Assembly (NCBI GenBank): GCA_014843695.1
Contig: CM026390.1
Span: forward strand, 58,895,053 to 58,959,052
Direction of reading: 5' to 3'
Length of the DNA: 64,000 nucleotides
Source: Archivesica marissinica
Lineage: Eukaryota; Mollusca; Bivalvia; Venerida; Vesicomyidae
The position numbers and the translations under genes were made by a program. This document shows, one piece after another, positions 1 through 64,000 of this stretch; the first letter of the stretch is position 1; each line of letters opens with the position of its first letter. The notes beneath the pieces were generated by a model. That model was given only the letters and a program-made list of their open reading frames with translations. It was not told the origin of the DNA and did not search any database.

Positions 1-647
1 TCAAGCTCATATGATCTGATTGGTTGATTCAGAGTGTTACTGTCAGCTAAACCAATCAGACGCTTGAGACTGAGTTTTGAGAGTGGAGAAGTTTATAACC
101 TCAGGGCCAGTACTCAACTCTCCAACCTCATTATGCGACCGACAACTTTCTCACATATCATCATTTATCTTTTGTTCATGATGAAGGGAGCAAACCCATA
201 GTACTGGTGATAGCGGCGAAATGAGAGTTCTAAATAGTAAATACGTCACGCTAAACCACTGTAGATGCCACAGAGGCTCATGAATAAAATACATATAATT
301 GGCCGTGAATTCAATCATGTGATGTGATTAGGACTAGGTATAAACTAGTGCTGTATTATTATATATGTTTATTGTTCAATGACAACACGTATGTGTATAC
401 ATATAATCTAACCATCAGCTATCAAAGTATATAGAGGCAGAGCATGCATTATTATTCATGATAGGGGGCGTGGCTTTACTCTACAAATCATTGAACTATG
501 CAATGGATCTTAGCATCTATCATTGAGCTTCCTTGAAGGCTTTACCTTATTCATATTAGAGCCGGTGGTCGGTATAATTATGACATAGAGCCTACGTGGC
601 CGAATGCACCGTCGTTAGAACTCGCCTTTCATCAGGATAATTGGTGA
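1..647. other. Unassigned AT-rich sequence
   Basis: I see no gene, SINE head or inverted-repeat element in this stretch. Reading frames are short and broken on both strands. Confidence 0.4.
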
Positions 648-1013
648 GATATATGAAAGAAATTTGTCAGTCGCTTACGAAGGCTGGATAGTTTGATATA
701 TATGAAAGAAAATTTCAGTCGCTTACAAAGGCTGGAGAGTTTGATATATATGAAAGAAAATTGTCAGTCGCTTATGAAGACTGGAGAGTTTGATATATAT
801 ATATATGAAAGAAAATTTCAGTCGCTTACAAAGGCTGGAGAGTTTGATATATATATGATTCATAATATGAAAGAAAATTTCAGTCGCTTACAAAGGCTGG
901 AGAGTTTGATATATATATATATGAAAGAAAATTTCAGTCGCTTACAAAGGCTGAAGAGTTTGATATATATATGAAAGAAAATTTCAGTCGCTTACAAAGG
1001 CTGGAGAGTTTGA
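648..1013. repeat. 48-53 bp tandem repeat, about 7 copies
   Basis: The core GAAAGAAAATTTCAGTCGCT, followed by TACAAAGGCTGGAGAGTTTG, recurs seven times. The copies are separated by (TA)n runs of varying length, and this makes the period vary. One frame stays open across five copies (693-974), but this follows from the repeat and is not evidence of a gene. Confidence 0.9.
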
Positions 1014-1069
1014 GTACTGCCACTGGTTCTTACCAACAGACAGACCTCCCAATAATAATCGGAAAATGA

Positions 1070-1270
1070 TTATTACATTAATGTCAAACCCCTTCCAGTG
1101 ACCTAGACATGTTTTCCTGGGCAGGCTTAGCAGACATAAGCGGTTAACCAGTACTAAGCAATGCGTGTGAGGTGCCTCGACATTACATACGTGGCCTGAC
1201 CGAGTATCGAACCTGGGACTGTTTGATTCCAAATCCGACGCTCCACATGACCATGGACGCCACACTGATT
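1070..1270 (-). mobile_element. SINE family F copy (tRNA-derived)
   Basis: On the minus strand this begins with a tRNA-like head (TGGTC...GAGCGTCGGA, then B box GGTTCGATACTC). A body with AGTACTGGTTAACCGCTTA and GCCTGCCCAGGAAAACATG follows, and the end is AAGGGGTTTGACATTAATG. Other copies lie at 31352-31570 and 49979-50160. The head is eroded in this copy. Confidence 0.8.
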
Positions 1271-1343
1271 GATGGACAGTAGAAGAAACAAAAATACCAC
1301 GATTTCATTAGTGACCTGTCCTCTTTTTTTCCCTAAATTTATT

Positions 1344-1550
1344 TCAGTGACAGGCAGATTACCTAACATCACCTTCCTGGGCAGGCTCCAGCGGTTAACC
1401 AGTACTTGGTGCACCAACCTCCGTAAGAAACTGCCAACTTTTACATATAAATGAGACACGATCTGAGCGGTGCTCGAACCCGTGACCATCAGTGATAATA
1501 GGTTACAGTGGAATACAAGTCAGCGAACGTAACCACTCGACCACGGAGGG
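1344..1550 (-). mobile_element. SINE family E copy (tRNA-derived)
   Basis: The minus strand carries TGGTCGAGTGGTTA (A-box region) and a B box of the form GGTTCGAGC in damaged form. The body contains AAGTACTGGTTAACCGCTGG and GCCTGCCCAGGAAGGTGATG. The same family occurs at 32486-32680 on the plus strand. A run of 13 G follows shortly after, near 1590. Confidence 0.8.
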
Positions 1551-1604
1551 GTACAGACTCGTCCTCACTCATATAGCCAAAATATAGTCGGGGGGGGGGG
1601 GGTC

Positions 1605-2312
1605 ATTATTCTATATGGGGGTCATTATTCTTATGTGGCTCCTTGTGATCTTAGTTGATAAATAGATTAAATAAGCAAGACTCTGATCCACGTTCCTTAC
1701 TCTGCATTTTCTTCATCAATTCCACCAAGAAAAGACGGTTTCGACCGTCGTCTATCAGACGACCCAAATATATCCATGTTTATGTGAACATAAACTTTGA
1801 TGGCAAAAGATGGATCAATTTACATCTTGGATGTTGACACTGTTGCTAACTCCACCGGAAGTGTTTAGTACGTACGCTTTGATTGGAGAGTATCACAAAT
1901 AAATAATTGCAATGAGTTTTCTGATTGGTTTTCCAAAGAGCACCTGTGATCGGTCCGATATTATAATAGTTTATCAGTCTATTCACAATCGTTGTAGGCA
2001 TAACACCATTACTGTCACGGATTCATGCCACTAAATCAGTTATCCTCAATCGCCCTGTTGTCGGTCCCCACTTGTTTTCGAATTAAGAAATAACGATACA
2101 AATCAACGGGGAAGCCAATAAAGGGTTGAATTCAAAATCAATTAACATCAACAAATTCAGATTACTCCTCAATATTACCGTCGATACTATTTTACTTTGA
2201 AGTCTCCTTTCATACTTTTAAACTTTTGTCTTGCACTGAGACGCACCTGCCGTTAATACCCGAAAGAGGAGTCTGGCAGTATAAATAGATATATAATATG
2301 AGATACGTCATA
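1605..2312. other. Unassigned sequence before the foldback element
   Basis: No gene or recognised repeat was found. A 60-residue frame at 1655-1837 has no recognisable motif, and I do not call it. Confidence 0.4.
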
Positions 2313-3329
2313 ACATGGACCACAGGGATTCGGCACGTTTGGGGGTACTAGTATATATATATAAGTACAGGGATTCTACTCTGTGGGATGTCAGATTTCG
2401 CATCGATCAGTAAAATGGCCCTATCTGAAACAATTTTGTACAAAGCTGTCCAAATATAACGCCTATCCCGAGTCTTTATATTGTTCTTCAAATAAAACAC
2501 AACTTTAAGCTGCATGCATGTATACTTTGCAAACAATTGCCACATACATTGGCCATAGCAGGTCACATTTCCATACTAGGACACGGGTTCTGTCAGCAAC
2601 AAAAAAAAATCTTCGACGGGAGAGTTTTAACTGTGAATAACATTATCAATAAAATGTGTTTCCACTAACCTGTATGTTTATTCGGCAAAAATGTACGCCA
2701 AAAAGAGATTTCGTAGCATTTTCAATTTGTTTTGAAAAATTCTAAAGCGGCGCAATTCGCGTTGAAACGAGCGTTGAAACGAGCGTTCTGATTGGATTAT
2801 GATTGTTCTTCATATATAAAAAAACATCTTGTTACATTCTAATAATCCAATCAGAACGCTCGTTTCAACGCTGGTTTCAACGCGAATTGCGCCGCTTTAG
2901 AAATTTTCAAAACAAATTGAAAATGCTACGAAATCTCTTTTTGACGTACATTTTTGCCGAAAAAACATACAGGTTAGTGGAAACACATTTTATTGATAAT
3001 GTTATTCACAGTTAAAACTCTCCTGTCGAAGATTTTTTTTTGTTGCTGACAGAACCCGTGTCCTAGTATGGAAATGTGACCTGCTATGGCCAATGTATGT
3101 GGCAATTGTTTGCAAAGTATACATGCATGCAGCTTAAAGTTGTGTTTTATTTGAAGAACAATATAAATACTCGGGATAGGCGTTATATTTGGACAGCTTT
3201 GTACAAAATTGTTTCAGATATGGCCATTTTACTGATCGATGCGAAATCTGACATCCCACAGAGTAGAATCCCTGTACTTAAATATATATACTAGTACCCC
3301 CAAACGTGCCGAATCCCTGTGACATGGAC
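2313..3329. mobile_element. hAT-type foldback transposon with 8-bp TSD
   Basis: The element spans 2321-3321. Two arms of about 480 bp (2321-2799 and 2841-3321) are near-perfect inverted copies around a 41-bp loop. The ends read CACAGGGATTCGGCACGTTT on one side and the reverse complement on the other. The direct repeat ACATGGAC flanks it exactly (2313-2320 and 3322-3329). An 8-bp duplication and CA...TG ends fit the hAT superfamily. No transposase is present, so it is non-autonomous. Each arm keeps one open frame of 72 codons (3076-3294 plus; 2348-2566 minus), which is the same sequence inverted and has no recognisable domain. Confidence 0.9.
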
Positions 3330-3407
3330 AGAAACAATCTTCATGAAGTCTCACAACTGATCTGCTACAGCAGTGCTTTAAATGTGTCCAGTGTCCACTC
3401 TGATCAT

Positions 3408-3600
3408 AGTTTATACAAATTTATTTAAGCTCTATTGCGAAATAAGTTCTTACAACTTATGTTAATCACTCTCGAGACCTCATTCCTGGTGGAATCCATC
3501 GCCACGAGGGAGAGAGAAGAGACAACGTGGAATTTAAATGCCTTGCCTAAGGGCACAATCGTAACGGCTCCAGCGGGGCTCGAACTCCGGACCTTTCGCA
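3408..3600 (-). mobile_element. SINE family B copy, 5' truncated
   Basis: The minus strand has AGTTCGAGCCCCGCTGGAGC, then GTTACGATTGTGCCCTTAGG and CTCCCTCGTGGCGATGGATT. The shared 3' tail is CGAGAGTGATTAACATAAGT. The tRNA-like head beyond the B box is replaced by unrelated sequence near 3600. Confidence 0.85.
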
Positions 3601-5011
3601 GATCCTTTCGACTGATCATACTCATCATACTCGCACCACAGGCACCAGACACATAGGCCAAAAAAAATTGGTGGTGCCTGTGACTCACACGTTGTCCATT
3701 TAGTAAATACTTGCGACACATTGTCTCAATAGGTTGCTGAAACATTCACAGGTTGGAGCTAAAAGAAAAAACTGAATTAGCATAGACAATACTATTTTTG
3801 AATAAAAAATGTTAATAAGCTATAAGTGGGCCAAACTATTTGAACTGATCTGTAAATGTGCTTCCAGGTCATTGTCACATGACTGTCACGTGATACTCTT
3901 ATGCATAAAGCAACTCCTACTGACAGCCATGACGTCACTTTTCTCACAATGTAAACAATCGGTTTTCTTCGAGATTTTTGTGAATGAAAGGTAAAATAAT
4001 ATTTATTCGGTGACATAAGATTATTTGCAGGATATGAAGTTGAACATTCCAAACATATAGGAATCAGTTACATACTACATCGTCGGAAACCAGTAACACC
4101 GGGATACATCGCCAGAAATCAGTGACGCCGGGATACATGTATCATATTGTATGTAAAGATACACGCATGGTGGTGATATTTTGGAACCAATTTTACTAGA
4201 TAACAAAAACAACTTGTATGTTGCAACATGTTCGGTAATGAAGCAGATATAGCGTTCATACCGCTTAAACTGCTATGCTGTTTCTCCATTCCACCAAGTT
4301 GGTAAACTTCGCGCCAAAGGACATTTCCAATGACGTCATAATCGCAAGCGGTGTATATCGTTTTATATACTTAATTGTGAAAATAATCTACCGTTTCGGT
4401 AATGACACAACATGTGGGACACATGTATATATAATTTATGGTTCTAAAAGATATATTTACATGTAGCGTGAAAACAACTTTCAAGAATATTATACAGATA
4501 ATATCATCATATAAATTAAATTAAAACAAAATCATGTCGTAGATTTTCATTAGAAACACGTAAGATTAATTTTAGAAATAGAATTTACCTTTTGGGACAT
4601 CGATTTTTATTCAAGTCAATATGCATAGATGTTTCCATAGTGTCGTCCTTCCTTATTTGCGATAAGTGACATCAAATGTTCAGCGATAGTGGGACACAAA
4701 ATGCCTATAAAAAGAATTACCCACCTGTTTTTCAAAACTGATATAGTATTTACTGTAATGAATGACTTTTTGTTCATTTGTTCCCTTTCTGTATCGCTTT
4801 CAGTTTCTCAAAACCATCTTACATATTCTGAGTCGTAGTTTCGCATACATAGGCCTATACTCTTTGTTGTATAACTGTCACTTCATCCCCGCGTAATTCG
4901 TTCATTTTCATGATACATTTGTCAACCATAATGATATTATGTATTAGTTTAGTTTAGTCATATTTTATTGTATTTATCAGTTACATGTATAATACAACAT
5001 AGGCCTACAAC
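3601..5011. other. Unassigned sequence
   Basis: No gene is supported here. A short doubled motif (CAGTAACACCGGGATACATC and CAGTGACGCCGGGATACATG) lies at about 4091-4140. The rest is AT-rich with no long frame. Confidence 0.4.
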
Positions 5012-5311
5012 ACCTTCAAAACTCTATACAACAACCATAAAGCTTCATTTAGAAACCCGAACCTCAAAAACAGGTCCGAACTTAGCAAGTATATCTGGGA
5101 ACTCAAAGAATTTAATATAACATGGAACATACTAAGACATGCCTCACCGTACAATCCAGCCTCCAACCGTTGTAAGTTGTATTATTGGGAACAGTTTTAT
5201 ATCATCTGCAGGCGTAAGAATGCAACACTTAACAAAAGAAATGAACTGATATCGGCCTGCAGACATTCCAGAAAATATATATTATTTAACTTAAAACCCA
5301 AACCACCGTGA
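5012..5311 (+). pseudogene. Penelope-like element C-terminal fragment (GIY-YIG nuclease region)
   Basis: One open frame of 99 codons ends with TGA at 5309-5311. It begins TFKTLYNNHKASFRNPN and contains NRSELSKYIWELKEFNITW and LNKRNELISACRHSRKY. This order, [T]FKxRYNNHKxSFR, then ELSKYIWxLK, then LLNKRxELxSxCRH, is characteristic of the C-terminal GIY-YIG endonuclease part of Penelope-like retroelements. Those elements cut target DNA with this domain and copy RNA with an upstream reverse transcriptase. The YIG start motif, most of the spacer cysteines and the whole reverse transcriptase are missing upstream, so this is a 5'-truncated relic. It lies 50 bp before the OTU transposon. The identification rests on remembered family pattern and no search was possible. 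Confidence 0.65.
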
Positions 5312-5710
5312 AAATAATACTACATAGTTACCCCCTTATTTTCTAAATCCATTTGTACTAGGGGAGACCGGGGATAGTTGTTACACGGGGTAAGTTGTTA
5401 CACAACGGAAAACTAATTGATGACGTCAAGTATGATTTCACTTATTCCACGAATTGTTTTCAAATATCGCCGCCATTTTTTACACTGAAGCTGTGTCAGA
5501 GCTGCACGAACGAAACGAAATTTAGCGCCCAATGAGTGATTTTCGACCACGTAAGTAACTTTTTATGTTGTTAACATTTTTCATTTCAGGACCATGTATT
5601 TAAAATACCGTAAAACTTGTAAATGTATTTTAACTGAGTAAGGACTCGGCTTTAAAAATGTACGATTCTCGATGATGAAGCTGAATGTGTAAATTATCTC
5701 CTTCGGTGTT

Positions 5711-6343
5711 ATGGCATGTGGTATACTCGGGGCAAGTTGTTACACTAGGCATGGGGCATGTTGTTACATCTCTCTCAGGACTGATGAGCCTCATTTGGAA
5801 GAAGCACCGAGCCAGGAGACACTTGAACAGCATGCCCCACACGAACCATTCGCCATATTAAACGCCAAGTTACGAGAGATAAATCGGGAGGTTGTGCAGG
5901 TTTCTGGCGACGGACATTGTCTTTTGCATGCAGTAGTAGTAGGTCTTGCCGATGAGGGTATAGAAGAGTTACCTAGTGAAACGTTGTGTACAATGTTGGT
6001 CTCTGAAATATCAGACCACGCTGATCATTATATGCAATTTTCAAATGACCGGAATATCCGTGACGACATAGATCGATACGTTCGCCTCAAGGAATACAAC
6101 AACGACACGGCGGATTTAATATTGGCTGCATTGTGTAACTGCCTTGGGATAGCTGCCATCATTTACCACCAAACAGCACCTGGAATTATAAACATCCTTG
6201 TCACCGGTCCAGGCAGGCCAGACGTCGTCTTCAGAGGAGATATATACCTGGTCCTCAAGGGTAACAATGGAAACGCACATTACAGTGGCGTAAAGAAAAT
6301 CAGAACAGACACACAACATCCAACATCATTCTCGCCAGAATGA
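5711..6343 (+). CDS. OTU-domain cysteine protease carried by a transposon
   Basis: The 210-codon frame encodes an ovarian-tumour (OTU) fold deubiquitinase-like protein. Residues 62-75 contain the catalytic signature QVSGDGHCLLHAV, with Asp67 and the nucleophile Cys70. The partner His190 lies in NAHYSGV near the end, after GDIYLVLKG. All three catalytic positions are present and spaced as in OTU proteases, which cleave ubiquitin linkages. Residues 1-22 translate the transposon's subterminal GTTGTTACA repeats and are probably not protein. A polypyrimidine tract and CAG at 5767-5778 suggest a 3' splice site, making TDEPHLEE the likely first native residues. A small upstream exon at 5532-5550 (ATG followed by GTAAGT) is possible, but its phase does not join cleanly. 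The frame runs directly into the transposase-like tail and is stopped by TGA at 6341-6343. Confidence 0.75.
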   Translation: MACGILGASCYTRHGACCYISLRTDEPHLEEAPSQETLEQHAPHEPFAILNAKLREINREVVQVSGDGHCLLHAVVVGLADEGIEELPSETLCTMLVSEISDHADHYMQFSNDRNIRDDIDRYVRLKEYNNDTADLILAALCNCLGIAAIIYHQTAPGIINILVTGPGRPDVVFRGDIYLVLKGNNGNAHYSGVKKIRTDTQHPTSFSPE

Positions 6344-6781
6344 ATACGCCCATTTCCAAAGGCTCCCCCCCAGAAAAATCACAGGAGGACGCAAAAAGCG
6401 CAGAAGTGCTGTTCTTACGGATACGCCTGAGAAAAATGCAATAGAGGGAGAAAATAGGCACACACCAAAGGACACAAAAACTGATACAAATACAAGGAAA
6501 CTAGGTAAAAGGTCACTTACAAGCAAGTCACAGAAGAAAAATGAACTGAAACTGAAAAAGAGACAGACATGCAGTAAAGCTCTCGTGGAGGAAACCTCAT
6601 CCGATGAAGAAGAATGTGTTTGTTTAGTCTGTGTCGAGCCTTATTCTAACAGTCGTCCAAGAGAAGCTTGGATTCAGTGCCAGGGTTGCAAGAATTGGTC
6701 GCACGAGGAATGCACCAATGTGATGAAAATAACGCATACGTCTGTCACAATTGTGACTCCGAAGATGACGTTGGTCTTTAA
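6344..6781 (+). pseudogene. Broken pogo/Tigger-type transposase C-terminal tail with PHD-like finger
   Basis: Directly after the OTU stop the same frame reads IRPFPKAPP. A length change in the C run at 6365-6371 then moves the frame. The next frame gives RKITGGRKKRRSAVLTDTPE, a lysine/arginine-rich linker, an acidic patch (SSDEEE) and a zinc finger with Cys-x-Cys-x2-Cys, then WIQCQGCKNWSHEEC. A further frameshift near 6720 restores AYVCHNCDSEDD and a stop at 6779-6781. The order 'PFPKAPPRK...LTDTPEKN...C-C...WIQC..C..W.HE.C...YVC..C' is typical of the C-terminal end of invertebrate DDE_1 (pogo/Tigger) transposases. The catalytic DDE region that should precede it is absent, with the OTU domain in its place. 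One stop and two frameshifts make the tail untranslatable as one piece in this copy. Confidence 0.7.
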
Positions 6782-6833
6782 AATAAACTTCATCATCGTT
6801 GCTGTTATGCTATAGTGTAGAGACAGAAAGAAT

Positions 6834-7169
6834 TACAGTCAAACTTCGGTAATTCGAACTCGTTTAATTCGTAGCATATGCGTATTTCGTAGTGAAAGCA
6901 AAGTTCTTTCAAATGGAATAGATAGTAAGAAATATCCAAGAAAACATGTGTTTAAAGGAGGAATTTCTCATATGAGTAATTTCTCCTTTTACCACATGCT
7001 TTTACATGCATATATTCCTACATATTCATATCACATATTGTTTAAACATATATATTAATGCGTTTTATTCTGAAAGTGCCAACTCCGCTAGTTCGTATAT
7101 ACAGTTAATTCGAATACATTTACTTACATAATGGTCCCTTGCACTTCGAATTACCGTAGTTTGACTGTA
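6834..7169. mobile_element. Nested pogo/Tigger-type MITE
   Basis: Inverted repeats CAGTCAAACTTCGGTAATTC (6836 onward) and its partner ending at 7167 match at 22 of 23 positions. TA lies on each side (6834-6835, 7168-7169). The CAGTCAAACyTCGGTAATTCGAA end and the TA duplication are typical of Tigger/pogo MITEs. The 332-bp interior has no coding capacity. It sits inside the OTU transposon, so it inserted later. Confidence 0.88.
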
Positions 7170-7810
7170 CATTCCATGTTGGCAAGGAGTATTTGTTCAG
7201 TGTGATGAAATGCTACATTTCCCACAATGTTTTAAAAGTTAAAGAGATGTTTTAAAATAAGTTAACATAAGTTATGTGTTAAATTTGTGTTCCTGTTTGA
7301 ATGGATTACCATGGTTATATGTATTGCATGTTTAAAAGTTGGTTATATTTGCATGAATAAAATATAAAACTGTAAGGACAAATTGTAACAACTTACCCCG
7401 AACTCTGTAACAACATGCCTCAGTGGCGGGGCATGTTGTTACATTTCACTGACCTAATATGTCAGGCTGGTCCGAGCGGAAATGCTATTGCATTCATTGA
7501 ATGATGTGCACGTATGCTAACACCAATGTTGTGCTTTGCGTAGATAGGTGAATAATGTGTATCGACAAATTATTGGAGAAGATGTGAACAAAAATGTGAA
7601 AAGTGTAACAACTATCCCCGGTCTCCCCTAAATCGCTTCCGAAGATTGCTTGCATAAGCAAGTATGAAACTGATAAGTAAAGCGACCATATAACCCGTTT
7701 ATGTGTTGATTCATCATTCACCAATATATATAGGTATATATATACACAAATATTATATATACATAAAATGCTGCTACATGTATGTAAATTAAACAACAAC
7801 ATTTGTAATG

Positions 7811-8111
7811 GTTTGGGTCACAAGTTTACAACATTAGAAAACGGCCGGCACCAGAATGTCACACAAACGTTTAATTAAACTAAATAACGGATTTTAGAAT
7901 GGCAAACAAAACAAAAACCAAATGAAAAAGGGGAAACTATTATTTCATTAAATAATATATTAAAAGTAATACAACAATAAACGAGAAAGAAAGAACATTA
8001 TTATAACATATAACCCGCTGTTCCACCAATTCGTCCCCATCACGACGCCAAACCCGAAGCGTTTTCTGGTGCTGGCCGTTGTCTAATGTTTTTAAAACGT
8101 GAGGCCCAAAC
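7811..8111. mobile_element. MITE with about 45-bp imperfect inverted repeats
   Basis: GTTTGGGTCACAAGTTTACA, then ACATTAGAAAACGGCCGGCA, at 7811-7851 pairs with 8062-8111 (ACGGCCAGCACCAG complement and CGTGAGGCCCAAAC). The interior is AT-rich and non-coding. I could not define a target duplication or superfamily. Confidence 0.65.
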
Positions 8112-8286
8112 AATTGGTATGTTCATGCTATGTATTGTGTATGACATATTTACTATTGATTTGCAATAAAATATGAATAAACTAAACCGGAAGCAATGTC
8201 ATCAGCACTAACTTCTTATTAATTCGTGAGGGCATAATACGCTATTTAAAAAACAATGCGTATTTTTTTAATATATGTTTGTATTT

Positions 8287-8480
8287 GATGGGACTTTAAA
8301 CCGAGGTCTCATGTCGGTGATTTACACCGTGCATGTAAAAGAACCAGAGGATACTCTAGAATGGGTCTCTGTCTGTATCATTGCACTATCCCCCAAAACT
8401 CTAAAATGACTAATCTCTTTTAACAGGAGGCGTCGCTCATATGGGCAACCGGTAGCGACGATAAATAAACGTAAAACACA
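8287..8480 (+). mobile_element. SINE family C copy, 5' truncated
   Basis: This holds the family C body and tail: GGGACTTTAAACCGAGGTCT, AAAAGAACCAGAGGA, then CATATGGGCAACCGGTAGCG and GACGATAAATAAACG. The tRNA-like head is missing. Confidence 0.85.
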
Positions 8481-8771
8481 AATTTTATACATGTTTGTAC
8501 TTTTGTTTTTTAAAAATAAAGTTTGGTTCTCATCATTTGATAACGACCCACTGTCATAAAGTAATGTATGGAAGCTAAGTATATGGTATGCCCGAGTATC
8601 GGTAAATAATCAAATACGCCCATTCCTATAACGATTACATCTAAGGCATATTCAATACCGTCGGGACACGCCATTGAACGGCTGTCGAAGATATCGTTAT
8701 TGAAATTATTGTATTTATTTCTAATACATGCCTGTATTACCGTATAATATCGTTCCCCTGTTGTGTAAGAG

Positions 8772-9011
8772 GCTGTCCGATTAGCGCAGTGGTTAGCGCG
8801 CTCGTTTCTCATCAATGCAACCCGGGCTTGATCCTCGGACAGGGAAGTATATGAAATGGTACGGTTGTCGCCATATCAGACAGGTGGGTTTTCTCCGGGT
8901 ACTCTAGTTTCCTCCCACATGAATGACCACATATACGCTTTCATCCGCGCCAACGAGAGTGATTAATATAAGTTGCTAGAACTTGCTTCGCAATCGTTAT
9001 AAAATAAATAC
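8772..9011 (+). mobile_element. SINE family A copy (tRNA-derived)
   Basis: The head is GCTGTCCGATTAGCGCAGTG with an A-box-like TTAGCGCAGTGG. The B-box region GCTTGATCCTCGG is mutated from GGTTCGATCCTCGG. The body has TGGTCGCCATAT and TTCCTCCCACATGAATGACC. The tail is CGAGAGTGATTAATATAAGT, ending in an A-rich AAAATAAATA. Confidence 0.88.
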
Positions 9012-9558
9012 AGTTTTACAGTCTTAAAGTGTAAGAGGATGGGACTATAAGAGATGTGTACTTACTTTTCAGTTTATCCTTAAGCGATTGCAGTGTGCTT
9101 GCATAGCGTATTTATAAATCTAGATCATTCCATAATGTTATTGAATCGGGTATTGAATCAGATCGTGAGTACAACTCAAGTTACATTGGCAAGGTAGTGA
9201 AAGTACGATTAATACGCGATGAATATTCATTTTGAATCTCCTATAGGAGGCGGGAAAAGATCATGAAGATAACATGGAAGAAGACCAGCTGAAAGTTAAG
9301 TACATACGTCCTTAAATCAGAAAACGCAGACAATCGCTTCTATACCCCAAACAATTTTAAGGGGGAATATGCCCGGCTTCATATTGGAGCTTCTTTTCAT
9401 ATTGTCTGCAGCTATCCCTTACAATAGATGATCAAGCAATGGTCTAATGTAGGCTAATATATGTCTTCTATTTAAGTTTCTATTTAAGCATTCGCATTAA
9501 GCCCAAGAACTTTAGAAGCTGGAGAGGTAGTATTGCTTGTGTTAGCGTGCCGTGACCT

Positions 9559-9717
9559 AGCCTGGGTGCCAGTCTGTCGATTTTTCACTTTTTAACTTCT
9601 GGCAAAAAAAAAAGTTGATATGATCAGAAACTCAATACGGCCCAATTAATAGTCTCAGTGTTAAAATATATTTATTTGACTGACCAGGCAAAATATATCG
9701 ACGCCTGTTCCCAGGCT
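9559..9717 (+). mobile_element. Short 'AGCCTGGG' MITE, copy 1
   Basis: The ends read AGCCTGGG...CCCAGGCT. The interior has CCAGTCTGTCGATTTTTCAC, CAATACGGCCCAATTAATAG and GACTGACCAGGCAAAATATA. Further copies lie at 46271-46410, 47425-47552 (inverted) and 47945-48096. It is 159 bp and non-coding. I saw no clear target duplication. Confidence 0.8.
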
Positions 9718-10185
9718 ACACGTGACCCATCGTGTCTTAATGTGACACCAAAGTGTTTATGTTCATCAACACAATCTATATAACTGTTTTCCCAATCCTA
9801 ACGGTTTTGTTACAATTTCTGTGTGATGTCTTATTCTTGAAATATTGTTTAAACTAAAATGTGCATGTCTATAGTTTTCCTTAGAAGCAGAGATTTGCTA
9901 CAAGTGGGTCAGCTGTTGTGACCTCTGTATGACACCATGGTAAATGAACATGATGGCAATCATTATTGTATTAATTACCACAGAGCAAATATCTCCCGAT
10001 ACATGTATTTATAAATTTTATAGAAATCATATAGCTTACAAATCTCTCTATATATGTGCATTATTAAGACATTAAATCAACTTCAGTGATATGATTTCCA
10101 AGCCATTGTATTAATCCATTATGTTGGATATTAAATACCATATCCCTGATAAAAAGTCTGTGTGTTTTGTTGGGGTTTGTTTAGT
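9718..10185. other. Unassigned AT-rich sequence
   Basis: No gene or recognised element was found. The stretch from 9012 to 9558 upstream of the MITE is likewise empty. Confidence 0.4.
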
Positions 10186-10189
10186 GCTT

Positions 10190-10500
10190 CTCAGGCGCGT
10201 AGCTAGGCTTACGCATGTACGCACGTGCGTACGATTTATTTTTGACAGTTCCTGAAAATGAAATTAAATAAATGCGAACAATGCAATACAAACTGGATCG
10301 TAAGGGGGCAAGGGTGTTAGGGGGTACTGACTTTGGTCATTCACAAGAAAGCAAAATGCCAACAGATATTGAATGTAGCTGATGTTCATAGTAGGCAAAC
10401 GTCACCTGAGACTATATAGCGGGAAAATATCTCCGGGTGGGGCATGCCCCCGGACCCCCTAGAATGGTGCGTAATCCATATTTAGGCCTAGCTTCTCCTG
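10190..10500. mobile_element. Probable DNA-transposon remnant
   Basis: GGCGCGTAGCTAGGCTTACG at one side and GGGGCATGCCCCCGGACCCC followed by CTAG near 10440-10461 are motifs seen at the edges of widespread animal DNA-transposon relics. I could not define inverted ends or a target duplication, so the boundaries are approximate and the class is open. Confidence 0.35.
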
Positions 10501-10570
10501 CTTCTTTTATGAACATATTCCTGCGCGTATTTACACACTAAGTAAGAATGTTGTGTGGTTTTTTGAAACT

Positions 10571-10811
10571 TTATTTATTTTACAACGATTGTGAAACAAG
10601 TTCTAACAACTTATATTGATCACTCTCGTTGATGCTGATGAAAGCGTAAATGTGGTCATTCGTGTGGGAGGAAACCGGAGTACCCGGAGAAAATCCACCT
10701 GTCCGATCTGGCGACCACCGTAGCATCTCACATACTTCCCGGTCCGAGGATCGAACCCGGGTTGCATTGGTGAGAAGCGAACGCGCTAACCACTGCGATA
10801 ATCGGACAACC
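10571..10811 (-). mobile_element. SINE family A copy (tRNA-derived)
   Basis: Full-length copy on the minus strand: GTCCGATTATCGCAGTGGTT, B box GGGTTCGATCCTCGG, body, and the tail CGAGAGTGATCAATATAAGT. The intact B box suggests a fairly young copy. Confidence 0.9.
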
Positions 10812-11126
10812 AGGAGGCGGTAACTAGCTTCTAGGGCCCCGTACATGTGGGTATGGGTACGGAACAGACACTCACGTACACTTTGCAATTTGGCCTTCTT
10901 TTCAAACCACTACATGTTTTGTATTGTACTGTGGTTCGTGTAAATGTTCGTAGAACATCTATCTCTTCTGAGAGAGAATATAGCGTAGACTGGGGTTGTA
11001 AATTGTATATGAGCTTACGCAATAAAACCCATTGAGGGGTAGTGTTACTGATACTGTAACACGAAGCTGGTAATTTATCTGGCATTATAATCTCCAGCAG
11101 ATCACAGGAATAGTGTGTTTGCGTTG

Positions 11127-11226
11127 TCTGTCTGTCTGTCTGTATGTCCGTCCGTCCGTCCGTCCGTTCGTTCGTTCGTTCGTTCGTTCGTTCGTTCCGT
11201 TCGTTCGTCCGTCTGTCTGTCTGTCG
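11127..11226. repeat. Compound tetranucleotide microsatellite
   Basis: (CTGT)n passes into (CCGT)n, then (TCGT)n, then back through CCGT to (CTGT)n. The order is roughly symmetrical. It opens artificial Ser/Val/Arg frames on both strands. Confidence 0.95.
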
Positions 11227-11424
11227 ATGACCGTCTTCTGTCGAGGACAACAACTCAGATATGTCTTTCTTTCTGATATGATCTCAAACGTGTAACGTTT
11301 CAGCGCATTCTTTCATAAGAAATACAGTATATAACAATTACATTGATAATGGTGTTGTAATATTAAAATATTGTTGTTTGCAACATATTAGTATTGGCCA
11401 TTAGTTCTATATTATACATTTATA

Positions 11425-11541
11425 GACTTTCAATGATGCAAACGCGTTGTTCTATGGACCCAGCAGCTAGTGTGGAGTCTGAGTGGAATACCACCATGCG
11501 GGTCCATAGAACAACTTATTGACCTCATTGAAAGTCCTTAA
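11425..11541. mobile_element. Small inverted-repeat element
   Basis: GACTTTCAATGATGCAAACG, then GTTGTTCTATGGACCC, pairs with GGGTCCATAGAACAACTTAT and TCATTGAAAGTCC about 45 bp later. The arms are about 36-38 bp and imperfect. This fits a MITE, although the target duplication is unclear. Confidence 0.6.
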
Positions 11542-11773
11542 TTATTATAATAGATACCTATTTTTAAAAAGCAGACATACAGTGTCTCAAAATGATAATT
11601 ATATCATTTAACAACAACAATTACCAAACACACAATTAATAAACATGTCGTCTAATCTGGCTCTATAGTGATTGTTTGTTATAGTGTCACCCCTATTTAA
11701 AGGGCCAGCCATTTCTGACTTATGAGACACCTCATTTTTATGAACATCAGTACTACCCGAATCCTATACGTGT

Positions 11774-11930
11774 ATGCCAGGCGACCGGCTGGTAGGCAAT
11801 CGGTAACCATTATTTAACTAGCTGGCGGCTCACCAACCGGTGTATCAGAACGAACCCCTGACGAGATTCGAACCTTCGACCTCCCACTCCGTAGGCGGAC
11901 GCCTTAACCACTAAACCACGGAGACGGTTT
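11774..11930 (-). mobile_element. SINE family D copy (tRNA-derived)
   Basis: The minus strand has CCGTGGTTTAGTGGTTAAGG and the B box GGTTCGAATCTCG, then CGTTCTGATACACCGGTTGG and GAGCCGCCAGCTAG. A second, more diverged copy lies at 33168-33290. Confidence 0.85.
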
Positions 11931-12648
11931 GCAAAAACAACTTTAGTTGTGCTTAGCATGTTAATGGTTAAGAAACAACTTATTATTAGATTATACGAAA
12001 AGCTAGCTGCATCAACTTCACACATAGCAATTCCGTCCGCGAAGGTTCAATACATATAATCCAAATAATGCTCCGACAGGCGGCCGGCGACGGATTAAAA
12101 TGTCACTTCCATTAAGCACAAATGACATACAATACATGGCATGGCGCTTAAGGACATAGTTCCTTATAGTAAAACATTTATGTGCACGTTCCATACTGGT
12201 AAGGCCTTATAAAAAACAATTGGTCATCACTTACATTGTCTCCAATCTAACAGCTTCTAAGTACCTCAATCAATAATACCATCCATTAGCCAGATTGCGC
12301 AAGCTTCCACAATAACGAAATGTGAATGGATGACAAGCACACGTACGGTATAGTACCGCTGAAGAAAGATTTATTTGGCACATCAATTCTACTTCGAAAA
12401 AACGAAACAGGTAATATGCTGTGGTTATGTTATATTGGTTTACCTTCATACGGACTTTTACCCAACTCGCATAAACCATTATACCGCCAGGTACAACGCC
12501 AGGTATTGTAATTTCAAGCGCTATAACTGCATATGCATGATTAGTACAAATCCAACCGGGAGTTCTCCAAGAGGAAAAAGTAGGCATACAATACGAGCAG
12601 TCAATAACGGAGTGTCTTGTTTGTTTTCTGGAGTCAACGCAAGAAGAT
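11931..12648. other. Region upstream of thioredoxin-like exon 1 (set 1)
   Basis: This probably holds the promoter and 5' UTR of the exon at 12649, but I see no clear TATA box or initiator. Small frames at 12270-12674 carry no recognised motif. Confidence 0.35.
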
Positions 12649-12733
12649 ATGTCAGAAACATTGAAGCTACTTAAAGATAATATGGTAAAAGGCGGAGAGG
12701 AATATAATTTCAGTGAGGATGTTGAATTTATAG
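12649..12733 (+). CDS. Nucleoredoxin-like protein, exon 1 (set 1)
   Basis: An ATG opens 28 codons beginning MSETLKLLKDNMVKGGEEYN and ending VEFI, plus the first base of a Gly codon. GTGAGT follows at 12734. The exon matches exon 1 of set 2 (48960-49056) in length class, phase 1 ending and position before a WCPPC exon, though the residues have diverged. In this family the segment forms the N-terminal strand before the thioredoxin core. It would join exon 2 at 24021 to read ...FI-G-LYFSAMWCPPC. The intervening intron is about 11.3 kb and holds the 9.2-kb 29-bp array. The start is supported by absence of an earlier in-frame coding context and by matching exon 1 of set 2. Confidence 0.7.
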
Positions 12734-12974
12734 GTGAGTGGGTTGTTAATATGATTTAAATCATTTAATACAAGCACTGTCAAGTGTATAAGATTATGCA
12801 TTGTATAATTCATAATTATCACATAACTTTACATCCAACCATCGCATAATGTATAGTATGCATACATGCGTAATACAACTTGGAAGGATTCTGATTGGCT
12901 GAGAGAAGAATCCTTATAATTTATACAGTAACTATTTTCTATTTTATCTTATTGTTCATTTTCCTCGGTTAGAG

Positions 12975-13401
12975 TGTCCCACATAATCGCCAACCTGATC
13001 AGCTAACGTATGTCCCACATAATCGCCAACCTGATCAGCTAACGTATGTCCCACATAACCGCCAACCTGATCAGCTAACGTATGTCCCACATAACCGTCA
13101 ACCTGATCAGCTAACGTATGTCCCACATAATCGTCAACCTGATCAGCTAACGTATGTCCCACATAATCGTCAACCTGATCAGCTAACGTATGTCCCACAT
13201 AATCGTCAACCTGATCAGCTAAAGGCTGTCCCACATAACCGTCAACCTGATCAGCTAAAGGATGTTCCACATAACCGCCAACCTGATCAGCTAAAGGCTG
13301 TCCCACATAACCGTCAACCTGATCAGCTAAAGGATGTTCCATATAACTGTCAACCTGATCAGCTAAAGGCTGTCCGACATAACCGTCAACCTGATCAGCT
13401 A
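12975..13401. repeat. 36-bp tandem repeat, about 12 copies
   Basis: The unit begins GTCCCACATAATCGCCAACC and continues with TGATCAGCTAACGTAT. Variants change AACGTAT to AAAGGCT or AAAGGAT. The period is divisible by three, so the minus strand stays open as a 12-residue protein repeat (TLADQVDDYVGH). It lies in the intron of set 1, and I regard the frame as incidental. Confidence 0.93.
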
Positions 13402-13625
13402 ATCACATTTAAGTCAATTTCTGTAAAATTATATCATCATATTAAACAGGAAGTAAAATATAAAAACATTTTACCGTTTTATATTTTCGATTGATCTCAC
13501 TTCGAAGCAAAAACGTGTAATTCTGTTTCGTTTTCCATAGGCCTCAACGTACGATTGTACTTCTCGATCAAACTGTGCTTTCAAACTAAATCTATGATTT
13601 CTTCTTTACATTGCAGTCAAACATG

Positions 13626-13870
13626 TTAACCCATTCAACACCAAGTAACTGACATGGACTGGTTGTGCATGATATTTTTAGACCAATAAATTAATAAGAA
13701 TATTAAATTTGGACTAGTTCATTTATCAAAATGGGTACATTTTGTCTAAAAAGAATAATATTACTGGCAAAAAGTGCAACTCTTGATGAGACGGCTCGTC
13801 ATGAGCTGGCTCATCTGGATCTACATTGTGTGTAAGCCTATTTAGAGGCGTGTGGTGTTGAAATGGTTAA
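13626..13870. mobile_element. piggyBac-type MITE with TTAA duplication
   Basis: TTAA at 13626-13629 and 13867-13870 flanks a 237-bp element. Its ends are CCCATTCAACACCA and TGGTGTTGAAATGG, an imperfect inverted repeat. The subterminal GACGGCTCGTCATGAGCTGG resembles that of piggyBac-like elements. There is no transposase. Confidence 0.78.
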
Positions 13871-14440
13871 TTAATATGGGATTTCAATAATAGGCAGTAC
13901 AGACAATTCATCATCCCATTATGCTTCCCTGATGTCAAACGCTAGTTAGATTGATTTAATTAATTTATCACAATCGATATTAAATAATTTTATGAATGCA
14001 ATATGGCCATAGGCCTACATGATATTTATATTGCTTCAGTCATTATACACATAATCTGCACTAGTTTAGGGTTTCAAGACAATTCGAGCATCAACGTCAC
14101 ACAAAATCGATCCGGTACTTTTAATATTACGAAATATATCAAATGATTTATTTGCATCGGACAACGGTTAATTTCCCAACATTTCCAACGTCATTAGTGA
14201 ATACAATACATTCTTTACTTTTAAATATTGTAGTATTACTATTATCCACAGAATAGTTGTGCAATTCTAAGCAGATAAGAGTCAGAAACACAGCGAGTCT
14301 AGATGTTACGTGTGTACGTATGAACCCTCCGCCCGTCTGGTGTTTCATGTTTTGTTCGGTCTCTTTTTCAAAATCTATATATTTTTGCAATCCTCAATTC
14401 TTTTGTAGTCGTGAACAACACACATCAAACATAGCAGTAT
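13871..14440. other. Intronic sequence, nothing recognised
   Basis: No exon, SINE or inverted-repeat element was seen between the piggyBac-type MITE and the 29-bp array. Confidence 0.4.
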
Positions 14441-17400
14441 CGATGGTAACTATGTATTGTTCTATATGTTGATGGTAAATATGTATTGTTCTATATGTAT
14501 ATTGTAAATATGTATTGTTCTATATGTATATTGTAAATATGTATTGTTCTATATGTTAAGGTAAATATGTATTGTTCTATATGTAGATGGTAACTATGTA
14601 TTGTTCTATATGTTGATGGTAAATATGTATTGTTCTATATGTTGATGGTAAATATGTATTGTTCTATATGATGATGGTAAATATGTATTGTTCTATATAT
14701 TAAGGTAAATATGTATTGTTCTATGTGTTGATGGTAAATATGTATTGTTCTATATATTAAGGTAAATATGTATTGTTCTATATGTTGATGGTAAATATGT
14801 ATTGTTCTATATTTAGGTAAATATGTATTGTTCTATATGTTGATGGTAAATATGTATTGTTCTATATATTAAGGTAAATATGTATTGTTCTATATGTTGA
14901 TGGTAAATATGTATTGTTCTATATGATGATGGTAAATATGTATTGTTCTATATGTTGATGGTAAATATGTATTGTTCTATATGATGATGGTAAATATGTA
15001 TTGTTCTATATGTATATTGTAAATATGTATTGTTCTATATGTTGATGGTAAATATGTATTGTTCTATATGTTGATGGTAAATATGTATTGTTCTATATGT
15101 TGATGGTAAATATGTATTGTTCTATATGTTGATGGTAAATATGTATTGTTCTATATATTAAGGTAAATATGTATTGTTCTATATGTTGATGGTAAATATG
15201 TATTGTTCTATATGATGATGGTAAATATGTATTGTTCTATATGTTGATGGTAAATATGTATTGTTCTATATGATGATGGTAAATATGTATTGTTCTATAT
15301 GTATATTGTAAATATGTATTGTTCTATATGTTGATGGTAAATATGTATTGTTCTATATGTTGATGGTAAATATGTATTGTTCTATATGTTGATGGTAAAT
15401 ATGTATTGTTCTATATGTTGATGGTAAATATGTATTGTTCTATATATTAAGGTAAATATGTATTGTTCTATATGTTGATGGTAAATATGTATTGTTCTAT
15501 ATGATGATGGTAAATATGTATTGTTCTATATGTATATTGTAAATATGTATTGTTCTATATGATGATGGTAAATATGTATTATTCTATATGATGATGGTAA
15601 ATATGTATTGTTATATATGTATATTGTAAATATGTATTGTTCTATATGTTAATGGTAACTATGTATTGTTCTATATGTTGATGGTAAATATGTATTGTTC
15701 TATATGTATATTGTAAATATGTATTGTTCTATATGTTAATGGTAACTATGTATTGTTCTATATATTAAGGTAAATATGTATTGTTCTATATGTTGATGGT
15801 AAATATGTATTGTTCTATATGATGATGGTAAATATGTATTGTTCTATATGTTGATGGTAAATATGTATTGTTCTATATGTTGATGGTAACTATTTATCAT
15901 TCTATATGTCAATGTCAACTATGTAGTGTTCTATATGTTGATGGTAAATATGTATTGTTCTATATGTTGATGGTAAATATGTAGTGTTCTATGTGTTGAT
16001 GGTAAATATGTATTGTTCTATATGTTAATGGTAATTATGTATTGTTCTATATGTTAATGGTAACTATGTATTGTTCTATATGTTAATGGTAACTATGTAT
16101 TGTTCTATATGTTGATGGTAACTGTGTTGTTCTATATGTTGGTGGTAACTATGTATTGTTCTATATGTTGATAGTAACTATGTATTGTTCTATATGTTGA
16201 TAGTAACTATGTATTGTTCTATATGTTGATAGTAACTATGTATTGTTCTATATGTTGATAGTAACTATGTATTGTTCTATATGTTGATGGTAACTATGTA
16301 TTATTCTATATGTTGATGGTAACTATGTATTGTTCTATATGTTGATGATAACTATGTATTGTTCTATATGTTGATGGTAAATATGTATTGCTCTATATGT
16401 TGATGGTAACTATGTATTGTTCTATATGATGATGGTAACTATGTATTGTTGTATATGTCAATGGTAACTATGTATTGTTCTATATGTTGATGGTAAATAT
16501 GTATTGTTCTATATGTCAATGGTAACTATGTATTGTTCTATATGTTGATGGTAAATATGTATTGTTCTATATGTCAATGGTAACTATGTATTGTTCTATA
16601 TGTTGATAGTAAATATGTATTGTTCTATATGTCAATGGTAACTATGTATTGTTCTATATGTTGATGGTAAATATGTATTGTTCTATATGTTAAAGGTAAC
16701 TATGTATTGTTCTATATGTTGATGGTAACTATGTATTGTTCTATATGTTGATGGTAACTATGTATTGTTCTATATGTTGATGGTAGTTATGTATTGTTCT
16801 ATATGTTGATGGTAAATATGTATTGTTCTATATGTTGATGGTAAATATGTATTGTTCTATATGTTGATGGTAGTTATGTATTGTTCTATATGTTAATGGT
16901 AAATATGTATTGTTCTATATGTTGATGGTAAATATGTATTGTTCTATATGTTAATGGTAACTATGTATTGTTCTATATGTTGATGGTAACTATGTATTGT
17001 TGTATATGTCAATGGTAACTATGTATTGTTCTATATGTTGATGGTAAATATGTATTGTTCTATATGTCAATGGTAACTATGTATTGTTCTATATGTTGAT
17101 GGTAAATATGTATTGTTCTATATGTCAATGGTAACTATGTATTGTTCTATATGTTGATAGTAAATATGTATTGTTCTATATGTCAATGGTAACTATGTAT
17201 TGTTCTATATGTTGATGGTAAATATGTATTGTTCTATATGTTAAAGGTAACTATGTATTGTTCTATATGTTGATGATAACTATGTATTGTTATATATGTT
17301 GATGGTAACTATGTATTGTTCTATATGTTGATGGTAGTTATGTATTGTTCTATGTGTGGATGGTAAATATGTATTGTTCTATATGTTGATGGTAAATATG

Positions 17401-20400
17401 TATTGTTCTATATGTTGATGGTAGTTATGTATTGTTCTATATGTTAATGGTAAATATGTATTGTTCTATATGTTGATGGTAAATATGTATTGTTCTATAT
17501 GTTAATGGTAACTATGTATTGTTCTATATGTTGATGGTAACTATGTATTGTTCTATATGTCAATGGTAAATATGTATTATTCTATATGACAATGGTCAAT
17601 ATGTATCATTCTATATGTTGATGGTAACTATGTATCATTCTATATGTTGATGGTAACTATGTATCATTCTATATGTTGATGGTAACTATGTATTGTTCTA
17701 TATGTTGATGGTAAATATGTATTGTTCTATATGTTGATGATAACTATGTATCATTCTATATGTCAATGTCAACTATGTAGTGTTCTATATGTTGATGGTA
17801 ACTATGTATTGTTCTATATGTTGATGGTAACTATGTATTGTTCTATATGTTGATGGTAACTATGTATCATTCTATATGTTGATGGTAACTATGTATTGTT
17901 CTATATGTTGATGGTAACTATGTATTGTTCTATATGTTGATGGTAAATATGTATTGGTCTATATGTTGATGGTAACTATGTATTGTTCTATATGTTGATG
18001 GTAAATATGTATTGTTCTATATGTTGATGGTAAATATGTATTGTTCTATATGTTGATGGTAAATATGTATTGTTCTATATGTTAATGGTAAATATGTATT
18101 GTTCTATATGTTGATGGTAAATATGTATTGTTCTATATGTTGATGGTAACTATGTATTGTGCTATACGTTGATGGCAACTATGTATTGTTCTATATGTTG
18201 ATGGTAACTATGTATTGTTCTATATGTCAATGTCAACTATGTATTGTTCTATATGTTGATGGTAACTATGTATCATTCTATATGTCAATGTCAACTATGT
18301 ATTGTTCTATATGTTGATGGTAACTATGTATTGTTCTATATGTTGATGGTAAATATGTATTGTTCTATATGTCAATGGTAACTATGTATTGTTCTATATG
18401 TTGATGGTAAATATGTATTGTTCTATATGTCAATGGTAACTATGTATTGTTCTATATGTTGATGGTAAATATGTATTGTTCTATATGTTAAAGGTAACTA
18501 TGTATTGTTCTATATGTTGATGGTAACTATGTATTGTTCTATATGTCAATGGTAACTATGTATTGTTCTATATGTTGATGGTAAATATGTATTGTTCTAT
18601 ATGTTGATGGTAGTTATGTATTGTTCTATATGTTAATGGTAAATATGTATTGTTCTATATGTTGATGGTAAATATGTATTGTTCTATATGTTAATGATAA
18701 CTATGTATTGTTCTATATGTTGATGGTAACTATGTATTGTTCTATATGTCAATGGTAAATATGTATTATTCTATATGTCAATGGTAAATATGTATCATTC
18801 TATATGTTGATGGTAACTATGTATCATTCTATATGTTGATGGTAACTATGTATTGTTCTATATGTTGATGGTAACTATGTATCATTCTATATGTTGATGG
18901 TAACTATGTATTGTGCTATACGTTGATGGTAACTATGTATTGTTCTATATGTTGATGGTAACTATGTATTATTCTATATGTCAATGTCAACTATGTATTG
19001 TTCTATATGTTGATGGTAACTATGTATCATTCTATATGTCAATGTCAACTATGTATTGTTCTATATGTTGATGGTAACTATGTATTGTTCTATATGTTGA
19101 TGGTAACTATGTATTGTTCTATATGTTGATGGTAACTATGTATTGTTCTATATGTTGATGGTAACTATGTATTGTTCTATATGTCAATGTCAACTATGTA
19201 TTGTTCTATATGTTGATGGTAACTATGTATTGTTCTATATGTTGATGATACCTATGTTTTGTTCTATATGTTGATGGTAAATATGTATTGTTCTATATTT
19301 TGATGGTACATATGTATTGTTCTATATGTTGATGGTAGTTATGTATTGTGCTATATGTTGATGGTAAATATGTATTGTTCTATATGTTAATGGTAAATAT
19401 GTATTGTTCTATATGTTAATGGTAAATATGTATTGTTCTATATGTTGATGGTAAATATGTATTGTTCTATATGTTGATGGTAAATATGTATTGTTCTATA
19501 TGTTGATGATACCTATGTATTGTTCTATATGTTGATGGTAAATATGTATTGTTCTATATGATGATGGTAAATATGTATTGTTCTATGTGTTGATGGTAAC
19601 TATGTATTGTTCTATATGTTGATGATACCTATGTATTGTTCTATGTGTTGATGGCAGTTATGTATTGTTCTGTATGTTGATGGTAAATATGTATTGTTCT
19701 ATATGTTGATGGTAAATATGTATTGTTCTATATATTAAGGTACATATGTATTGTTCTATATGTTGATGGTAACTATGTATTGTTCTATATGTCAATGGTA
19801 AATATGTATTATTCTATATGTCAATGGTAAATATGTATCATTCTATATGTTGATGGTAACTATGTATCATTCTATATGTTGATGGTAACTATGTATTGTT
19901 CTATATGTTGATGGTAATTATGTATCATTCTATATGTTGATGGTAACTATGTATTGTTCTATATGTTGATGGTAAATATGTATTGTTCTATATGTTGATG
20001 GTAAATATGTATTGTTCTATATGTATATGGTAAATATGTTTTGTTCTATATGTTGATGATAACAATATATTGTTCTATATGTTGATGGTAAATATGTATT
20101 GTTCTATATGTATATGGTAAATATGTATTGTTCTATATGTTGATGATAACTATATATTGTTCTATATGTTGATGGTAAATATGTATTGTTCTATATGTAT
20201 ATGGTAAATATTTTTAGTTCTATATGTTGATGATACCTATGTATTGTTCTATATGATGATGATACATATGTATTGTTCTATGTGTTGATGGCAGTTATGT
20301 ATTGTTCTATATGTTGATGGTAAATATGTATTGTTATATATGTTGATGGTAAATATGTATTGTTCTATATGTTGATGGTAAATATGTATTGTTCTATGTG

Positions 20401-23400
20401 TTGATGATACCTATGTATTGTTCTATATGTTGATGATACCTATGTATTGTTCTATATGTTGATGATACCTATGTATTGTTCTATGTGTTGATGGCAGTTA
20501 TGTATTGTTCTATATGTTGATGGTAAATATGTATTGTTCTATATGTTGATGATACATATGTATTGTTCTATATGTTGATGATACCTATGTATTGTTCTAT
20601 ATGTTGATGGTAAATATGTATTGTTCTATATGTTGATGGTAAATATGTATTGTTCTATATGTTGATGGTAAATATGTATTGTTCTATATGTTGATGATAC
20701 CTATGTATTGTTCTATGTGTTGATGGTAAATATGTATTGTTCTATATGTTGATGATACCTATGTATTGTTCTATGTGTTGATGGCAGTTATGTATTGTTC
20801 TATATGTTGATGGTAACTATGTATTGTTCTATATGTTGATGGTAACTATGTATTGTTCTATATGTTGATGGTAACTATGTATTGTTCTATATGTTGATGG
20901 TAAATATGTATTGTTCTATATGTTAATGGTAAATATGTATTGTTCTATATGTTAATGGTAAATATGTATTGTTCTATATGTTGATGGTAAATATGTATTG
21001 TTCTATATGTTGATGGTAAATATGTATTGTTCTATGTGATGATGGTAAATATGTATTGTTCTATATGTTGATGATACCTATGTATTGTTCTATATGTTGA
21101 TGGTAAATATGTATTGTTCTATATGATGATGGTAAATATGTATTGTTCTATATGTTGATGGTAAATATGTACTGTTCTATATGTTGATGGTAAATATGTA
21201 TTGTTCTATATGTTGATGGTAAATATGTATTGTTCTATATGATGATGGTAAATATGTATTGTTCTATGTGTTGATGGTAAATATGTATTGTTCTATATGT
21301 TGATGATACCTATGTATTGTTCTATGTGTTGATGGCAGTTATGTATTGTTCTTTATGTTGATGGTAACTATGTAGTGTTCTATATGTTGATGGTAACTAT
21401 GTATTGTTCTATATGTTGATGGTAACTATGTATTGTTCTATATGTTGATGGTAAATATGTATTGTTCTATATGTTAATGGTAAATATGTATTATTCTATA
21501 TGTTAATGGTAAATATGTATTGTTCTATATGTTGATGGTAAATATGTATTGTTCTATATGTTGATGGTAAATATGTATTGTTCTATGTGATGATGGTAAA
21601 TATGTATTGTTCTATATGTTGATGATACCTATGTATTGTTCTATATGTTGATGGTAAATATGTATTGTTCTATATGATGATGGTAAATATGTATTGTTCT
21701 ATATGTTGATGGTAAATATGTATTGTTCTATATGTTGATGGTAAATATGTATTGTTCTATATGTTGATGGTAAATATGTATTGTTCTATATGATGATGGT
21801 AAATATGTATTGTTCTATGTGTTGATGGTAAATATGTATTGTTCTATATGTTGATGATACCTATGTATTGTTCTATGTGTTGATGGTCGTTATGTATTGT
21901 TCTTTATGTTGATGGTAACTATGTAGTGTTCTATATGTTGATGGTAACTATGTATTGTTCTATATGTTGATGGTAAATATGTATTGTTCTATATGTTAAT
22001 GGTAAATCTTTATTGTTCTATATGTTAATGGTAAATATGTATTGTTCTATATGTTGATGGTAAATATGTATTGTTCTATATGTTGATGGTAAATATGTAT
22101 TGTTCTATATGTTGATGATACCTATGTATTGTTCTATATGTTGATGGTAAATATGTATTGTTCTATATGATGATGGTAAATATGTATTGTTCTATATGTT
22201 GATGGTAAATATGTATTGTTCTATATGATGATGGTAAATATGTATTGTTCTATGTGTTGATGGTAAATATGTATTGTTCTATATGTTGATGATACCTATG
22301 TATTGTTTTATGTGTTGATGGCAGTTATGTATTGTTCTTTATGTTGATGGTAAATATGCATTGTTCTATATATTAAGGTAAATATGTATTGTTCTATATG
22401 TTAATGGTAAATATGTATTGTTCTATATGTTAATGGTAACTATGTATTGTTCTATATGTTGATGGTAAATATGTATTGTTCTATATGTATATGGTAAATA
22501 TGTATTGTTCTATATGTTGATGATAACTATATATTGTTCTATATGTTGATGGTAAATATGTATTGTTCTATATGTTAATGGTAAATATGTATTGTTCTAT
22601 ATGTCAATGGTAAATATGTATTGTTCTATATGTTGATGGTAAATATGTATTGTTCTATATGTATATGGTAAATTTGTTTTGTTCTATATGTTGATGATAA
22701 CTATATATTGTTCTATATGTTGATGGTAAATATGTATTGTTCTATATGTATATGGTAAATATGTATTGTTCTATATGTATATGGTAAATATGTATTGTTC
22801 TATATGTTGATGATAACTATATATTGTTCTATATGTTGATGGTAAATATGTATTGTTCTATATGTATATGGTAAATATGTATTGTTCTATATGTTGATGA
22901 TACCTATGTATTGTTCTATATGTTAATGATACATATGTATTGTTCTATGTGTTGATGGCAGTTATGTATTGTTCTATATGTTGATGATAACTATGTATTG
23001 TTCTATATGTTGATGATACCTATGTATTGTTCTATATGTTGATGGTAAATATTTATTGTTCTATATTTTGATGGTACCTATGTATTGTTCTATATGTTGA
23101 TGATACCTATGTATTGTTCTATATGTTGATGGTAACTATGTATTGTTCTATATGTTGATGGTAACTATGTATTGTTCTATATGTTGATGATAACTATGTA
23201 TTGTTCTATATGTTGATGATACCTATGTATTGTTCTATATGTTGATGGTAAATATTTATTGTTCTATATTTTGATGGTACCTATGTATTGTTCTATATGT
23301 TGATGATACCTATGTATTGTTCTATATGTTGATGGTAACTATGTATTGTTCTATATGTTGATGGTAACTATGTATTGTTCTATATGTTGATGATAACTAT

Positions 23401-23678
23401 GTATTGTTCTATATGTTGATGATACCTATGTATTGTTCTATATGTTGATGGTAAATATTTATTGTTCTATATTTTGATGGTACCTATGTATTGTTTTATA
23501 TATTAAAGTAAATATGTATTGTCTATATGTTAATGGTAAATAGGTATTGTTCTATATGTTGATGGTAATTATGTATTGTTCTATATGTTAATGGTAAATA
23601 TGTATTGTTCTATATGTTGATGGTAAATATGTATTGTTCTATATGTTAATGGTAAATATGTATTGTTCTATATGTTAA
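14441..23678. repeat. 29-bp minisatellite array, about 9.2 kb
   Basis: The unit starts GTATTGTTCTATATGTTGAT and ends GGTAAATAT, in about 318 copies. Variants change the GATGG(T)AAATAT part (AACTAT, ATACCTAT, GCAGTTAT, TATATTGTAAAT). Higher-order structure is visible: a 551-bp block of 19 units repeats (markers at 21031 and 21582), and a 203-bp block of 7 units repeats three times (23048, 23251, 23454). It fills most of the first intron of set 1. Stops in all frames exclude coding. Confidence 0.97.
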
Positions 23679-23689
23679 GTTATGTGACA

Positions 23690-23917
23690 AACATTAGTGC
23701 AGTGGTTACTAAGCTCTCTTCTCACCAATCCAACCTGGGTTCGATCCTCGGACCGGGAAGTATGTGAGATGGTACGGTGGTCGCCAGATAGTTTTCCCCT
23801 GGTACTCAGGTTTCCTCCCACACAAATGACCACATTTACGCTTTCATCCGCGCCAACGAGAGTGATTAATATAAGTTGTTAAAACTTGCTTAGCAATCGT
23901 TGTAAAATAAATAAGAT
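23690..23917 (+). mobile_element. SINE family A copy
   Basis: ATTAGTGCAGTGGTTACTAA marks a damaged head, followed by the B box GGGTTCGATCCTCGG and the family A body. The tail is CGAGAGTGATTAATATAAGT with AAAATAAATAAG. It borders the end of the 29-bp array. Confidence 0.88.
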
Positions 23918-24020
23918 TTAAACATAACTGTGTCATACCCTTAATGGGTCCGTAGCGGAGATACATTTTACAATTATATATGAAAGCAGGAGTGTTTTTC
24001 TATTATTCATCTGTTTGTAG

Positions 24021-24220
24021 GTTTATATTTCTCTGCCATGTGGTGCCCACCATGTAAAAGTTTTACACCCAAGCTGGCCCAGTATTACACCAAAGCAATA
24101 GCTAAAGGGCACAAGTTGGAAGTTGTGTTGATCAGTTCAGACATGGACCAAGAAGCCTTCGATGAACATTTCAATGAAATGCCATGGGCAGCGCTCATAT
24201 TTAAGGACAGAGATATGCAG
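24021..24220 (+). CDS. Nucleoredoxin-like protein, exon 2 with WCPPC active site (set 1)
   Basis: The exon lies between TTTGTAG and GTAAGA and is exactly 200 nt, the same as its paralogue at 60515-60714, with identical phases (1 in, 0 out). It encodes (G)LYFSAMWCPPCKSFTP, then LAQYYTKAIAKG, VVLISSDMDQEAFDEHF, MPWAALIF and KDRDMQ. WCPPC is the redox-active motif of nucleoredoxin/tryparedoxin proteins, which reduce disulfides in partner proteins. The SSD and MPW motifs are also family marks. No frameshift or stop is present. No third exon of the QKLSxxFGITGIP type was found between here and 48960. The protein would therefore be incomplete unless the transcript uses the exon at 63726, whose phase is compatible. 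Confidence 0.88.
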
Positions 24221-24311
24221 GTAAGACAATTATAATGGAAACTCATATAGTATTCTGTGCATATGGATACGTGTATGCTTCAACATGCATATCTGATAGA
24301 GTTTGTCTTCT

Positions 24312-24530
24312 TTAAAGCGACACTACACCGGTGAAAACACAAATTTCTACAGGGTGATGTTTGTTTAAAGCGACACTACATCAGTGAAAACACACATTTC
24401 TACAGGGTGACTTATCTTTGTTGCCTGCCATCCGTACCAACATTGATTGTTTCCCAATAGACACCAAGATTCTATATGTTTGTTTAAAGCGACACTACAT
24501 CAGTGAAAACACACATTTCTACAGAATGTA
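24312..24530 (+). repeat. Three spaced copies of a ~50-bp motif
   Basis: AAAGCGACACTACATCAGTG followed by AAAACACACATTTCTACAG occurs at about 24315, 24367 and 24485. The third copy is preceded by TATGTTTGTTT like the second. It is intronic or downstream of exon 2 in set 1. Confidence 0.8.
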
Positions 24531-24750
24531 TTTTCCTAGTATATGGTATGATTTCCCCCCAAATATTTGCCCCAAAAACTGAGTATTGATTGAGGGCAAG
24601 ACATAGGAGTGGAGCGGAGTGTGAAGTTGATATTATAGTGGAGGTCTTGAACTAGACAACTAAGTCAAGTCTATATGTTGATATGATGTTAATTGTGTTA
24701 GGAATATTCACTTAATGTATCCGTGGAGCCCTGTGTTGAAAAATGGATAC

Positions 24751-24968
24751 TAGTTTATACAAATTTATTTTAGCTCGATTGCGAAACAGGTTCTTGTAAC
24801 GTATTATAATCACTCTCGAGACCTCATGCATGATTGAATCCATCGCCACGAGGGAGAGAGAAGATGCATATTGAATTTAAATGGCTTGCCTAAGGGCACA
24901 ACCGTAACGGCACCAGCGGGTCGCGAACATGAAGCGAACGCACTACTATCACGACTTTAACCACGTCT
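24751..24968 (-). mobile_element. SINE family B copy
   Basis: On the minus strand the copy runs from GTCGTGATAGTAGTGCGTTC through TGTGCCCTTAGGCAAGCCAT to CGAGAGTGATTATAATACGT and the tail AAAATAAATTTGTATAAAC. It faces the satellite-bearing plus-strand copy that starts just downstream, head to head. Confidence 0.85.
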
Positions 24969-24984
24969 CGTAACTAAGGGTTAT

Positions 24985-27900
24985 GAGTTCATTCCCGCCA
25001 GAACCACCAGTCAAGTGTCCTTAGACCAGCCACATAACACACATTGCCTCATCTCTGTCTCCATCGTGCCACATTGCCTCATCTATATCTCCATCGTGCC
25101 ACATCACCCACATTGCCTCATCTATATCTCCATCGTGCCACATCACCCACATTGCCTCATCTATATCTCCATCGTGACACACCACCCTCATTGCCTCATC
25201 TCTGTCTCCATCGTGGCACATCACCCACATTGCCTCATCTATGTCTCCATCGTGGCACATCATCCACATTGCCTCATCTCTGTCTCCATCGTGGCACATC
25301 ACCCACATTGCCTCATCTCTGACTCCATCGTGACACATCATCCACATTGCCTCATCTCTGTCTCCATGGTGACACGTCACCCACATTGCCTCATCTCTGT
25401 CTCCATCGTGGCACATCACCCACATTGCCTCATCTCTGTCTCCATCGTGGCACATCACCCACATTGCCTCATCTCTGTCTCCATCGTGGCACATCACCCA
25501 CATTGCCTCATCTATGTCTCCATCGTGGCACATCACCCACATTGCCTCATCTCTGACTCCATCGTGACACATAACACACATTGCCTCATCTATGTCTCCA
25601 TCGTGACACATAACACACATTGCCTCATCTATGTCTCCATCGTGACACATAACACACATTGCCTCATCTATGTCTCCATCGTGACACATAACACACATTG
25701 CCTCATCTCTGACTCCATCGTGACACATAACACACATTGCCTCATCTATGTCTCCATCGTGGCACATCACCCACATTTCCTCATCTCTGACTCCATCGTG
25801 ACACATAACACACATTTCCTCATCTCTGTCTCCATCGTGGCACATCACCCACATTGCCTCATCTCTGACTCCATCGTGACACATAACACACATTGCCTCA
25901 TCTCTGACTCCATCGTGACACATAACACACATTGCCTCATCTATGTCTCCATCGTGGCACATCACCCACATTGCCTCATCTCTGACTCCATCGTGACACA
26001 TCACCCACATTTCCTCATCTCTGTCTCCATCGTGACACATAACACACATTGCCTCATCTCTGTCTCCATCGTGGCACATCACCCACATTGCCTCATCTCT
26101 GACTCCATCGTGACACATAACACACATTTCCTCATCTCTGACTCCATCGTGACACATAACACACATTGCCTCATCTATGTCTCCATCGTGGCACATCACC
26201 CACATTGCCTCATCTCTGACTACATCGTGACACATAACACACATTGCCTCATCTCTGTCTCCATCGTGGCACATCACCCACATTGCCTCATCTCTGTCTC
26301 CATCGTGACACATAACACACATTGCCTCATCTCTGTCTCCATCGTGGCACATCACCCACATTGCCTCATCTCTGTCTCCATCGTGGCACATCACCCACAT
26401 TGCCTCATCTCTGTCTCCATCGTGACACATAACACACATTGCCTCATCTCTGTCTCCATCGTGGCACATCACCCACATTGCCTCATCTCTGTCTCCATCG
26501 TGGCACATCACCCACATTGCCTCATCTATGTCTCCATCGTGGCACATCACCCACATTGCCTCATCTCTGACTCCATCGTGACACATAACACACATTGCCT
26601 CATCTATGTCTCCATCGTGACACATAACACACATTGCCTCATCTATGTCTCCATCGTGACACATAACACACATTGCCTCATCTATGTCTCCATCGTGACA
26701 CATAACACACATTGCCTCATCTCTGACTCCATCGTGACACATAACACACATTGCCTCATCTATGTCTCCATCGTGGCACATCACCCACATTTCCTCATCT
26801 CTGACTCCATCGTGACACATAACACACATTTCCTCATCTCTGTCTCCATCGTGGCACATCACCCACATTGCCTCATCTCTGACTCCATCGTGACACATAA
26901 CACACATTGCCTCATCTCTGACTCCATCGTGACACATAACACACATTGCCTCATCTATGTCTCCATCGTGGCACATCACCCACATTGCCTCATCTCTGAC
27001 TCCATCGTGACACATCACCCACATTTCCTCATCTCTGTCTCCATCGTGACACATAACACACATTGCCTCATCTCTGTCTCCATCGTGGCACATCACCCAC
27101 ATTGCCTCATCTCTGACTCCATCGTGACACATAACACACATTTCCTCATCTCTGACTCCATCGTGACACATAACACACATTGCCTCATCTATGTCTCCAT
27201 CGTGGCACATCACCCACATTGCCTCATCTCTGACTACATCGTGACACATAACACACATTGCCTCATCTCTGTCTCCATCGTGGCACATCACCCCACATTG
27301 CCTCATCTCTGTCTCCATCGTGACACATAACACACATTGCCTCATCTCTGTCTCCATCGTGGCACATCACCCACATTGCCTCATCTCTGTCTCCATCGTG
27401 GCACATCACCCACATTGCCTCATCTCTGTCTCCATCGTGACACATAACACACATTGCCTCATCTCTGTCTCCATCGTGGCACATCACCCACATTGCCTCA
27501 TCTATGTCTCCATCGTGCCACATCACCCACATTGCCTCATCTATATCTCCATCGTGACACGTCACCCACATTGCCTCATCTCTGTCTCCATCGTGCCACA
27601 TCATCAACATTTCCTCATCTATATCTCCATCGTGACACGTCACCCACATTGCCTCATCTCTGTCTCCATCGTGCCACATCATCAACATTTCCTCATCTAT
27701 ATCTCCATCGTGACACGTCACCCACATTGCCTCATCTATATCTCCATCGAGGCACATCACCCACATTGCCTCACCGATGTCTCCATCGTGACACATCCTC
27801 ATTTCCTCATATTTGACTCCATCGTGACACGTCACCCACATTACCTCATCTCTGTCTCCATCGTGGCACATCACCCACATTTCCTCATCTCTGTCTCCAT

Positions 27901-28432
27901 CGTGGCACATCACCCACATTGCCTCATCTCTGTCTCCATCGTGGCACATCACCCACATTGCCTCATCTCTGTCTCCATCGTGGCACATCACCCACATTGC
28001 CTCACCGCTGTCTCCATCGTGGCACATCACCCACATTGCCTCATCTCTCTCTCTCCATCGTGGCACATCACGCACATTTCCTCATATCGGTCTCCATCGT
28101 GGCACATCACCCACATTGCCTCATCTCTCTCTCTCCATCGTGGCACATCACGCACATTTCCTCATATCGGTCTCCATCGTGGCACATCACCCACATTGCC
28201 TCATCTCTCTCTCTCCATCGTGGCACATCACGCACATTTCCTCATATCGGTCTCCATCGTGGCACATCACCCACATTGCCTCATCTCTCTCTCTCCATCG
28301 TGGCACATCACGCACATTTCCTCATATCGGTCTCCATCGTGTCGATGTATTCCATCAGAAATAATATTTCGAGAGCGATAAAAACGAGTTAATGATGTTT
28401 CGCTATCGTGCTAAATGAAAAGTGTATAAACT
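24985..28432 (+). mobile_element. SINE family B copy expanded internally by a minisatellite
   Basis: Diverged SINE B head sequence lies at about 24985-25028 (GAGTTCATTCCCGCCAGAAC, then GTGTCCTTAGACC). The SINE B 3' part lies at 28338-28432 (TCGATGTATTCCATCAGAAA, CGAGAGCGAT, TGTTTCGCTATCGTGCTAAA, GTATAAACTAA). Between them the segment that normally reads CCACATTGCCTCTTATCTCT-CCCTCGTGGC is present as the 39-bp array. The array therefore replaces the middle of one SINE. Confidence 0.78.
25029..28341. repeat. 39-bp minisatellite array, about 85 copies
   Basis: The unit is CACATTGCCTCATCTCTGTC then TCCATCGTGGCACATCACC, with ACATAACA and CTGACTCC variants. A 1014-bp block (26 units) is duplicated: positions 25561 and 26575, and the rare TACATC variant at 26221 and 27235, are each 1014 apart. 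The last part switches to a 78-bp double unit with CTCTCTCTCC and CATATCGGTC. The period of 39 and lack of stops keep frames open for over 770 codons on both strands (HCLISVSIVAHHP; MCHDGDRDEAMWV). I judge these frames incidental. Confidence 0.97.
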
Positions 28433-28895
28433 AATCCCTTAACGACAGCATCATCTATTGGAAAGTAACGATTGGTATAACGTAAACGAATAAACGCATA
28501 GTTCTCTTTGTATCTAATGAGATGAGATATGCTTAAATATTCCCATGGAGTGAAGGACAGCCATTCATTAGTAACACCAGCAAAGCTTTCTTGCATACAC
28601 AATCCCTGTATAAACATGCATTAATGGGGTTCATCAATCTAACCTATATCTAAACTAACGTCTCCATGGAAATTAACAACTACTATATTCCTCTCTTATC
28701 ATTGCTAGCGTTCTTAATGACTTAGTTTTAAAACGTATGGTTAATTAATGATGAGCTTGACCATTAATTAATAGCTTTCTATGTACACATAGAAACCATA
28801 ATTAATGAACAGTGTACGTAACTATATTCAATTATATTGGATAAACGATTGGATGGGCTATATATTTAGTGATATCTCCTCTATTCTGAGTACAT
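28433..28895. other. Unassigned AT-rich sequence
   Basis: No gene or repeat was recognised. Confidence 0.4.
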
Positions 28896-29189
28896 GCGGA
28901 TCTGTAGCCCAGTGGTAAAACGCTGGACTGGTAATCCATGAATCGCAGGTTCGATCCCCCGTCTGACCCTAATAAAATGAACAGTCTGTCAGACGGGACG
29001 TTAAACCGAGGTCTCGTGTCGGTGCTGTACATCGTGCACGTAAAAGAACCAGAGGAGACTCTGGAATGGGTCTCTGTCTGTGTCATTGCACTATCCTCCA
29101 AAATCTAAAATTACTAATCTCTTCAGGAGGCGTCGCTCATATGGGCAACCGGTAGCGACGATAAATAAACGTAAAACACACACACACAC
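28896..29189 (+). mobile_element. SINE family C copy, full length
   Basis: The head is GCGGATCTGTAGCCCAGTGG with B box GGTTCGATCCCCC, then TCTGACCCTAATAAAATGAA. The body is GTTAAACCGAGGTCTCGTGT and AAAGAACCAGAGGAGACTCT. The end is GGGCAACCGGTAGCGACGAT and an A-rich (CA)n tail. Confidence 0.92.
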
Positions 29190-30711
29190 CATTCTGAATT
29201 TGACTGATGATAATGTCTCTTCGTTTGTCTTGATTATACCAATGCTATTAAACGAACAGTGTTATGTACTTTTCTATGTCTGCGTTTATAAAATATGTAA
29301 GTCTTATCTTGGAGTGATATATAGTTATATCTCAATTTACTGTATCTCCCCCAAACAGGGTTGTATTATACCACAAAGTACCGTATTATACCACAAATAA
29401 ATACAAATACATAGCATTTATATAGCGCAAAAATTAAAAATTATTCTATTGCGCTTCACAATTACAGATGCAATTTTAAACATTTACACATGACAATAAT
29501 ATATGGAAATATAAATAAAAATGTATACATATATAGATATAACTAGGATTCTAGTAATTGGATAAGAACATAATTATATCATAATATCTACACCATTACG
29601 GTATATAAGTGAGTGATTGGATTAGCAAAGTACTGTATTACACCGCAACGCACTGTAGTATGTATGTTATGTATAAATTATAGTAATATACAATCTATCG
29701 ATTTCAGGACAATTCAAAGAAAATAATGCCAGGAAATATTGGTCCCAAGACTTCCAAGAACTTCCATCTAAAGCCAAAAACTGAAACGACTAGCTTGAAG
29801 GTTTTAATATGCAACATTAATATCGAATTATGAGGATATGAAACATAATACATTTATTAATTTTAAATATACTGTTATGTCCAATTCATGTTTAGAATGT
29901 TTATTTCTGAACACGGCGGTTCTTGTAAACAAATGCATTACTTCATATGCTTCAGAAAATTTTAATTTATTATGATAACTTTTATTTACATGCTAAAAAC
30001 TTGGAACATGTAATAATTATACTGATATGAAAAATATATACTGGCACCAAACGAAACTGTGCACTTGTCTTAGAGGTAAAATTTATATCCTTTTAGAAAC
30101 ACATATAGGCAAATTTGGTATCAAAATGTGCGACATATTGGGTAAATTAGTGCACTGTTTATTTTCTTCACTCATGATAGTAAAATCCATTATTCTAAAA
30201 TTTGTAACGAAAAAGTAACGCTCAATATAAAAATGCACAGTTTTTTTATGAACGTATGTTGGTGAGTTTCTGGATGTACATGCAATTTAATTATTTAATA
30301 ATAAGAACATAATTTACATAAAACGTATCAATCTAATTTTGCACAAGTTATCACTTTTATGTTGATCTAATTGTAATTTGGCATGGTAGAGCATGGTACA
30401 CATAATGTTGCCATTATTCCACACACATATGGGAAGGGCGTGATAGCAAAAGAAAAACATCTTAACAAATGAGGACTTCAAGAGGAAACTAAGAAGCAAT
30501 ATAACTTTGCTTACTTAGATAGACCACAACAAATAGTAGCTATAAATGTTCAGGGGCGGTGGGGCGGGGTAGTAGCCGTGAGTGATATAAGTAATATGTA
30601 TACATGGGGATATTCAACAACACCAGAGGTTTAGATGTGAGAGGCCCGGAGACGGGGAACAGCTAGTACGATTGAGTGCATGCCATGGGCAAGGCTCTTA
30701 AATGGAAGTCG
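29190..30711. other. Unassigned AT-rich sequence
   Basis: Short frames at 29080-29400, 30027-30218 and 30314-30499 carry no recognised motif. An AG-preceded frame at 29708-29832 was tested as a possible third exon for set 1, but it lacks any thioredoxin signature. I call no gene. Confidence 0.4.
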
Positions 30712-30830
30712 TGATAGCGTAGTGATAGTGCGTTGTTCGCTTCAGACGCGAATGGCCCGGAGCTCGCACCCAGTTGTAGCCGTTACGATTGTGCCCGTAT
30801 GCAAGGCCTTTGACAGCAAACATAACCTCT
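30712..30830 (+). mobile_element. SINE family B 5' fragment
   Basis: GTCGTGATAGCGTAGTGATA, then CGCTTCAGACGCGAATGGCC, GCCGTTACGATTGTGCCCGT and GCAAGGCCTTTGA form a family B head. It is cut off before the CTCCCTCGTGG segment and continues into an inverted SINE mosaic. Confidence 0.75.
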
Positions 30831-31044
30831 AACTTCGCCACGAGGGAGAGAGAAAAGGAAATGTAGTGTCATTGAGCAAGGCACCTTACACACGTTGCTT
30901 AGTACTGGTTAACCACTTAGGTCGGCTAAGCCTGCCCAGGAAAACATGTCTAGGTCTCCGCAAGGGAAAAAGTGCCTTGCTCAATGACACTACATTTCCT
31001 CTTCTCTCTCCCTCGTGGCGAAGTTAGAGGTTATGTTTGCTGTT
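30811..31044. repeat. Inverted repeat built from SINE B and SINE F pieces
   Basis: Left arm 30811-30888 (ACAGCAAACATAACCTCTAA, CGCCACGAGGGAGAGAGAAA, GTCATTGAGCAAGGCAC) pairs almost perfectly with right arm 30970-31044. The roughly 80-bp loop is SINE F body sequence (GTACTGGTTAACCACTTAGG, GCCTGCCCAGGAAAACATG). The arms fuse a reversed SINE B middle segment to SINE F sequence. Confidence 0.8.
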
Positions 31045-31351
31045 AAAATTAAAAACAACAGACTAAACAAATTCATTATAATATAATTATTATGTATATT
31101 TCTTCATAACTAACCCTTCATGATTGTCGGAAATTATCTGAAATACAAAAGTACATCTAACCGCGGAGGAATACGAACCCCACACAGTGACAGAAAAAGC
31201 CATCTTTCATTATTTGAAAACAGTGGAAGATGGAGTTTTCTTTCACTGAGAAAACATAAAGGAAGGATTACTTAAGACTTCCCATCTGATATAATAGAGT
31301 TCGGGCAAATAATTCTTGTATATTCAATTGAATTTGATACTACATGGAGAC

Positions 31352-31570
31352 GTTGAATTAACAATGTATATTCCATTAATGTTAAACCCCTTGCGGGGAC
31401 CTAGACATGTTTTCCTGGGCAGGCTTAGCCGACCTAAGTGGTTAACCAGTACTAAGCAACGTGTGTGAGGTGCCTTGCTCAATGACACTACATACGTGGC
31501 CTGGTCGAGTATCGAACCCGGGACCGTTCGATTCCAAGTCCGATGCTCTACCACTGGACCACGGACGTCA
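31352..31570 (-). mobile_element. SINE family F copy, full length
   Basis: On the minus strand: GTCCGTGGTCCAGTGGTAGA, B box GGGTTCGATACTCG, CACTACATA complement region, AGTACTGGTTAACCACTTAG, GCCTGCCCAGGAAAACATGT and the end GGGGTTTAACATTAATGGAA. Confidence 0.9.
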
Positions 31571-31702
31571 ACAATGTAACCATGGTAATTAAGCAAAGTT
31601 ATTTGGCAAAGAATAATCGAAGAAGGGAATTAATTAGTATAAATTATGCAGGAGGAGTAACGTTAAACGACGTAATTCGTTGTAACTGTTGAGTGTAATG
31701 GA

Positions 31703-31930
31703 TGTGTGTGTGTGTTTTACATTTATTTATCGTCGCTACCGGTTGCCCATATGAGCGACGCCTCCTGAAGAGATTAGTCATTTTAGATACAGATTCTTTT
31801 ACGTGCACGGTGTACAGCACCGACACGAGACCTCGGTTAAAGTCCCATCTAAATACTGTTAATTGTATTAGGGTCAGACGGGGGATCGAACCTGCGATCC
31901 CTGGATTACCCGTCCAGCGTGTTACCACTG
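31703..31930 (-). mobile_element. SINE family C copy with internal deletion
   Basis: The minus strand has ACGCTGGACGGGTAATCCAG, B box GGTTCGATCCCCC, GAGGTCTCGTGTCGGTGCTG and CATATGGGCAACCGGTAGCG. The segment between AAAAGAA and CTAAAATGACTAATC is shortened, with the usual GGAATGGGTCTCTGTCTG part missing. Confidence 0.88.
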
Positions 31931-32188
31931 TTGGATATTTAAGAGGAAAATAACGTTGTTTTATACGCATGCCGTGTTTAATATTATCCTCATGTTGATA
32001 TGTATATATATATGTATTGAGTGAAATACAAATTTGTATTGAATTGAATCTTTAATGCATAAAATAAACTATTCGACTATTTATAGCATTTAAAGATACA
32101 TTTGCAATTCATATAATGATATACTGTACAAAAGAAAAGAAATTCGCGGAAAATGTAAATCCTAAAAGTGTGAATAACAAAGAGTAAT

Positions 32189-32395
32189 AGTCGGCTCCAG
32201 CGGGGCTCGAACTCCGGACCTTTCCCGTGTTCGCTTCAGGTGCGAAAGGTCTGTAGTTCGAGCCCCGCTGAAGCTGTTACGATTGTGCCCTTAGGCATTG
32301 CATTTAATTTCCACATTGCCTCTTATCTCTCCCTCGTGGCGATGTATTCCATCAGGAATGAGGTCAAGCTAAAATAAATTTGTATAAACTAAGTA
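32189..32395 (+). mobile_element. SINE family B copy with inverted head fragment
   Basis: A reversed B-box segment (GCTCCAGCGGGGCTCGAACT) at 32192-32224 directly precedes a forward copy starting GTTCGCTTCAGGTGCGAAAG. That copy has CCACATTGCCTCTTATCTCT, CCCTCGTGGCGATGTATTCC and a tail GCTAAAATAAATTTGTATAA. The forward copy lacks the CGAGAGTGATTAATATAAG part. Confidence 0.82.
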
Positions 32396-32485
32396 ATAGT
32401 CACGTGTTCAAAACACTTGCGTATACAGCGGTAAATTACATAAAAATGTTAGATAAAAGGACAATCATACACACAGCCAAATAAC

Positions 32486-32725
32486 TCCGTGGTCGAGTGG
32501 TTAATGTGGCTGACTTGTATACCACTGTAACCTATCAGCACCGATGGTCACGGGTTCGAGCCCCGATCAGACCTGTATATCTTTTTATGAAAAAGTTGGC
32601 AGTTTCTTACGGAGGTTGATGCACCAAGTACTGGTTAACCGCTGGAGCCTGTCCAGGAAATGTGTTGTTAGGTAAACTGTCCATCGCTCATATGGGCAAC
32701 CGGTAGCGACGATAAACAAATTTAA
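32486..32725 (+). mobile_element. SINE family E copy with family C tail
   Basis: CTCCGTGGTCGAGTGGTTAA and the B box CGGGTTCGAGCCCCG head the copy, followed by AGTTGGCAGTTTCTTACGGA, AAGTACTGGTTAACCGCTGG and GTTAGGTAAACTGTC. At 32683 it switches to the family C tail ATCGCTCATATGGGCAACCG. The element is a junction of two families. Confidence 0.82.
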
Positions 32726-32749
32726 AAAATACACAAAAAGCCAAATATA

Positions 32750-33030
32750 ACGGACGGATCTGTCGTCCAGTGGGTAACACGTTGGACTGGTAATCCAAGG
32801 GATCGCAGGTTCATTCCCCCGTCTGACCCTAATAAAATTAACAGTCTTTCAGATGGGACGTTAAACCGAGGTCTCGTGTCGGTGTTTTACACCATGTACG
32901 TAAAAGAACCAGAGAAGACTCTGGAATGGGTCTATGTCTGTATCATTGCGCTATCCTCCAATATAAAATAACTAATATCTTCAGGGGGCGTCGCTCATAT
33001 GGGCAACCGGTAGCGACGATAAATAAATCA
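32750..33030 (+). mobile_element. SINE family C copy, full length
   Basis: ACGGACGGATCTGTCGTCCA, the B-box region GGTTCATTCCCCC (one change), and the complete body and CGGTAGCGACGATAAATAAA tail are all present. Confidence 0.9.
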
Positions 33031-33167
33031 CGTGACAGCGGTGGATGTCTGTTCTATATACATGTATCATGCCATTCATTTCGAAACCTAACACACACAT
33101 ATATATCAGGTGGTGCAAAGAACAGACCGTTAACCTAATAAATGATATATATATATATATATATATA

Positions 33168-33290
33168 ACCGTCACAGTGGCCTAGTGGTTAAGGAGTCAG
33201 CCTACTGAGCGGTAGATCGAAGGTTCGAATCTCGTCAGTTGTTCTTTCTGATATGACCGGTTAGTGAACCGCCAGCTTTTTTAAAAATAA
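33168..33290 (+). mobile_element. SINE family D copy (tRNA-derived)
   Basis: A (TA)n run leads into GTGGCCTAGTGGTTAAGGAG, B box AGGTTCGAATCTCGT, and CTGATATGACCGGTTAGTGA-ACCGCCAGC, ending in T- and A-rich sequence. Confidence 0.82.
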
Positions 33291-33701
33291 AGTTTTTATT
33301 ATTGTAATAGGAGGCCATATCAAGCCGATACGGTGTTCCCGATGTACATGTGTACATATATGAGATTCTCTCAACAGTCGTTTACAATAAAGATTTATAT
33401 ATAATATTATGCCAATTAACATTATATATTGTAGGAGACTCTATCAAGTAGATACGGCGTCCGTGGTATACCAACCCTTGTTATATTGGATAAATATGGA
33501 AACACGGTGACGACGGGGGGTCGAGCATGTGTCATGTCTAGATCTGGAGATGAGAATACCCTTCAGTGGCAGTAATTACCAACCTGATGGCGCCAGTCAG
33601 TCAATAACACATCTGTACGAGTATTATAATGATTTCCGTATTTAATAGAATAACACAAGTTCAGTAAATGTTGCAAAGAACTGACAGCCTTTGGTATCTA
33701 C
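33291..33701. other. Unassigned sequence
   Basis: A doubled motif (AGGAGGCCATATCAAGCCGA-TACGG and AGGAGACTCTATCAAGTAGA-TACGG) lies about 130 bp apart at 33308 and 33434. Nothing else was recognised. Confidence 0.4.
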
Positions 33702-34983
33702 TGTGAAATTCTAAATTTTAAAGTATGTTGCACCTTTTGTGAAGTTAAATTCTAAGGTAGAGTGCACCTGTTGTGAAGTTAGATTCTACAGTATGTTCCA
33801 TATATTGTGAAGTTAGATTCTACAGAATGTTCCATATATTGTGAAGTTAGATTCTACAGTATGTTCCATATATTGTGAAGTTAGATTCTACAGTATGTTC
33901 CATATATTGTGAAGTTATATTCTACAGGATGTTCCATATATTGTGAAGTTAGATTCTACAGGATGTTCCATATATTGTGAAGTTAGATTCTGCAGGATGT
34001 TCCATATATTGTGAAGTTAGATTCTACAGTATGTTCCATATATTGTGAAGTTAGATTCTACAGGATGTTCCATATATTGTGAAGTTAGATTCTACAGGAT
34101 GTTCCATATATTGTGAAGTTAGATTCTACAGGATGTTCCATATATTGTGAAGTTAGATTCTACAGGATGTTCCATATATTGTGAAGTTAGATTCTACAGT
34201 ATGTATATTTTGAAGTTAGATTCTACAGGATGTTCCATATATTGTGAAGTTAGATTCTACAGGATGTTCCATATATTGTGAAGTTAGATTCTACAGTATG
34301 TTCCATATATTGTGTGACGTTAGATTCTACAGTATGTTCCATATATTGTGAAGTTAGATTCTACAGGATGTTCCATATATTGTGAAGTTAGATTCTACAG
34401 TATGTTCCATATATTGTGAAGTTAGATTCTACAGTATGTATATTTTGAAGTTAGATTCTGCAGGATGTTCCATATATTGTGAAGTTAGATTCTACAGGAT
34501 GTTCCATATATTGTGAAGTTAGATTCTACAGGATGTTCCATATATTGTGAAGTTAGATTCTACAGAATGTTCCATATATTGTGAAGTTAGATTCTACAGG
34601 ATGTTCCATATATTGTGAAGTTAGATTCTACAGTATGTTCCATATATTGTGTGACGTTAGATTCTACAGTATGTTCCATATATTGTGTGACGTTAGATTC
34701 TACAGTATGTTCCATATATTGTGTGACGTTAGATTCTACAGGATGTTCCATATATTGTGAAGTTAGATTCTACAGGATGTTCCATATATTGTGAAGTTAG
34801 ATTCTACAGGATGTTCCATATATTGTGAAGTTAGATTCTACAGTATGTTCCATATATTGTGTGACGTTAGATTCTACAGTATGTTCCATATAATGTGAAG
34901 TTAGATTCTACAGAATGTTCCATCGATTGGTAGGTTAGGTTCTAAAATGTGTTGCACATGTTGTGAAGTTAGGTTCTAAAGAA
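33702..34983. repeat. 34-bp minisatellite array, about 37 copies
   Basis: The unit is GAAGTTAGATTCTACAGGAT then GTTCCATATATTGT. Variants include AGTATG, a TGTGACG insertion form and a shortened copy lacking TTCCATAT. The edge copies at both sides are the most diverged, as expected for arrays homogenised in the middle. Confidence 0.96.
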
Positions 34984-35174
34984 TATCCTACCGACTCAGA
35001 GGTGGGTGTAGGATTTGCCAACGAGGTATTTTGAAAACAAATTGTCTCTGAAGGGGGAGGGGTAGTGAACCTATCATCTCTCTGGTGACGACCGTCAACA
35101 ATTATAGAGTTGCATATCAATGCAAATCCGTCAAATATAATGCTTGATAACTTGCATACCGTTTATAATGGTTG

Positions 35175-35402
35175 CTCCCTGCCAAGCAAGTTCCAACAAC
35201 TTATATTAATCACTCTCGTTGGCGTGGATGAAAGCGTAAATGTGGTCATTCGTGTGGGAGGTAACCGGAGTACCCGGAGATAACCCACCTGTCCGATCTG
35301 GCGATCACCGTACCATCTCACATACCTCCCGGTTCGAGGATCGAACCCGGGTTGCATTGGTGAGAAGCGAGCGCGCTGACCACTGCGCTAATCGGACAGC
35401 CG
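35175..35402 (-). mobile_element. SINE family A copy
   Basis: On the minus strand: GCTGTCCGATTAGCGCAGTG, B box GGGTTCGATCCTCG, body with TTACCTCCCACACGAATGAC, and tail CGAGAGTGATTAATATAAGT. The A-rich end is replaced by CTTGGCAGGGAGC. Confidence 0.9.
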
Positions 35403-35970
35403 ACACTTTGCATACACATCCGAGTTCCAACTCACAATACCAACACTATGTCCCCATCCTACCACTGACCTTCTAGTACGTATACAGGCAATCATTCGTG
35501 GCAAGACACCATTGGGGCTGTGACCTTGTCAGTTAGTATTACAAGCGAGTTTCTCCCACAGAGGCTTGGGGTCTGGACAAGTGGTTTCAAGGAGAGAAAC
35601 TATATAAGCTCTGCTTCCGTTTTAATCCTTTCCTATTCCTTAAGTTTGTGTACATGTATATATTGTTTTGTAAATGTATATAGTGGAATAAATATGTTTA
35701 AACCAAGTGGTTTTGGGTTCAAAACTAATTTGTGTACGGGTTTTGAACCCAAAGCGACTTGTCCAGACGCCAAGTCTGTGGTTTCTCCCACACCGTTCGT
35801 ATAATGCAAAATGATGCATTACAAATACCTCGTTTTCCGGATTGATATGTACGTCGGAACGTTATTTACGGAGGATTACACTGCATTACCGTATTATAGT
35901 TTCTATATTAAGAGCGACAGTTATAAGGCATGTGCATACACATGTCCTTCCTAATGCTAATTGATTGCCA
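35403..35970. other. Inverted-repeat region, no gene
   Basis: CTTGGGGTCTGGACAAGTGG near 35565 pairs with ACTTGTCCAGACGCCAAG near 35757. Inside it TTTTGGGTTCAAAAC pairs with GTTTTGAACCCAAAG. This is a nested hairpin of about 210 bp. No coding sequence is supported. Confidence 0.55.
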
Positions 35971-38900
35971 CATGAAACGCGATCTATGGCACATAATGAT
36001 ATATGGCACATAATGATATATGGTACATTTGTCGAGATAGTTCATGAAACGCGATCTATGGCACATAATGATATATGGTACATAATGCATAAGATTATGG
36101 CACATAATGAGATATGGTACATTTGTCGAGATAGTTCATGAAACGCGATCTATGGCACATAATGATATATGGTACATAATGCATAAGATTATGGCACATA
36201 ATGAGATATGGTACATTTGTCGAGATAGTTCATGAAACGCGATCTATGGCACATAATGATATATGGTACATAATATGGCACATAATGATATATGGCACAT
36301 AATGAGATATGGTACATTTGTCGAGATAGTTCATGAAACGCGATCTATGGCACATAATGATATATGGTACATAATATGGCACATAATGATATATGGCACA
36401 TAATGAGATATGGTACATTTGTCGAGATAGTTCATGAAACGCGATCTATGGCACATAATGATATATGGTACATAATATGGCACATAATGATATATGGCAC
36501 ATAATGAGATATGGTACATTTGTCGAGATAGTTCATGAAACGCGATCTATGGCACATAATGATATATGGTACATAATATGGCACATAATGATATATGGCA
36601 CATAATGAGATATGGTACATTTGTCGAGATAGTTCATGAAACGCGATCTATGGCACATAATGATATATGGTACATTTGTCGAGATAGTTCATGAAACGCG
36701 ATCTATGGCACATAATGATATATGGTACATTTGTCGAGATAGTTCATGAAACGCGATCTATGGCACATAATGATATATGGTACATTTGTCGAGATAGTTC
36801 ATGAAACGCGATCTATGGCACATAATGATATATGGTACATTTGTCGAGATAGTTCATGAAACGCGATCTATGGCACATAATGATATATGGTACATTTGTC
36901 GAGATAGTTCATGAAACGCGATCTATGGCACATAATGATATATGGTACATTTGTCGAGATAGTTCATGAAACGCGATCTATGGCACATAATGATATATGG
37001 TACATTTGTCGAGATAGTTCATGAAACGCGATCTATGGCACATAATGATATATGGTACATTTGTCGAGATAGTTCATGAAACGCGATCTATGGCACATAA
37101 TGATATATGGTACATAATGATATATGGCACATAATGATATATGGTATATTTGTCGAGATAGTTCATGAAACGCGATCTATGGCACATAATGATATATGGT
37201 ACATTTGTCGAGATAGTTCATGAAACGCGATCTATGGCACATAATGATATATGGTACATTTGTCGAGATAGTTCATGAAACGCGATCTATGGCACATAAT
37301 GATATATGGTACATTTGTCGAGATAGTTCATGAAACGCGATCTATGGCACATAATGATATATGGTACATTTGTCGAGATAGTTCATGAAACGCGATCTAT
37401 GGCACATAATGATATATGGTACATTTGTCGAGATAGTTCATGAAACGCGATCTATGGCACATAATGATATATGGTACATTTGTCGAGATAGTTCATGAAA
37501 CGCGATCTATGGCACATAATTATATATTGTACATAATGATATATGGTACATTTGTCGAGATAGTTCATGAAACGCGATCTATGGCACATAATGATATATG
37601 ACATTTGTCGAGATAGTTCATGAAACGCCATCTATGGCACATAATGATATATGGTACATTTGTCGAGATAGTTCATGAAACGCGATCTATGGCACATAAT
37701 GATATATGGTACATTTGTCGAGATAGTTCATGAAACGCGATCTATGGCACATAATGATATATGGTACATTTGTCGAGATAGTTCATGAAACGCGATCTAT
37801 GGCACATAATGATATATGGTACATTTGTCGAGATAGTTCATGAAACGCGATCTATGGCACATAATGATATATGGTACATTTGTCGAGATAGTTCATGAAA
37901 CGCGATCTATGGCACATAATGATATATGGTACATTTGTCGAGATAGTTCATGAAACGCGATATATGGCACATAATGATATATGGTACATAATGATATATG
38001 GCACATAATGATATATGGTATATTTGTCGAGATAGTTCATGAAACGCGATCTATGGCACATAATGATATATGGTACATTTGTCGAGATAGTTCATGAAAC
38101 GCGATCTATGGCACATAATGATATATGGTATATTTGTCGAGATAGTTCATGAAACGCGATCTATGCGGCACATAATGATATATGGTACATTTGTCGAGAT
38201 AGTTCATGAAACGCGATCTATGGCACATAATGATATATGGTACATTTGTCGAGATAGTTCATGAAACGCCATCTATGGCACATAATGATATATGGTACAT
38301 TTGTCGAGATAGTTCATGAAACGCGATCTATGGCACATAATGATATATGGTACATTTGTCGAGATAGTTCATGAAACGCGATCTATGGCACATAATGATA
38401 TATGGTACATAATGATATATGGCACATAATGATATATGGTATATTTGTCGAGATAGTTCATGAAACGCGATCTATGGCACATAATGATATATGGTACATT
38501 TGTCGAGATAGTTCATGAAACGCGATCTATGGCACATAATGATATATGGTATATTTGTTGAGATAGTTCATGAAACGCGATCTATGCGGCACATAATGAT
38601 ATATGGTACATTTGTCGAGATAGTTCATGAAACGCGATCTATGGCACATAATGATATATGGTACATTTGTCGAGATAGTTCATTAAACGCCATCTATGGC
38701 ACATAATGATATATGGTACATTTGTCGAGATAGTTCATGAAACGCGATCTATGGCACATAATGATATATGGTACATTTGTCGAGATAGTTCATGAAACGC
38801 GATCTATGGCACATAATGATATATGGTACATTTGTCGAGATAGTTCATGAAACGCGATATATGGCACATAATGATATATGGTACATTTGTCGAGATAGTT

Positions 38901-40940
38901 CATGAAACGCGATCTATGGCACATAATGATATATGGTACATTTGTCGAGATAGTTCATGAAACGCGATCTATGGCACATAATGATATATGGTACATTTGT
39001 CGAGATAGTTCATGAAACGCGATCTATGGTACATAATGATATATGGTACATTTGTCGAGATAGTTCATGAAACGCGATCTATGGCATACATAATGATATA
39101 TGGTACATTTGTCGAGATAGTTCATGAAACGCGATCTATGGCACATAATGATATATGGTACATTTGTCGAGATAGTTCATGAAACGCGATCTATGGCACA
39201 TAATGATATATGGTACATTTGTCGAGATAGTTCATGAAACGCGATCTATGGCACATAATGATATATGGTACATTTGTCGAGATAGTTCATGAAACGCGAT
39301 CTATGGCACATAATGATATATGGTACATTTGTCGAGATAGTTCATGAAACGCGATCTATGGCACATAATGATATATGGTACATTTGTCGAGATAGTTCAT
39401 GAAACGCGATCTATGGCACATAATTATATATTGTACATAATGATATATGGTACATTTGTCGAGATAGTTCATGAAACGCGATCTATGGCACATAATGATA
39501 TATGGTACATTTGTCGAGATAGTTCATGAAACGCGATCTATGGCACATAATGATATATGGTACATTTGTCGAGATAGTTCATGAAACGCGATCTATGGCA
39601 CATAATGATATATGGTACATTTGTCGAGATAGTTCATGAAACGCGATCTATGGCACATAATGATATATGGTACATTTGTCGAGATAGTTCATGAAACGCG
39701 ATCTATGGCACATAATGATATATGGTACATTTGTCGAGATAGTTCATGAAACGCGATCTATGGCACATAATGATATATGGTACATTTGTCGAGATAGTTC
39801 ATGAAACGCGATCTATGGCACATAATGATATATGGTACATTTGTCGAGATAGTTCATGAAACGCGATATATGGCACATAATGATATATGGTACATAATGA
39901 TATATGGCACATAATGATATATGGTATATTTGTCGAGATAGTTCATGAAACGCGATCTATGGTACATAATGAGATATGGTACATTTGTCGAGATAGTTCA
40001 TGAAACGCGATCTATGGTACATAATGAGATATGGTACTTTTGTCGAGATAGTTCATGAAACGCGATCTATGGCACATAATGATATATGGTACATTTGTCG
40101 AGATAGTTCATGAAACGCGATCTATGGCACATAATGATATATGGTACATTTGTCGAGATAGTTCATGAAACGCGATCTATGGCACATAATGATATATGGT
40201 ACATTTGTCGAGATAGTTCATGAAACGCGATCTATGGCACATAATGATATATGGTACATTTGTCGAGATAGTTCATGAAACGCGATCTATGGCACATAAT
40301 GATATATGGTACATTTGTCGAGATAGTTCATGAAACGCGATATATGGCACATAATGATATATGGTACATTTGTCGAGATAGTTCATGAAACGCGATCTAT
40401 GGCACATAATGATATATGGTACATTTGTCGAGATAGTTCATGAAACGCGATCTATGGTACATAATGAGATATGGTACATTTGTCGAGATAGTTCATGAAA
40501 CGCGATCTATGGCACATAATGATATATGGTACATTTGTCGAGATAGTTCATGAAACGCGATCTATGGCACATAATGATATATGGTACATTTGTCGAGATA
40601 GTTCATGAAACGCGATCTATGGCACATAATGATATATGGTACATTTGTCGAGATAGTTCATGAAACGCGATCTATGGCACATAATGATATATGGTACATT
40701 TGTCGAGATAGTTCATGAAACGCGATCTATGGCACATAATGATATATGGTACATTTGTCGAGATAGTTCATGAAACGCGATCTATGGCACATAATGATAT
40801 ATGGTACATTTGTCGAGATAGTTCATGAAACGCGATCTATGGCACATAATGATATATGGTACATTTGTCGAGATAGTTCATGAAACGCGATCTATGGCAC
40901 ATAATGATATATGGTACATTTGTCGAGATAGTTCATGAAA
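35971..40940. repeat. 55-bp minisatellite array, about 5 kb
   Basis: The unit is GGCACATAATGATATATGGT, ACATTTGTCGAGATAGTTCA, TGAAACGCGATCTAT. Near the left edge a 101-bp version with extra CACATAATGATATATGG modules repeats at least three times (36230-36620). A 421-bp higher-order repeat is marked by CTATGCGG at 38161 and 38582 and by a second marker at 37981 and 38402. Frames of 60-63 codons are repeat artefacts. Confidence 0.97.
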
Positions 40941-41317
40941 TGGGAAGTAGGGTTAATAATGTCAGTGATGAAAGTGTATGAAAATCTGTGGCAGAATAAA
41001 TTGCTAAACACTATGACGAAAATCAGCTAAATTACAGCCAGTGGCTTATATGTTAGATGTGTCCGTGATAACTGTTGATATGTCTTAAATCAAGCAACCC
41101 ATCGTCGACGTGTTTGCAACAAAGTCCTGTTATCTGCCAAGCTCATCTTATTACATTGCGAAATGCCCGTGGTATCAATATATAGATGCTTTGTGAAAGT
41201 GGTAGTGTGCGTTTTTAAGTGGATTAAACAGGAAAACTGTGAATAACATATTCAACGTCTTTGTTGTTGTTTTATTTTGACTTATATCATATGGCGAGTC
41301 TACAGCTACCGTTATTA
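40941..41317. other. Unassigned sequence
   Basis: No gene or repeat was recognised between the 55-bp array and the SINE cluster. Confidence 0.4.
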
Positions 41318-41605
41318 ACAGACGGATCTGTAGTCCAGTGGTAACACGCTGGACTGGTAATTTAGGGATCGCCGGGTCGATCCCCGTCTGACCATAATAA
41401 AATTAACAGTCTTGAGATGGGACGTCAAGCCGAGGTCTCGTGTCGGTGCTTTAAACCGTGCACGTAAAAGAACCAGAGGAGATTCTGGAATGGGTCTCTG
41501 TCTGTATCATTGCACTATCCTCCAAAAATCTAAAATGACTAATCTCTTCAGGAGGCGTCGCTCATATGGACAACCGGTAGCGACGATAAATAATTGTAAA
41601 ACGCA
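41318..41605 (+). mobile_element. SINE family C copy, full length
   Basis: ACAGACGGATCTGTAGTCCA, a mutated B box (GGGTCGATCCCCG), the full body and the CAACCGGTAGCGACGATAAA tail are present. It is the first of three same-strand copies in about 960 bp. Confidence 0.9.
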
Positions 41606-41661
41606 CGTATATTGATGGACGCTCAGCTCCGTTCGACAGTCTAAAAAAGCACCACAGAATG

Positions 41662-41930
41662 ACAGACATGCTATGTAGTTCAGTGTTTAACAAGCTGGAC
41701 TGGTACTCCCTGTCTGACACTAATACAATTAACAGTCTTTCAGTTGGGACTTTAAACCGATGTCTCGTGTCGGTGCTTTACACCGTGCACTTAAAAGAAC
41801 CAGAATTGGTCTCTGTCTGTATCATTGCACTATTCTCCAACAATCTAAAATGACTAATCTCTTCAGGAGTCGTCGCTCATATGGGCAACCGGTAGCGACG
41901 ATAAATAAATGTAAACCACAGACATGCTCA
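41662..41930 (+). mobile_element. SINE family C copy, B box deleted
   Basis: ATGTAGTTCAGTGTTTAACA and AAGCTGGACTGGTACTCCCT are joined directly to CTGTCTGACACTAATACAAT. The B-box segment is missing. Body and tail are intact. Confidence 0.85.
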
Positions 41931-41987
41931 GATGAAAGATATTGCTTGCCTACGTATAACCCACATCAACGTTACATTTTGATGAAC

Positions 41988-42280
41988 AGACTGATCTGTA
42001 GTCCAGTGGTAACCCGTTGGACTGGTAATCCAGGGATCGCAGGTTCGATCCCCCGTCTGACCCTAATAAAATTAACAGTCTTTCAGATGGGACGTTAAAC
42101 CGAGGTCTCGTGTCGGTGCTTTACACCGTGCACGTAAACGAACCAGAGGAGATTCTGGAATGGGTATCTTTCTGTATCATGCACTATCCTCCAAAATCTA
42201 AAATAACTAATCTCTTCAGGAGGCGTCGTTCATATGGGCAACCGGTAGCGACGATAAATAAACGTAAAAACACAAAACAC
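41988..42280 (+). mobile_element. SINE family C copy, full length
   Basis: ACTGATCTGTAGTCCAGTGG, B box GGTTCGATCCCCC, GGGACGTTAAACCGAGGTCT and CAACCGGTAGCGACGATAAA are all present. It is the third copy of the cluster. Confidence 0.92.
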
Positions 42281-42442
42281 ATTTTGATGAACACTGTGTC
42301 CCGATTGATGATCACAGTTGGTCGTTACTTTCGAAACATTGACGATTTCCAAATGTATGGTGTAAGGGAGACAACACTCACAACACTAGATGAAGTCCAA
42401 TACATTTGGTGAATGGTCAATACTAGCATAGTATAGCATGTG

Positions 42443-42650
42443 GAAGTCGTGATAGCGCAGTGGATGCGCGTTCGCTTCAGGTGCGAAAGGTCACGAGTTC
42501 GAGCCCCTCTGGAGTGATTGTACCCTTAGGCAAGGCATTTAAATTCCACGTTGCCTTTTCTCCCTCGTGGCGATTGATTCCATCAGGAATGAGGTCTCGA
42601 GAGTGATTAATATAAGTTGTAATAACTTGTTTCGCAATCGAGCTAAAGAA
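42443..42650 (+). mobile_element. SINE family B copy
   Basis: GGAAGTCGTGATAGCGCAGT, GCGTTCGCTTCAGGTGCGAA, B box GAGTTCGAGCCCC, TACCCTTAGGCAAGGCATTT, CTCCCTCGTGGCGATTGATT and tail CGAGAGTGATTAATATAAGT with GCAATCGAGCTAAAG. The copy is almost complete. Confidence 0.92.
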
Positions 42651-42795
42651 ATAGCAAATGTAGCTGTTTGGATAGCTTAATTTTTGTAAAATATTCGACA
42701 GACATTCCCATTCTAGTTGTAGATACAGCACAGTACTTTATATTGAAACATTAAAACCGTCTCCCTACTATTCACGTGTAGTATTTGTTTTCCAG

Positions 42796-43068
42796 GGAGC
42801 ACAGGTCGATCCCCCGTCGGTATGCAGGGTCGATCCCCCGTCTGACCCTAATAAAATTAACATTCTTTCGGATGGGACTTTAAACCGAGGTCGCGTGTGT
42901 GTGCTTTACATCGTGCATGTAAAAGGCCCAGAGGACACTCTGGAATGGGTTTCTGTCTGTATCGATGCACTATCCTCCAAAAATCTAATCTGACTAATCT
43001 CTTCAGGGAAATCTCATATGGGCGTAGCGACCGGTAGCGACGATACATAAATGTAAAACAAACACACA
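42796..43068 (+). mobile_element. SINE family C copy, truncated with doubled B box
   Basis: CACAGGTCGATCCCCCGTCG and GCAGGGTCGATCCCCCGTCT give two B-box segments in tandem. The body and a rearranged tail (GGGCGTAGCGACCGGTAGCG) follow. Confidence 0.85.
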
Positions 43069-44111
43069 CGGTTTTGTTATTTTAAGTTGTGAATAATAAA
43101 ATATCGACACGGATGCGTAATAATCTATAGTATTGCGTTGCACTGAACATGTTGTTGGGTTTCCAAAAAACTATTACGCATAACATGATAAGCTATTTAT
43201 ATGACATATCAGTCGCCATGACATATCAGTTATTTATAGCACACAATAATCCAGCTTACCTAGTATCAACGTCACATTGGTTTTGACGGCGTATGAACAT
43301 ACATCATCCCTATATTACGATATCATCTGAGTAGTCATGGACATATAGCAGCCACATCGTGTCTAGATAACCGTCATAGAGCGAAGACCTTTGACAATCG
43401 AACGCTCCCTACCCCACCCCCTGTGCATTGACGGTACTAGTCTGTGGATCTCAAATACTTTTGCGTTGAACTGCAGCCGCTGCACAATCGATTGGTGTTG
43501 TCTGGTGAATACAATATATCTTTATTACATAAGATAAGCCGATGACTGCGGGTTTTAAGAGTAAATGCGTCATATCGTGTACTAATCAGTATTTAACTAA
43601 ATGTGTTGTAAATGAGAAACATTAGTCAGTTACTGCCCCTGAATACTCCTAATAGTATATTGGTCCTCTTAATTGGTTTCTTCTCTTTGTATCGTTGTTT
43701 CCTTTGCACCACATGTTTTCCATTTTTATCCGTATTCTCGTCTTATAATTATGAAATTATTAAATCTCGACAGATATCCTTTAGCATGTCCAATGGATAC
43801 CTTACTGTAAAAATTGGTTCAATTAAATAACACGATTTTGATAAAATTACACTTATCCTAACGCAACATCTGTTTAGACGACAACTTACAAGTAAAAACA
43901 AAAGATTCCAACTAAAAGGACCAATATACATTTAGGGATAAATCTGACTTTATCCATCAAGGGAGGTAATAGAAAAACCAGTAATGTCTCTCATTGCGTT
44001 CTTTCGTATCTCATTTAGTAATCACTAAAGTCGCATAGCATTCTAGCCATTCATGTTCACTATCGTTGGATTTAACCGTATTGTATTGCATATGTAACCC
44101 ATTAGACATTG
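43069..44111. other. Unassigned sequence
   Basis: No gene is supported. A 72-codon frame at 43612-43830 is rich in hydrophobic residues but has no recognised family or splice context. Confidence 0.35.
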
Positions 44112-44325
44112 GGCTGTCCGATTAGCGCAGTGGTTAGCGCACTCGCTTCGATCCTCGGACCGGGAGGTATGTGAGATGGTACGGTGGTCGCCAGCTCGAA
44201 CAGGTGTGTTTTCTCCGGGTATTCCGGTTTCCTCCCAAATGAATGACAACATATACGATTTCATCCGTGATAACGAGAGTGATTAAAAAGTTGTTAAAAC
44301 TTGCTTCGCAGTCGTAAAATTTAAG
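44112..44325 (+). mobile_element. SINE family A copy with head deletion
   Basis: GGGCTGTCCGATTAGCGCAG and GTTAGCGCACTCGCTTC join directly to GATCCTCGGACCGGGAGGTA. About 20 bp including half the B box is deleted. The body and the GAGAGTGATTAAA tail are present. Confidence 0.88.
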
Positions 44326-44455
44326 TTTAAACTTAAATCCATTAAACAGTACAGTTTTATAAGACCAACATGGCAAAAAGGCCGGGCCGCAAGTTATAAC
44401 AAACATTAAAAATCAGCCCTCCTATGAAAAAGGTGGTTTCTAGAATATTCTAGTG

Positions 44456-44655
44456 TTTGTTTTGTGATTTCCAGAGTCTCCTCTGGTTCTTTTATGTGTA
44501 CCGTGTAAAGCACTGATTAAGGTATCATCCAACAGATTATGATATTAGTCATTTAAGTAATGATATTAGTCATTTAAGTATTGTGTAGCGATCAATCGAA
44601 CCTGAGATACCTGATTTACGAGCCCAGAGGTTGGACCACTGGATCACTGATCTGC
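44456..44655 (-). mobile_element. SINE family C copy with alternative 3' end
   Basis: The minus strand ends CCAGAGGAGACTCTGGAAAT-CACAAAACAAACA instead of the usual GGAATGGGTCTCTG tail. A duplicated TGATATTAGTCATTTAAGTA lies inside. The copy at 45949-46132 has the same unusual end. Confidence 0.75.
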
Positions 44656-44666
44656 TACATGATAGA

Positions 44667-45890
44667 GACTGGACATCTGATCTCCCTTGTATGTGTATAG
44701 TATATACTGGGCAGATGATCTCCCCTATATATGTACAGTATAGACTGGGCAGATGATCTCCCCTATATATGTACAGTATAGACTGGGCAGATGATCTCCC
44801 CTATATATGTACAGTATAGACTGGGCAGATGATCTCCCCTATATATGTACAGTATAGACTGGGAAGATGATCTCCCCTATATATGTACAGTATAGACTGG
44901 GCATATGATCTCCCCTATATATGTACAGTATAGACTGGACAGATGATCTCCCCTATATATGTACAGTATAGACTGGACACCTGATCTCACCGGTATGTGT
45001 ATATATAGACGCAATGATCTCCCCTATATATGTAAGTATAGACTGGGCAGATGATCTCCCCTATATATGTACAGTATAGACTGGGCAGATGATCTCCCCT
45101 ATATATGTACAGTATAGACTGGGCAGATGATCTCCCCTATATATGTACAGTATAGACTGGGAAGATGATCTCCCCTATATATGTACAGTATAGACTGGGC
45201 ATATGATCTCCCCTATATATGTACAGTATAGACTGGACAGATGATCTCCCCTATATATGTACAGTATAGACTGGACACCTGATCTCACCGGTATGTGTAT
45301 AGTATAGACTGGGCAGATGATCTCCCCTATATATGTACAGTATAGACTGGGCAGATGATCTCCCCTATATATGTACAGTATAGACTGGACACCTGATCTC
45401 ACCGGTATGTGTACAGTATAGACTGGACACCTGATCTCACCTGTATGTGTATAGTATAGACTGGGCAGATGATCTCCCCTATATATGTACAGTATAGACT
45501 GGACAGATGATCTCCCCTATGTATGTACAGTATAGACTGGGCAGATGATCTCCCCTATATATGTACAGTATAGACTGGGCATATGATCTCCCCTATATAT
45601 GTACAGTATAGACTGGACAGATGATCTCCCCTATATATGTATAGTATAGACTGGGCAGATGATCTCCCCTATATATGTACAGTATAGACTGGACACCTGA
45701 TCTCACCGGTATGTGTATAGTATAGACTGGGCATATGATCTCCCCTATATATGTACAGTATAGACTGGGCAGATGATCTCCCCTATATATGTACAGTATA
45801 GACTGGGCAGATGATCTCCCCTATATATGTATAGTATAGACTGGGCAGATGATCTCCCCTATATATGTACAGTATAGACTGGACATATGA
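44667..45890. repeat. 38-bp minisatellite array, about 32 copies
   Basis: The unit is GACTGGGCAGATGATCTCCC then CTATATATGTACAGTATA. A variant subunit ACACCTGATCTCACCGGTAT-GTG recurs at uneven spacing. The array lies between two like-oriented SINE C copies that share an unusual 3' end. Confidence 0.96.
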
Positions 45891-45948
45891 TCTATCGTGG
45901 ATATGAATAGTAAAGATGGCATCTAATACCCCGATATAGATCCCACTA

Positions 45949-46132
45949 ATGTTTGTTTTGTGATTTCCAGAGTCTCCTCTGGTTCTTTTACGTGCACGAT
46001 GTAAAGCACCGACACGAGACCTCGGTTTAACGTCCCATCTGAAAGACTGTTAATTGTATTATGGTCAGACGGGGGATCGAACCTGCGATCCCTGGATTAC
46101 CAGTCCAGCGTTTAACGTCCCATCTGAAAGAC
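45949..46132 (-). mobile_element. SINE family C copy with alternative 3' end
   Basis: The B box GGTTCGATCCCCC complement is present, with GAGGTCTCGTGTCGGTGCTT, AGAACCAGAGGAGACTCTGG and AAATCACAAAACAAACA. The 5' end is rearranged: AACGTCCCATCTGAAAGACT occurs twice. Confidence 0.8.
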
Positions 46133-46270
46133 TAATATTCTAGATATTGAACATATGCGTAAATAGAAAATCGAGTTGGAAAATGTATAGTTAATGAATG
46201 AAGCTCGAGAACAATATATTATATTATGGATAAATAATTAAATATATTTCTTAATTTATAGAGGATGGGA

Positions 46271-46410
46271 TGGCCAGTCTGTCGATTTTTCACTTTTTAT
46301 CTTCTGGCAAAATGATATGATCAGAAACTCAATACGGCCCAATTAATAGTATCGGTGTTAAAATATATTTATTTGACTGACCAGGAAAAATATATCGACG
46401 CCTGTTCCCA
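46271..46410 (+). mobile_element. 'AGCCTGGG' MITE, copy 2 (left arm of a larger inverted structure)
   Basis: GCCAGTCTGTCGATTTTTCA through GACTGACCAGGAAAAATATA and CGACGCCTGTTCCCAG. The inverted copy is at 47425-47552, and a LINE fragment lies between them. Confidence 0.78.
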
Positions 46411-46807
46411 GAATAAGAGGATGGCATAATTACATCTGAACCAATGCTCCCCCATTGATCATTTAATAGCCAACATTTAAATATTATTATGGCGAGACGG
46501 GGACTCGAACATCAGTTGGTGTTAGCCACTGGGTCACTGACCATTATTAATAGTGTCATGATTTCACGAAGAATCAATTGCGATATTAGTTATAGAGTTT
46601 CAAGAGTTTATTTCGAAATACAATGGGCAATATGCCCATGAGTACACATTATATACACATTACATACTTTCAAACGTGAACATTGGCACTGAGTGCCTTG
46701 TGTAAATATGTAATATAATTATATAGAGCAAATGTGCAAATAAAAACACGTGCAAATACAAAACGTTTACGATTGGCTAGCGTATAACGTATAATGAGAT
46801 ATGAACA

Positions 46808-47422
46808 CTAGTCATAGAACAGGTTGTTTCTGACTTGAAATGATATATACATAGCCAAATCTTTAATTATTATAACATTTTTTGAGGTCATCAATTCAAT
46901 AAATTTAGGAACATTTGGATTTCTCCAAAAGTATTTCTTAATATGTGTTTTTCTTAAATCGGTATATAGCTGACATTCTAAAACAAAGTGAAATTCATCT
47001 TCTAAAGTTAAACAATATCTACATTTTCTTTCTTCATATGGTATTGCTAAGGGTCTATGCCATCGACCAGTTTCTACTTCAAGTCTATGAGATGATACTC
47101 TGAAGCGTGACAATGCTATTCTAAATTTATCAATATTTACACCGTTCATATATGTCTGAAACTTGAAGTCTGCATATAAAACATAAGTTCTAGCCCTTGT
47201 GGAGTTACTCAATTCTGAAAACCAATTTTGCATAAAAATATCATTTAGTCTTTGTTTTGCTACACTTATAAACACATTCTTATTTCCGACTCCTTGGTTT
47301 AACCATACCTCATTAAATCCTAATGCTTGTAATAACTTTCTAATACCTGAAGCCCAATTACTATAATCTGGTCTAATTTCTATTTCACTATGCATCATAT
47401 ATAAGTCGTATACCATGCCCAT
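46808..47422 (-). pseudogene. LINE C-terminal fragment with CCHC-type motif
   Basis: The 204-codon minus-strand frame is the end of a non-LTR retrotransposon polyprotein. It contains WLNQGVGNKNVFISVAKQRL, NWFSELSNSTRAR, ALSRFRVSSHRLEVETGRWH and a Cys-x2-Cys-x7-His-x4-Cys cluster in KCRYCLTLEDEFHFVLECQL. A closing KFIELMTSKN-type block follows. The cluster matches the C-terminal zinc-binding region that follows reverse transcriptase in many LINE proteins. The reverse transcriptase itself is absent, so the piece is a 5'-truncated or captured fragment. Its frame is uninterrupted, which is unusual for a relic. It is flanked by inverted MITE copies. The first codons (MGMVYDLYMMH) run to within 3 bp of the right-hand MITE copy. 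Confidence 0.75.
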
Positions 47423-47424
47423 TA

Positions 47425-47552
47425 GCCTGGGAACAGGCGTCCATATATTTTAACACCGATACTATTAATTGGGCCGTGTTGAGTTTCTGATAATGTCATT
47501 TTGCCATAAGTTAAAAAGTGAAAAATCGACAGACTGGAACCCAGACTACATG
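47425..47552 (-). mobile_element. 'AGCCTGGG' MITE, copy 3 (right arm, inverted)
   Basis: AGCCTGGGAACAGGCGTCCA through CAATTAATAGTATCGGTGTT in reverse orientation, ending AATCGACAGACTGGAACCCA-GACT. It is the inverted partner of 46271-46410. Confidence 0.78.
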
Positions 47553-47944
47553 CCCATCCCAATTCTCGCGAAAAAGATAGCATGGGCTAATAATTATTAA
47601 AACGGGTAAAAATAAGTTTATTATCATTTATGTATGCATTACTTGACACACAGGATTATTTATTAAACCCTACGTATTGATTTGGCTTAGGCCTATTCCA
47701 AACCTATTTAAAGTAATGCTTGTAAATAACAGGTTATCGTTAGGCCATATTATTAATATACATTGGTATGTGTTAATCCAGTATTGGTAAATAAAGGCCA
47801 CAGTTATATATATCGCGTTTTAATAATACGAACACAGAAGTATCAGTCCGACGTGTTAACCACTGGACCATAGAGTGTATCGATTGTTGATATAACTTGT
47901 AACTTGTATTGTACCATAGCAACTTGATATTGTATCCATAAGGC

Positions 47945-48096
47945 TAGTCTGGGTTCCAGTCTGTCGATTTCTCACTAATTTACTTCTGGCAAAATGATTA
48001 CCAGGAATTCAATACGGCCCAATTAATGATCTCGATATTAAAATATATCCATATGACTGACCAGGCAAAATATATGAACGCCTGTTCCCACGTTAC
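47945..48096 (+). mobile_element. 'AGCCTGGG' MITE, copy 4
   Basis: AGTCTGGGTTCCAGTCTGTC, CAATACGGCCCAATTAATGA, GACTGACCAGGCAAAATATA and CGCCTGTTCCCACG. The ends are slightly decayed. Confidence 0.78.
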
Positions 48097-48286
48097 CATA
48101 AGGCAGTTAGTATAAAACAACAGTATACTTGAAGTGGGATCGCAGGATATATGTACACGGCGTTTTTTGATGCCTTAATTATGATCTATAAAATGTGTTT
48201 GTGTTTTACGTTTATTTACGTTGAATTAACAATGTAACCATGGTAATTAAGCAAAGTTAGTTGGCACAGAATAATCGAAGAAGACA

Positions 48287-48504
48287 GATGGATCTGTAGC
48301 CCAGTGGTAACACGCTGGACTGGTAATCCAGGGGTCGCAGGTTCGATCCCCCGTCTGACCCTAATAAAATTAACAGTCTTCAGATGGGACGTTAAACCGA
48401 GGTCTCGTGTCGGTGCTTTACACCGTGCACATAAAAGAACCAGAATAGACTATGGAATGGGTCTCTCTCTGTATCATTGCACTAAATAAACGTAAAACAC
48501 ACAC
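48287..48504 (+). mobile_element. SINE family C copy with shortened tail
   Basis: ATGGATCTGTAGCCCAGTGG, B box GGTTCGATCCCCC and the body to GTATCATTGCACTA are present. The copy then jumps to AATAAACGTAAAACACACAC. It meets a minus-strand copy tail to tail. Confidence 0.88.
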
Positions 48505-48788
48505 ACACGTTTATTTATCGTCGCTACCGGTTGCCCATATGAGGGACGGCTCCTGAAGATATTAGTCATTTTAAATGTTGGAGGATAGTGCATGATACAG
48601 ACAGAGACCCATTCCAGAGTCTCCTCTGGTTCTTTTACGTGCACATTGTAAGCACCGACACGAGACCTCGGTTTAAGGTCCCATCTGAAAGACTGTTAAT
48701 TTTATTAGGATCAGACGGGGGATCGAACCTGCGATCCCTGGATTGCTAGTCCAGCGTGTTACCACTTGACAACAGATCCGTCTGTTCC
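48505..48788 (-). mobile_element. SINE family C copy, full length
   Basis: The minus strand runs from GACGGATCTGTTGTCAAGTG and B box GGTTCGATCCCCC to CATATGGGCAACCGGTAGCG. It is the partner of 48287-48504 in inverted orientation. It ends about 170 bp before exon 1 of the thioredoxin-like gene. Confidence 0.9.
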
Positions 48789-48865
48789 ATAAAATAGTGA
48801 AGCGAAACTATTACACAGGATAGGTCATGCGTAGAATGTGTCATGGATATATATAGCATGCTATC

Positions 48866-48873
48866 TATATATA
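48866..48873 (+). promoter_or_regulatory. Possible TATA box of the nucleoredoxin-like gene
   Basis: TATATATA lies about 90 bp upstream of the ATG at 48960, in a spacing compatible with a short 5' UTR. A second TATATATA at 48848-48855 lies just upstream. This is position-based only. Confidence 0.35.
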
Positions 48874-48959
48874 GCGCAGTTTTCATGTAGGGTGATCACA
48901 TTATAATATTCAGAAAGATTAACAGTACGTGCTTAAAACGCTGCGAGTAAGCATTACAC

Positions 48960-49056
48960 ATGGCAGATACCTTGGCATGTCTGGCGAAATCTGGACAGCT
49001 GGTTGGTAAGGATGGGACCGAATATGTGCTTAATCCGGACGACTACACCAACATCG
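48960..49056 (+). CDS. Nucleoredoxin-like protein, exon 1 (set 2)
   Basis: The ATG opens 32 codons (MADTLACLAKSGQLVGKDGT, EYVLNPDDYTNI) plus the first base of a Gly codon, then GTAAGT. Joined to 60515-60714 and 63726-63860 it gives a 143-residue protein with no interruption, close to the 140-160 residues usual for nucleoredoxin-like/tryparedoxin-like proteins. These are cytosolic thioredoxin-fold oxidoreductases. No signal peptide is seen. MAD-xLACL at the start resembles known nucleoredoxin-like N-termini. The first intron is about 11.5 kb and contains SINE F, the 35-bp array and a LINE. A possible TATA box lies about 90 bp upstream. Confidence 0.85.
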
Positions 49057-49937
49057 GTAAGTTTCGTTTTTATTAGAATTTTACTTAGTATATTTATAAC
49101 ATATAGGGGTTGTCTCAAAACCTCCATACATGGTGTAGGGGTTGTCTCAAAACCTCCATACGTTGTGTAGGGGTTGTCTCAAAACCTCCATACATGGTTA
49201 CGCTATCCTGAAGTAGGCCTATAAATGTTAATGTGTCGAGTTTTGCATTTATAGAATCATAATAAATAAACTACACTCGCCAGATACAAAAAAGAATGTT
49301 ACTGTAATATGAAACACTGATACAATAACACAAGCTATTCAACGGAAACGACTACATACGTGATATAGGCCTAGTCGCTGTTTCATGTTTAGGCCTATCT
49401 GAAATTTGAAATATCAGAGGCGATAGCCTATGGGTTTTTTAGACTGAATGTCTGAGATAGTTAATTACAATAGCCCGAAAGGGTCACTGGACAAGTGGTC
49501 AGTTAAAAGTTCTATATCTTATAAGCTGTTCTAGATATTGACCCTGAATAAATACATTGGCAATAAATAAGAACAAGCATCGTCAACACTCAGTCTTTTT
49601 ATTATCAATTATGCATACATATATATTATCGGTAAATATTGGCCGACGTACGATGTTTAGAAATAGAAACTGAAACGGTATGGGGCTGGGATTCCAGGGA
49701 GCGCTTTGTTCGATCACACATACGACACTGATACTATTAACAATGTTTCAGATGGGGCTGTTGTATCATGTTATGTATATAATGACAATACAATTATTAT
49801 TGTCCATCTGGAGGCGTCGCCCCAAATATCATAATATATTCCTTGAAATACAGGGGCCTAAGTCATATAGTGTGCAGACAGAGACAATCGTACCATTTTA
49901 TTTTCAATTAATTTTTATATACATGATGTATACAGCT

Positions 49938-49978
<41 letters not shown>
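49057..49978. other. Intron sequence with a triple 34-bp repeat
   Basis: TAGGGGTTGTCTCAAAACCT-CCATACATGGTG occurs three times in tandem at about 49106-49200. A (TA)n run lies at 49939-49976. No exon was recognised. Confidence 0.7.
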
Positions 49979-49979
<1 letters not shown>

Positions 49980-50160
49980 TGGCATCCGTGGTCCAGTGGT
50001 AGAGAGTCGGATTTGGAATCGAATGGTACAGGGATCGTCACTCGGCCAGGTCATGTATGTAGTGTCATTGAACTAGGCACCTCAACCGTTTATGTCGGCT
50101 AAGCCTGCTCAGGAAAACATATCACGGTCCCCGCAAGGGGTTTGACATAAATGGAACATG
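49979..50160 (+). mobile_element. SINE family F copy
   Basis: TGGCATCCGTGGTCCAGTGG, a diverged B box (CAGGGATCGTCACTCG), GTAGTGTCATTGAACTAGGC and GGTCCCCGCAAGGGGTTTGA, ending AAATGGAACATGC. The GTACTGGTTAACC segment is deleted. The copy starts directly after a (TA)n run. Confidence 0.85.
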
Positions 50161-50200
50161 CATAACTCGGTGTTGAATGATAAAACATATGCATGAGTGA

Positions 50201-50725
50201 AGTACTGGTTCCTACTTCCTACCCATGAAATGCGGATTACTGGTTCCTACTTCCTACCCATGAAATGCGGATTACTGGTTCCTACTTCCTACCCATGAAA
50301 TGCGGATTACTGATTCCTACTTACTATCCATGAAATGCGGATTACTGGTTCCTACTTCCTACCCATGAAATGCGGATTACTGGTTCCTACTTCTACCCAT
50401 GAAATGCGGATTACTGGTTCCTACTTACTACCCATGAAATGCGGATTACTGGTTCCTACTTCCTACCCATGAAATGCGGATTACTGGTTCCTACTTCCTA
50501 CCCATGAAATGCGGATTACTGGTTCCTACTTACTACCCATGAAATGCGGATTACTGGTTCCTACTTCCTACCCATGAAATGTGGATTACTGGTTCCTACT
50601 TACTACCCATGAAATGCGGATTACTGGTTCCTACTTCCTACCCATGAAATGCGGATTACTGGTTCCTACTTCCTACCCATGAAATGCGGATTACTGGTTC
50701 CTACTTCCTACCCATGAAATGCGGA
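50201..50725. repeat. 35-bp minisatellite array, left part
   Basis: The unit is GCGGATTACTGGTTCCTACT, TCCTACCCATGAAAT, in about 15 copies with a TACTACCC variant. The array stops abruptly at a LINE and resumes with the same unit after the assembly gap at 59291. Confidence 0.96.
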
Positions 50726-51898
50726 CCGCCCCAGCGGCTGGGGGCAAAAGAAATTCACTGCTGCCTGGCTGGTGTGCAGGTTGGGTAAAACCCCCACGAA
50801 ACCAGCCGACCGCGTTCCACCAAAAACATATTCTAAAATTTAAATTCAAATACATATCCTAAAACTAAATAAAGTCTTGAAAAATAAATATACCACAGAA
50901 CTGAAATGTAAAACGCGTTAGAAAATATAAAAATATAACCATTAAAACTGAGAAATTAAATACAAAACAAAACTTTCTAATTTATTAAACTTATGTTTAA
51001 AATATCGTAATACTATACTGTTAGGATTTCAAACACGCGAACAATAAAAACTAAACAAATGAACAAAACGAACGAACAAAACAAACTAGGTTTAACAAAA
51101 ATATAAATAAATGATTTTAAATAAATTAAATCTCTTTAGGTAAATATTTTTCCCTTCCCAAACCCTGCATGTATGTCTTTTCTCTCTATCCTTGCTATAT
51201 CATATATTAACAATGCTCATTTGTTTACCATTTGTGCATGTGGGTAGCGCACGGGACGAAGATTGTAACATTCATCTGTATTTAATACCATTTGTGTTGT
51301 GTACGTTTCACATTTTCTATTCTCGTATCACTATGCACAATTTATACAAAATTGGGAACAAATTTTATCCCACTGTTTGATTATTTGAAATATTTTTCAC
51401 ACGGAATATCCACGTAACATCTTCCAAATAGTTCAGTACTCCAATGTATCATCTAACCGTACTCCAATGTATCATCTAACTAGTAGTATGTTTAGGCCTT
51501 CACCTAGCTTACGAAACATTTTGAAACAAATCGATTAACCCCTTGTCTGTAGGGATACAATATATAGATCATTTTACGTCTGTGATGGTTGGGGTGAAAT
51601 CCCCTGATAAAACAGACGCCACCAGTTTGCCGTAGGTGGCGACCCGTAAACAGGAAATAGGGATTCTGGTAGTTGAGGGGGCTCAGGGATCTCCAGCTCC
51701 TAACACACTACTTCGACCCTGGCTTCGGATAGACGTGGCGTCTGGGTTGGGCCCGGGCCTAGACAATCGGCTAGTCGTGCCTTGCTCTGGAATCGAAAAA
51801 CTTATCTGCCTATCTTTCTTACTATATATGTATCGTCAGATACAAACCGTGTGTTGACTACCTTTTTTCCTTTCTTAAAGTAGATTCATATGAGCGGC
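50726..51898 (+). promoter_or_regulatory. LINE 5' monomer 1
   Basis: CCGCCCCAGCGGCTGGGGGC starts a unit that recurs 1173 bp later. It holds an open 73-codon frame (51636-51857; MATRKQEIGILVVEGAQGSP at its start) that is kept in monomer 2. Tandem 5' units usually act as promoters in LINEs that have them. That role is inferred here. Confidence 0.75.
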
Positions 51899-53072
51899 CC
51901 GCCCCAGCGGCTGGGGGCAAAAGAAATTCACTGCTGCCTGGCTGGTGTGCAGGTTGGGTAAAACTCCCACGAATCCAGCCGACCGCGTTCCACCAAAAAC
52001 ATATTCTAAAATTTAAATTCAAATACATATCCTAAAACTAAATAAAGTCTTGAAAAATAAATATACCACAGAACTGAAATGTAAAACGCGTTAGAAAATA
52101 TAAAAATATAACCATTAAAACTGAGAAATTAAATACAAAAAAAAACTTTCTAAGTTATTAAACTTATGTTTAAAATATCGTAATACTATACTGTTAGGAT
52201 TTCAAACACACGAACAATAAAATTAAACAAAAACAAATGAACAAAACAAACGAACAAAACAAACTAGGTTTAACAAAAATATAAATAAATGATTTTAAAT
52301 AAATTAAATCTCTTTAGGTAAATATTTTTCCCTTCCCAAACCCTGCATGTATGTCTTTTCTCTCTATCCTTGCTATATCATACATTAACATGCTCATTTG
52401 TTTACCATTTGTGCCTGTGGGTAGCGCACGGGACGAAGATTGTAACATTCATCTGTATTTATCACCATTTGTGTTGTGTACGTTTTCACATTTTCTATTC
52501 TCGTATCACTATGCACAATTTATACAAAATTGGGAACAAATTTTATCCCACTGTTTGATTATTTGAAATATTTTTCACATGGAATATCCACGTAACATCT
52601 TCCAAATAGTTCAGTACTCCAATGTATCATCTAACCGTACTCCAATGTATCATCTAACTAGTAGTATGTTTAGGCCTTCACCTAGCTTACGAAACATTTT
52701 GAAACAAATCGATTAACCCCTTGTCTGTAGGGATACAATATATAGATCATTTTACGTCTGTGATGGTTGGGGCGAAATCCCCTGATAAAACAGACGCCAC
52801 CAGTTTGCCGTAGGTGGCGACCCGTAAACCGGAAATAGGGATTCTGGTAGTTGAGGGGGCTCAGGGATCTCCAGCTCCTAACACACTACTTCGACCCTGG
52901 CTTCGGATAGACGTGGCGTCTGGGTTGGGCCCGGGCCTAGACAATCGGCTAGTCGTGCCTTGCTCTGGAATCGAAAAACTTATCTGCCTATCTTTCTTAC
53001 TAAATATGTATCGTCAGATACAAACCGTGTGTTGACTACCTTTTTTCCTTTCTTAAAGTAGATTCTTATGAG
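51899..53072 (+). promoter_or_regulatory. LINE 5' monomer 2
   Basis: Near-identical to monomer 1, with few substitutions and small indels (for example around 52140 and 52220). The 73-codon frame is again intact (52814-53035). The last bases lead into a single-copy leader before ORF1. Confidence 0.75.
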
Positions 53073-53282
53073 CGGCGGCTTAACGGGTTAATCGATGGAT
53101 AGATAGGGGATCTGTGTGACTGTCCAGTTACTGGCAGGATCACAGTTTCCTCTACTATCAGTAGAGTATGACAGAAGAGTAGCATTAACGCTAGAGGTAG
53201 GAAAACCACCTCTAAACTGCGTTCCCTGGTAGGACTCCGAGGCGGGTGGTGCCCTCTTCTGTTGAACATCAAAACAATAACC

Positions 53283-54486
53283 ATGGCTTCCCAAAATTCC
53301 CTAAAACGACCACGACCATCAGACGAATCAGAAATACCACTTAAAGCGTATCCAAAATTCTTCATTATTGAATCAGAAATGCATGGAAAAAAAATTGGCT
53401 CACTATCTCCATTTGTTATCGAAAAATCATTGGAAAGTTTAATTGGATCACCAAAATCTGTAAAAAAACTAAGAAACCAAACGTTACTTATTGAAACTAA
53501 ATCCAGATCACAAACTGAAAATATTTTAAAAATAAAACATATACGACATTGATGTTACTATAACGGAACACAGATCTCTAAACAGTTCCAAAGGTATAAT
53601 CAAAGATCACATTTTAAAAGGAGTCTCGAACGAAGATATTGTTAAAAAATTAACTCCACAAGGCGTCACTCAAGCTAAAAGATTCATGTACAAAAAAGAC
53701 GGCCAATTTTTTGAAACTAATACAATTTTATTAACCTTCAACAACACAGTTATTCCACCAAATCTGAAAATCTTTTATAGAAATATAAATGTCGAATTAT
53801 ATATACCAAATCCACTTCGATGTTTCAACTGCCAAAAATTTGGCCACCATGAAGACAACTGTAAAATTACAAAATACTCCATTTGTGAAAATTGTGGTAT
53901 GGGTGAAAACGATCACCTTACCGCAGATTGCCCCAATCAATCAAAATGCGTAAACTGTAAAAAAGATCACATCTCAAAATCGAACAAATGCGAAACTTGG
54001 ATAAAAGAAAAAGAAATCATGAAAATAAAGTGCTCACAAAATATCTATTACTTCGAAGCAAGGAAAATTCAGGAAAATAAACCAGATATATCATACTCTA
54101 AAATAGTTCAATCAGCAATAAATAAGCCAATAATGAAAAATGCATACACTCAAACTGAAATTATTACTGAAATTATTACCGAAAAATCCGAAGCCAAAAA
54201 CAGTTCCAATGACAAAACAAAAACGCACTTATCTTCTCAATCCTCATCCCAATCAACATCTCGTAAATCCCGATCAACATCTGTTATTAAATCAAACTCG
54301 TCACAGAGTAAAACGAACCAACAAAAAAACCCAAATAAACCAAATGGACCTAGCAACCTGAAACAAAACTCAGATAGACCACCGAAGGGATCAGTGGATC
54401 CCATAAAACAATCGAATAAATTCTCTTCATTAGAACATGAAGACATGGAGCTGGTACCAGATCCACCTCCAAACACTAAAATGTAA
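53283..54486 (+). pseudogene. LINE ORF1, gag-like nucleic-acid-binding protein (frameshifted)
   Basis: The ATG at 53283 opens MASQNSLKRPRPSDESEIPL and runs to TGA at 53550-53552. A one-base loss in an A run near 53533-53538 explains the break, because the continuation in the next frame starts immediately (YDIDVTITEHRSLN) and runs to TAA at 54484-54486. The second part has three zinc knuckles: CFNCQKFGHHEDNC, CENCG...HLTADC and CVNCKKDHISKSNKC. A serine- and asparagine-rich C-terminal tail follows. In I- and Jockey-type LINEs this protein coats the element RNA. Confidence 0.85.
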
Positions 54487-54526
54487 TCTTTTTATGTACC
54501 ATTTTTTAATCTTCTCTCCGTAAATA

Positions 54527-57500
54527 ATGGATAAGAATAATACAATAATACAATGGAACTGTCGGGGACTAAAAGCAAACTATAATGAGATTTTAATACT
54601 TATATCTCTGCTTTCACCAAATATCCTTTGTTTGCAAGAAACTTTCCTAAAACCGACTGACAATATATATTTTAAGGATTTTATCATGTTTAATTTTATA
54701 AATAATGATTGTCAAAAGGCATCTGGTGGATCATCCATTCTCATAAACAAGACTGTTCCACATAGTAAAATAGACTTGACTACAAATTTACAGGCCATTG
54801 CTGCCAAGGTTACACTTTCAAAAACATTTACAATTTGTTCCATTTATATACCTCCAAACTCGCCATTAAAACAAAATGATTTAGAGAATCTTGTTGAACA
54901 ATTACCTCACCCTTTTATGTTAGTTGGAGATTTCAATGGACATAGTAAACTATGGTGATGTACAAATATCAATAATAAAGGAAAAATAATAGAAGACTTT
55001 ATAACTGAAAATGATCTTTGTCTATTAAATGATAACAAATCGACATACCTTCATCCTGCCACAGGACATTTTTCTGCTTTAGATTTATGTATATGTCATC
55101 CAAACATTTTCTTAGATTTTGAATGGTCCGTACATGATGACCTACATGGAAGTGACCACTTCCCAATTGTAATCACAGAAATAAACAAATCAAAAGATGA
55201 ATTTTTACCCACAATGGAATCTACAAAAAGCTAATTGGGAAAAATTCCAAATTTTATGCAGAGAACATTTGATATTGGAAAAGATTGGGAACGAGGATCC
55301 AATCACCTCGTTTTCGAATTCACTTTTAAAAATTTCAACGGAATGCATTCCGAAATCCTCTACATCTTCTAAAAGAATTAGACCATGGTTTAATGACGAT
55401 TGTAAAAATGTTATAAATAAACGAAAGAATGCATTGCGTAAATTTAATAAAACTCCCAAAAAAGCAAATCTCTTAAACACACAAATTACACGAGCAAAAG
55501 CTCGAAGAACTATAAAAAATGCAAAAAGCACTTCATGGCAAAAATATGTATCTACTATAAACTCTAATACATCAATGAAAAGGGTTTGGAATATGGTAGC
55601 AAAAATAAATGGCAAGAGGAAAAGCTCAAAAATTGTTCATCTAAATACATCTAATAATAGAACCCATTTAACAAAAAAAGACATATCCAATGTTTTAGGT
55701 GAAAACTTTCAAAACAACTTTTCAACTTCAAACTATAATGAGAAGTTTCAGAAATTTAAAACTGAGAAAGAGAAAGAAAAAATTGATTTTCATTCTAGAA
55801 ATGAAGAAAAATATAATCTACCATTCAATATGTCAGAACTCGAAACTGCTCTACAAAGAACAAAAGAAACGGCCACAGGTCCAGATCAAATCCATTATCA
55901 AATTATAAAACATTTACCAAATAATGCAATGATAACTCTTTTAGATATTTTTAATATGACGTGGGAAAGTGAGAACTTTCCCAAAGAATGGAGTGAAGCC
56001 ATAATCATTCCTATTCCCAAACCAGGAAAAGATCATACAAATCCCACAAATTCTCGTCCCATCGCACTAACTAGTTGTCTATGTAAAACCATGGAGAGAA
56101 TGATTAACGATAGACTTGTTTGGTTCTTGGAATCAAACAGTTTGATTACGAGTTACCAAACGGGTTTTCGGAAATATAAATGTACAACTGATCATCTAGT
56201 AAGACTAGAAACTTATATTCGTAATGCCTTCATCAAAAAAGAACATTTGGTAGCAGTTTTTTTCGATTTAGAAAAGGCATATGATACCACATGGAAATAT
56301 GGTATCCTCAAAGATTTACACGATTTTGGTCTGAAAGGCCACTTGCCAAATTTTATTGCCAATTTTTTATCAAATAGAAATTTTATAGTAAGAATTGGCT
56401 CAACGCTCTCCGATACATACAAACAAGAGCAAGGGGTGCCTCAAGGTAGTATTTTATCCCCAACACTTTTTAATATTAAAATTAATAGCATTGTGAAATG
56501 TTTAAACGAAACAGATTGCTCCTTATATGTAGATGATTTTGTAATGTTCTACAAATCTAAAAATATGGAAACCATTGAACAAAAACTCCAACAATGTCTA
56601 CATAAACTTGAAGATTGGGCAAACGAAAATGGTTTCAAATTCTCTAAAATTAAAACTCAATGCGTACATTTCTGTCAATTGAGAGGATTACATCCAGATC
56701 CAAATTTAACAATTTACGGTTCACAAATTCCTGTAGTAGAAGAAGTAAAATTCCTAGGACTTATATTTGACAAAACATTAACATTCATACCTCATATAAA
56801 TTATCTACGGACGAAATGTCTAAAAGCTCTAAATATTTTGAAGTTGCTCTCCAATACAAATTGGGGAAGCGATTGTCCAGTTCTTATAAATCTATACAGA
56901 TCACTTATCCGTTCCAAACTGGATTACGGATCCATTGTGTATGGATCGGCGAGAAAATCCTACTTGAAAAAGTTAGATACAATACATCATCAAGGTCTAC
57001 GACTGGCTCTAGGAGCTTTTCGCACATCTCCCGTAGAAAGCTTATATGCTGAAACAAATGAACCCTCTTTATACATACGGAGAGAGAAACTCTCGTTACA
57101 ATATACAACCAAACTAGCTGCAAATCCAAAAAATCCTGCATTCAATTGCGTTTTCGAGCCTAAAAACAAAATAGTTTACGGAAACTCTCCATCCGCCATA
57201 AAACCACTAGGTCTCCGTATTAAACCATTATTAGTAGAAGCAAAAATAGATACAATTATACAAGAAAACAAGTTGTTAAATAAAGAACCGTGGACTTTGA
57301 CGACCCCAAACATTATTTTAGATCTTCATTTGTATGAGAATAAGAAAAGTGAAACTAGTCCAGATATTTTTAAAACAAAATTTTTAGAAATAAAATCTAA
57401 ATATAAAGATTATATATCCATCTACACAGATGGCTCAAAAAGACTTGAAAAGGTTGCATGTGCAGCAGTTACCCATACTAAATCAAGTACTGTAAGATAC

Positions 57501-58207
57501 CTGATGACAGTTCAATTTTCTCTGCAGAAACACAAGCTATCGACCTAGCTCTTTCCCTTATAACTGTTAACGAAAACGACAAATTTATTATATTTTCCGA
57601 CTCTTTGTCGGTTTTAACATCTCGAAAACAACCAAACCATTCCAACCCCCTAATTCAACAAATCTTTAAAAGATACATATCTATTAGCTCCTCAAAAACT
57701 GTTGTTTTTTGTTGGATTCCCAGTCATATAAACATACGAGGAAATGATGAAGCTGATTTTCTAGCAAAGTCTGCTTTAGACTTGACAATAACAAACTCTA
57801 AAATACCGCATACGGATTTAAAATCCAATATTAGGAAATATGTCGATAGTAAATGTCAAATAAATTGGGACAAACAAGTTGGAAATAAGTTACATGAAAT
57901 TAAACCCATATTTTCAAGTACATATCGTACAAAACTAAACCGAAACGAACAAGTTCGTTTGACTCGGTGTCGTATTGGACACACTTGGATTACACATTCT
58001 TATATTTTAAATGCAGAAGAACAACCCATATGTATTCCTTGTGATGAGATATTCACAGTGAAGCACTTTTTGCTCCACTGTGCCGACCTCATCTTTACAA
58101 GGAATGCATACTTTAATACAAATAGTATACAAGAATTATTCGATTCAGTACTGCCAAGTACAATATTAGATTTTTTAAAAGAAACTCACCTTATAAATAG
58201 ATTATAA
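54527..58207 (+). pseudogene. LINE ORF2: endonuclease, reverse transcriptase, RNase H (disrupted)
   Basis: The order of domains is as follows. Apurinic-type endonuclease 54527-55190: IIQWNCRGLK, LCLQETF, LVGDFNGHSKLW, and after a TGA at 54956-54958 GSDHFPIV. Reverse transcriptase in 55197-57548: AIIIPIPKPGKDHTNPTNSR, FFDLEKAYDTTW, GVPQGSILSPTLF and the catalytic SLYVDDFVMFY. RNase H: ISIYTDGSK, then after a frameshift near 57500 SAET, FSDSLS and NDEADFLAKSA, so the Asp-Glu-Asp-Asp set is present. The C-terminus has CIPCDEIFTVKHFLLHC. Lesions seen are the TGA at 54956, a one-base loss in the T run near 55203, and a frameshift near 57500. The element moves by nicking DNA and copying its RNA in place, but this copy is inactive. 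Confidence 0.9.
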
Positions 58208-58290
58208 TGCAACTTATTGTGATTATCGAGTATATATATTATTTAAAATGTAACCTTTTAACATAGATCACGTTTTTAAACAATTTTTAT

Positions 58291-59290
58291 NNNNNNNNNN
58301 NNNNNNNNNNNNNNNNNNNNNNNNNNNNNNNNNNNNNNNNNNNNNNNNNNNNNNNNNNNNNNNNNNNNNNNNNNNNNNNNNNNNNNNNNNNNNNNNNNNN
58401 NNNNNNNNNNNNNNNNNNNNNNNNNNNNNNNNNNNNNNNNNNNNNNNNNNNNNNNNNNNNNNNNNNNNNNNNNNNNNNNNNNNNNNNNNNNNNNNNNNNN
58501 NNNNNNNNNNNNNNNNNNNNNNNNNNNNNNNNNNNNNNNNNNNNNNNNNNNNNNNNNNNNNNNNNNNNNNNNNNNNNNNNNNNNNNNNNNNNNNNNNNNN
58601 NNNNNNNNNNNNNNNNNNNNNNNNNNNNNNNNNNNNNNNNNNNNNNNNNNNNNNNNNNNNNNNNNNNNNNNNNNNNNNNNNNNNNNNNNNNNNNNNNNNN
58701 NNNNNNNNNNNNNNNNNNNNNNNNNNNNNNNNNNNNNNNNNNNNNNNNNNNNNNNNNNNNNNNNNNNNNNNNNNNNNNNNNNNNNNNNNNNNNNNNNNNN
58801 NNNNNNNNNNNNNNNNNNNNNNNNNNNNNNNNNNNNNNNNNNNNNNNNNNNNNNNNNNNNNNNNNNNNNNNNNNNNNNNNNNNNNNNNNNNNNNNNNNNN
58901 NNNNNNNNNNNNNNNNNNNNNNNNNNNNNNNNNNNNNNNNNNNNNNNNNNNNNNNNNNNNNNNNNNNNNNNNNNNNNNNNNNNNNNNNNNNNNNNNNNNN
59001 NNNNNNNNNNNNNNNNNNNNNNNNNNNNNNNNNNNNNNNNNNNNNNNNNNNNNNNNNNNNNNNNNNNNNNNNNNNNNNNNNNNNNNNNNNNNNNNNNNNN
59101 NNNNNNNNNNNNNNNNNNNNNNNNNNNNNNNNNNNNNNNNNNNNNNNNNNNNNNNNNNNNNNNNNNNNNNNNNNNNNNNNNNNNNNNNNNNNNNNNNNNN
59201 NNNNNNNNNNNNNNNNNNNNNNNNNNNNNNNNNNNNNNNNNNNNNNNNNNNNNNNNNNNNNNNNNNNNNNNNNNNNNNNNNNNNNNNNNN
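58291..59290. other. Assembly gap of exactly 1000 N
   Basis: The gap hides the LINE 3' end and the array junction. The round number suggests a placeholder, so the true size is unknown. Confidence 0.99.
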
Positions 59291-59583
59291 GAAATGCGGA
59301 TTACTGGTTCCTACTTCCTACCCATGAAATGCGGATTACTGGTTCCTACTTCCTACCCATGAAATGCGGATTACTGGTTCCTACTTCCTACCCATGAAAT
59401 GCGGATTACTGGTTCCTACTTACTACCCATGAAATGTGGATTACTGGTTCCTACTTCCTACCCATGAAATGCGGATTACTGGTTCCTACTTACTACCCAT
59501 GAAATGCGGATTACTGGTTCCTACTTACTACCCATGAAATGCGGATTACTGGTTCCTATTTCCTACCCATGAAATGCGGATTA
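59291..59583. repeat. 35-bp minisatellite array, right part
   Basis: The same GCGGATTACTGGTTCCTACT unit as at 50201-50725, with about 8 copies visible after the gap. It ends at GCGGATTATCTTCTCTC. Confidence 0.96.
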
Positions 59584-59783
59584 TCTTCTCTCTGACACAA
59601 CAGAACAATATGTGCGCATGCGCGCGCGCAAGTGCGTAGACAAATTTCACTGAACATGCATTCCAAACTGCTTGCATTCAGAAGGTCCTTAATCTGAGAT
59701 GCCTCCATCTCCTTTCCATCCGACAGTGCTATATTGGCGTAGAAATAAAGGAGTATATATTGCCTTTGCACAACTTACTAGCA

Positions 59784-59945
59784 GGGGTCTCCGTTGCCCA
59801 GTGGTTAAGGTCGTTGAATTCAAATCACTTACCCCTGACCGCTGTTGGTTCCCTGGAATTATTTTATAACTCTGCCCGTAATGCCACCCGGGGCCTTCAT
59901 TCACCATTCGTCATATGATCTAAGCTGTCGGTGCTAATTTAAACT
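59784..59945 (+). mobile_element. Possible SINE family G copy
   Basis: GTCTCCGTTGCCCAGTGGTT resembles a tRNA A-box head, and GCTGTTGGTTCCCTGG could be a B box. Only one copy is present in the window, so the boundaries are a guess. Confidence 0.4.
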
Positions 59946-60010
59946 CCCAAAACAGACAAAACAAGAAAAACTATTATAGGACGATTGAAAATTCACTCTG
60001 CACAATACAC

Positions 60011-60110
60011 ATTCGGATCACAGGGATTCGGCACGTTTGGGGGTACTAGTACCTGTACTTAAATATATATACTAGTACCCCCAAACGTGCCGAATCCCTG
60101 TGATTCGGAT
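60011..60110. mobile_element. 84-bp minimal hAT-type MITE with 8-bp TSD
   Basis: The element is 60019-60102, with both ends of the 2321-3321 foldback family (CACAGGGATTCGGCACGTTT and its complement). Only about 16 bp lies between the arms. The direct repeat ATTCGGAT lies at 60011-60018 and 60103-60110. Confidence 0.92.
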
Positions 60111-60514
60111 AGTGTATTGAGTGAATGTATATAAATTATAAAGTGCATAATTTAGTAATTAAATGCAAACATGTTGGCAATAATATAAAACCCTGTCCAA
60201 CATAATAGTATAGTAACCTGCTGGAACATCCGCGAAACATATGGCAACCAACTATTTTTGCAGAATTTCAACTACGTAGTAAATAGATTGACCTGGCCAT
60301 TTCTGGATTCCAGCTCAAGCCTGTATTTATATGTGCACACCAGTGAAAGCTTGGAACTAGTTCCCAGAAAACAATTGGACAATTTTAATACCTATAATAC
60401 GAAATAATATGGCAGTAATTCTTATCACATAAATTCCCATTCGTCCAGAAAATACCCCCATGTGTCAATAAGTGAAAAATTAAACCCTAAAGCGTTCTGT
60501 CTTATCCATTTCAG

Positions 60515-60714
60515 GTTTGTATTTCTCTGCTCACTGGTGTCCGCCGTGTCGATCATTCACCCCTGTGCTGGCAGAGTTTTACGATAAGCTTAGAGCGAAT
60601 TGTGACAACAAGTTTCAGATTGTGTTCGTAAGTTCTGATAAATCAGAGGACCAGTTTAACGAGTACTTTGCAACCATGCCATGGGTGGCACTGAAGTTCA
60701 ATAGTGAATCGAAG
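60515..60714 (+). CDS. Nucleoredoxin-like protein, exon 2 with WCPPC active site (set 2)
   Basis: The exon follows TTATCCATTTCAG and is 200 nt, phase 1 to 0. It encodes (G)LYFSAHWCPPCRSFTP, then LAEFYDKLRANCD, QIVFVSSDKSEDQFNEYF, MPWVALKFNSESK. The WCPPC pair of cysteines is the dithiol/disulfide centre of the nucleoredoxin and tryparedoxin families. FSAHWCPPCR and VSSDxS are strong family marks. The donor is GTATAT, weaker than the usual GTAAGT, and it opens directly into a 1.1-kb G/T tract. The exon is clearly paralogous to 24021-24220, and I estimate about half of the residues are shared. Confidence 0.93.
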
Positions 60715-61855
60715 GTATATATATATATGTGTGGTGTGGTGTTGTTGTAGTGTAGTAGTGGTGTGGTTGTGGTGTGGTGTGGTTGTAGTGGTAGTGTGGT
60801 GTGGTTGTAGTGGTGGTGTGGTTGTAGTGTGGTGTGGTTGTAGTGTAGTGTGGTGTGGTGTTGTTGTTGTGTAGTGTGGTGTTGTGTAGTGTGGTGTGGT
60901 GTTGTTGTTGTGTAGTGTGGTGTGGTTGTAGTGTAGTGTGGTGTGGTGTTGTTGTTGTGTAGTGTGGTGTGGTGTAGTGTAGTGTGGTGTGGTGTGGGTT
61001 GTGTAGTGTGGTGTGGTGTTGTTGTGTGTAGTGTGGTGTGGTGTTGTTGTTGTTGTAGTGTGTGTGTGGTTTGTGTTGTGTAGTGTGGTGTTGTGTGTGT
61101 GGTTGGGTTGTTGTTGTGTGGTGTTGTGTTGTGTGTAGTGTGGGTGTAGTGTAGTGTGTGTGGTGTTGTGTTGTGTAGTGTGGTGGGTGTTGTGTAGTGT
61201 AGTGTGGTGTGGTGTTGTTGTTGTGTAGTGTGGTGTGGTGTTGTTGTAGTGTAGTGTGGTGTGGTGTTGTTGTTGTGTAGTGTGGTGTGGTGTTGTTGTA
61301 GTGTAGTGTGGTGTGGTGTTGTTGTTGTGTGGTATTGTGTTGTTGTTGTGTAGTGTGGTGTTGTTGTTGTGTAGTGTGGTGTTGTTGTTGTGTGGTGTGG
61401 TGTTGTGTAGTGTAGTGTGATGTGGTTGTAGTGTAGTGTGGTGTTGTTGTTGTGTGTGTGGTGTTGTGTAGTGTAGGTGATGTGGTTGTAGTGTAGTGTG
61501 GTGGTTTGTAGTGTAGTGTGGTGTTGTTGTGTGTAGTGTGGGGTTGGTGTGTAGTGTGATGTGTGTTGTGTAGTGTGGTGTTGTGTTTTGTGTAGTGTGG
61601 TGTTGTTGTTGTGTAGTGTGGTGTTGTTGTTGTGTAGTGTGATGTGGTTGTGTAGTGTAGTGTGATGTGGTTGTAGTGTAGTGTGGTGTTGTTGTTGTGT
61701 AGTGTGGTGTTGTTGTTGTGTAGTGTGGTGTTGTTGTTGTGTAGTGTGTTGTTGTTGTGTAGTGTAGTGTAGTGTGATGTGGTTGTAGTGTAGTGTGGTG
61801 TTGTTGTTGTGTAGTGTGGTGTTGTTGTTGTGTAGTGTGGTGTGACCATCTCATT
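60715..61855 (+). repeat. G/T-only low-complexity tract
   Basis: About 1.1 kb is built from GTAGTGTGGTGTTGTTGTTG-like words with almost no C and A only in TAGT, TGATG and similar positions. It begins at the exon 2 donor. The opposite strand is open for about 400 codons of Thr/His, which is an artefact. Strand asymmetry this strong could favour G-rich or R-loop structure in the transcript. Confidence 0.95.
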
Positions 61856-62622
61856 GTCAAGTTGATTATATTTTACAGTACATGCATAAACATAGATAAG
61901 AAATAAACATCTCCCATTTCATGACCACAAACAATATGAGTCAATTAACAATTCACCTCATTTAAATTGAATTCATCTTTTATATCGTGAAACATTTATT
62001 AAACATTAGTCATATTGCTGTTCAGAAACTCGAACTTGCACTAGAATGGCTTGAGCAAATGGCAAATTACTTGAGCTTGAGTTTGAGATCTGAGAATAGT
62101 TTTATAACCTCGGGCACAGGTTGATGTAGTCCAAATATGTAGACTTGAAAAATGTGACATTTTACTATCCAGGCATGTTTCAAAATAACAGAATTTATTT
62201 TTATGTAGAGGTCTTATTTATAGGACTAGGTTGCTGTAACATAACTTGTTAATTATAGGAAAATGGATACCTGGTCTTCAAATATATCTTAAAGTTAAAT
62301 TCCTGTTCAAACTGATTGGCACTATTTCTAAAACGGTTGCTATCCTACAATTGTATTTGTTACACAATCAGTGTTACACAAGTTTTGCAGCAATGAAATC
62401 CACTTTTTTAGCCATTTTAATATAGTCAAACCTGTCTTGAGCAGCCAGCCGAGGGAATCGTAGAAAACTGCTGCTTAGCACAGGTGGCTGCTTAACAGAG
62501 GTCAAATGTATAATAAAACAACCAATTTGGAATCTGGAAACTGGCTGCTTAATACAGGTTGGCTGCTTAATAGAGGTGACCACTAACACAGGTTTGACCA
62601 CAAACTACATATTCTTCTGTTA
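61856..62622. other. Intron 2 sequence, nothing recognised
   Basis: No exon was seen. The (G)GCTGCTTAA(C/T)A(C/G)AGG motif repeats loosely at 62468-62600 (TGGCTGCTTAACAGAGGTCA, TGGCTGCTTAATACAGGTTG and similar). Confidence 0.4.
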
Positions 62623-62857
62623 GTTTATACAAATTTATTTTAGCTCGATTGCGAAACAAGTTCTTTCAACTTATATTAATCACTCTCGAGACCTCATTCC
62701 TGATGGAATATATCGCCATGAAGGAGAGAGAGAAGAGGCAATGTGGAATTTAAATGCCTTGCCTAAGGGCACAATCGTAACGGCTCCAGCGGGGCTCGAA
62801 CTCCAGACCTTTCGCACCTGAAGCGAACGCGCATCCACTGCGCTATCACGACGTCCA
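62623..62857 (-). mobile_element. SINE family B copy, full length
   Basis: The minus strand runs GTCGTGATAGCGCAGTGGAT, CGTTCGCTTCAGGTGCGAAA, AGTTCGAGCCCCGCTGGAGC, TGCCCTTAGGCAAGGCATTT, CTCCTTCATGGCGATATATT, CGAGAGTGATTAATATAAGT, GCTAAAATAAATTTGTATAA. It is the best-preserved copy for defining family B. Confidence 0.93.
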
Positions 62858-62946
62858 CTTCCACTGATTCTTCAGTTGACTAGGATAGTCGTGTTTAATT
62901 AGACTCTCATCGTAGATCTAATTCTCCGAAACAAACCATAACAGCA

Positions 62947-63178
62947 ATGGAAGTCGTGATGGCGCAGTAGTAGAGTTCAGGTGCGAATGTTCTGGAGTTT
63001 GAGCCCCGCTGGGGCCGTTACGAGTGTGCCCTTAGGCAAGGAATTTAAATTCCACGTTGCCTCTTCTCTCTCCCTCGTGATGATGGGTTCCATCAGGAAT
63101 GAGGTCTCGATAGTGATTAATATAAGGTGTACGAACCTGTTTCGCAATCGAGCTAAAATAAATTTGAATAAACTAACA
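62947..63178 (+). mobile_element. SINE family B copy
   Basis: GGAAGTCGTGATGGCGCAGT, GAGTTTGAGCCCCGCTGGGG, TGCCCTTAGGCAAGGAATTT, CTCCCTCGTGATGATGGGTT and the common tail. It lies head to head with the copy at 62623-62857, about 90 bp apart. Confidence 0.9.
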
Positions 63179-63319
63179 GCAACGGAATTAATGTGCATAC
63201 ATTACTTTTAGCATGTATTATTAATATTGCTGGTATAAAAGACGGGGCACTCGCATACAATGCAATTTCGTTTCTTTTTAGCAGGAATATATAAAGTCGA
63301 AACAGAAAGTCATTGCAGA

Positions 63320-63613
63320 TACAGACGGATCTGTAGTCCAGTGGTAATACGCTGGACTGGTAATCCAGGGATCGCAGGTTCGATCCCCCGTCTGACCATA
63401 ATAAAATTAACAGTCTTTCAGAAGGGACTGTCACTTTAAACCGAGGTCTCATGTCGGTGCTTTACACCGTGCACGTAAAAGAACCAGAGGAGACTCTGGA
63501 ATGGATCTCTGTCTGTATCATTGCACTATCCTCCAAAAATCTAAAATGACTAATCTCTTCAGGAGGCGTCGCTCATATGGGCAACCGGTAGCGACGATAA
63601 ATAAAGGTAAAAC
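63320..63613 (+). mobile_element. SINE family C copy, full length
   Basis: ACAGACGGATCTGTAGTCCA, A-box region, B box GGTTCGATCCCCC, complete body with a 4-base insertion near 63430, and tail CAACCGGTAGCGACGATAAA-TAAAGG. It is close to the consensus and lies in intron 2. Confidence 0.92.
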
Positions 63614-63725
63614 AAACACAATCATTGCAGATTATTATTCATATTATAAAGACAAATCATATATTAAAAATTACTAATGCAGAAATTTTGAAAGTCATAT
63701 CTAACTCTGCTTTTTATCTTTGTAG

Positions 63726-63860
63726 CAAAAGTTGTCGCAAACGTTTGGTATAACAGGAATTCCGATGCTGATTATTATTGACGCCCAAGGTAATTGTGTG
63801 ACCAAAGATGGGCGTACGTTTGTGATTGATCAGAACATGGACAATAAATGGACATCATAG
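63726..63860 (+). CDS. Nucleoredoxin-like protein, exon 3 and stop (set 2)
   Basis: TTTGTAG precedes the exon, which enters in phase 0. It encodes 44 residues, QKLSQTFGITGIPMLIIIDA then QGNCVTKDGRTFVI and ends KWTS with TAG at 63858-63860. FGITGIPMLIIID contains the cis-proline loop (Ile-Pro) that packs against the WCPPC site in thioredoxin folds. The last strand and helix follow, and together with exons 1-2 this completes the fold. It is the only exon of this type in the window, and it is phase-compatible with both exon 2 copies (24220 and 60714). Confidence 0.92.
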   Translation, partial: QKLSQTFGITGIPMLIIIDAQGNCVTKDGRTFVIDQNMDNKWTS

Positions 63861-64000
63861 TGAGCTGCACATACTCTATTAACGATATATATACATCATT
63901 TATTTGATTTATTCTGGAGTTCTTTGATTCATGAAAGGCATGGTGGCTATGAGTCTCACCTCTGGCTATCAGACAAACAGCATAGTGATGCTTGTATGTT
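63861..64000. other. 3' UTR/downstream sequence
   Basis: AT-rich sequence follows the stop. I see no clear AATAAA before the window ends. Confidence 0.4.

Follow-up and report, generated by a model that had tools for sequence, protein, structure and literature searches.

The stretch at 5359..7630 (plus strand) of the window, by which we mean the whole 64,000 nucleotides of Archivesica marissinica DNA that were analysed, is in our estimation a pogo-type cut-and-paste transposon with an OTU domain in its coding part, present here as a decayed, non-autonomous copy shortened by an internal deletion, with a probability of roughly 0.85 that refers to its anatomy and origin and not to the substrate of the encoded protease. 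The full-length transposase of such an element is arranged in the order HTH, DDE_1 (DD35D), OTU, a PFPKAPPRK/LTDTPEK stretch and a PHD-like finger, and the window copy arose by internal deletion of the HTH-DDE part, after which the deletion copy multiplied. Going by what is usual for these domain families, the intact protein would use its N-terminus to bind the ends and the GTTGTTACA repeats and its DDE part for cutting and rejoining at TA, and its PHD finger would anchor it to chromatin.

The element, taken with its TA dinucleotides, is delimited by inverted ends that recur in other copies. An earlier note on this DNA had described perfect 26-bp inverted ends with TA on both sides, and the description held good: the 5' terminal inverted repeat lies at 5361..5386 (plus strand) and the 3' repeat, a perfect match of 26 bp, at 7603..7628 (minus strand), and with the outer TA included the arms 5359-5386 and 7603-7630 are 28 nt each and 100% complementary. 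A 25-base core of the ends, with up to 3 mismatches allowed, was found at 2 sites in the window, both of them the ends themselves, and at a mean of 0.00 sites in 100 shuffles, which rules out inverted ends by chance. Repeats resembling GGGG(C/T)A(A/T)GTTGTTACA occur 8 times in the element, 2 of them within the ends, for a window expectation of 0.38; the earlier note had not remarked on them. The subterminal ones comprise GGGGTAAGTTGTTACA at 5387..5402 (plus strand), two at 5729-5744 and 5753-5768 (span 5729..5768, plus strand) and three in the span 7384..7443, at 7384-7399 (minus), 7406-7421 (minus) and 7428-7443 (plus). Of the element ends that were read across the genome copies, 12 of 13 have TA next to them; the 5' end of the long copy described below departs from this, with CT as its flank. 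It may be noted that the element also contains a 25-bp inverted pair (6834-6858 and 7145-7169, 96% complementary, with 286 bases between), which may mark the two termini of a small nested element of the inverted-repeat type.

The OTU-bearing frame of 210 aa occupies 5711..6343 on the plus strand; its bases up to about 5766 come from subterminal DNA, and the remainder is the linker-OTU part of the transposase. A Pfam scan of this frame gave OTU (PF02338) at an E value of 2e-6, exceeding the cut-off, and the domain spans frame residues 51-197 (5861..6301, plus strand). The catalytic residues Asp67, Cys70 and His190, which the earlier note had named, were confirmed and are all intact, and the OTU part of the intact transposase is, as predicted from these residues and the predicted OTU fold, most likely an active deubiquitinase. 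A stop codon at 6341..6343 (plus strand), through which the long copy reads, separates the OTU from a remnant of the transposase tail at 6344..6781 (plus strand). This remnant runs, across two frame changes, from IRPFPKAPP through TDTPEK to a finger of the form C.C..C...WIQC..C..W.HEEC...C..C; it is intact in relatives. The finger matched the PHD model PF00628 with an E value of 4.9e-5 and 23.7 bits, slightly below the curated cut-off of 24. The position and identity of a pogo-type tail immediately after the OTU were read correctly in the earlier note, but the passage from one to the other is interrupted: because of the stop at 6341-6343 and the two tail frameshifts, the window copy has no continuous OTU-tail frame. 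It most likely makes no working transposase and would be moved in trans, and the deletion copies in general would likewise depend on a full-length transposase acting in trans.

Copies of the element were searched across the 1.54-Gb assembly of the same genome, and the element was found at 7 places, besides one 57-base match at 82%. Complete copies are the window copy itself (C5:58900411) and those at C12:4211935 (97%) and C12:17796074 (96%); interrupted copies lie at C5:12069184 and C12:60083280, the copy at C17:81440092 has lost a further piece, and the match at C17:30562373 is a fragment of 113 bp. The long copy, C12:60083280-60092901, is made up of loci L009 and L010 and aligns to positions 3-207, 200-410 and 408-2272 of the window element. 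Between its pieces 200-410 and 408-2272 it holds about 1.87 kb that encodes HTH and DDE in broken frames, and this HTH-DDE part (L010:1248-2350) has a best local identity of 70% to the transposase relative P0011 (residues 203-344). A GT-AG interval of about 480 bases follows between ...NGFK and VSGIHP, and after it come the linker, the OTU and the entire tail up to the PHD finger. In its OTU the catalytic Asp is a Glu, then comes a stop, and in the alignment a small gap upsets the codons further on, owing to all of which the long copy is not working. About 5.5 kb separates the 5' end of the long copy from the rest of the element. Near either end this stretch carries a 17-bp inverted sequence, and it is flanked by ACTTTTTA and ACATTTTA, on account of which it was read as a nested insertion, and without it the long copy measures about 4.1 kb. 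Inside it, L009:973-5300 contains a 1208-aa frame that we take to resemble a non-LTR reverse transcriptase; a second, short frame there has no Pfam match and presumably resembles a Merlin-type transposase.

Comparison with the long copy placed the deletion junction, at which the HTH-DDE part and the intron were lost, at 5765..5769 (plus strand). The same junction, GTTGTTACA/TCTCTCTCAGG, is found in the window copy, L013, L014 and L011, the last with one base different in the repeat preceding it, and in L012 the spot has been lost through a separate deletion. At the corresponding place the long copy continues as GTTGTTACA-ATGT at the left boundary and reads GCTAACA-TCTCTCTCAGG at the right one, with ACA present on both sides. 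The four copies that carry the junction have a mutual identity of 97.4-97.9%, from which, with the shared junction, it follows that a single deletion took place and that its product then multiplied. Ten pairs of five own-genome copies gave dN/dS values of 0.14-2.31 from 1-6 silent and 2-13 altering changes in each pair, too few in the OTU frame to distinguish selection from its absence.

Furthermore, a search of the same genome with P0011, in which 58 of 957 candidates were scored and 30 loci fetched, so that further OTU-bearing or domesticated copies may exist, yielded an OTU in 4 loci at 3 places and a partial tail match in 29 of the 30 loci. Tail matches in the loci devoid of OTU span PFPKA/TDTPEK and break off ahead of the PHD finger or close to where it begins. 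One locus, L039 at C13:48447988, represents a second lineage, decayed more strongly, in which DDE, OTU and tail are all present and their frames are broken. Among the loci searched in this genome none proved to be an intact autonomous copy.

The rest of the window carries repeats and one retrotransposon-like region. At 53686-58207 we noticed non-LTR retrotransposon-like frames, with an endonuclease at 54527-54958 and a reverse transcriptase at 55197-57548 by Pfam, a weak RNase H, just below cut-off, at 57605-58207, and, upstream, a 266-aa frame that shows Cys/His knuckles without any Pfam match. At 14442-23676 a 29-bp unit is repeated in tandem about 319 times over 9.2 kb, and a 39-bp repeat of about 84 copies occupies 25069-28341, where long frames of up to 778 aa are open on both strands, probably just because the period is divisible by three. 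Further minisatellite arrays lie at 36190-40940, 44666-45893, 50203-50725 and 59291-59583, the last two sharing one 35-bp unit in different phase.

We then turn to the proteins. The window protein as query brought 8 relatives, among which P0005 and P0006 read unbroken through OTU and tail, and a protein search scored on P0006 (OTU and tail), with lengths of about 350-1115 aa allowed, brought 72 proteins. By our own profile 24 of the 72 have an OTU; a piece of DDE is present in 22 of these 24 and a near-complete DDE in 15. The DDE lies N-terminal to the OTU in all 22 proteins having both, and the OTU triad is intact in every one of the 15 with near-complete DDE. Over 35 aligned rows the catalytic Cys is kept in 34, the His in 35 and the Asp in 32, in an OTU alignment whose mean share of the commonest residue per column is 0.53; the catalytic Cys is lost in P0005. 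One OTU-bearing relative, P0021, is from Patella caerulea. The distance from the DDE end to TDTP is 258-346 residues in proteins with OTU (n=20, median 282) and 80-242 in those without (n=43, median 127), and this longer distance places the OTU behind the DDE core and ahead of the PFPKA tail, where, to go by the sequences, it is an insertion of about 155 residues.

Pfam models were compared with 10 of the relatives. DDE_1 (PF03184) was above cut-off in 7 full-length OTU proteins, the other 3 lacking a full core. The Pfam OTU model was above cut-off only in P0014 and below it in most of the full-length proteins, P0021 being unlisted, and PHD was below cut-off wherever listed. At the N-terminus, where the pogo superfamily has DNA-binding domains of the HTH/CENP-B type and Passer, a family within it, has BrkDBD plus HTH_Tnp_Tc5, the models HTH_Tnp_Tc5, HTH_psq and others of the HTH kind gave only sub-cut-off matches, BrkDBD was not listed in the 10 at E 0.1, and a structure model of P0011 has a helical N-terminus. 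The DDD triad is present in 14 of 15 full rows, the remaining row being cut short, and the second and third D are 35 residues apart in 13 of 13 rows (11 with OTU, 2 without) of the 18 that were tried. A DDE_1 core with DDD in the relatives is thus combined with TA and inverted ends, as in the pogo superfamily. The tails match DDE_1-bearing proteins, and a failure to do so was tested for and not seen. The earlier reading of a pogo-type element, with a tail that is the C-terminus of a pogo transposase and with an OTU fused into that transposase, proved right, and copies with OTU, DDE and tail, for which it had advised looking, exist as the long copy and as full-length proteins elsewhere.

As regards the history of the OTU in pogo, two DDE trees were built, from which proteins with fewer than 180 DDE profile columns were left out. 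The first had 68 rows, 17 of them with OTU, and included 11 of the 30 own-genome loci, near-copies being left out; on it the OTU label changes 2 times (1-3 in bootstraps, which had not quite settled), the mean for shuffled labels being 15. In a second, quick tree of 65 rows, from which L039, L044 and L045 had been dropped for long branches or odd fit, constraining the 16 OTU rows together made the likelihood 4.89 higher (p-AU 0.68). A single gain of the OTU is allowed by these trees, with which it is compatible short of proof, and many independent captures are not favoured, given the 2 label changes and the p-AU of 0.68. OTU and DDE distances over 15 full rows are correlated (r 0.76), and none of 5000 permutations was as high. 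Outside the family, a profile search of PDB with A2 gave weak matches to VCPIP1, Otu2 and PHD proteins, and in a Foldseek comparison with viral models OTU-like proteins came up at 12-21% identity. The window protein alone, searched by sequence in PDB, matched nothing, scans of viral contigs with P0001, A2 and P0011 gave no relatives, and a search among proteins with the OTU segment of P0017 returned only P0017 itself, missing known relatives, its recall being poor.

OTU domains are known in Ginger1 (PMC2836005) and Helentron (PMC4067079) transposons. Ginger1 is similar in having OTU (or Ulp1, once with PHD) C-terminal to the transposase core, but that core is Gypsy-integrase-like with a GPY/F motif and represents a separate superfamily (PMC2836005), and in the present proteins, unlike in Ginger1, a pogo tail comes after the OTU. 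Assignment to Ginger1 was rejected, the core being DDE_1 with no integrase model in the 10 relatives at E 0.1. Helentrons likewise encode deubiquitinases, OTU among them, whose catalytic residues are conserved, but are described as rolling-circle Rep/helicase elements and not TIR/DDE ones (PMC4067079, PMC9741609); no helicase model was found in the 10 relatives at E 0.1, and with the perfect inverted ends and TA this assignment was rejected too. A fit is seen with the Passer family of the pogo superfamily, whose DDE_1 core with DD35D, TA target and inverted ends below 30 bp, as described in PMC7386202 and PMC9976928, agree with the spacing, short ends and TA found here. Passer proteins are 400-500 aa long (PMC7386202, PMC9976928), against about 770-870 aa for most full-length OTU proteins, which differ in having the OTU between DDE and PHD-like tail. 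OTU-less tail-bearing pogo proteins, found in Popillia, Plodia, Achroia, Spodoptera, Zophobas, Coilia and others, have the same DDE core and PFPKA/TDTPEK tail, in many cases also a PHD-like finger, and differ in a DDE-TDTP distance that is shorter by about 155 residues between medians. In open-licence full text, where Repbase reports are not to be expected, no OTU in pogo or mariner transposases was found, nor, by title in the open-licence literature, any paper on a PHD finger in pogo transposases; within that literature the DDE-OTU-tail architecture of pogo was not found in print.

What the OTU acts upon can be argued in two ways. We argue, tentatively, that it would remove ubiquitin from the transposase itself and so prevent its degradation, a reading we narrowly favour because it needs no additional partner. 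PHD-like fingers are a class of chromatin readers. With the same anatomy, the OTU might instead take ubiquitin off chromatin (histones) or repair proteins where the element is excised or inserted, a possible reading of which we are somewhat more doubtful; it agrees with the OTU sharing one protein with a PHD-like finger and with the DNA-repair role proposed for the Ginger1 OTU and Ulp1 domains in PMC2836005. Nothing in the present data separates it from self-stabilisation. Transposons can pick up host genes, and the loss of the Cys in P0005 would suit an OTU that is captured cargo with no role in transposition; this is unlikely, as the OTU lies between DDE and tail and after the DDE in 22 of 22 proteins, its triad is kept although the mean column share is only 0.53, and it follows the history of the DDE. 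Least probable of all is the proposal that the OTU replaced the DDE, one of the two possibilities raised in the earlier note, and that the short element is functional, its product being a stand-alone OTU-PHD protein in support of a transposase encoded elsewhere. In its favour, P0005 and P0006 (318 and 319 aa) are OTU-tail proteins with no DDE in frame, the own-genome deletion copy at C12:17796899 retains an open OTU-tail frame of 320 codons, the deletion copies have multiplied, and dN/dS among the four of them is 0.14-0.67, on changes too few to weigh. Against it, the DDE-bearing long copy and the junction common to four copies mean deletion and not replacement, the intron-like interval upstream of linker, OTU and tail in the long copy is such that a frame finder would report OTU-tail alone there, the listed frame of L014 begins at a GTG that lies five residues ahead of the catalytic Asp, no ATG, GTG or TTG occurring earlier in that open frame, and a stop separates the window frame from its tail. 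The replacement was rejected on the deletion.

For Helentron deubiquitinases the same idea as that set out above for what the pogo OTU would do has already been published (PMC9741609). The presence of OTU in unrelated transposons (Ginger1, Helentrons and now pogo) with catalytic residues kept suggests that ubiquitin is an obstacle or a tool common to transposition, and the retention of both domains in related copies suggests that some transposons carry their own tool for editing ubiquitin signals. It is conceivable, if doubtful, that a whole lineage of pogo has an active and required deubiquitinase together with a chromatin reader, that this would be a third independent recruitment of OTU, and that ubiquitin control may be a general need of animal DNA transposition. 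For Passer there is a transposition assay in human cells (PMC9976928), which makes the need for an own deubiquitinase directly answerable in pogo, and the PHD-like finger that shares a protein with the OTU offers a testable link to chromatin.
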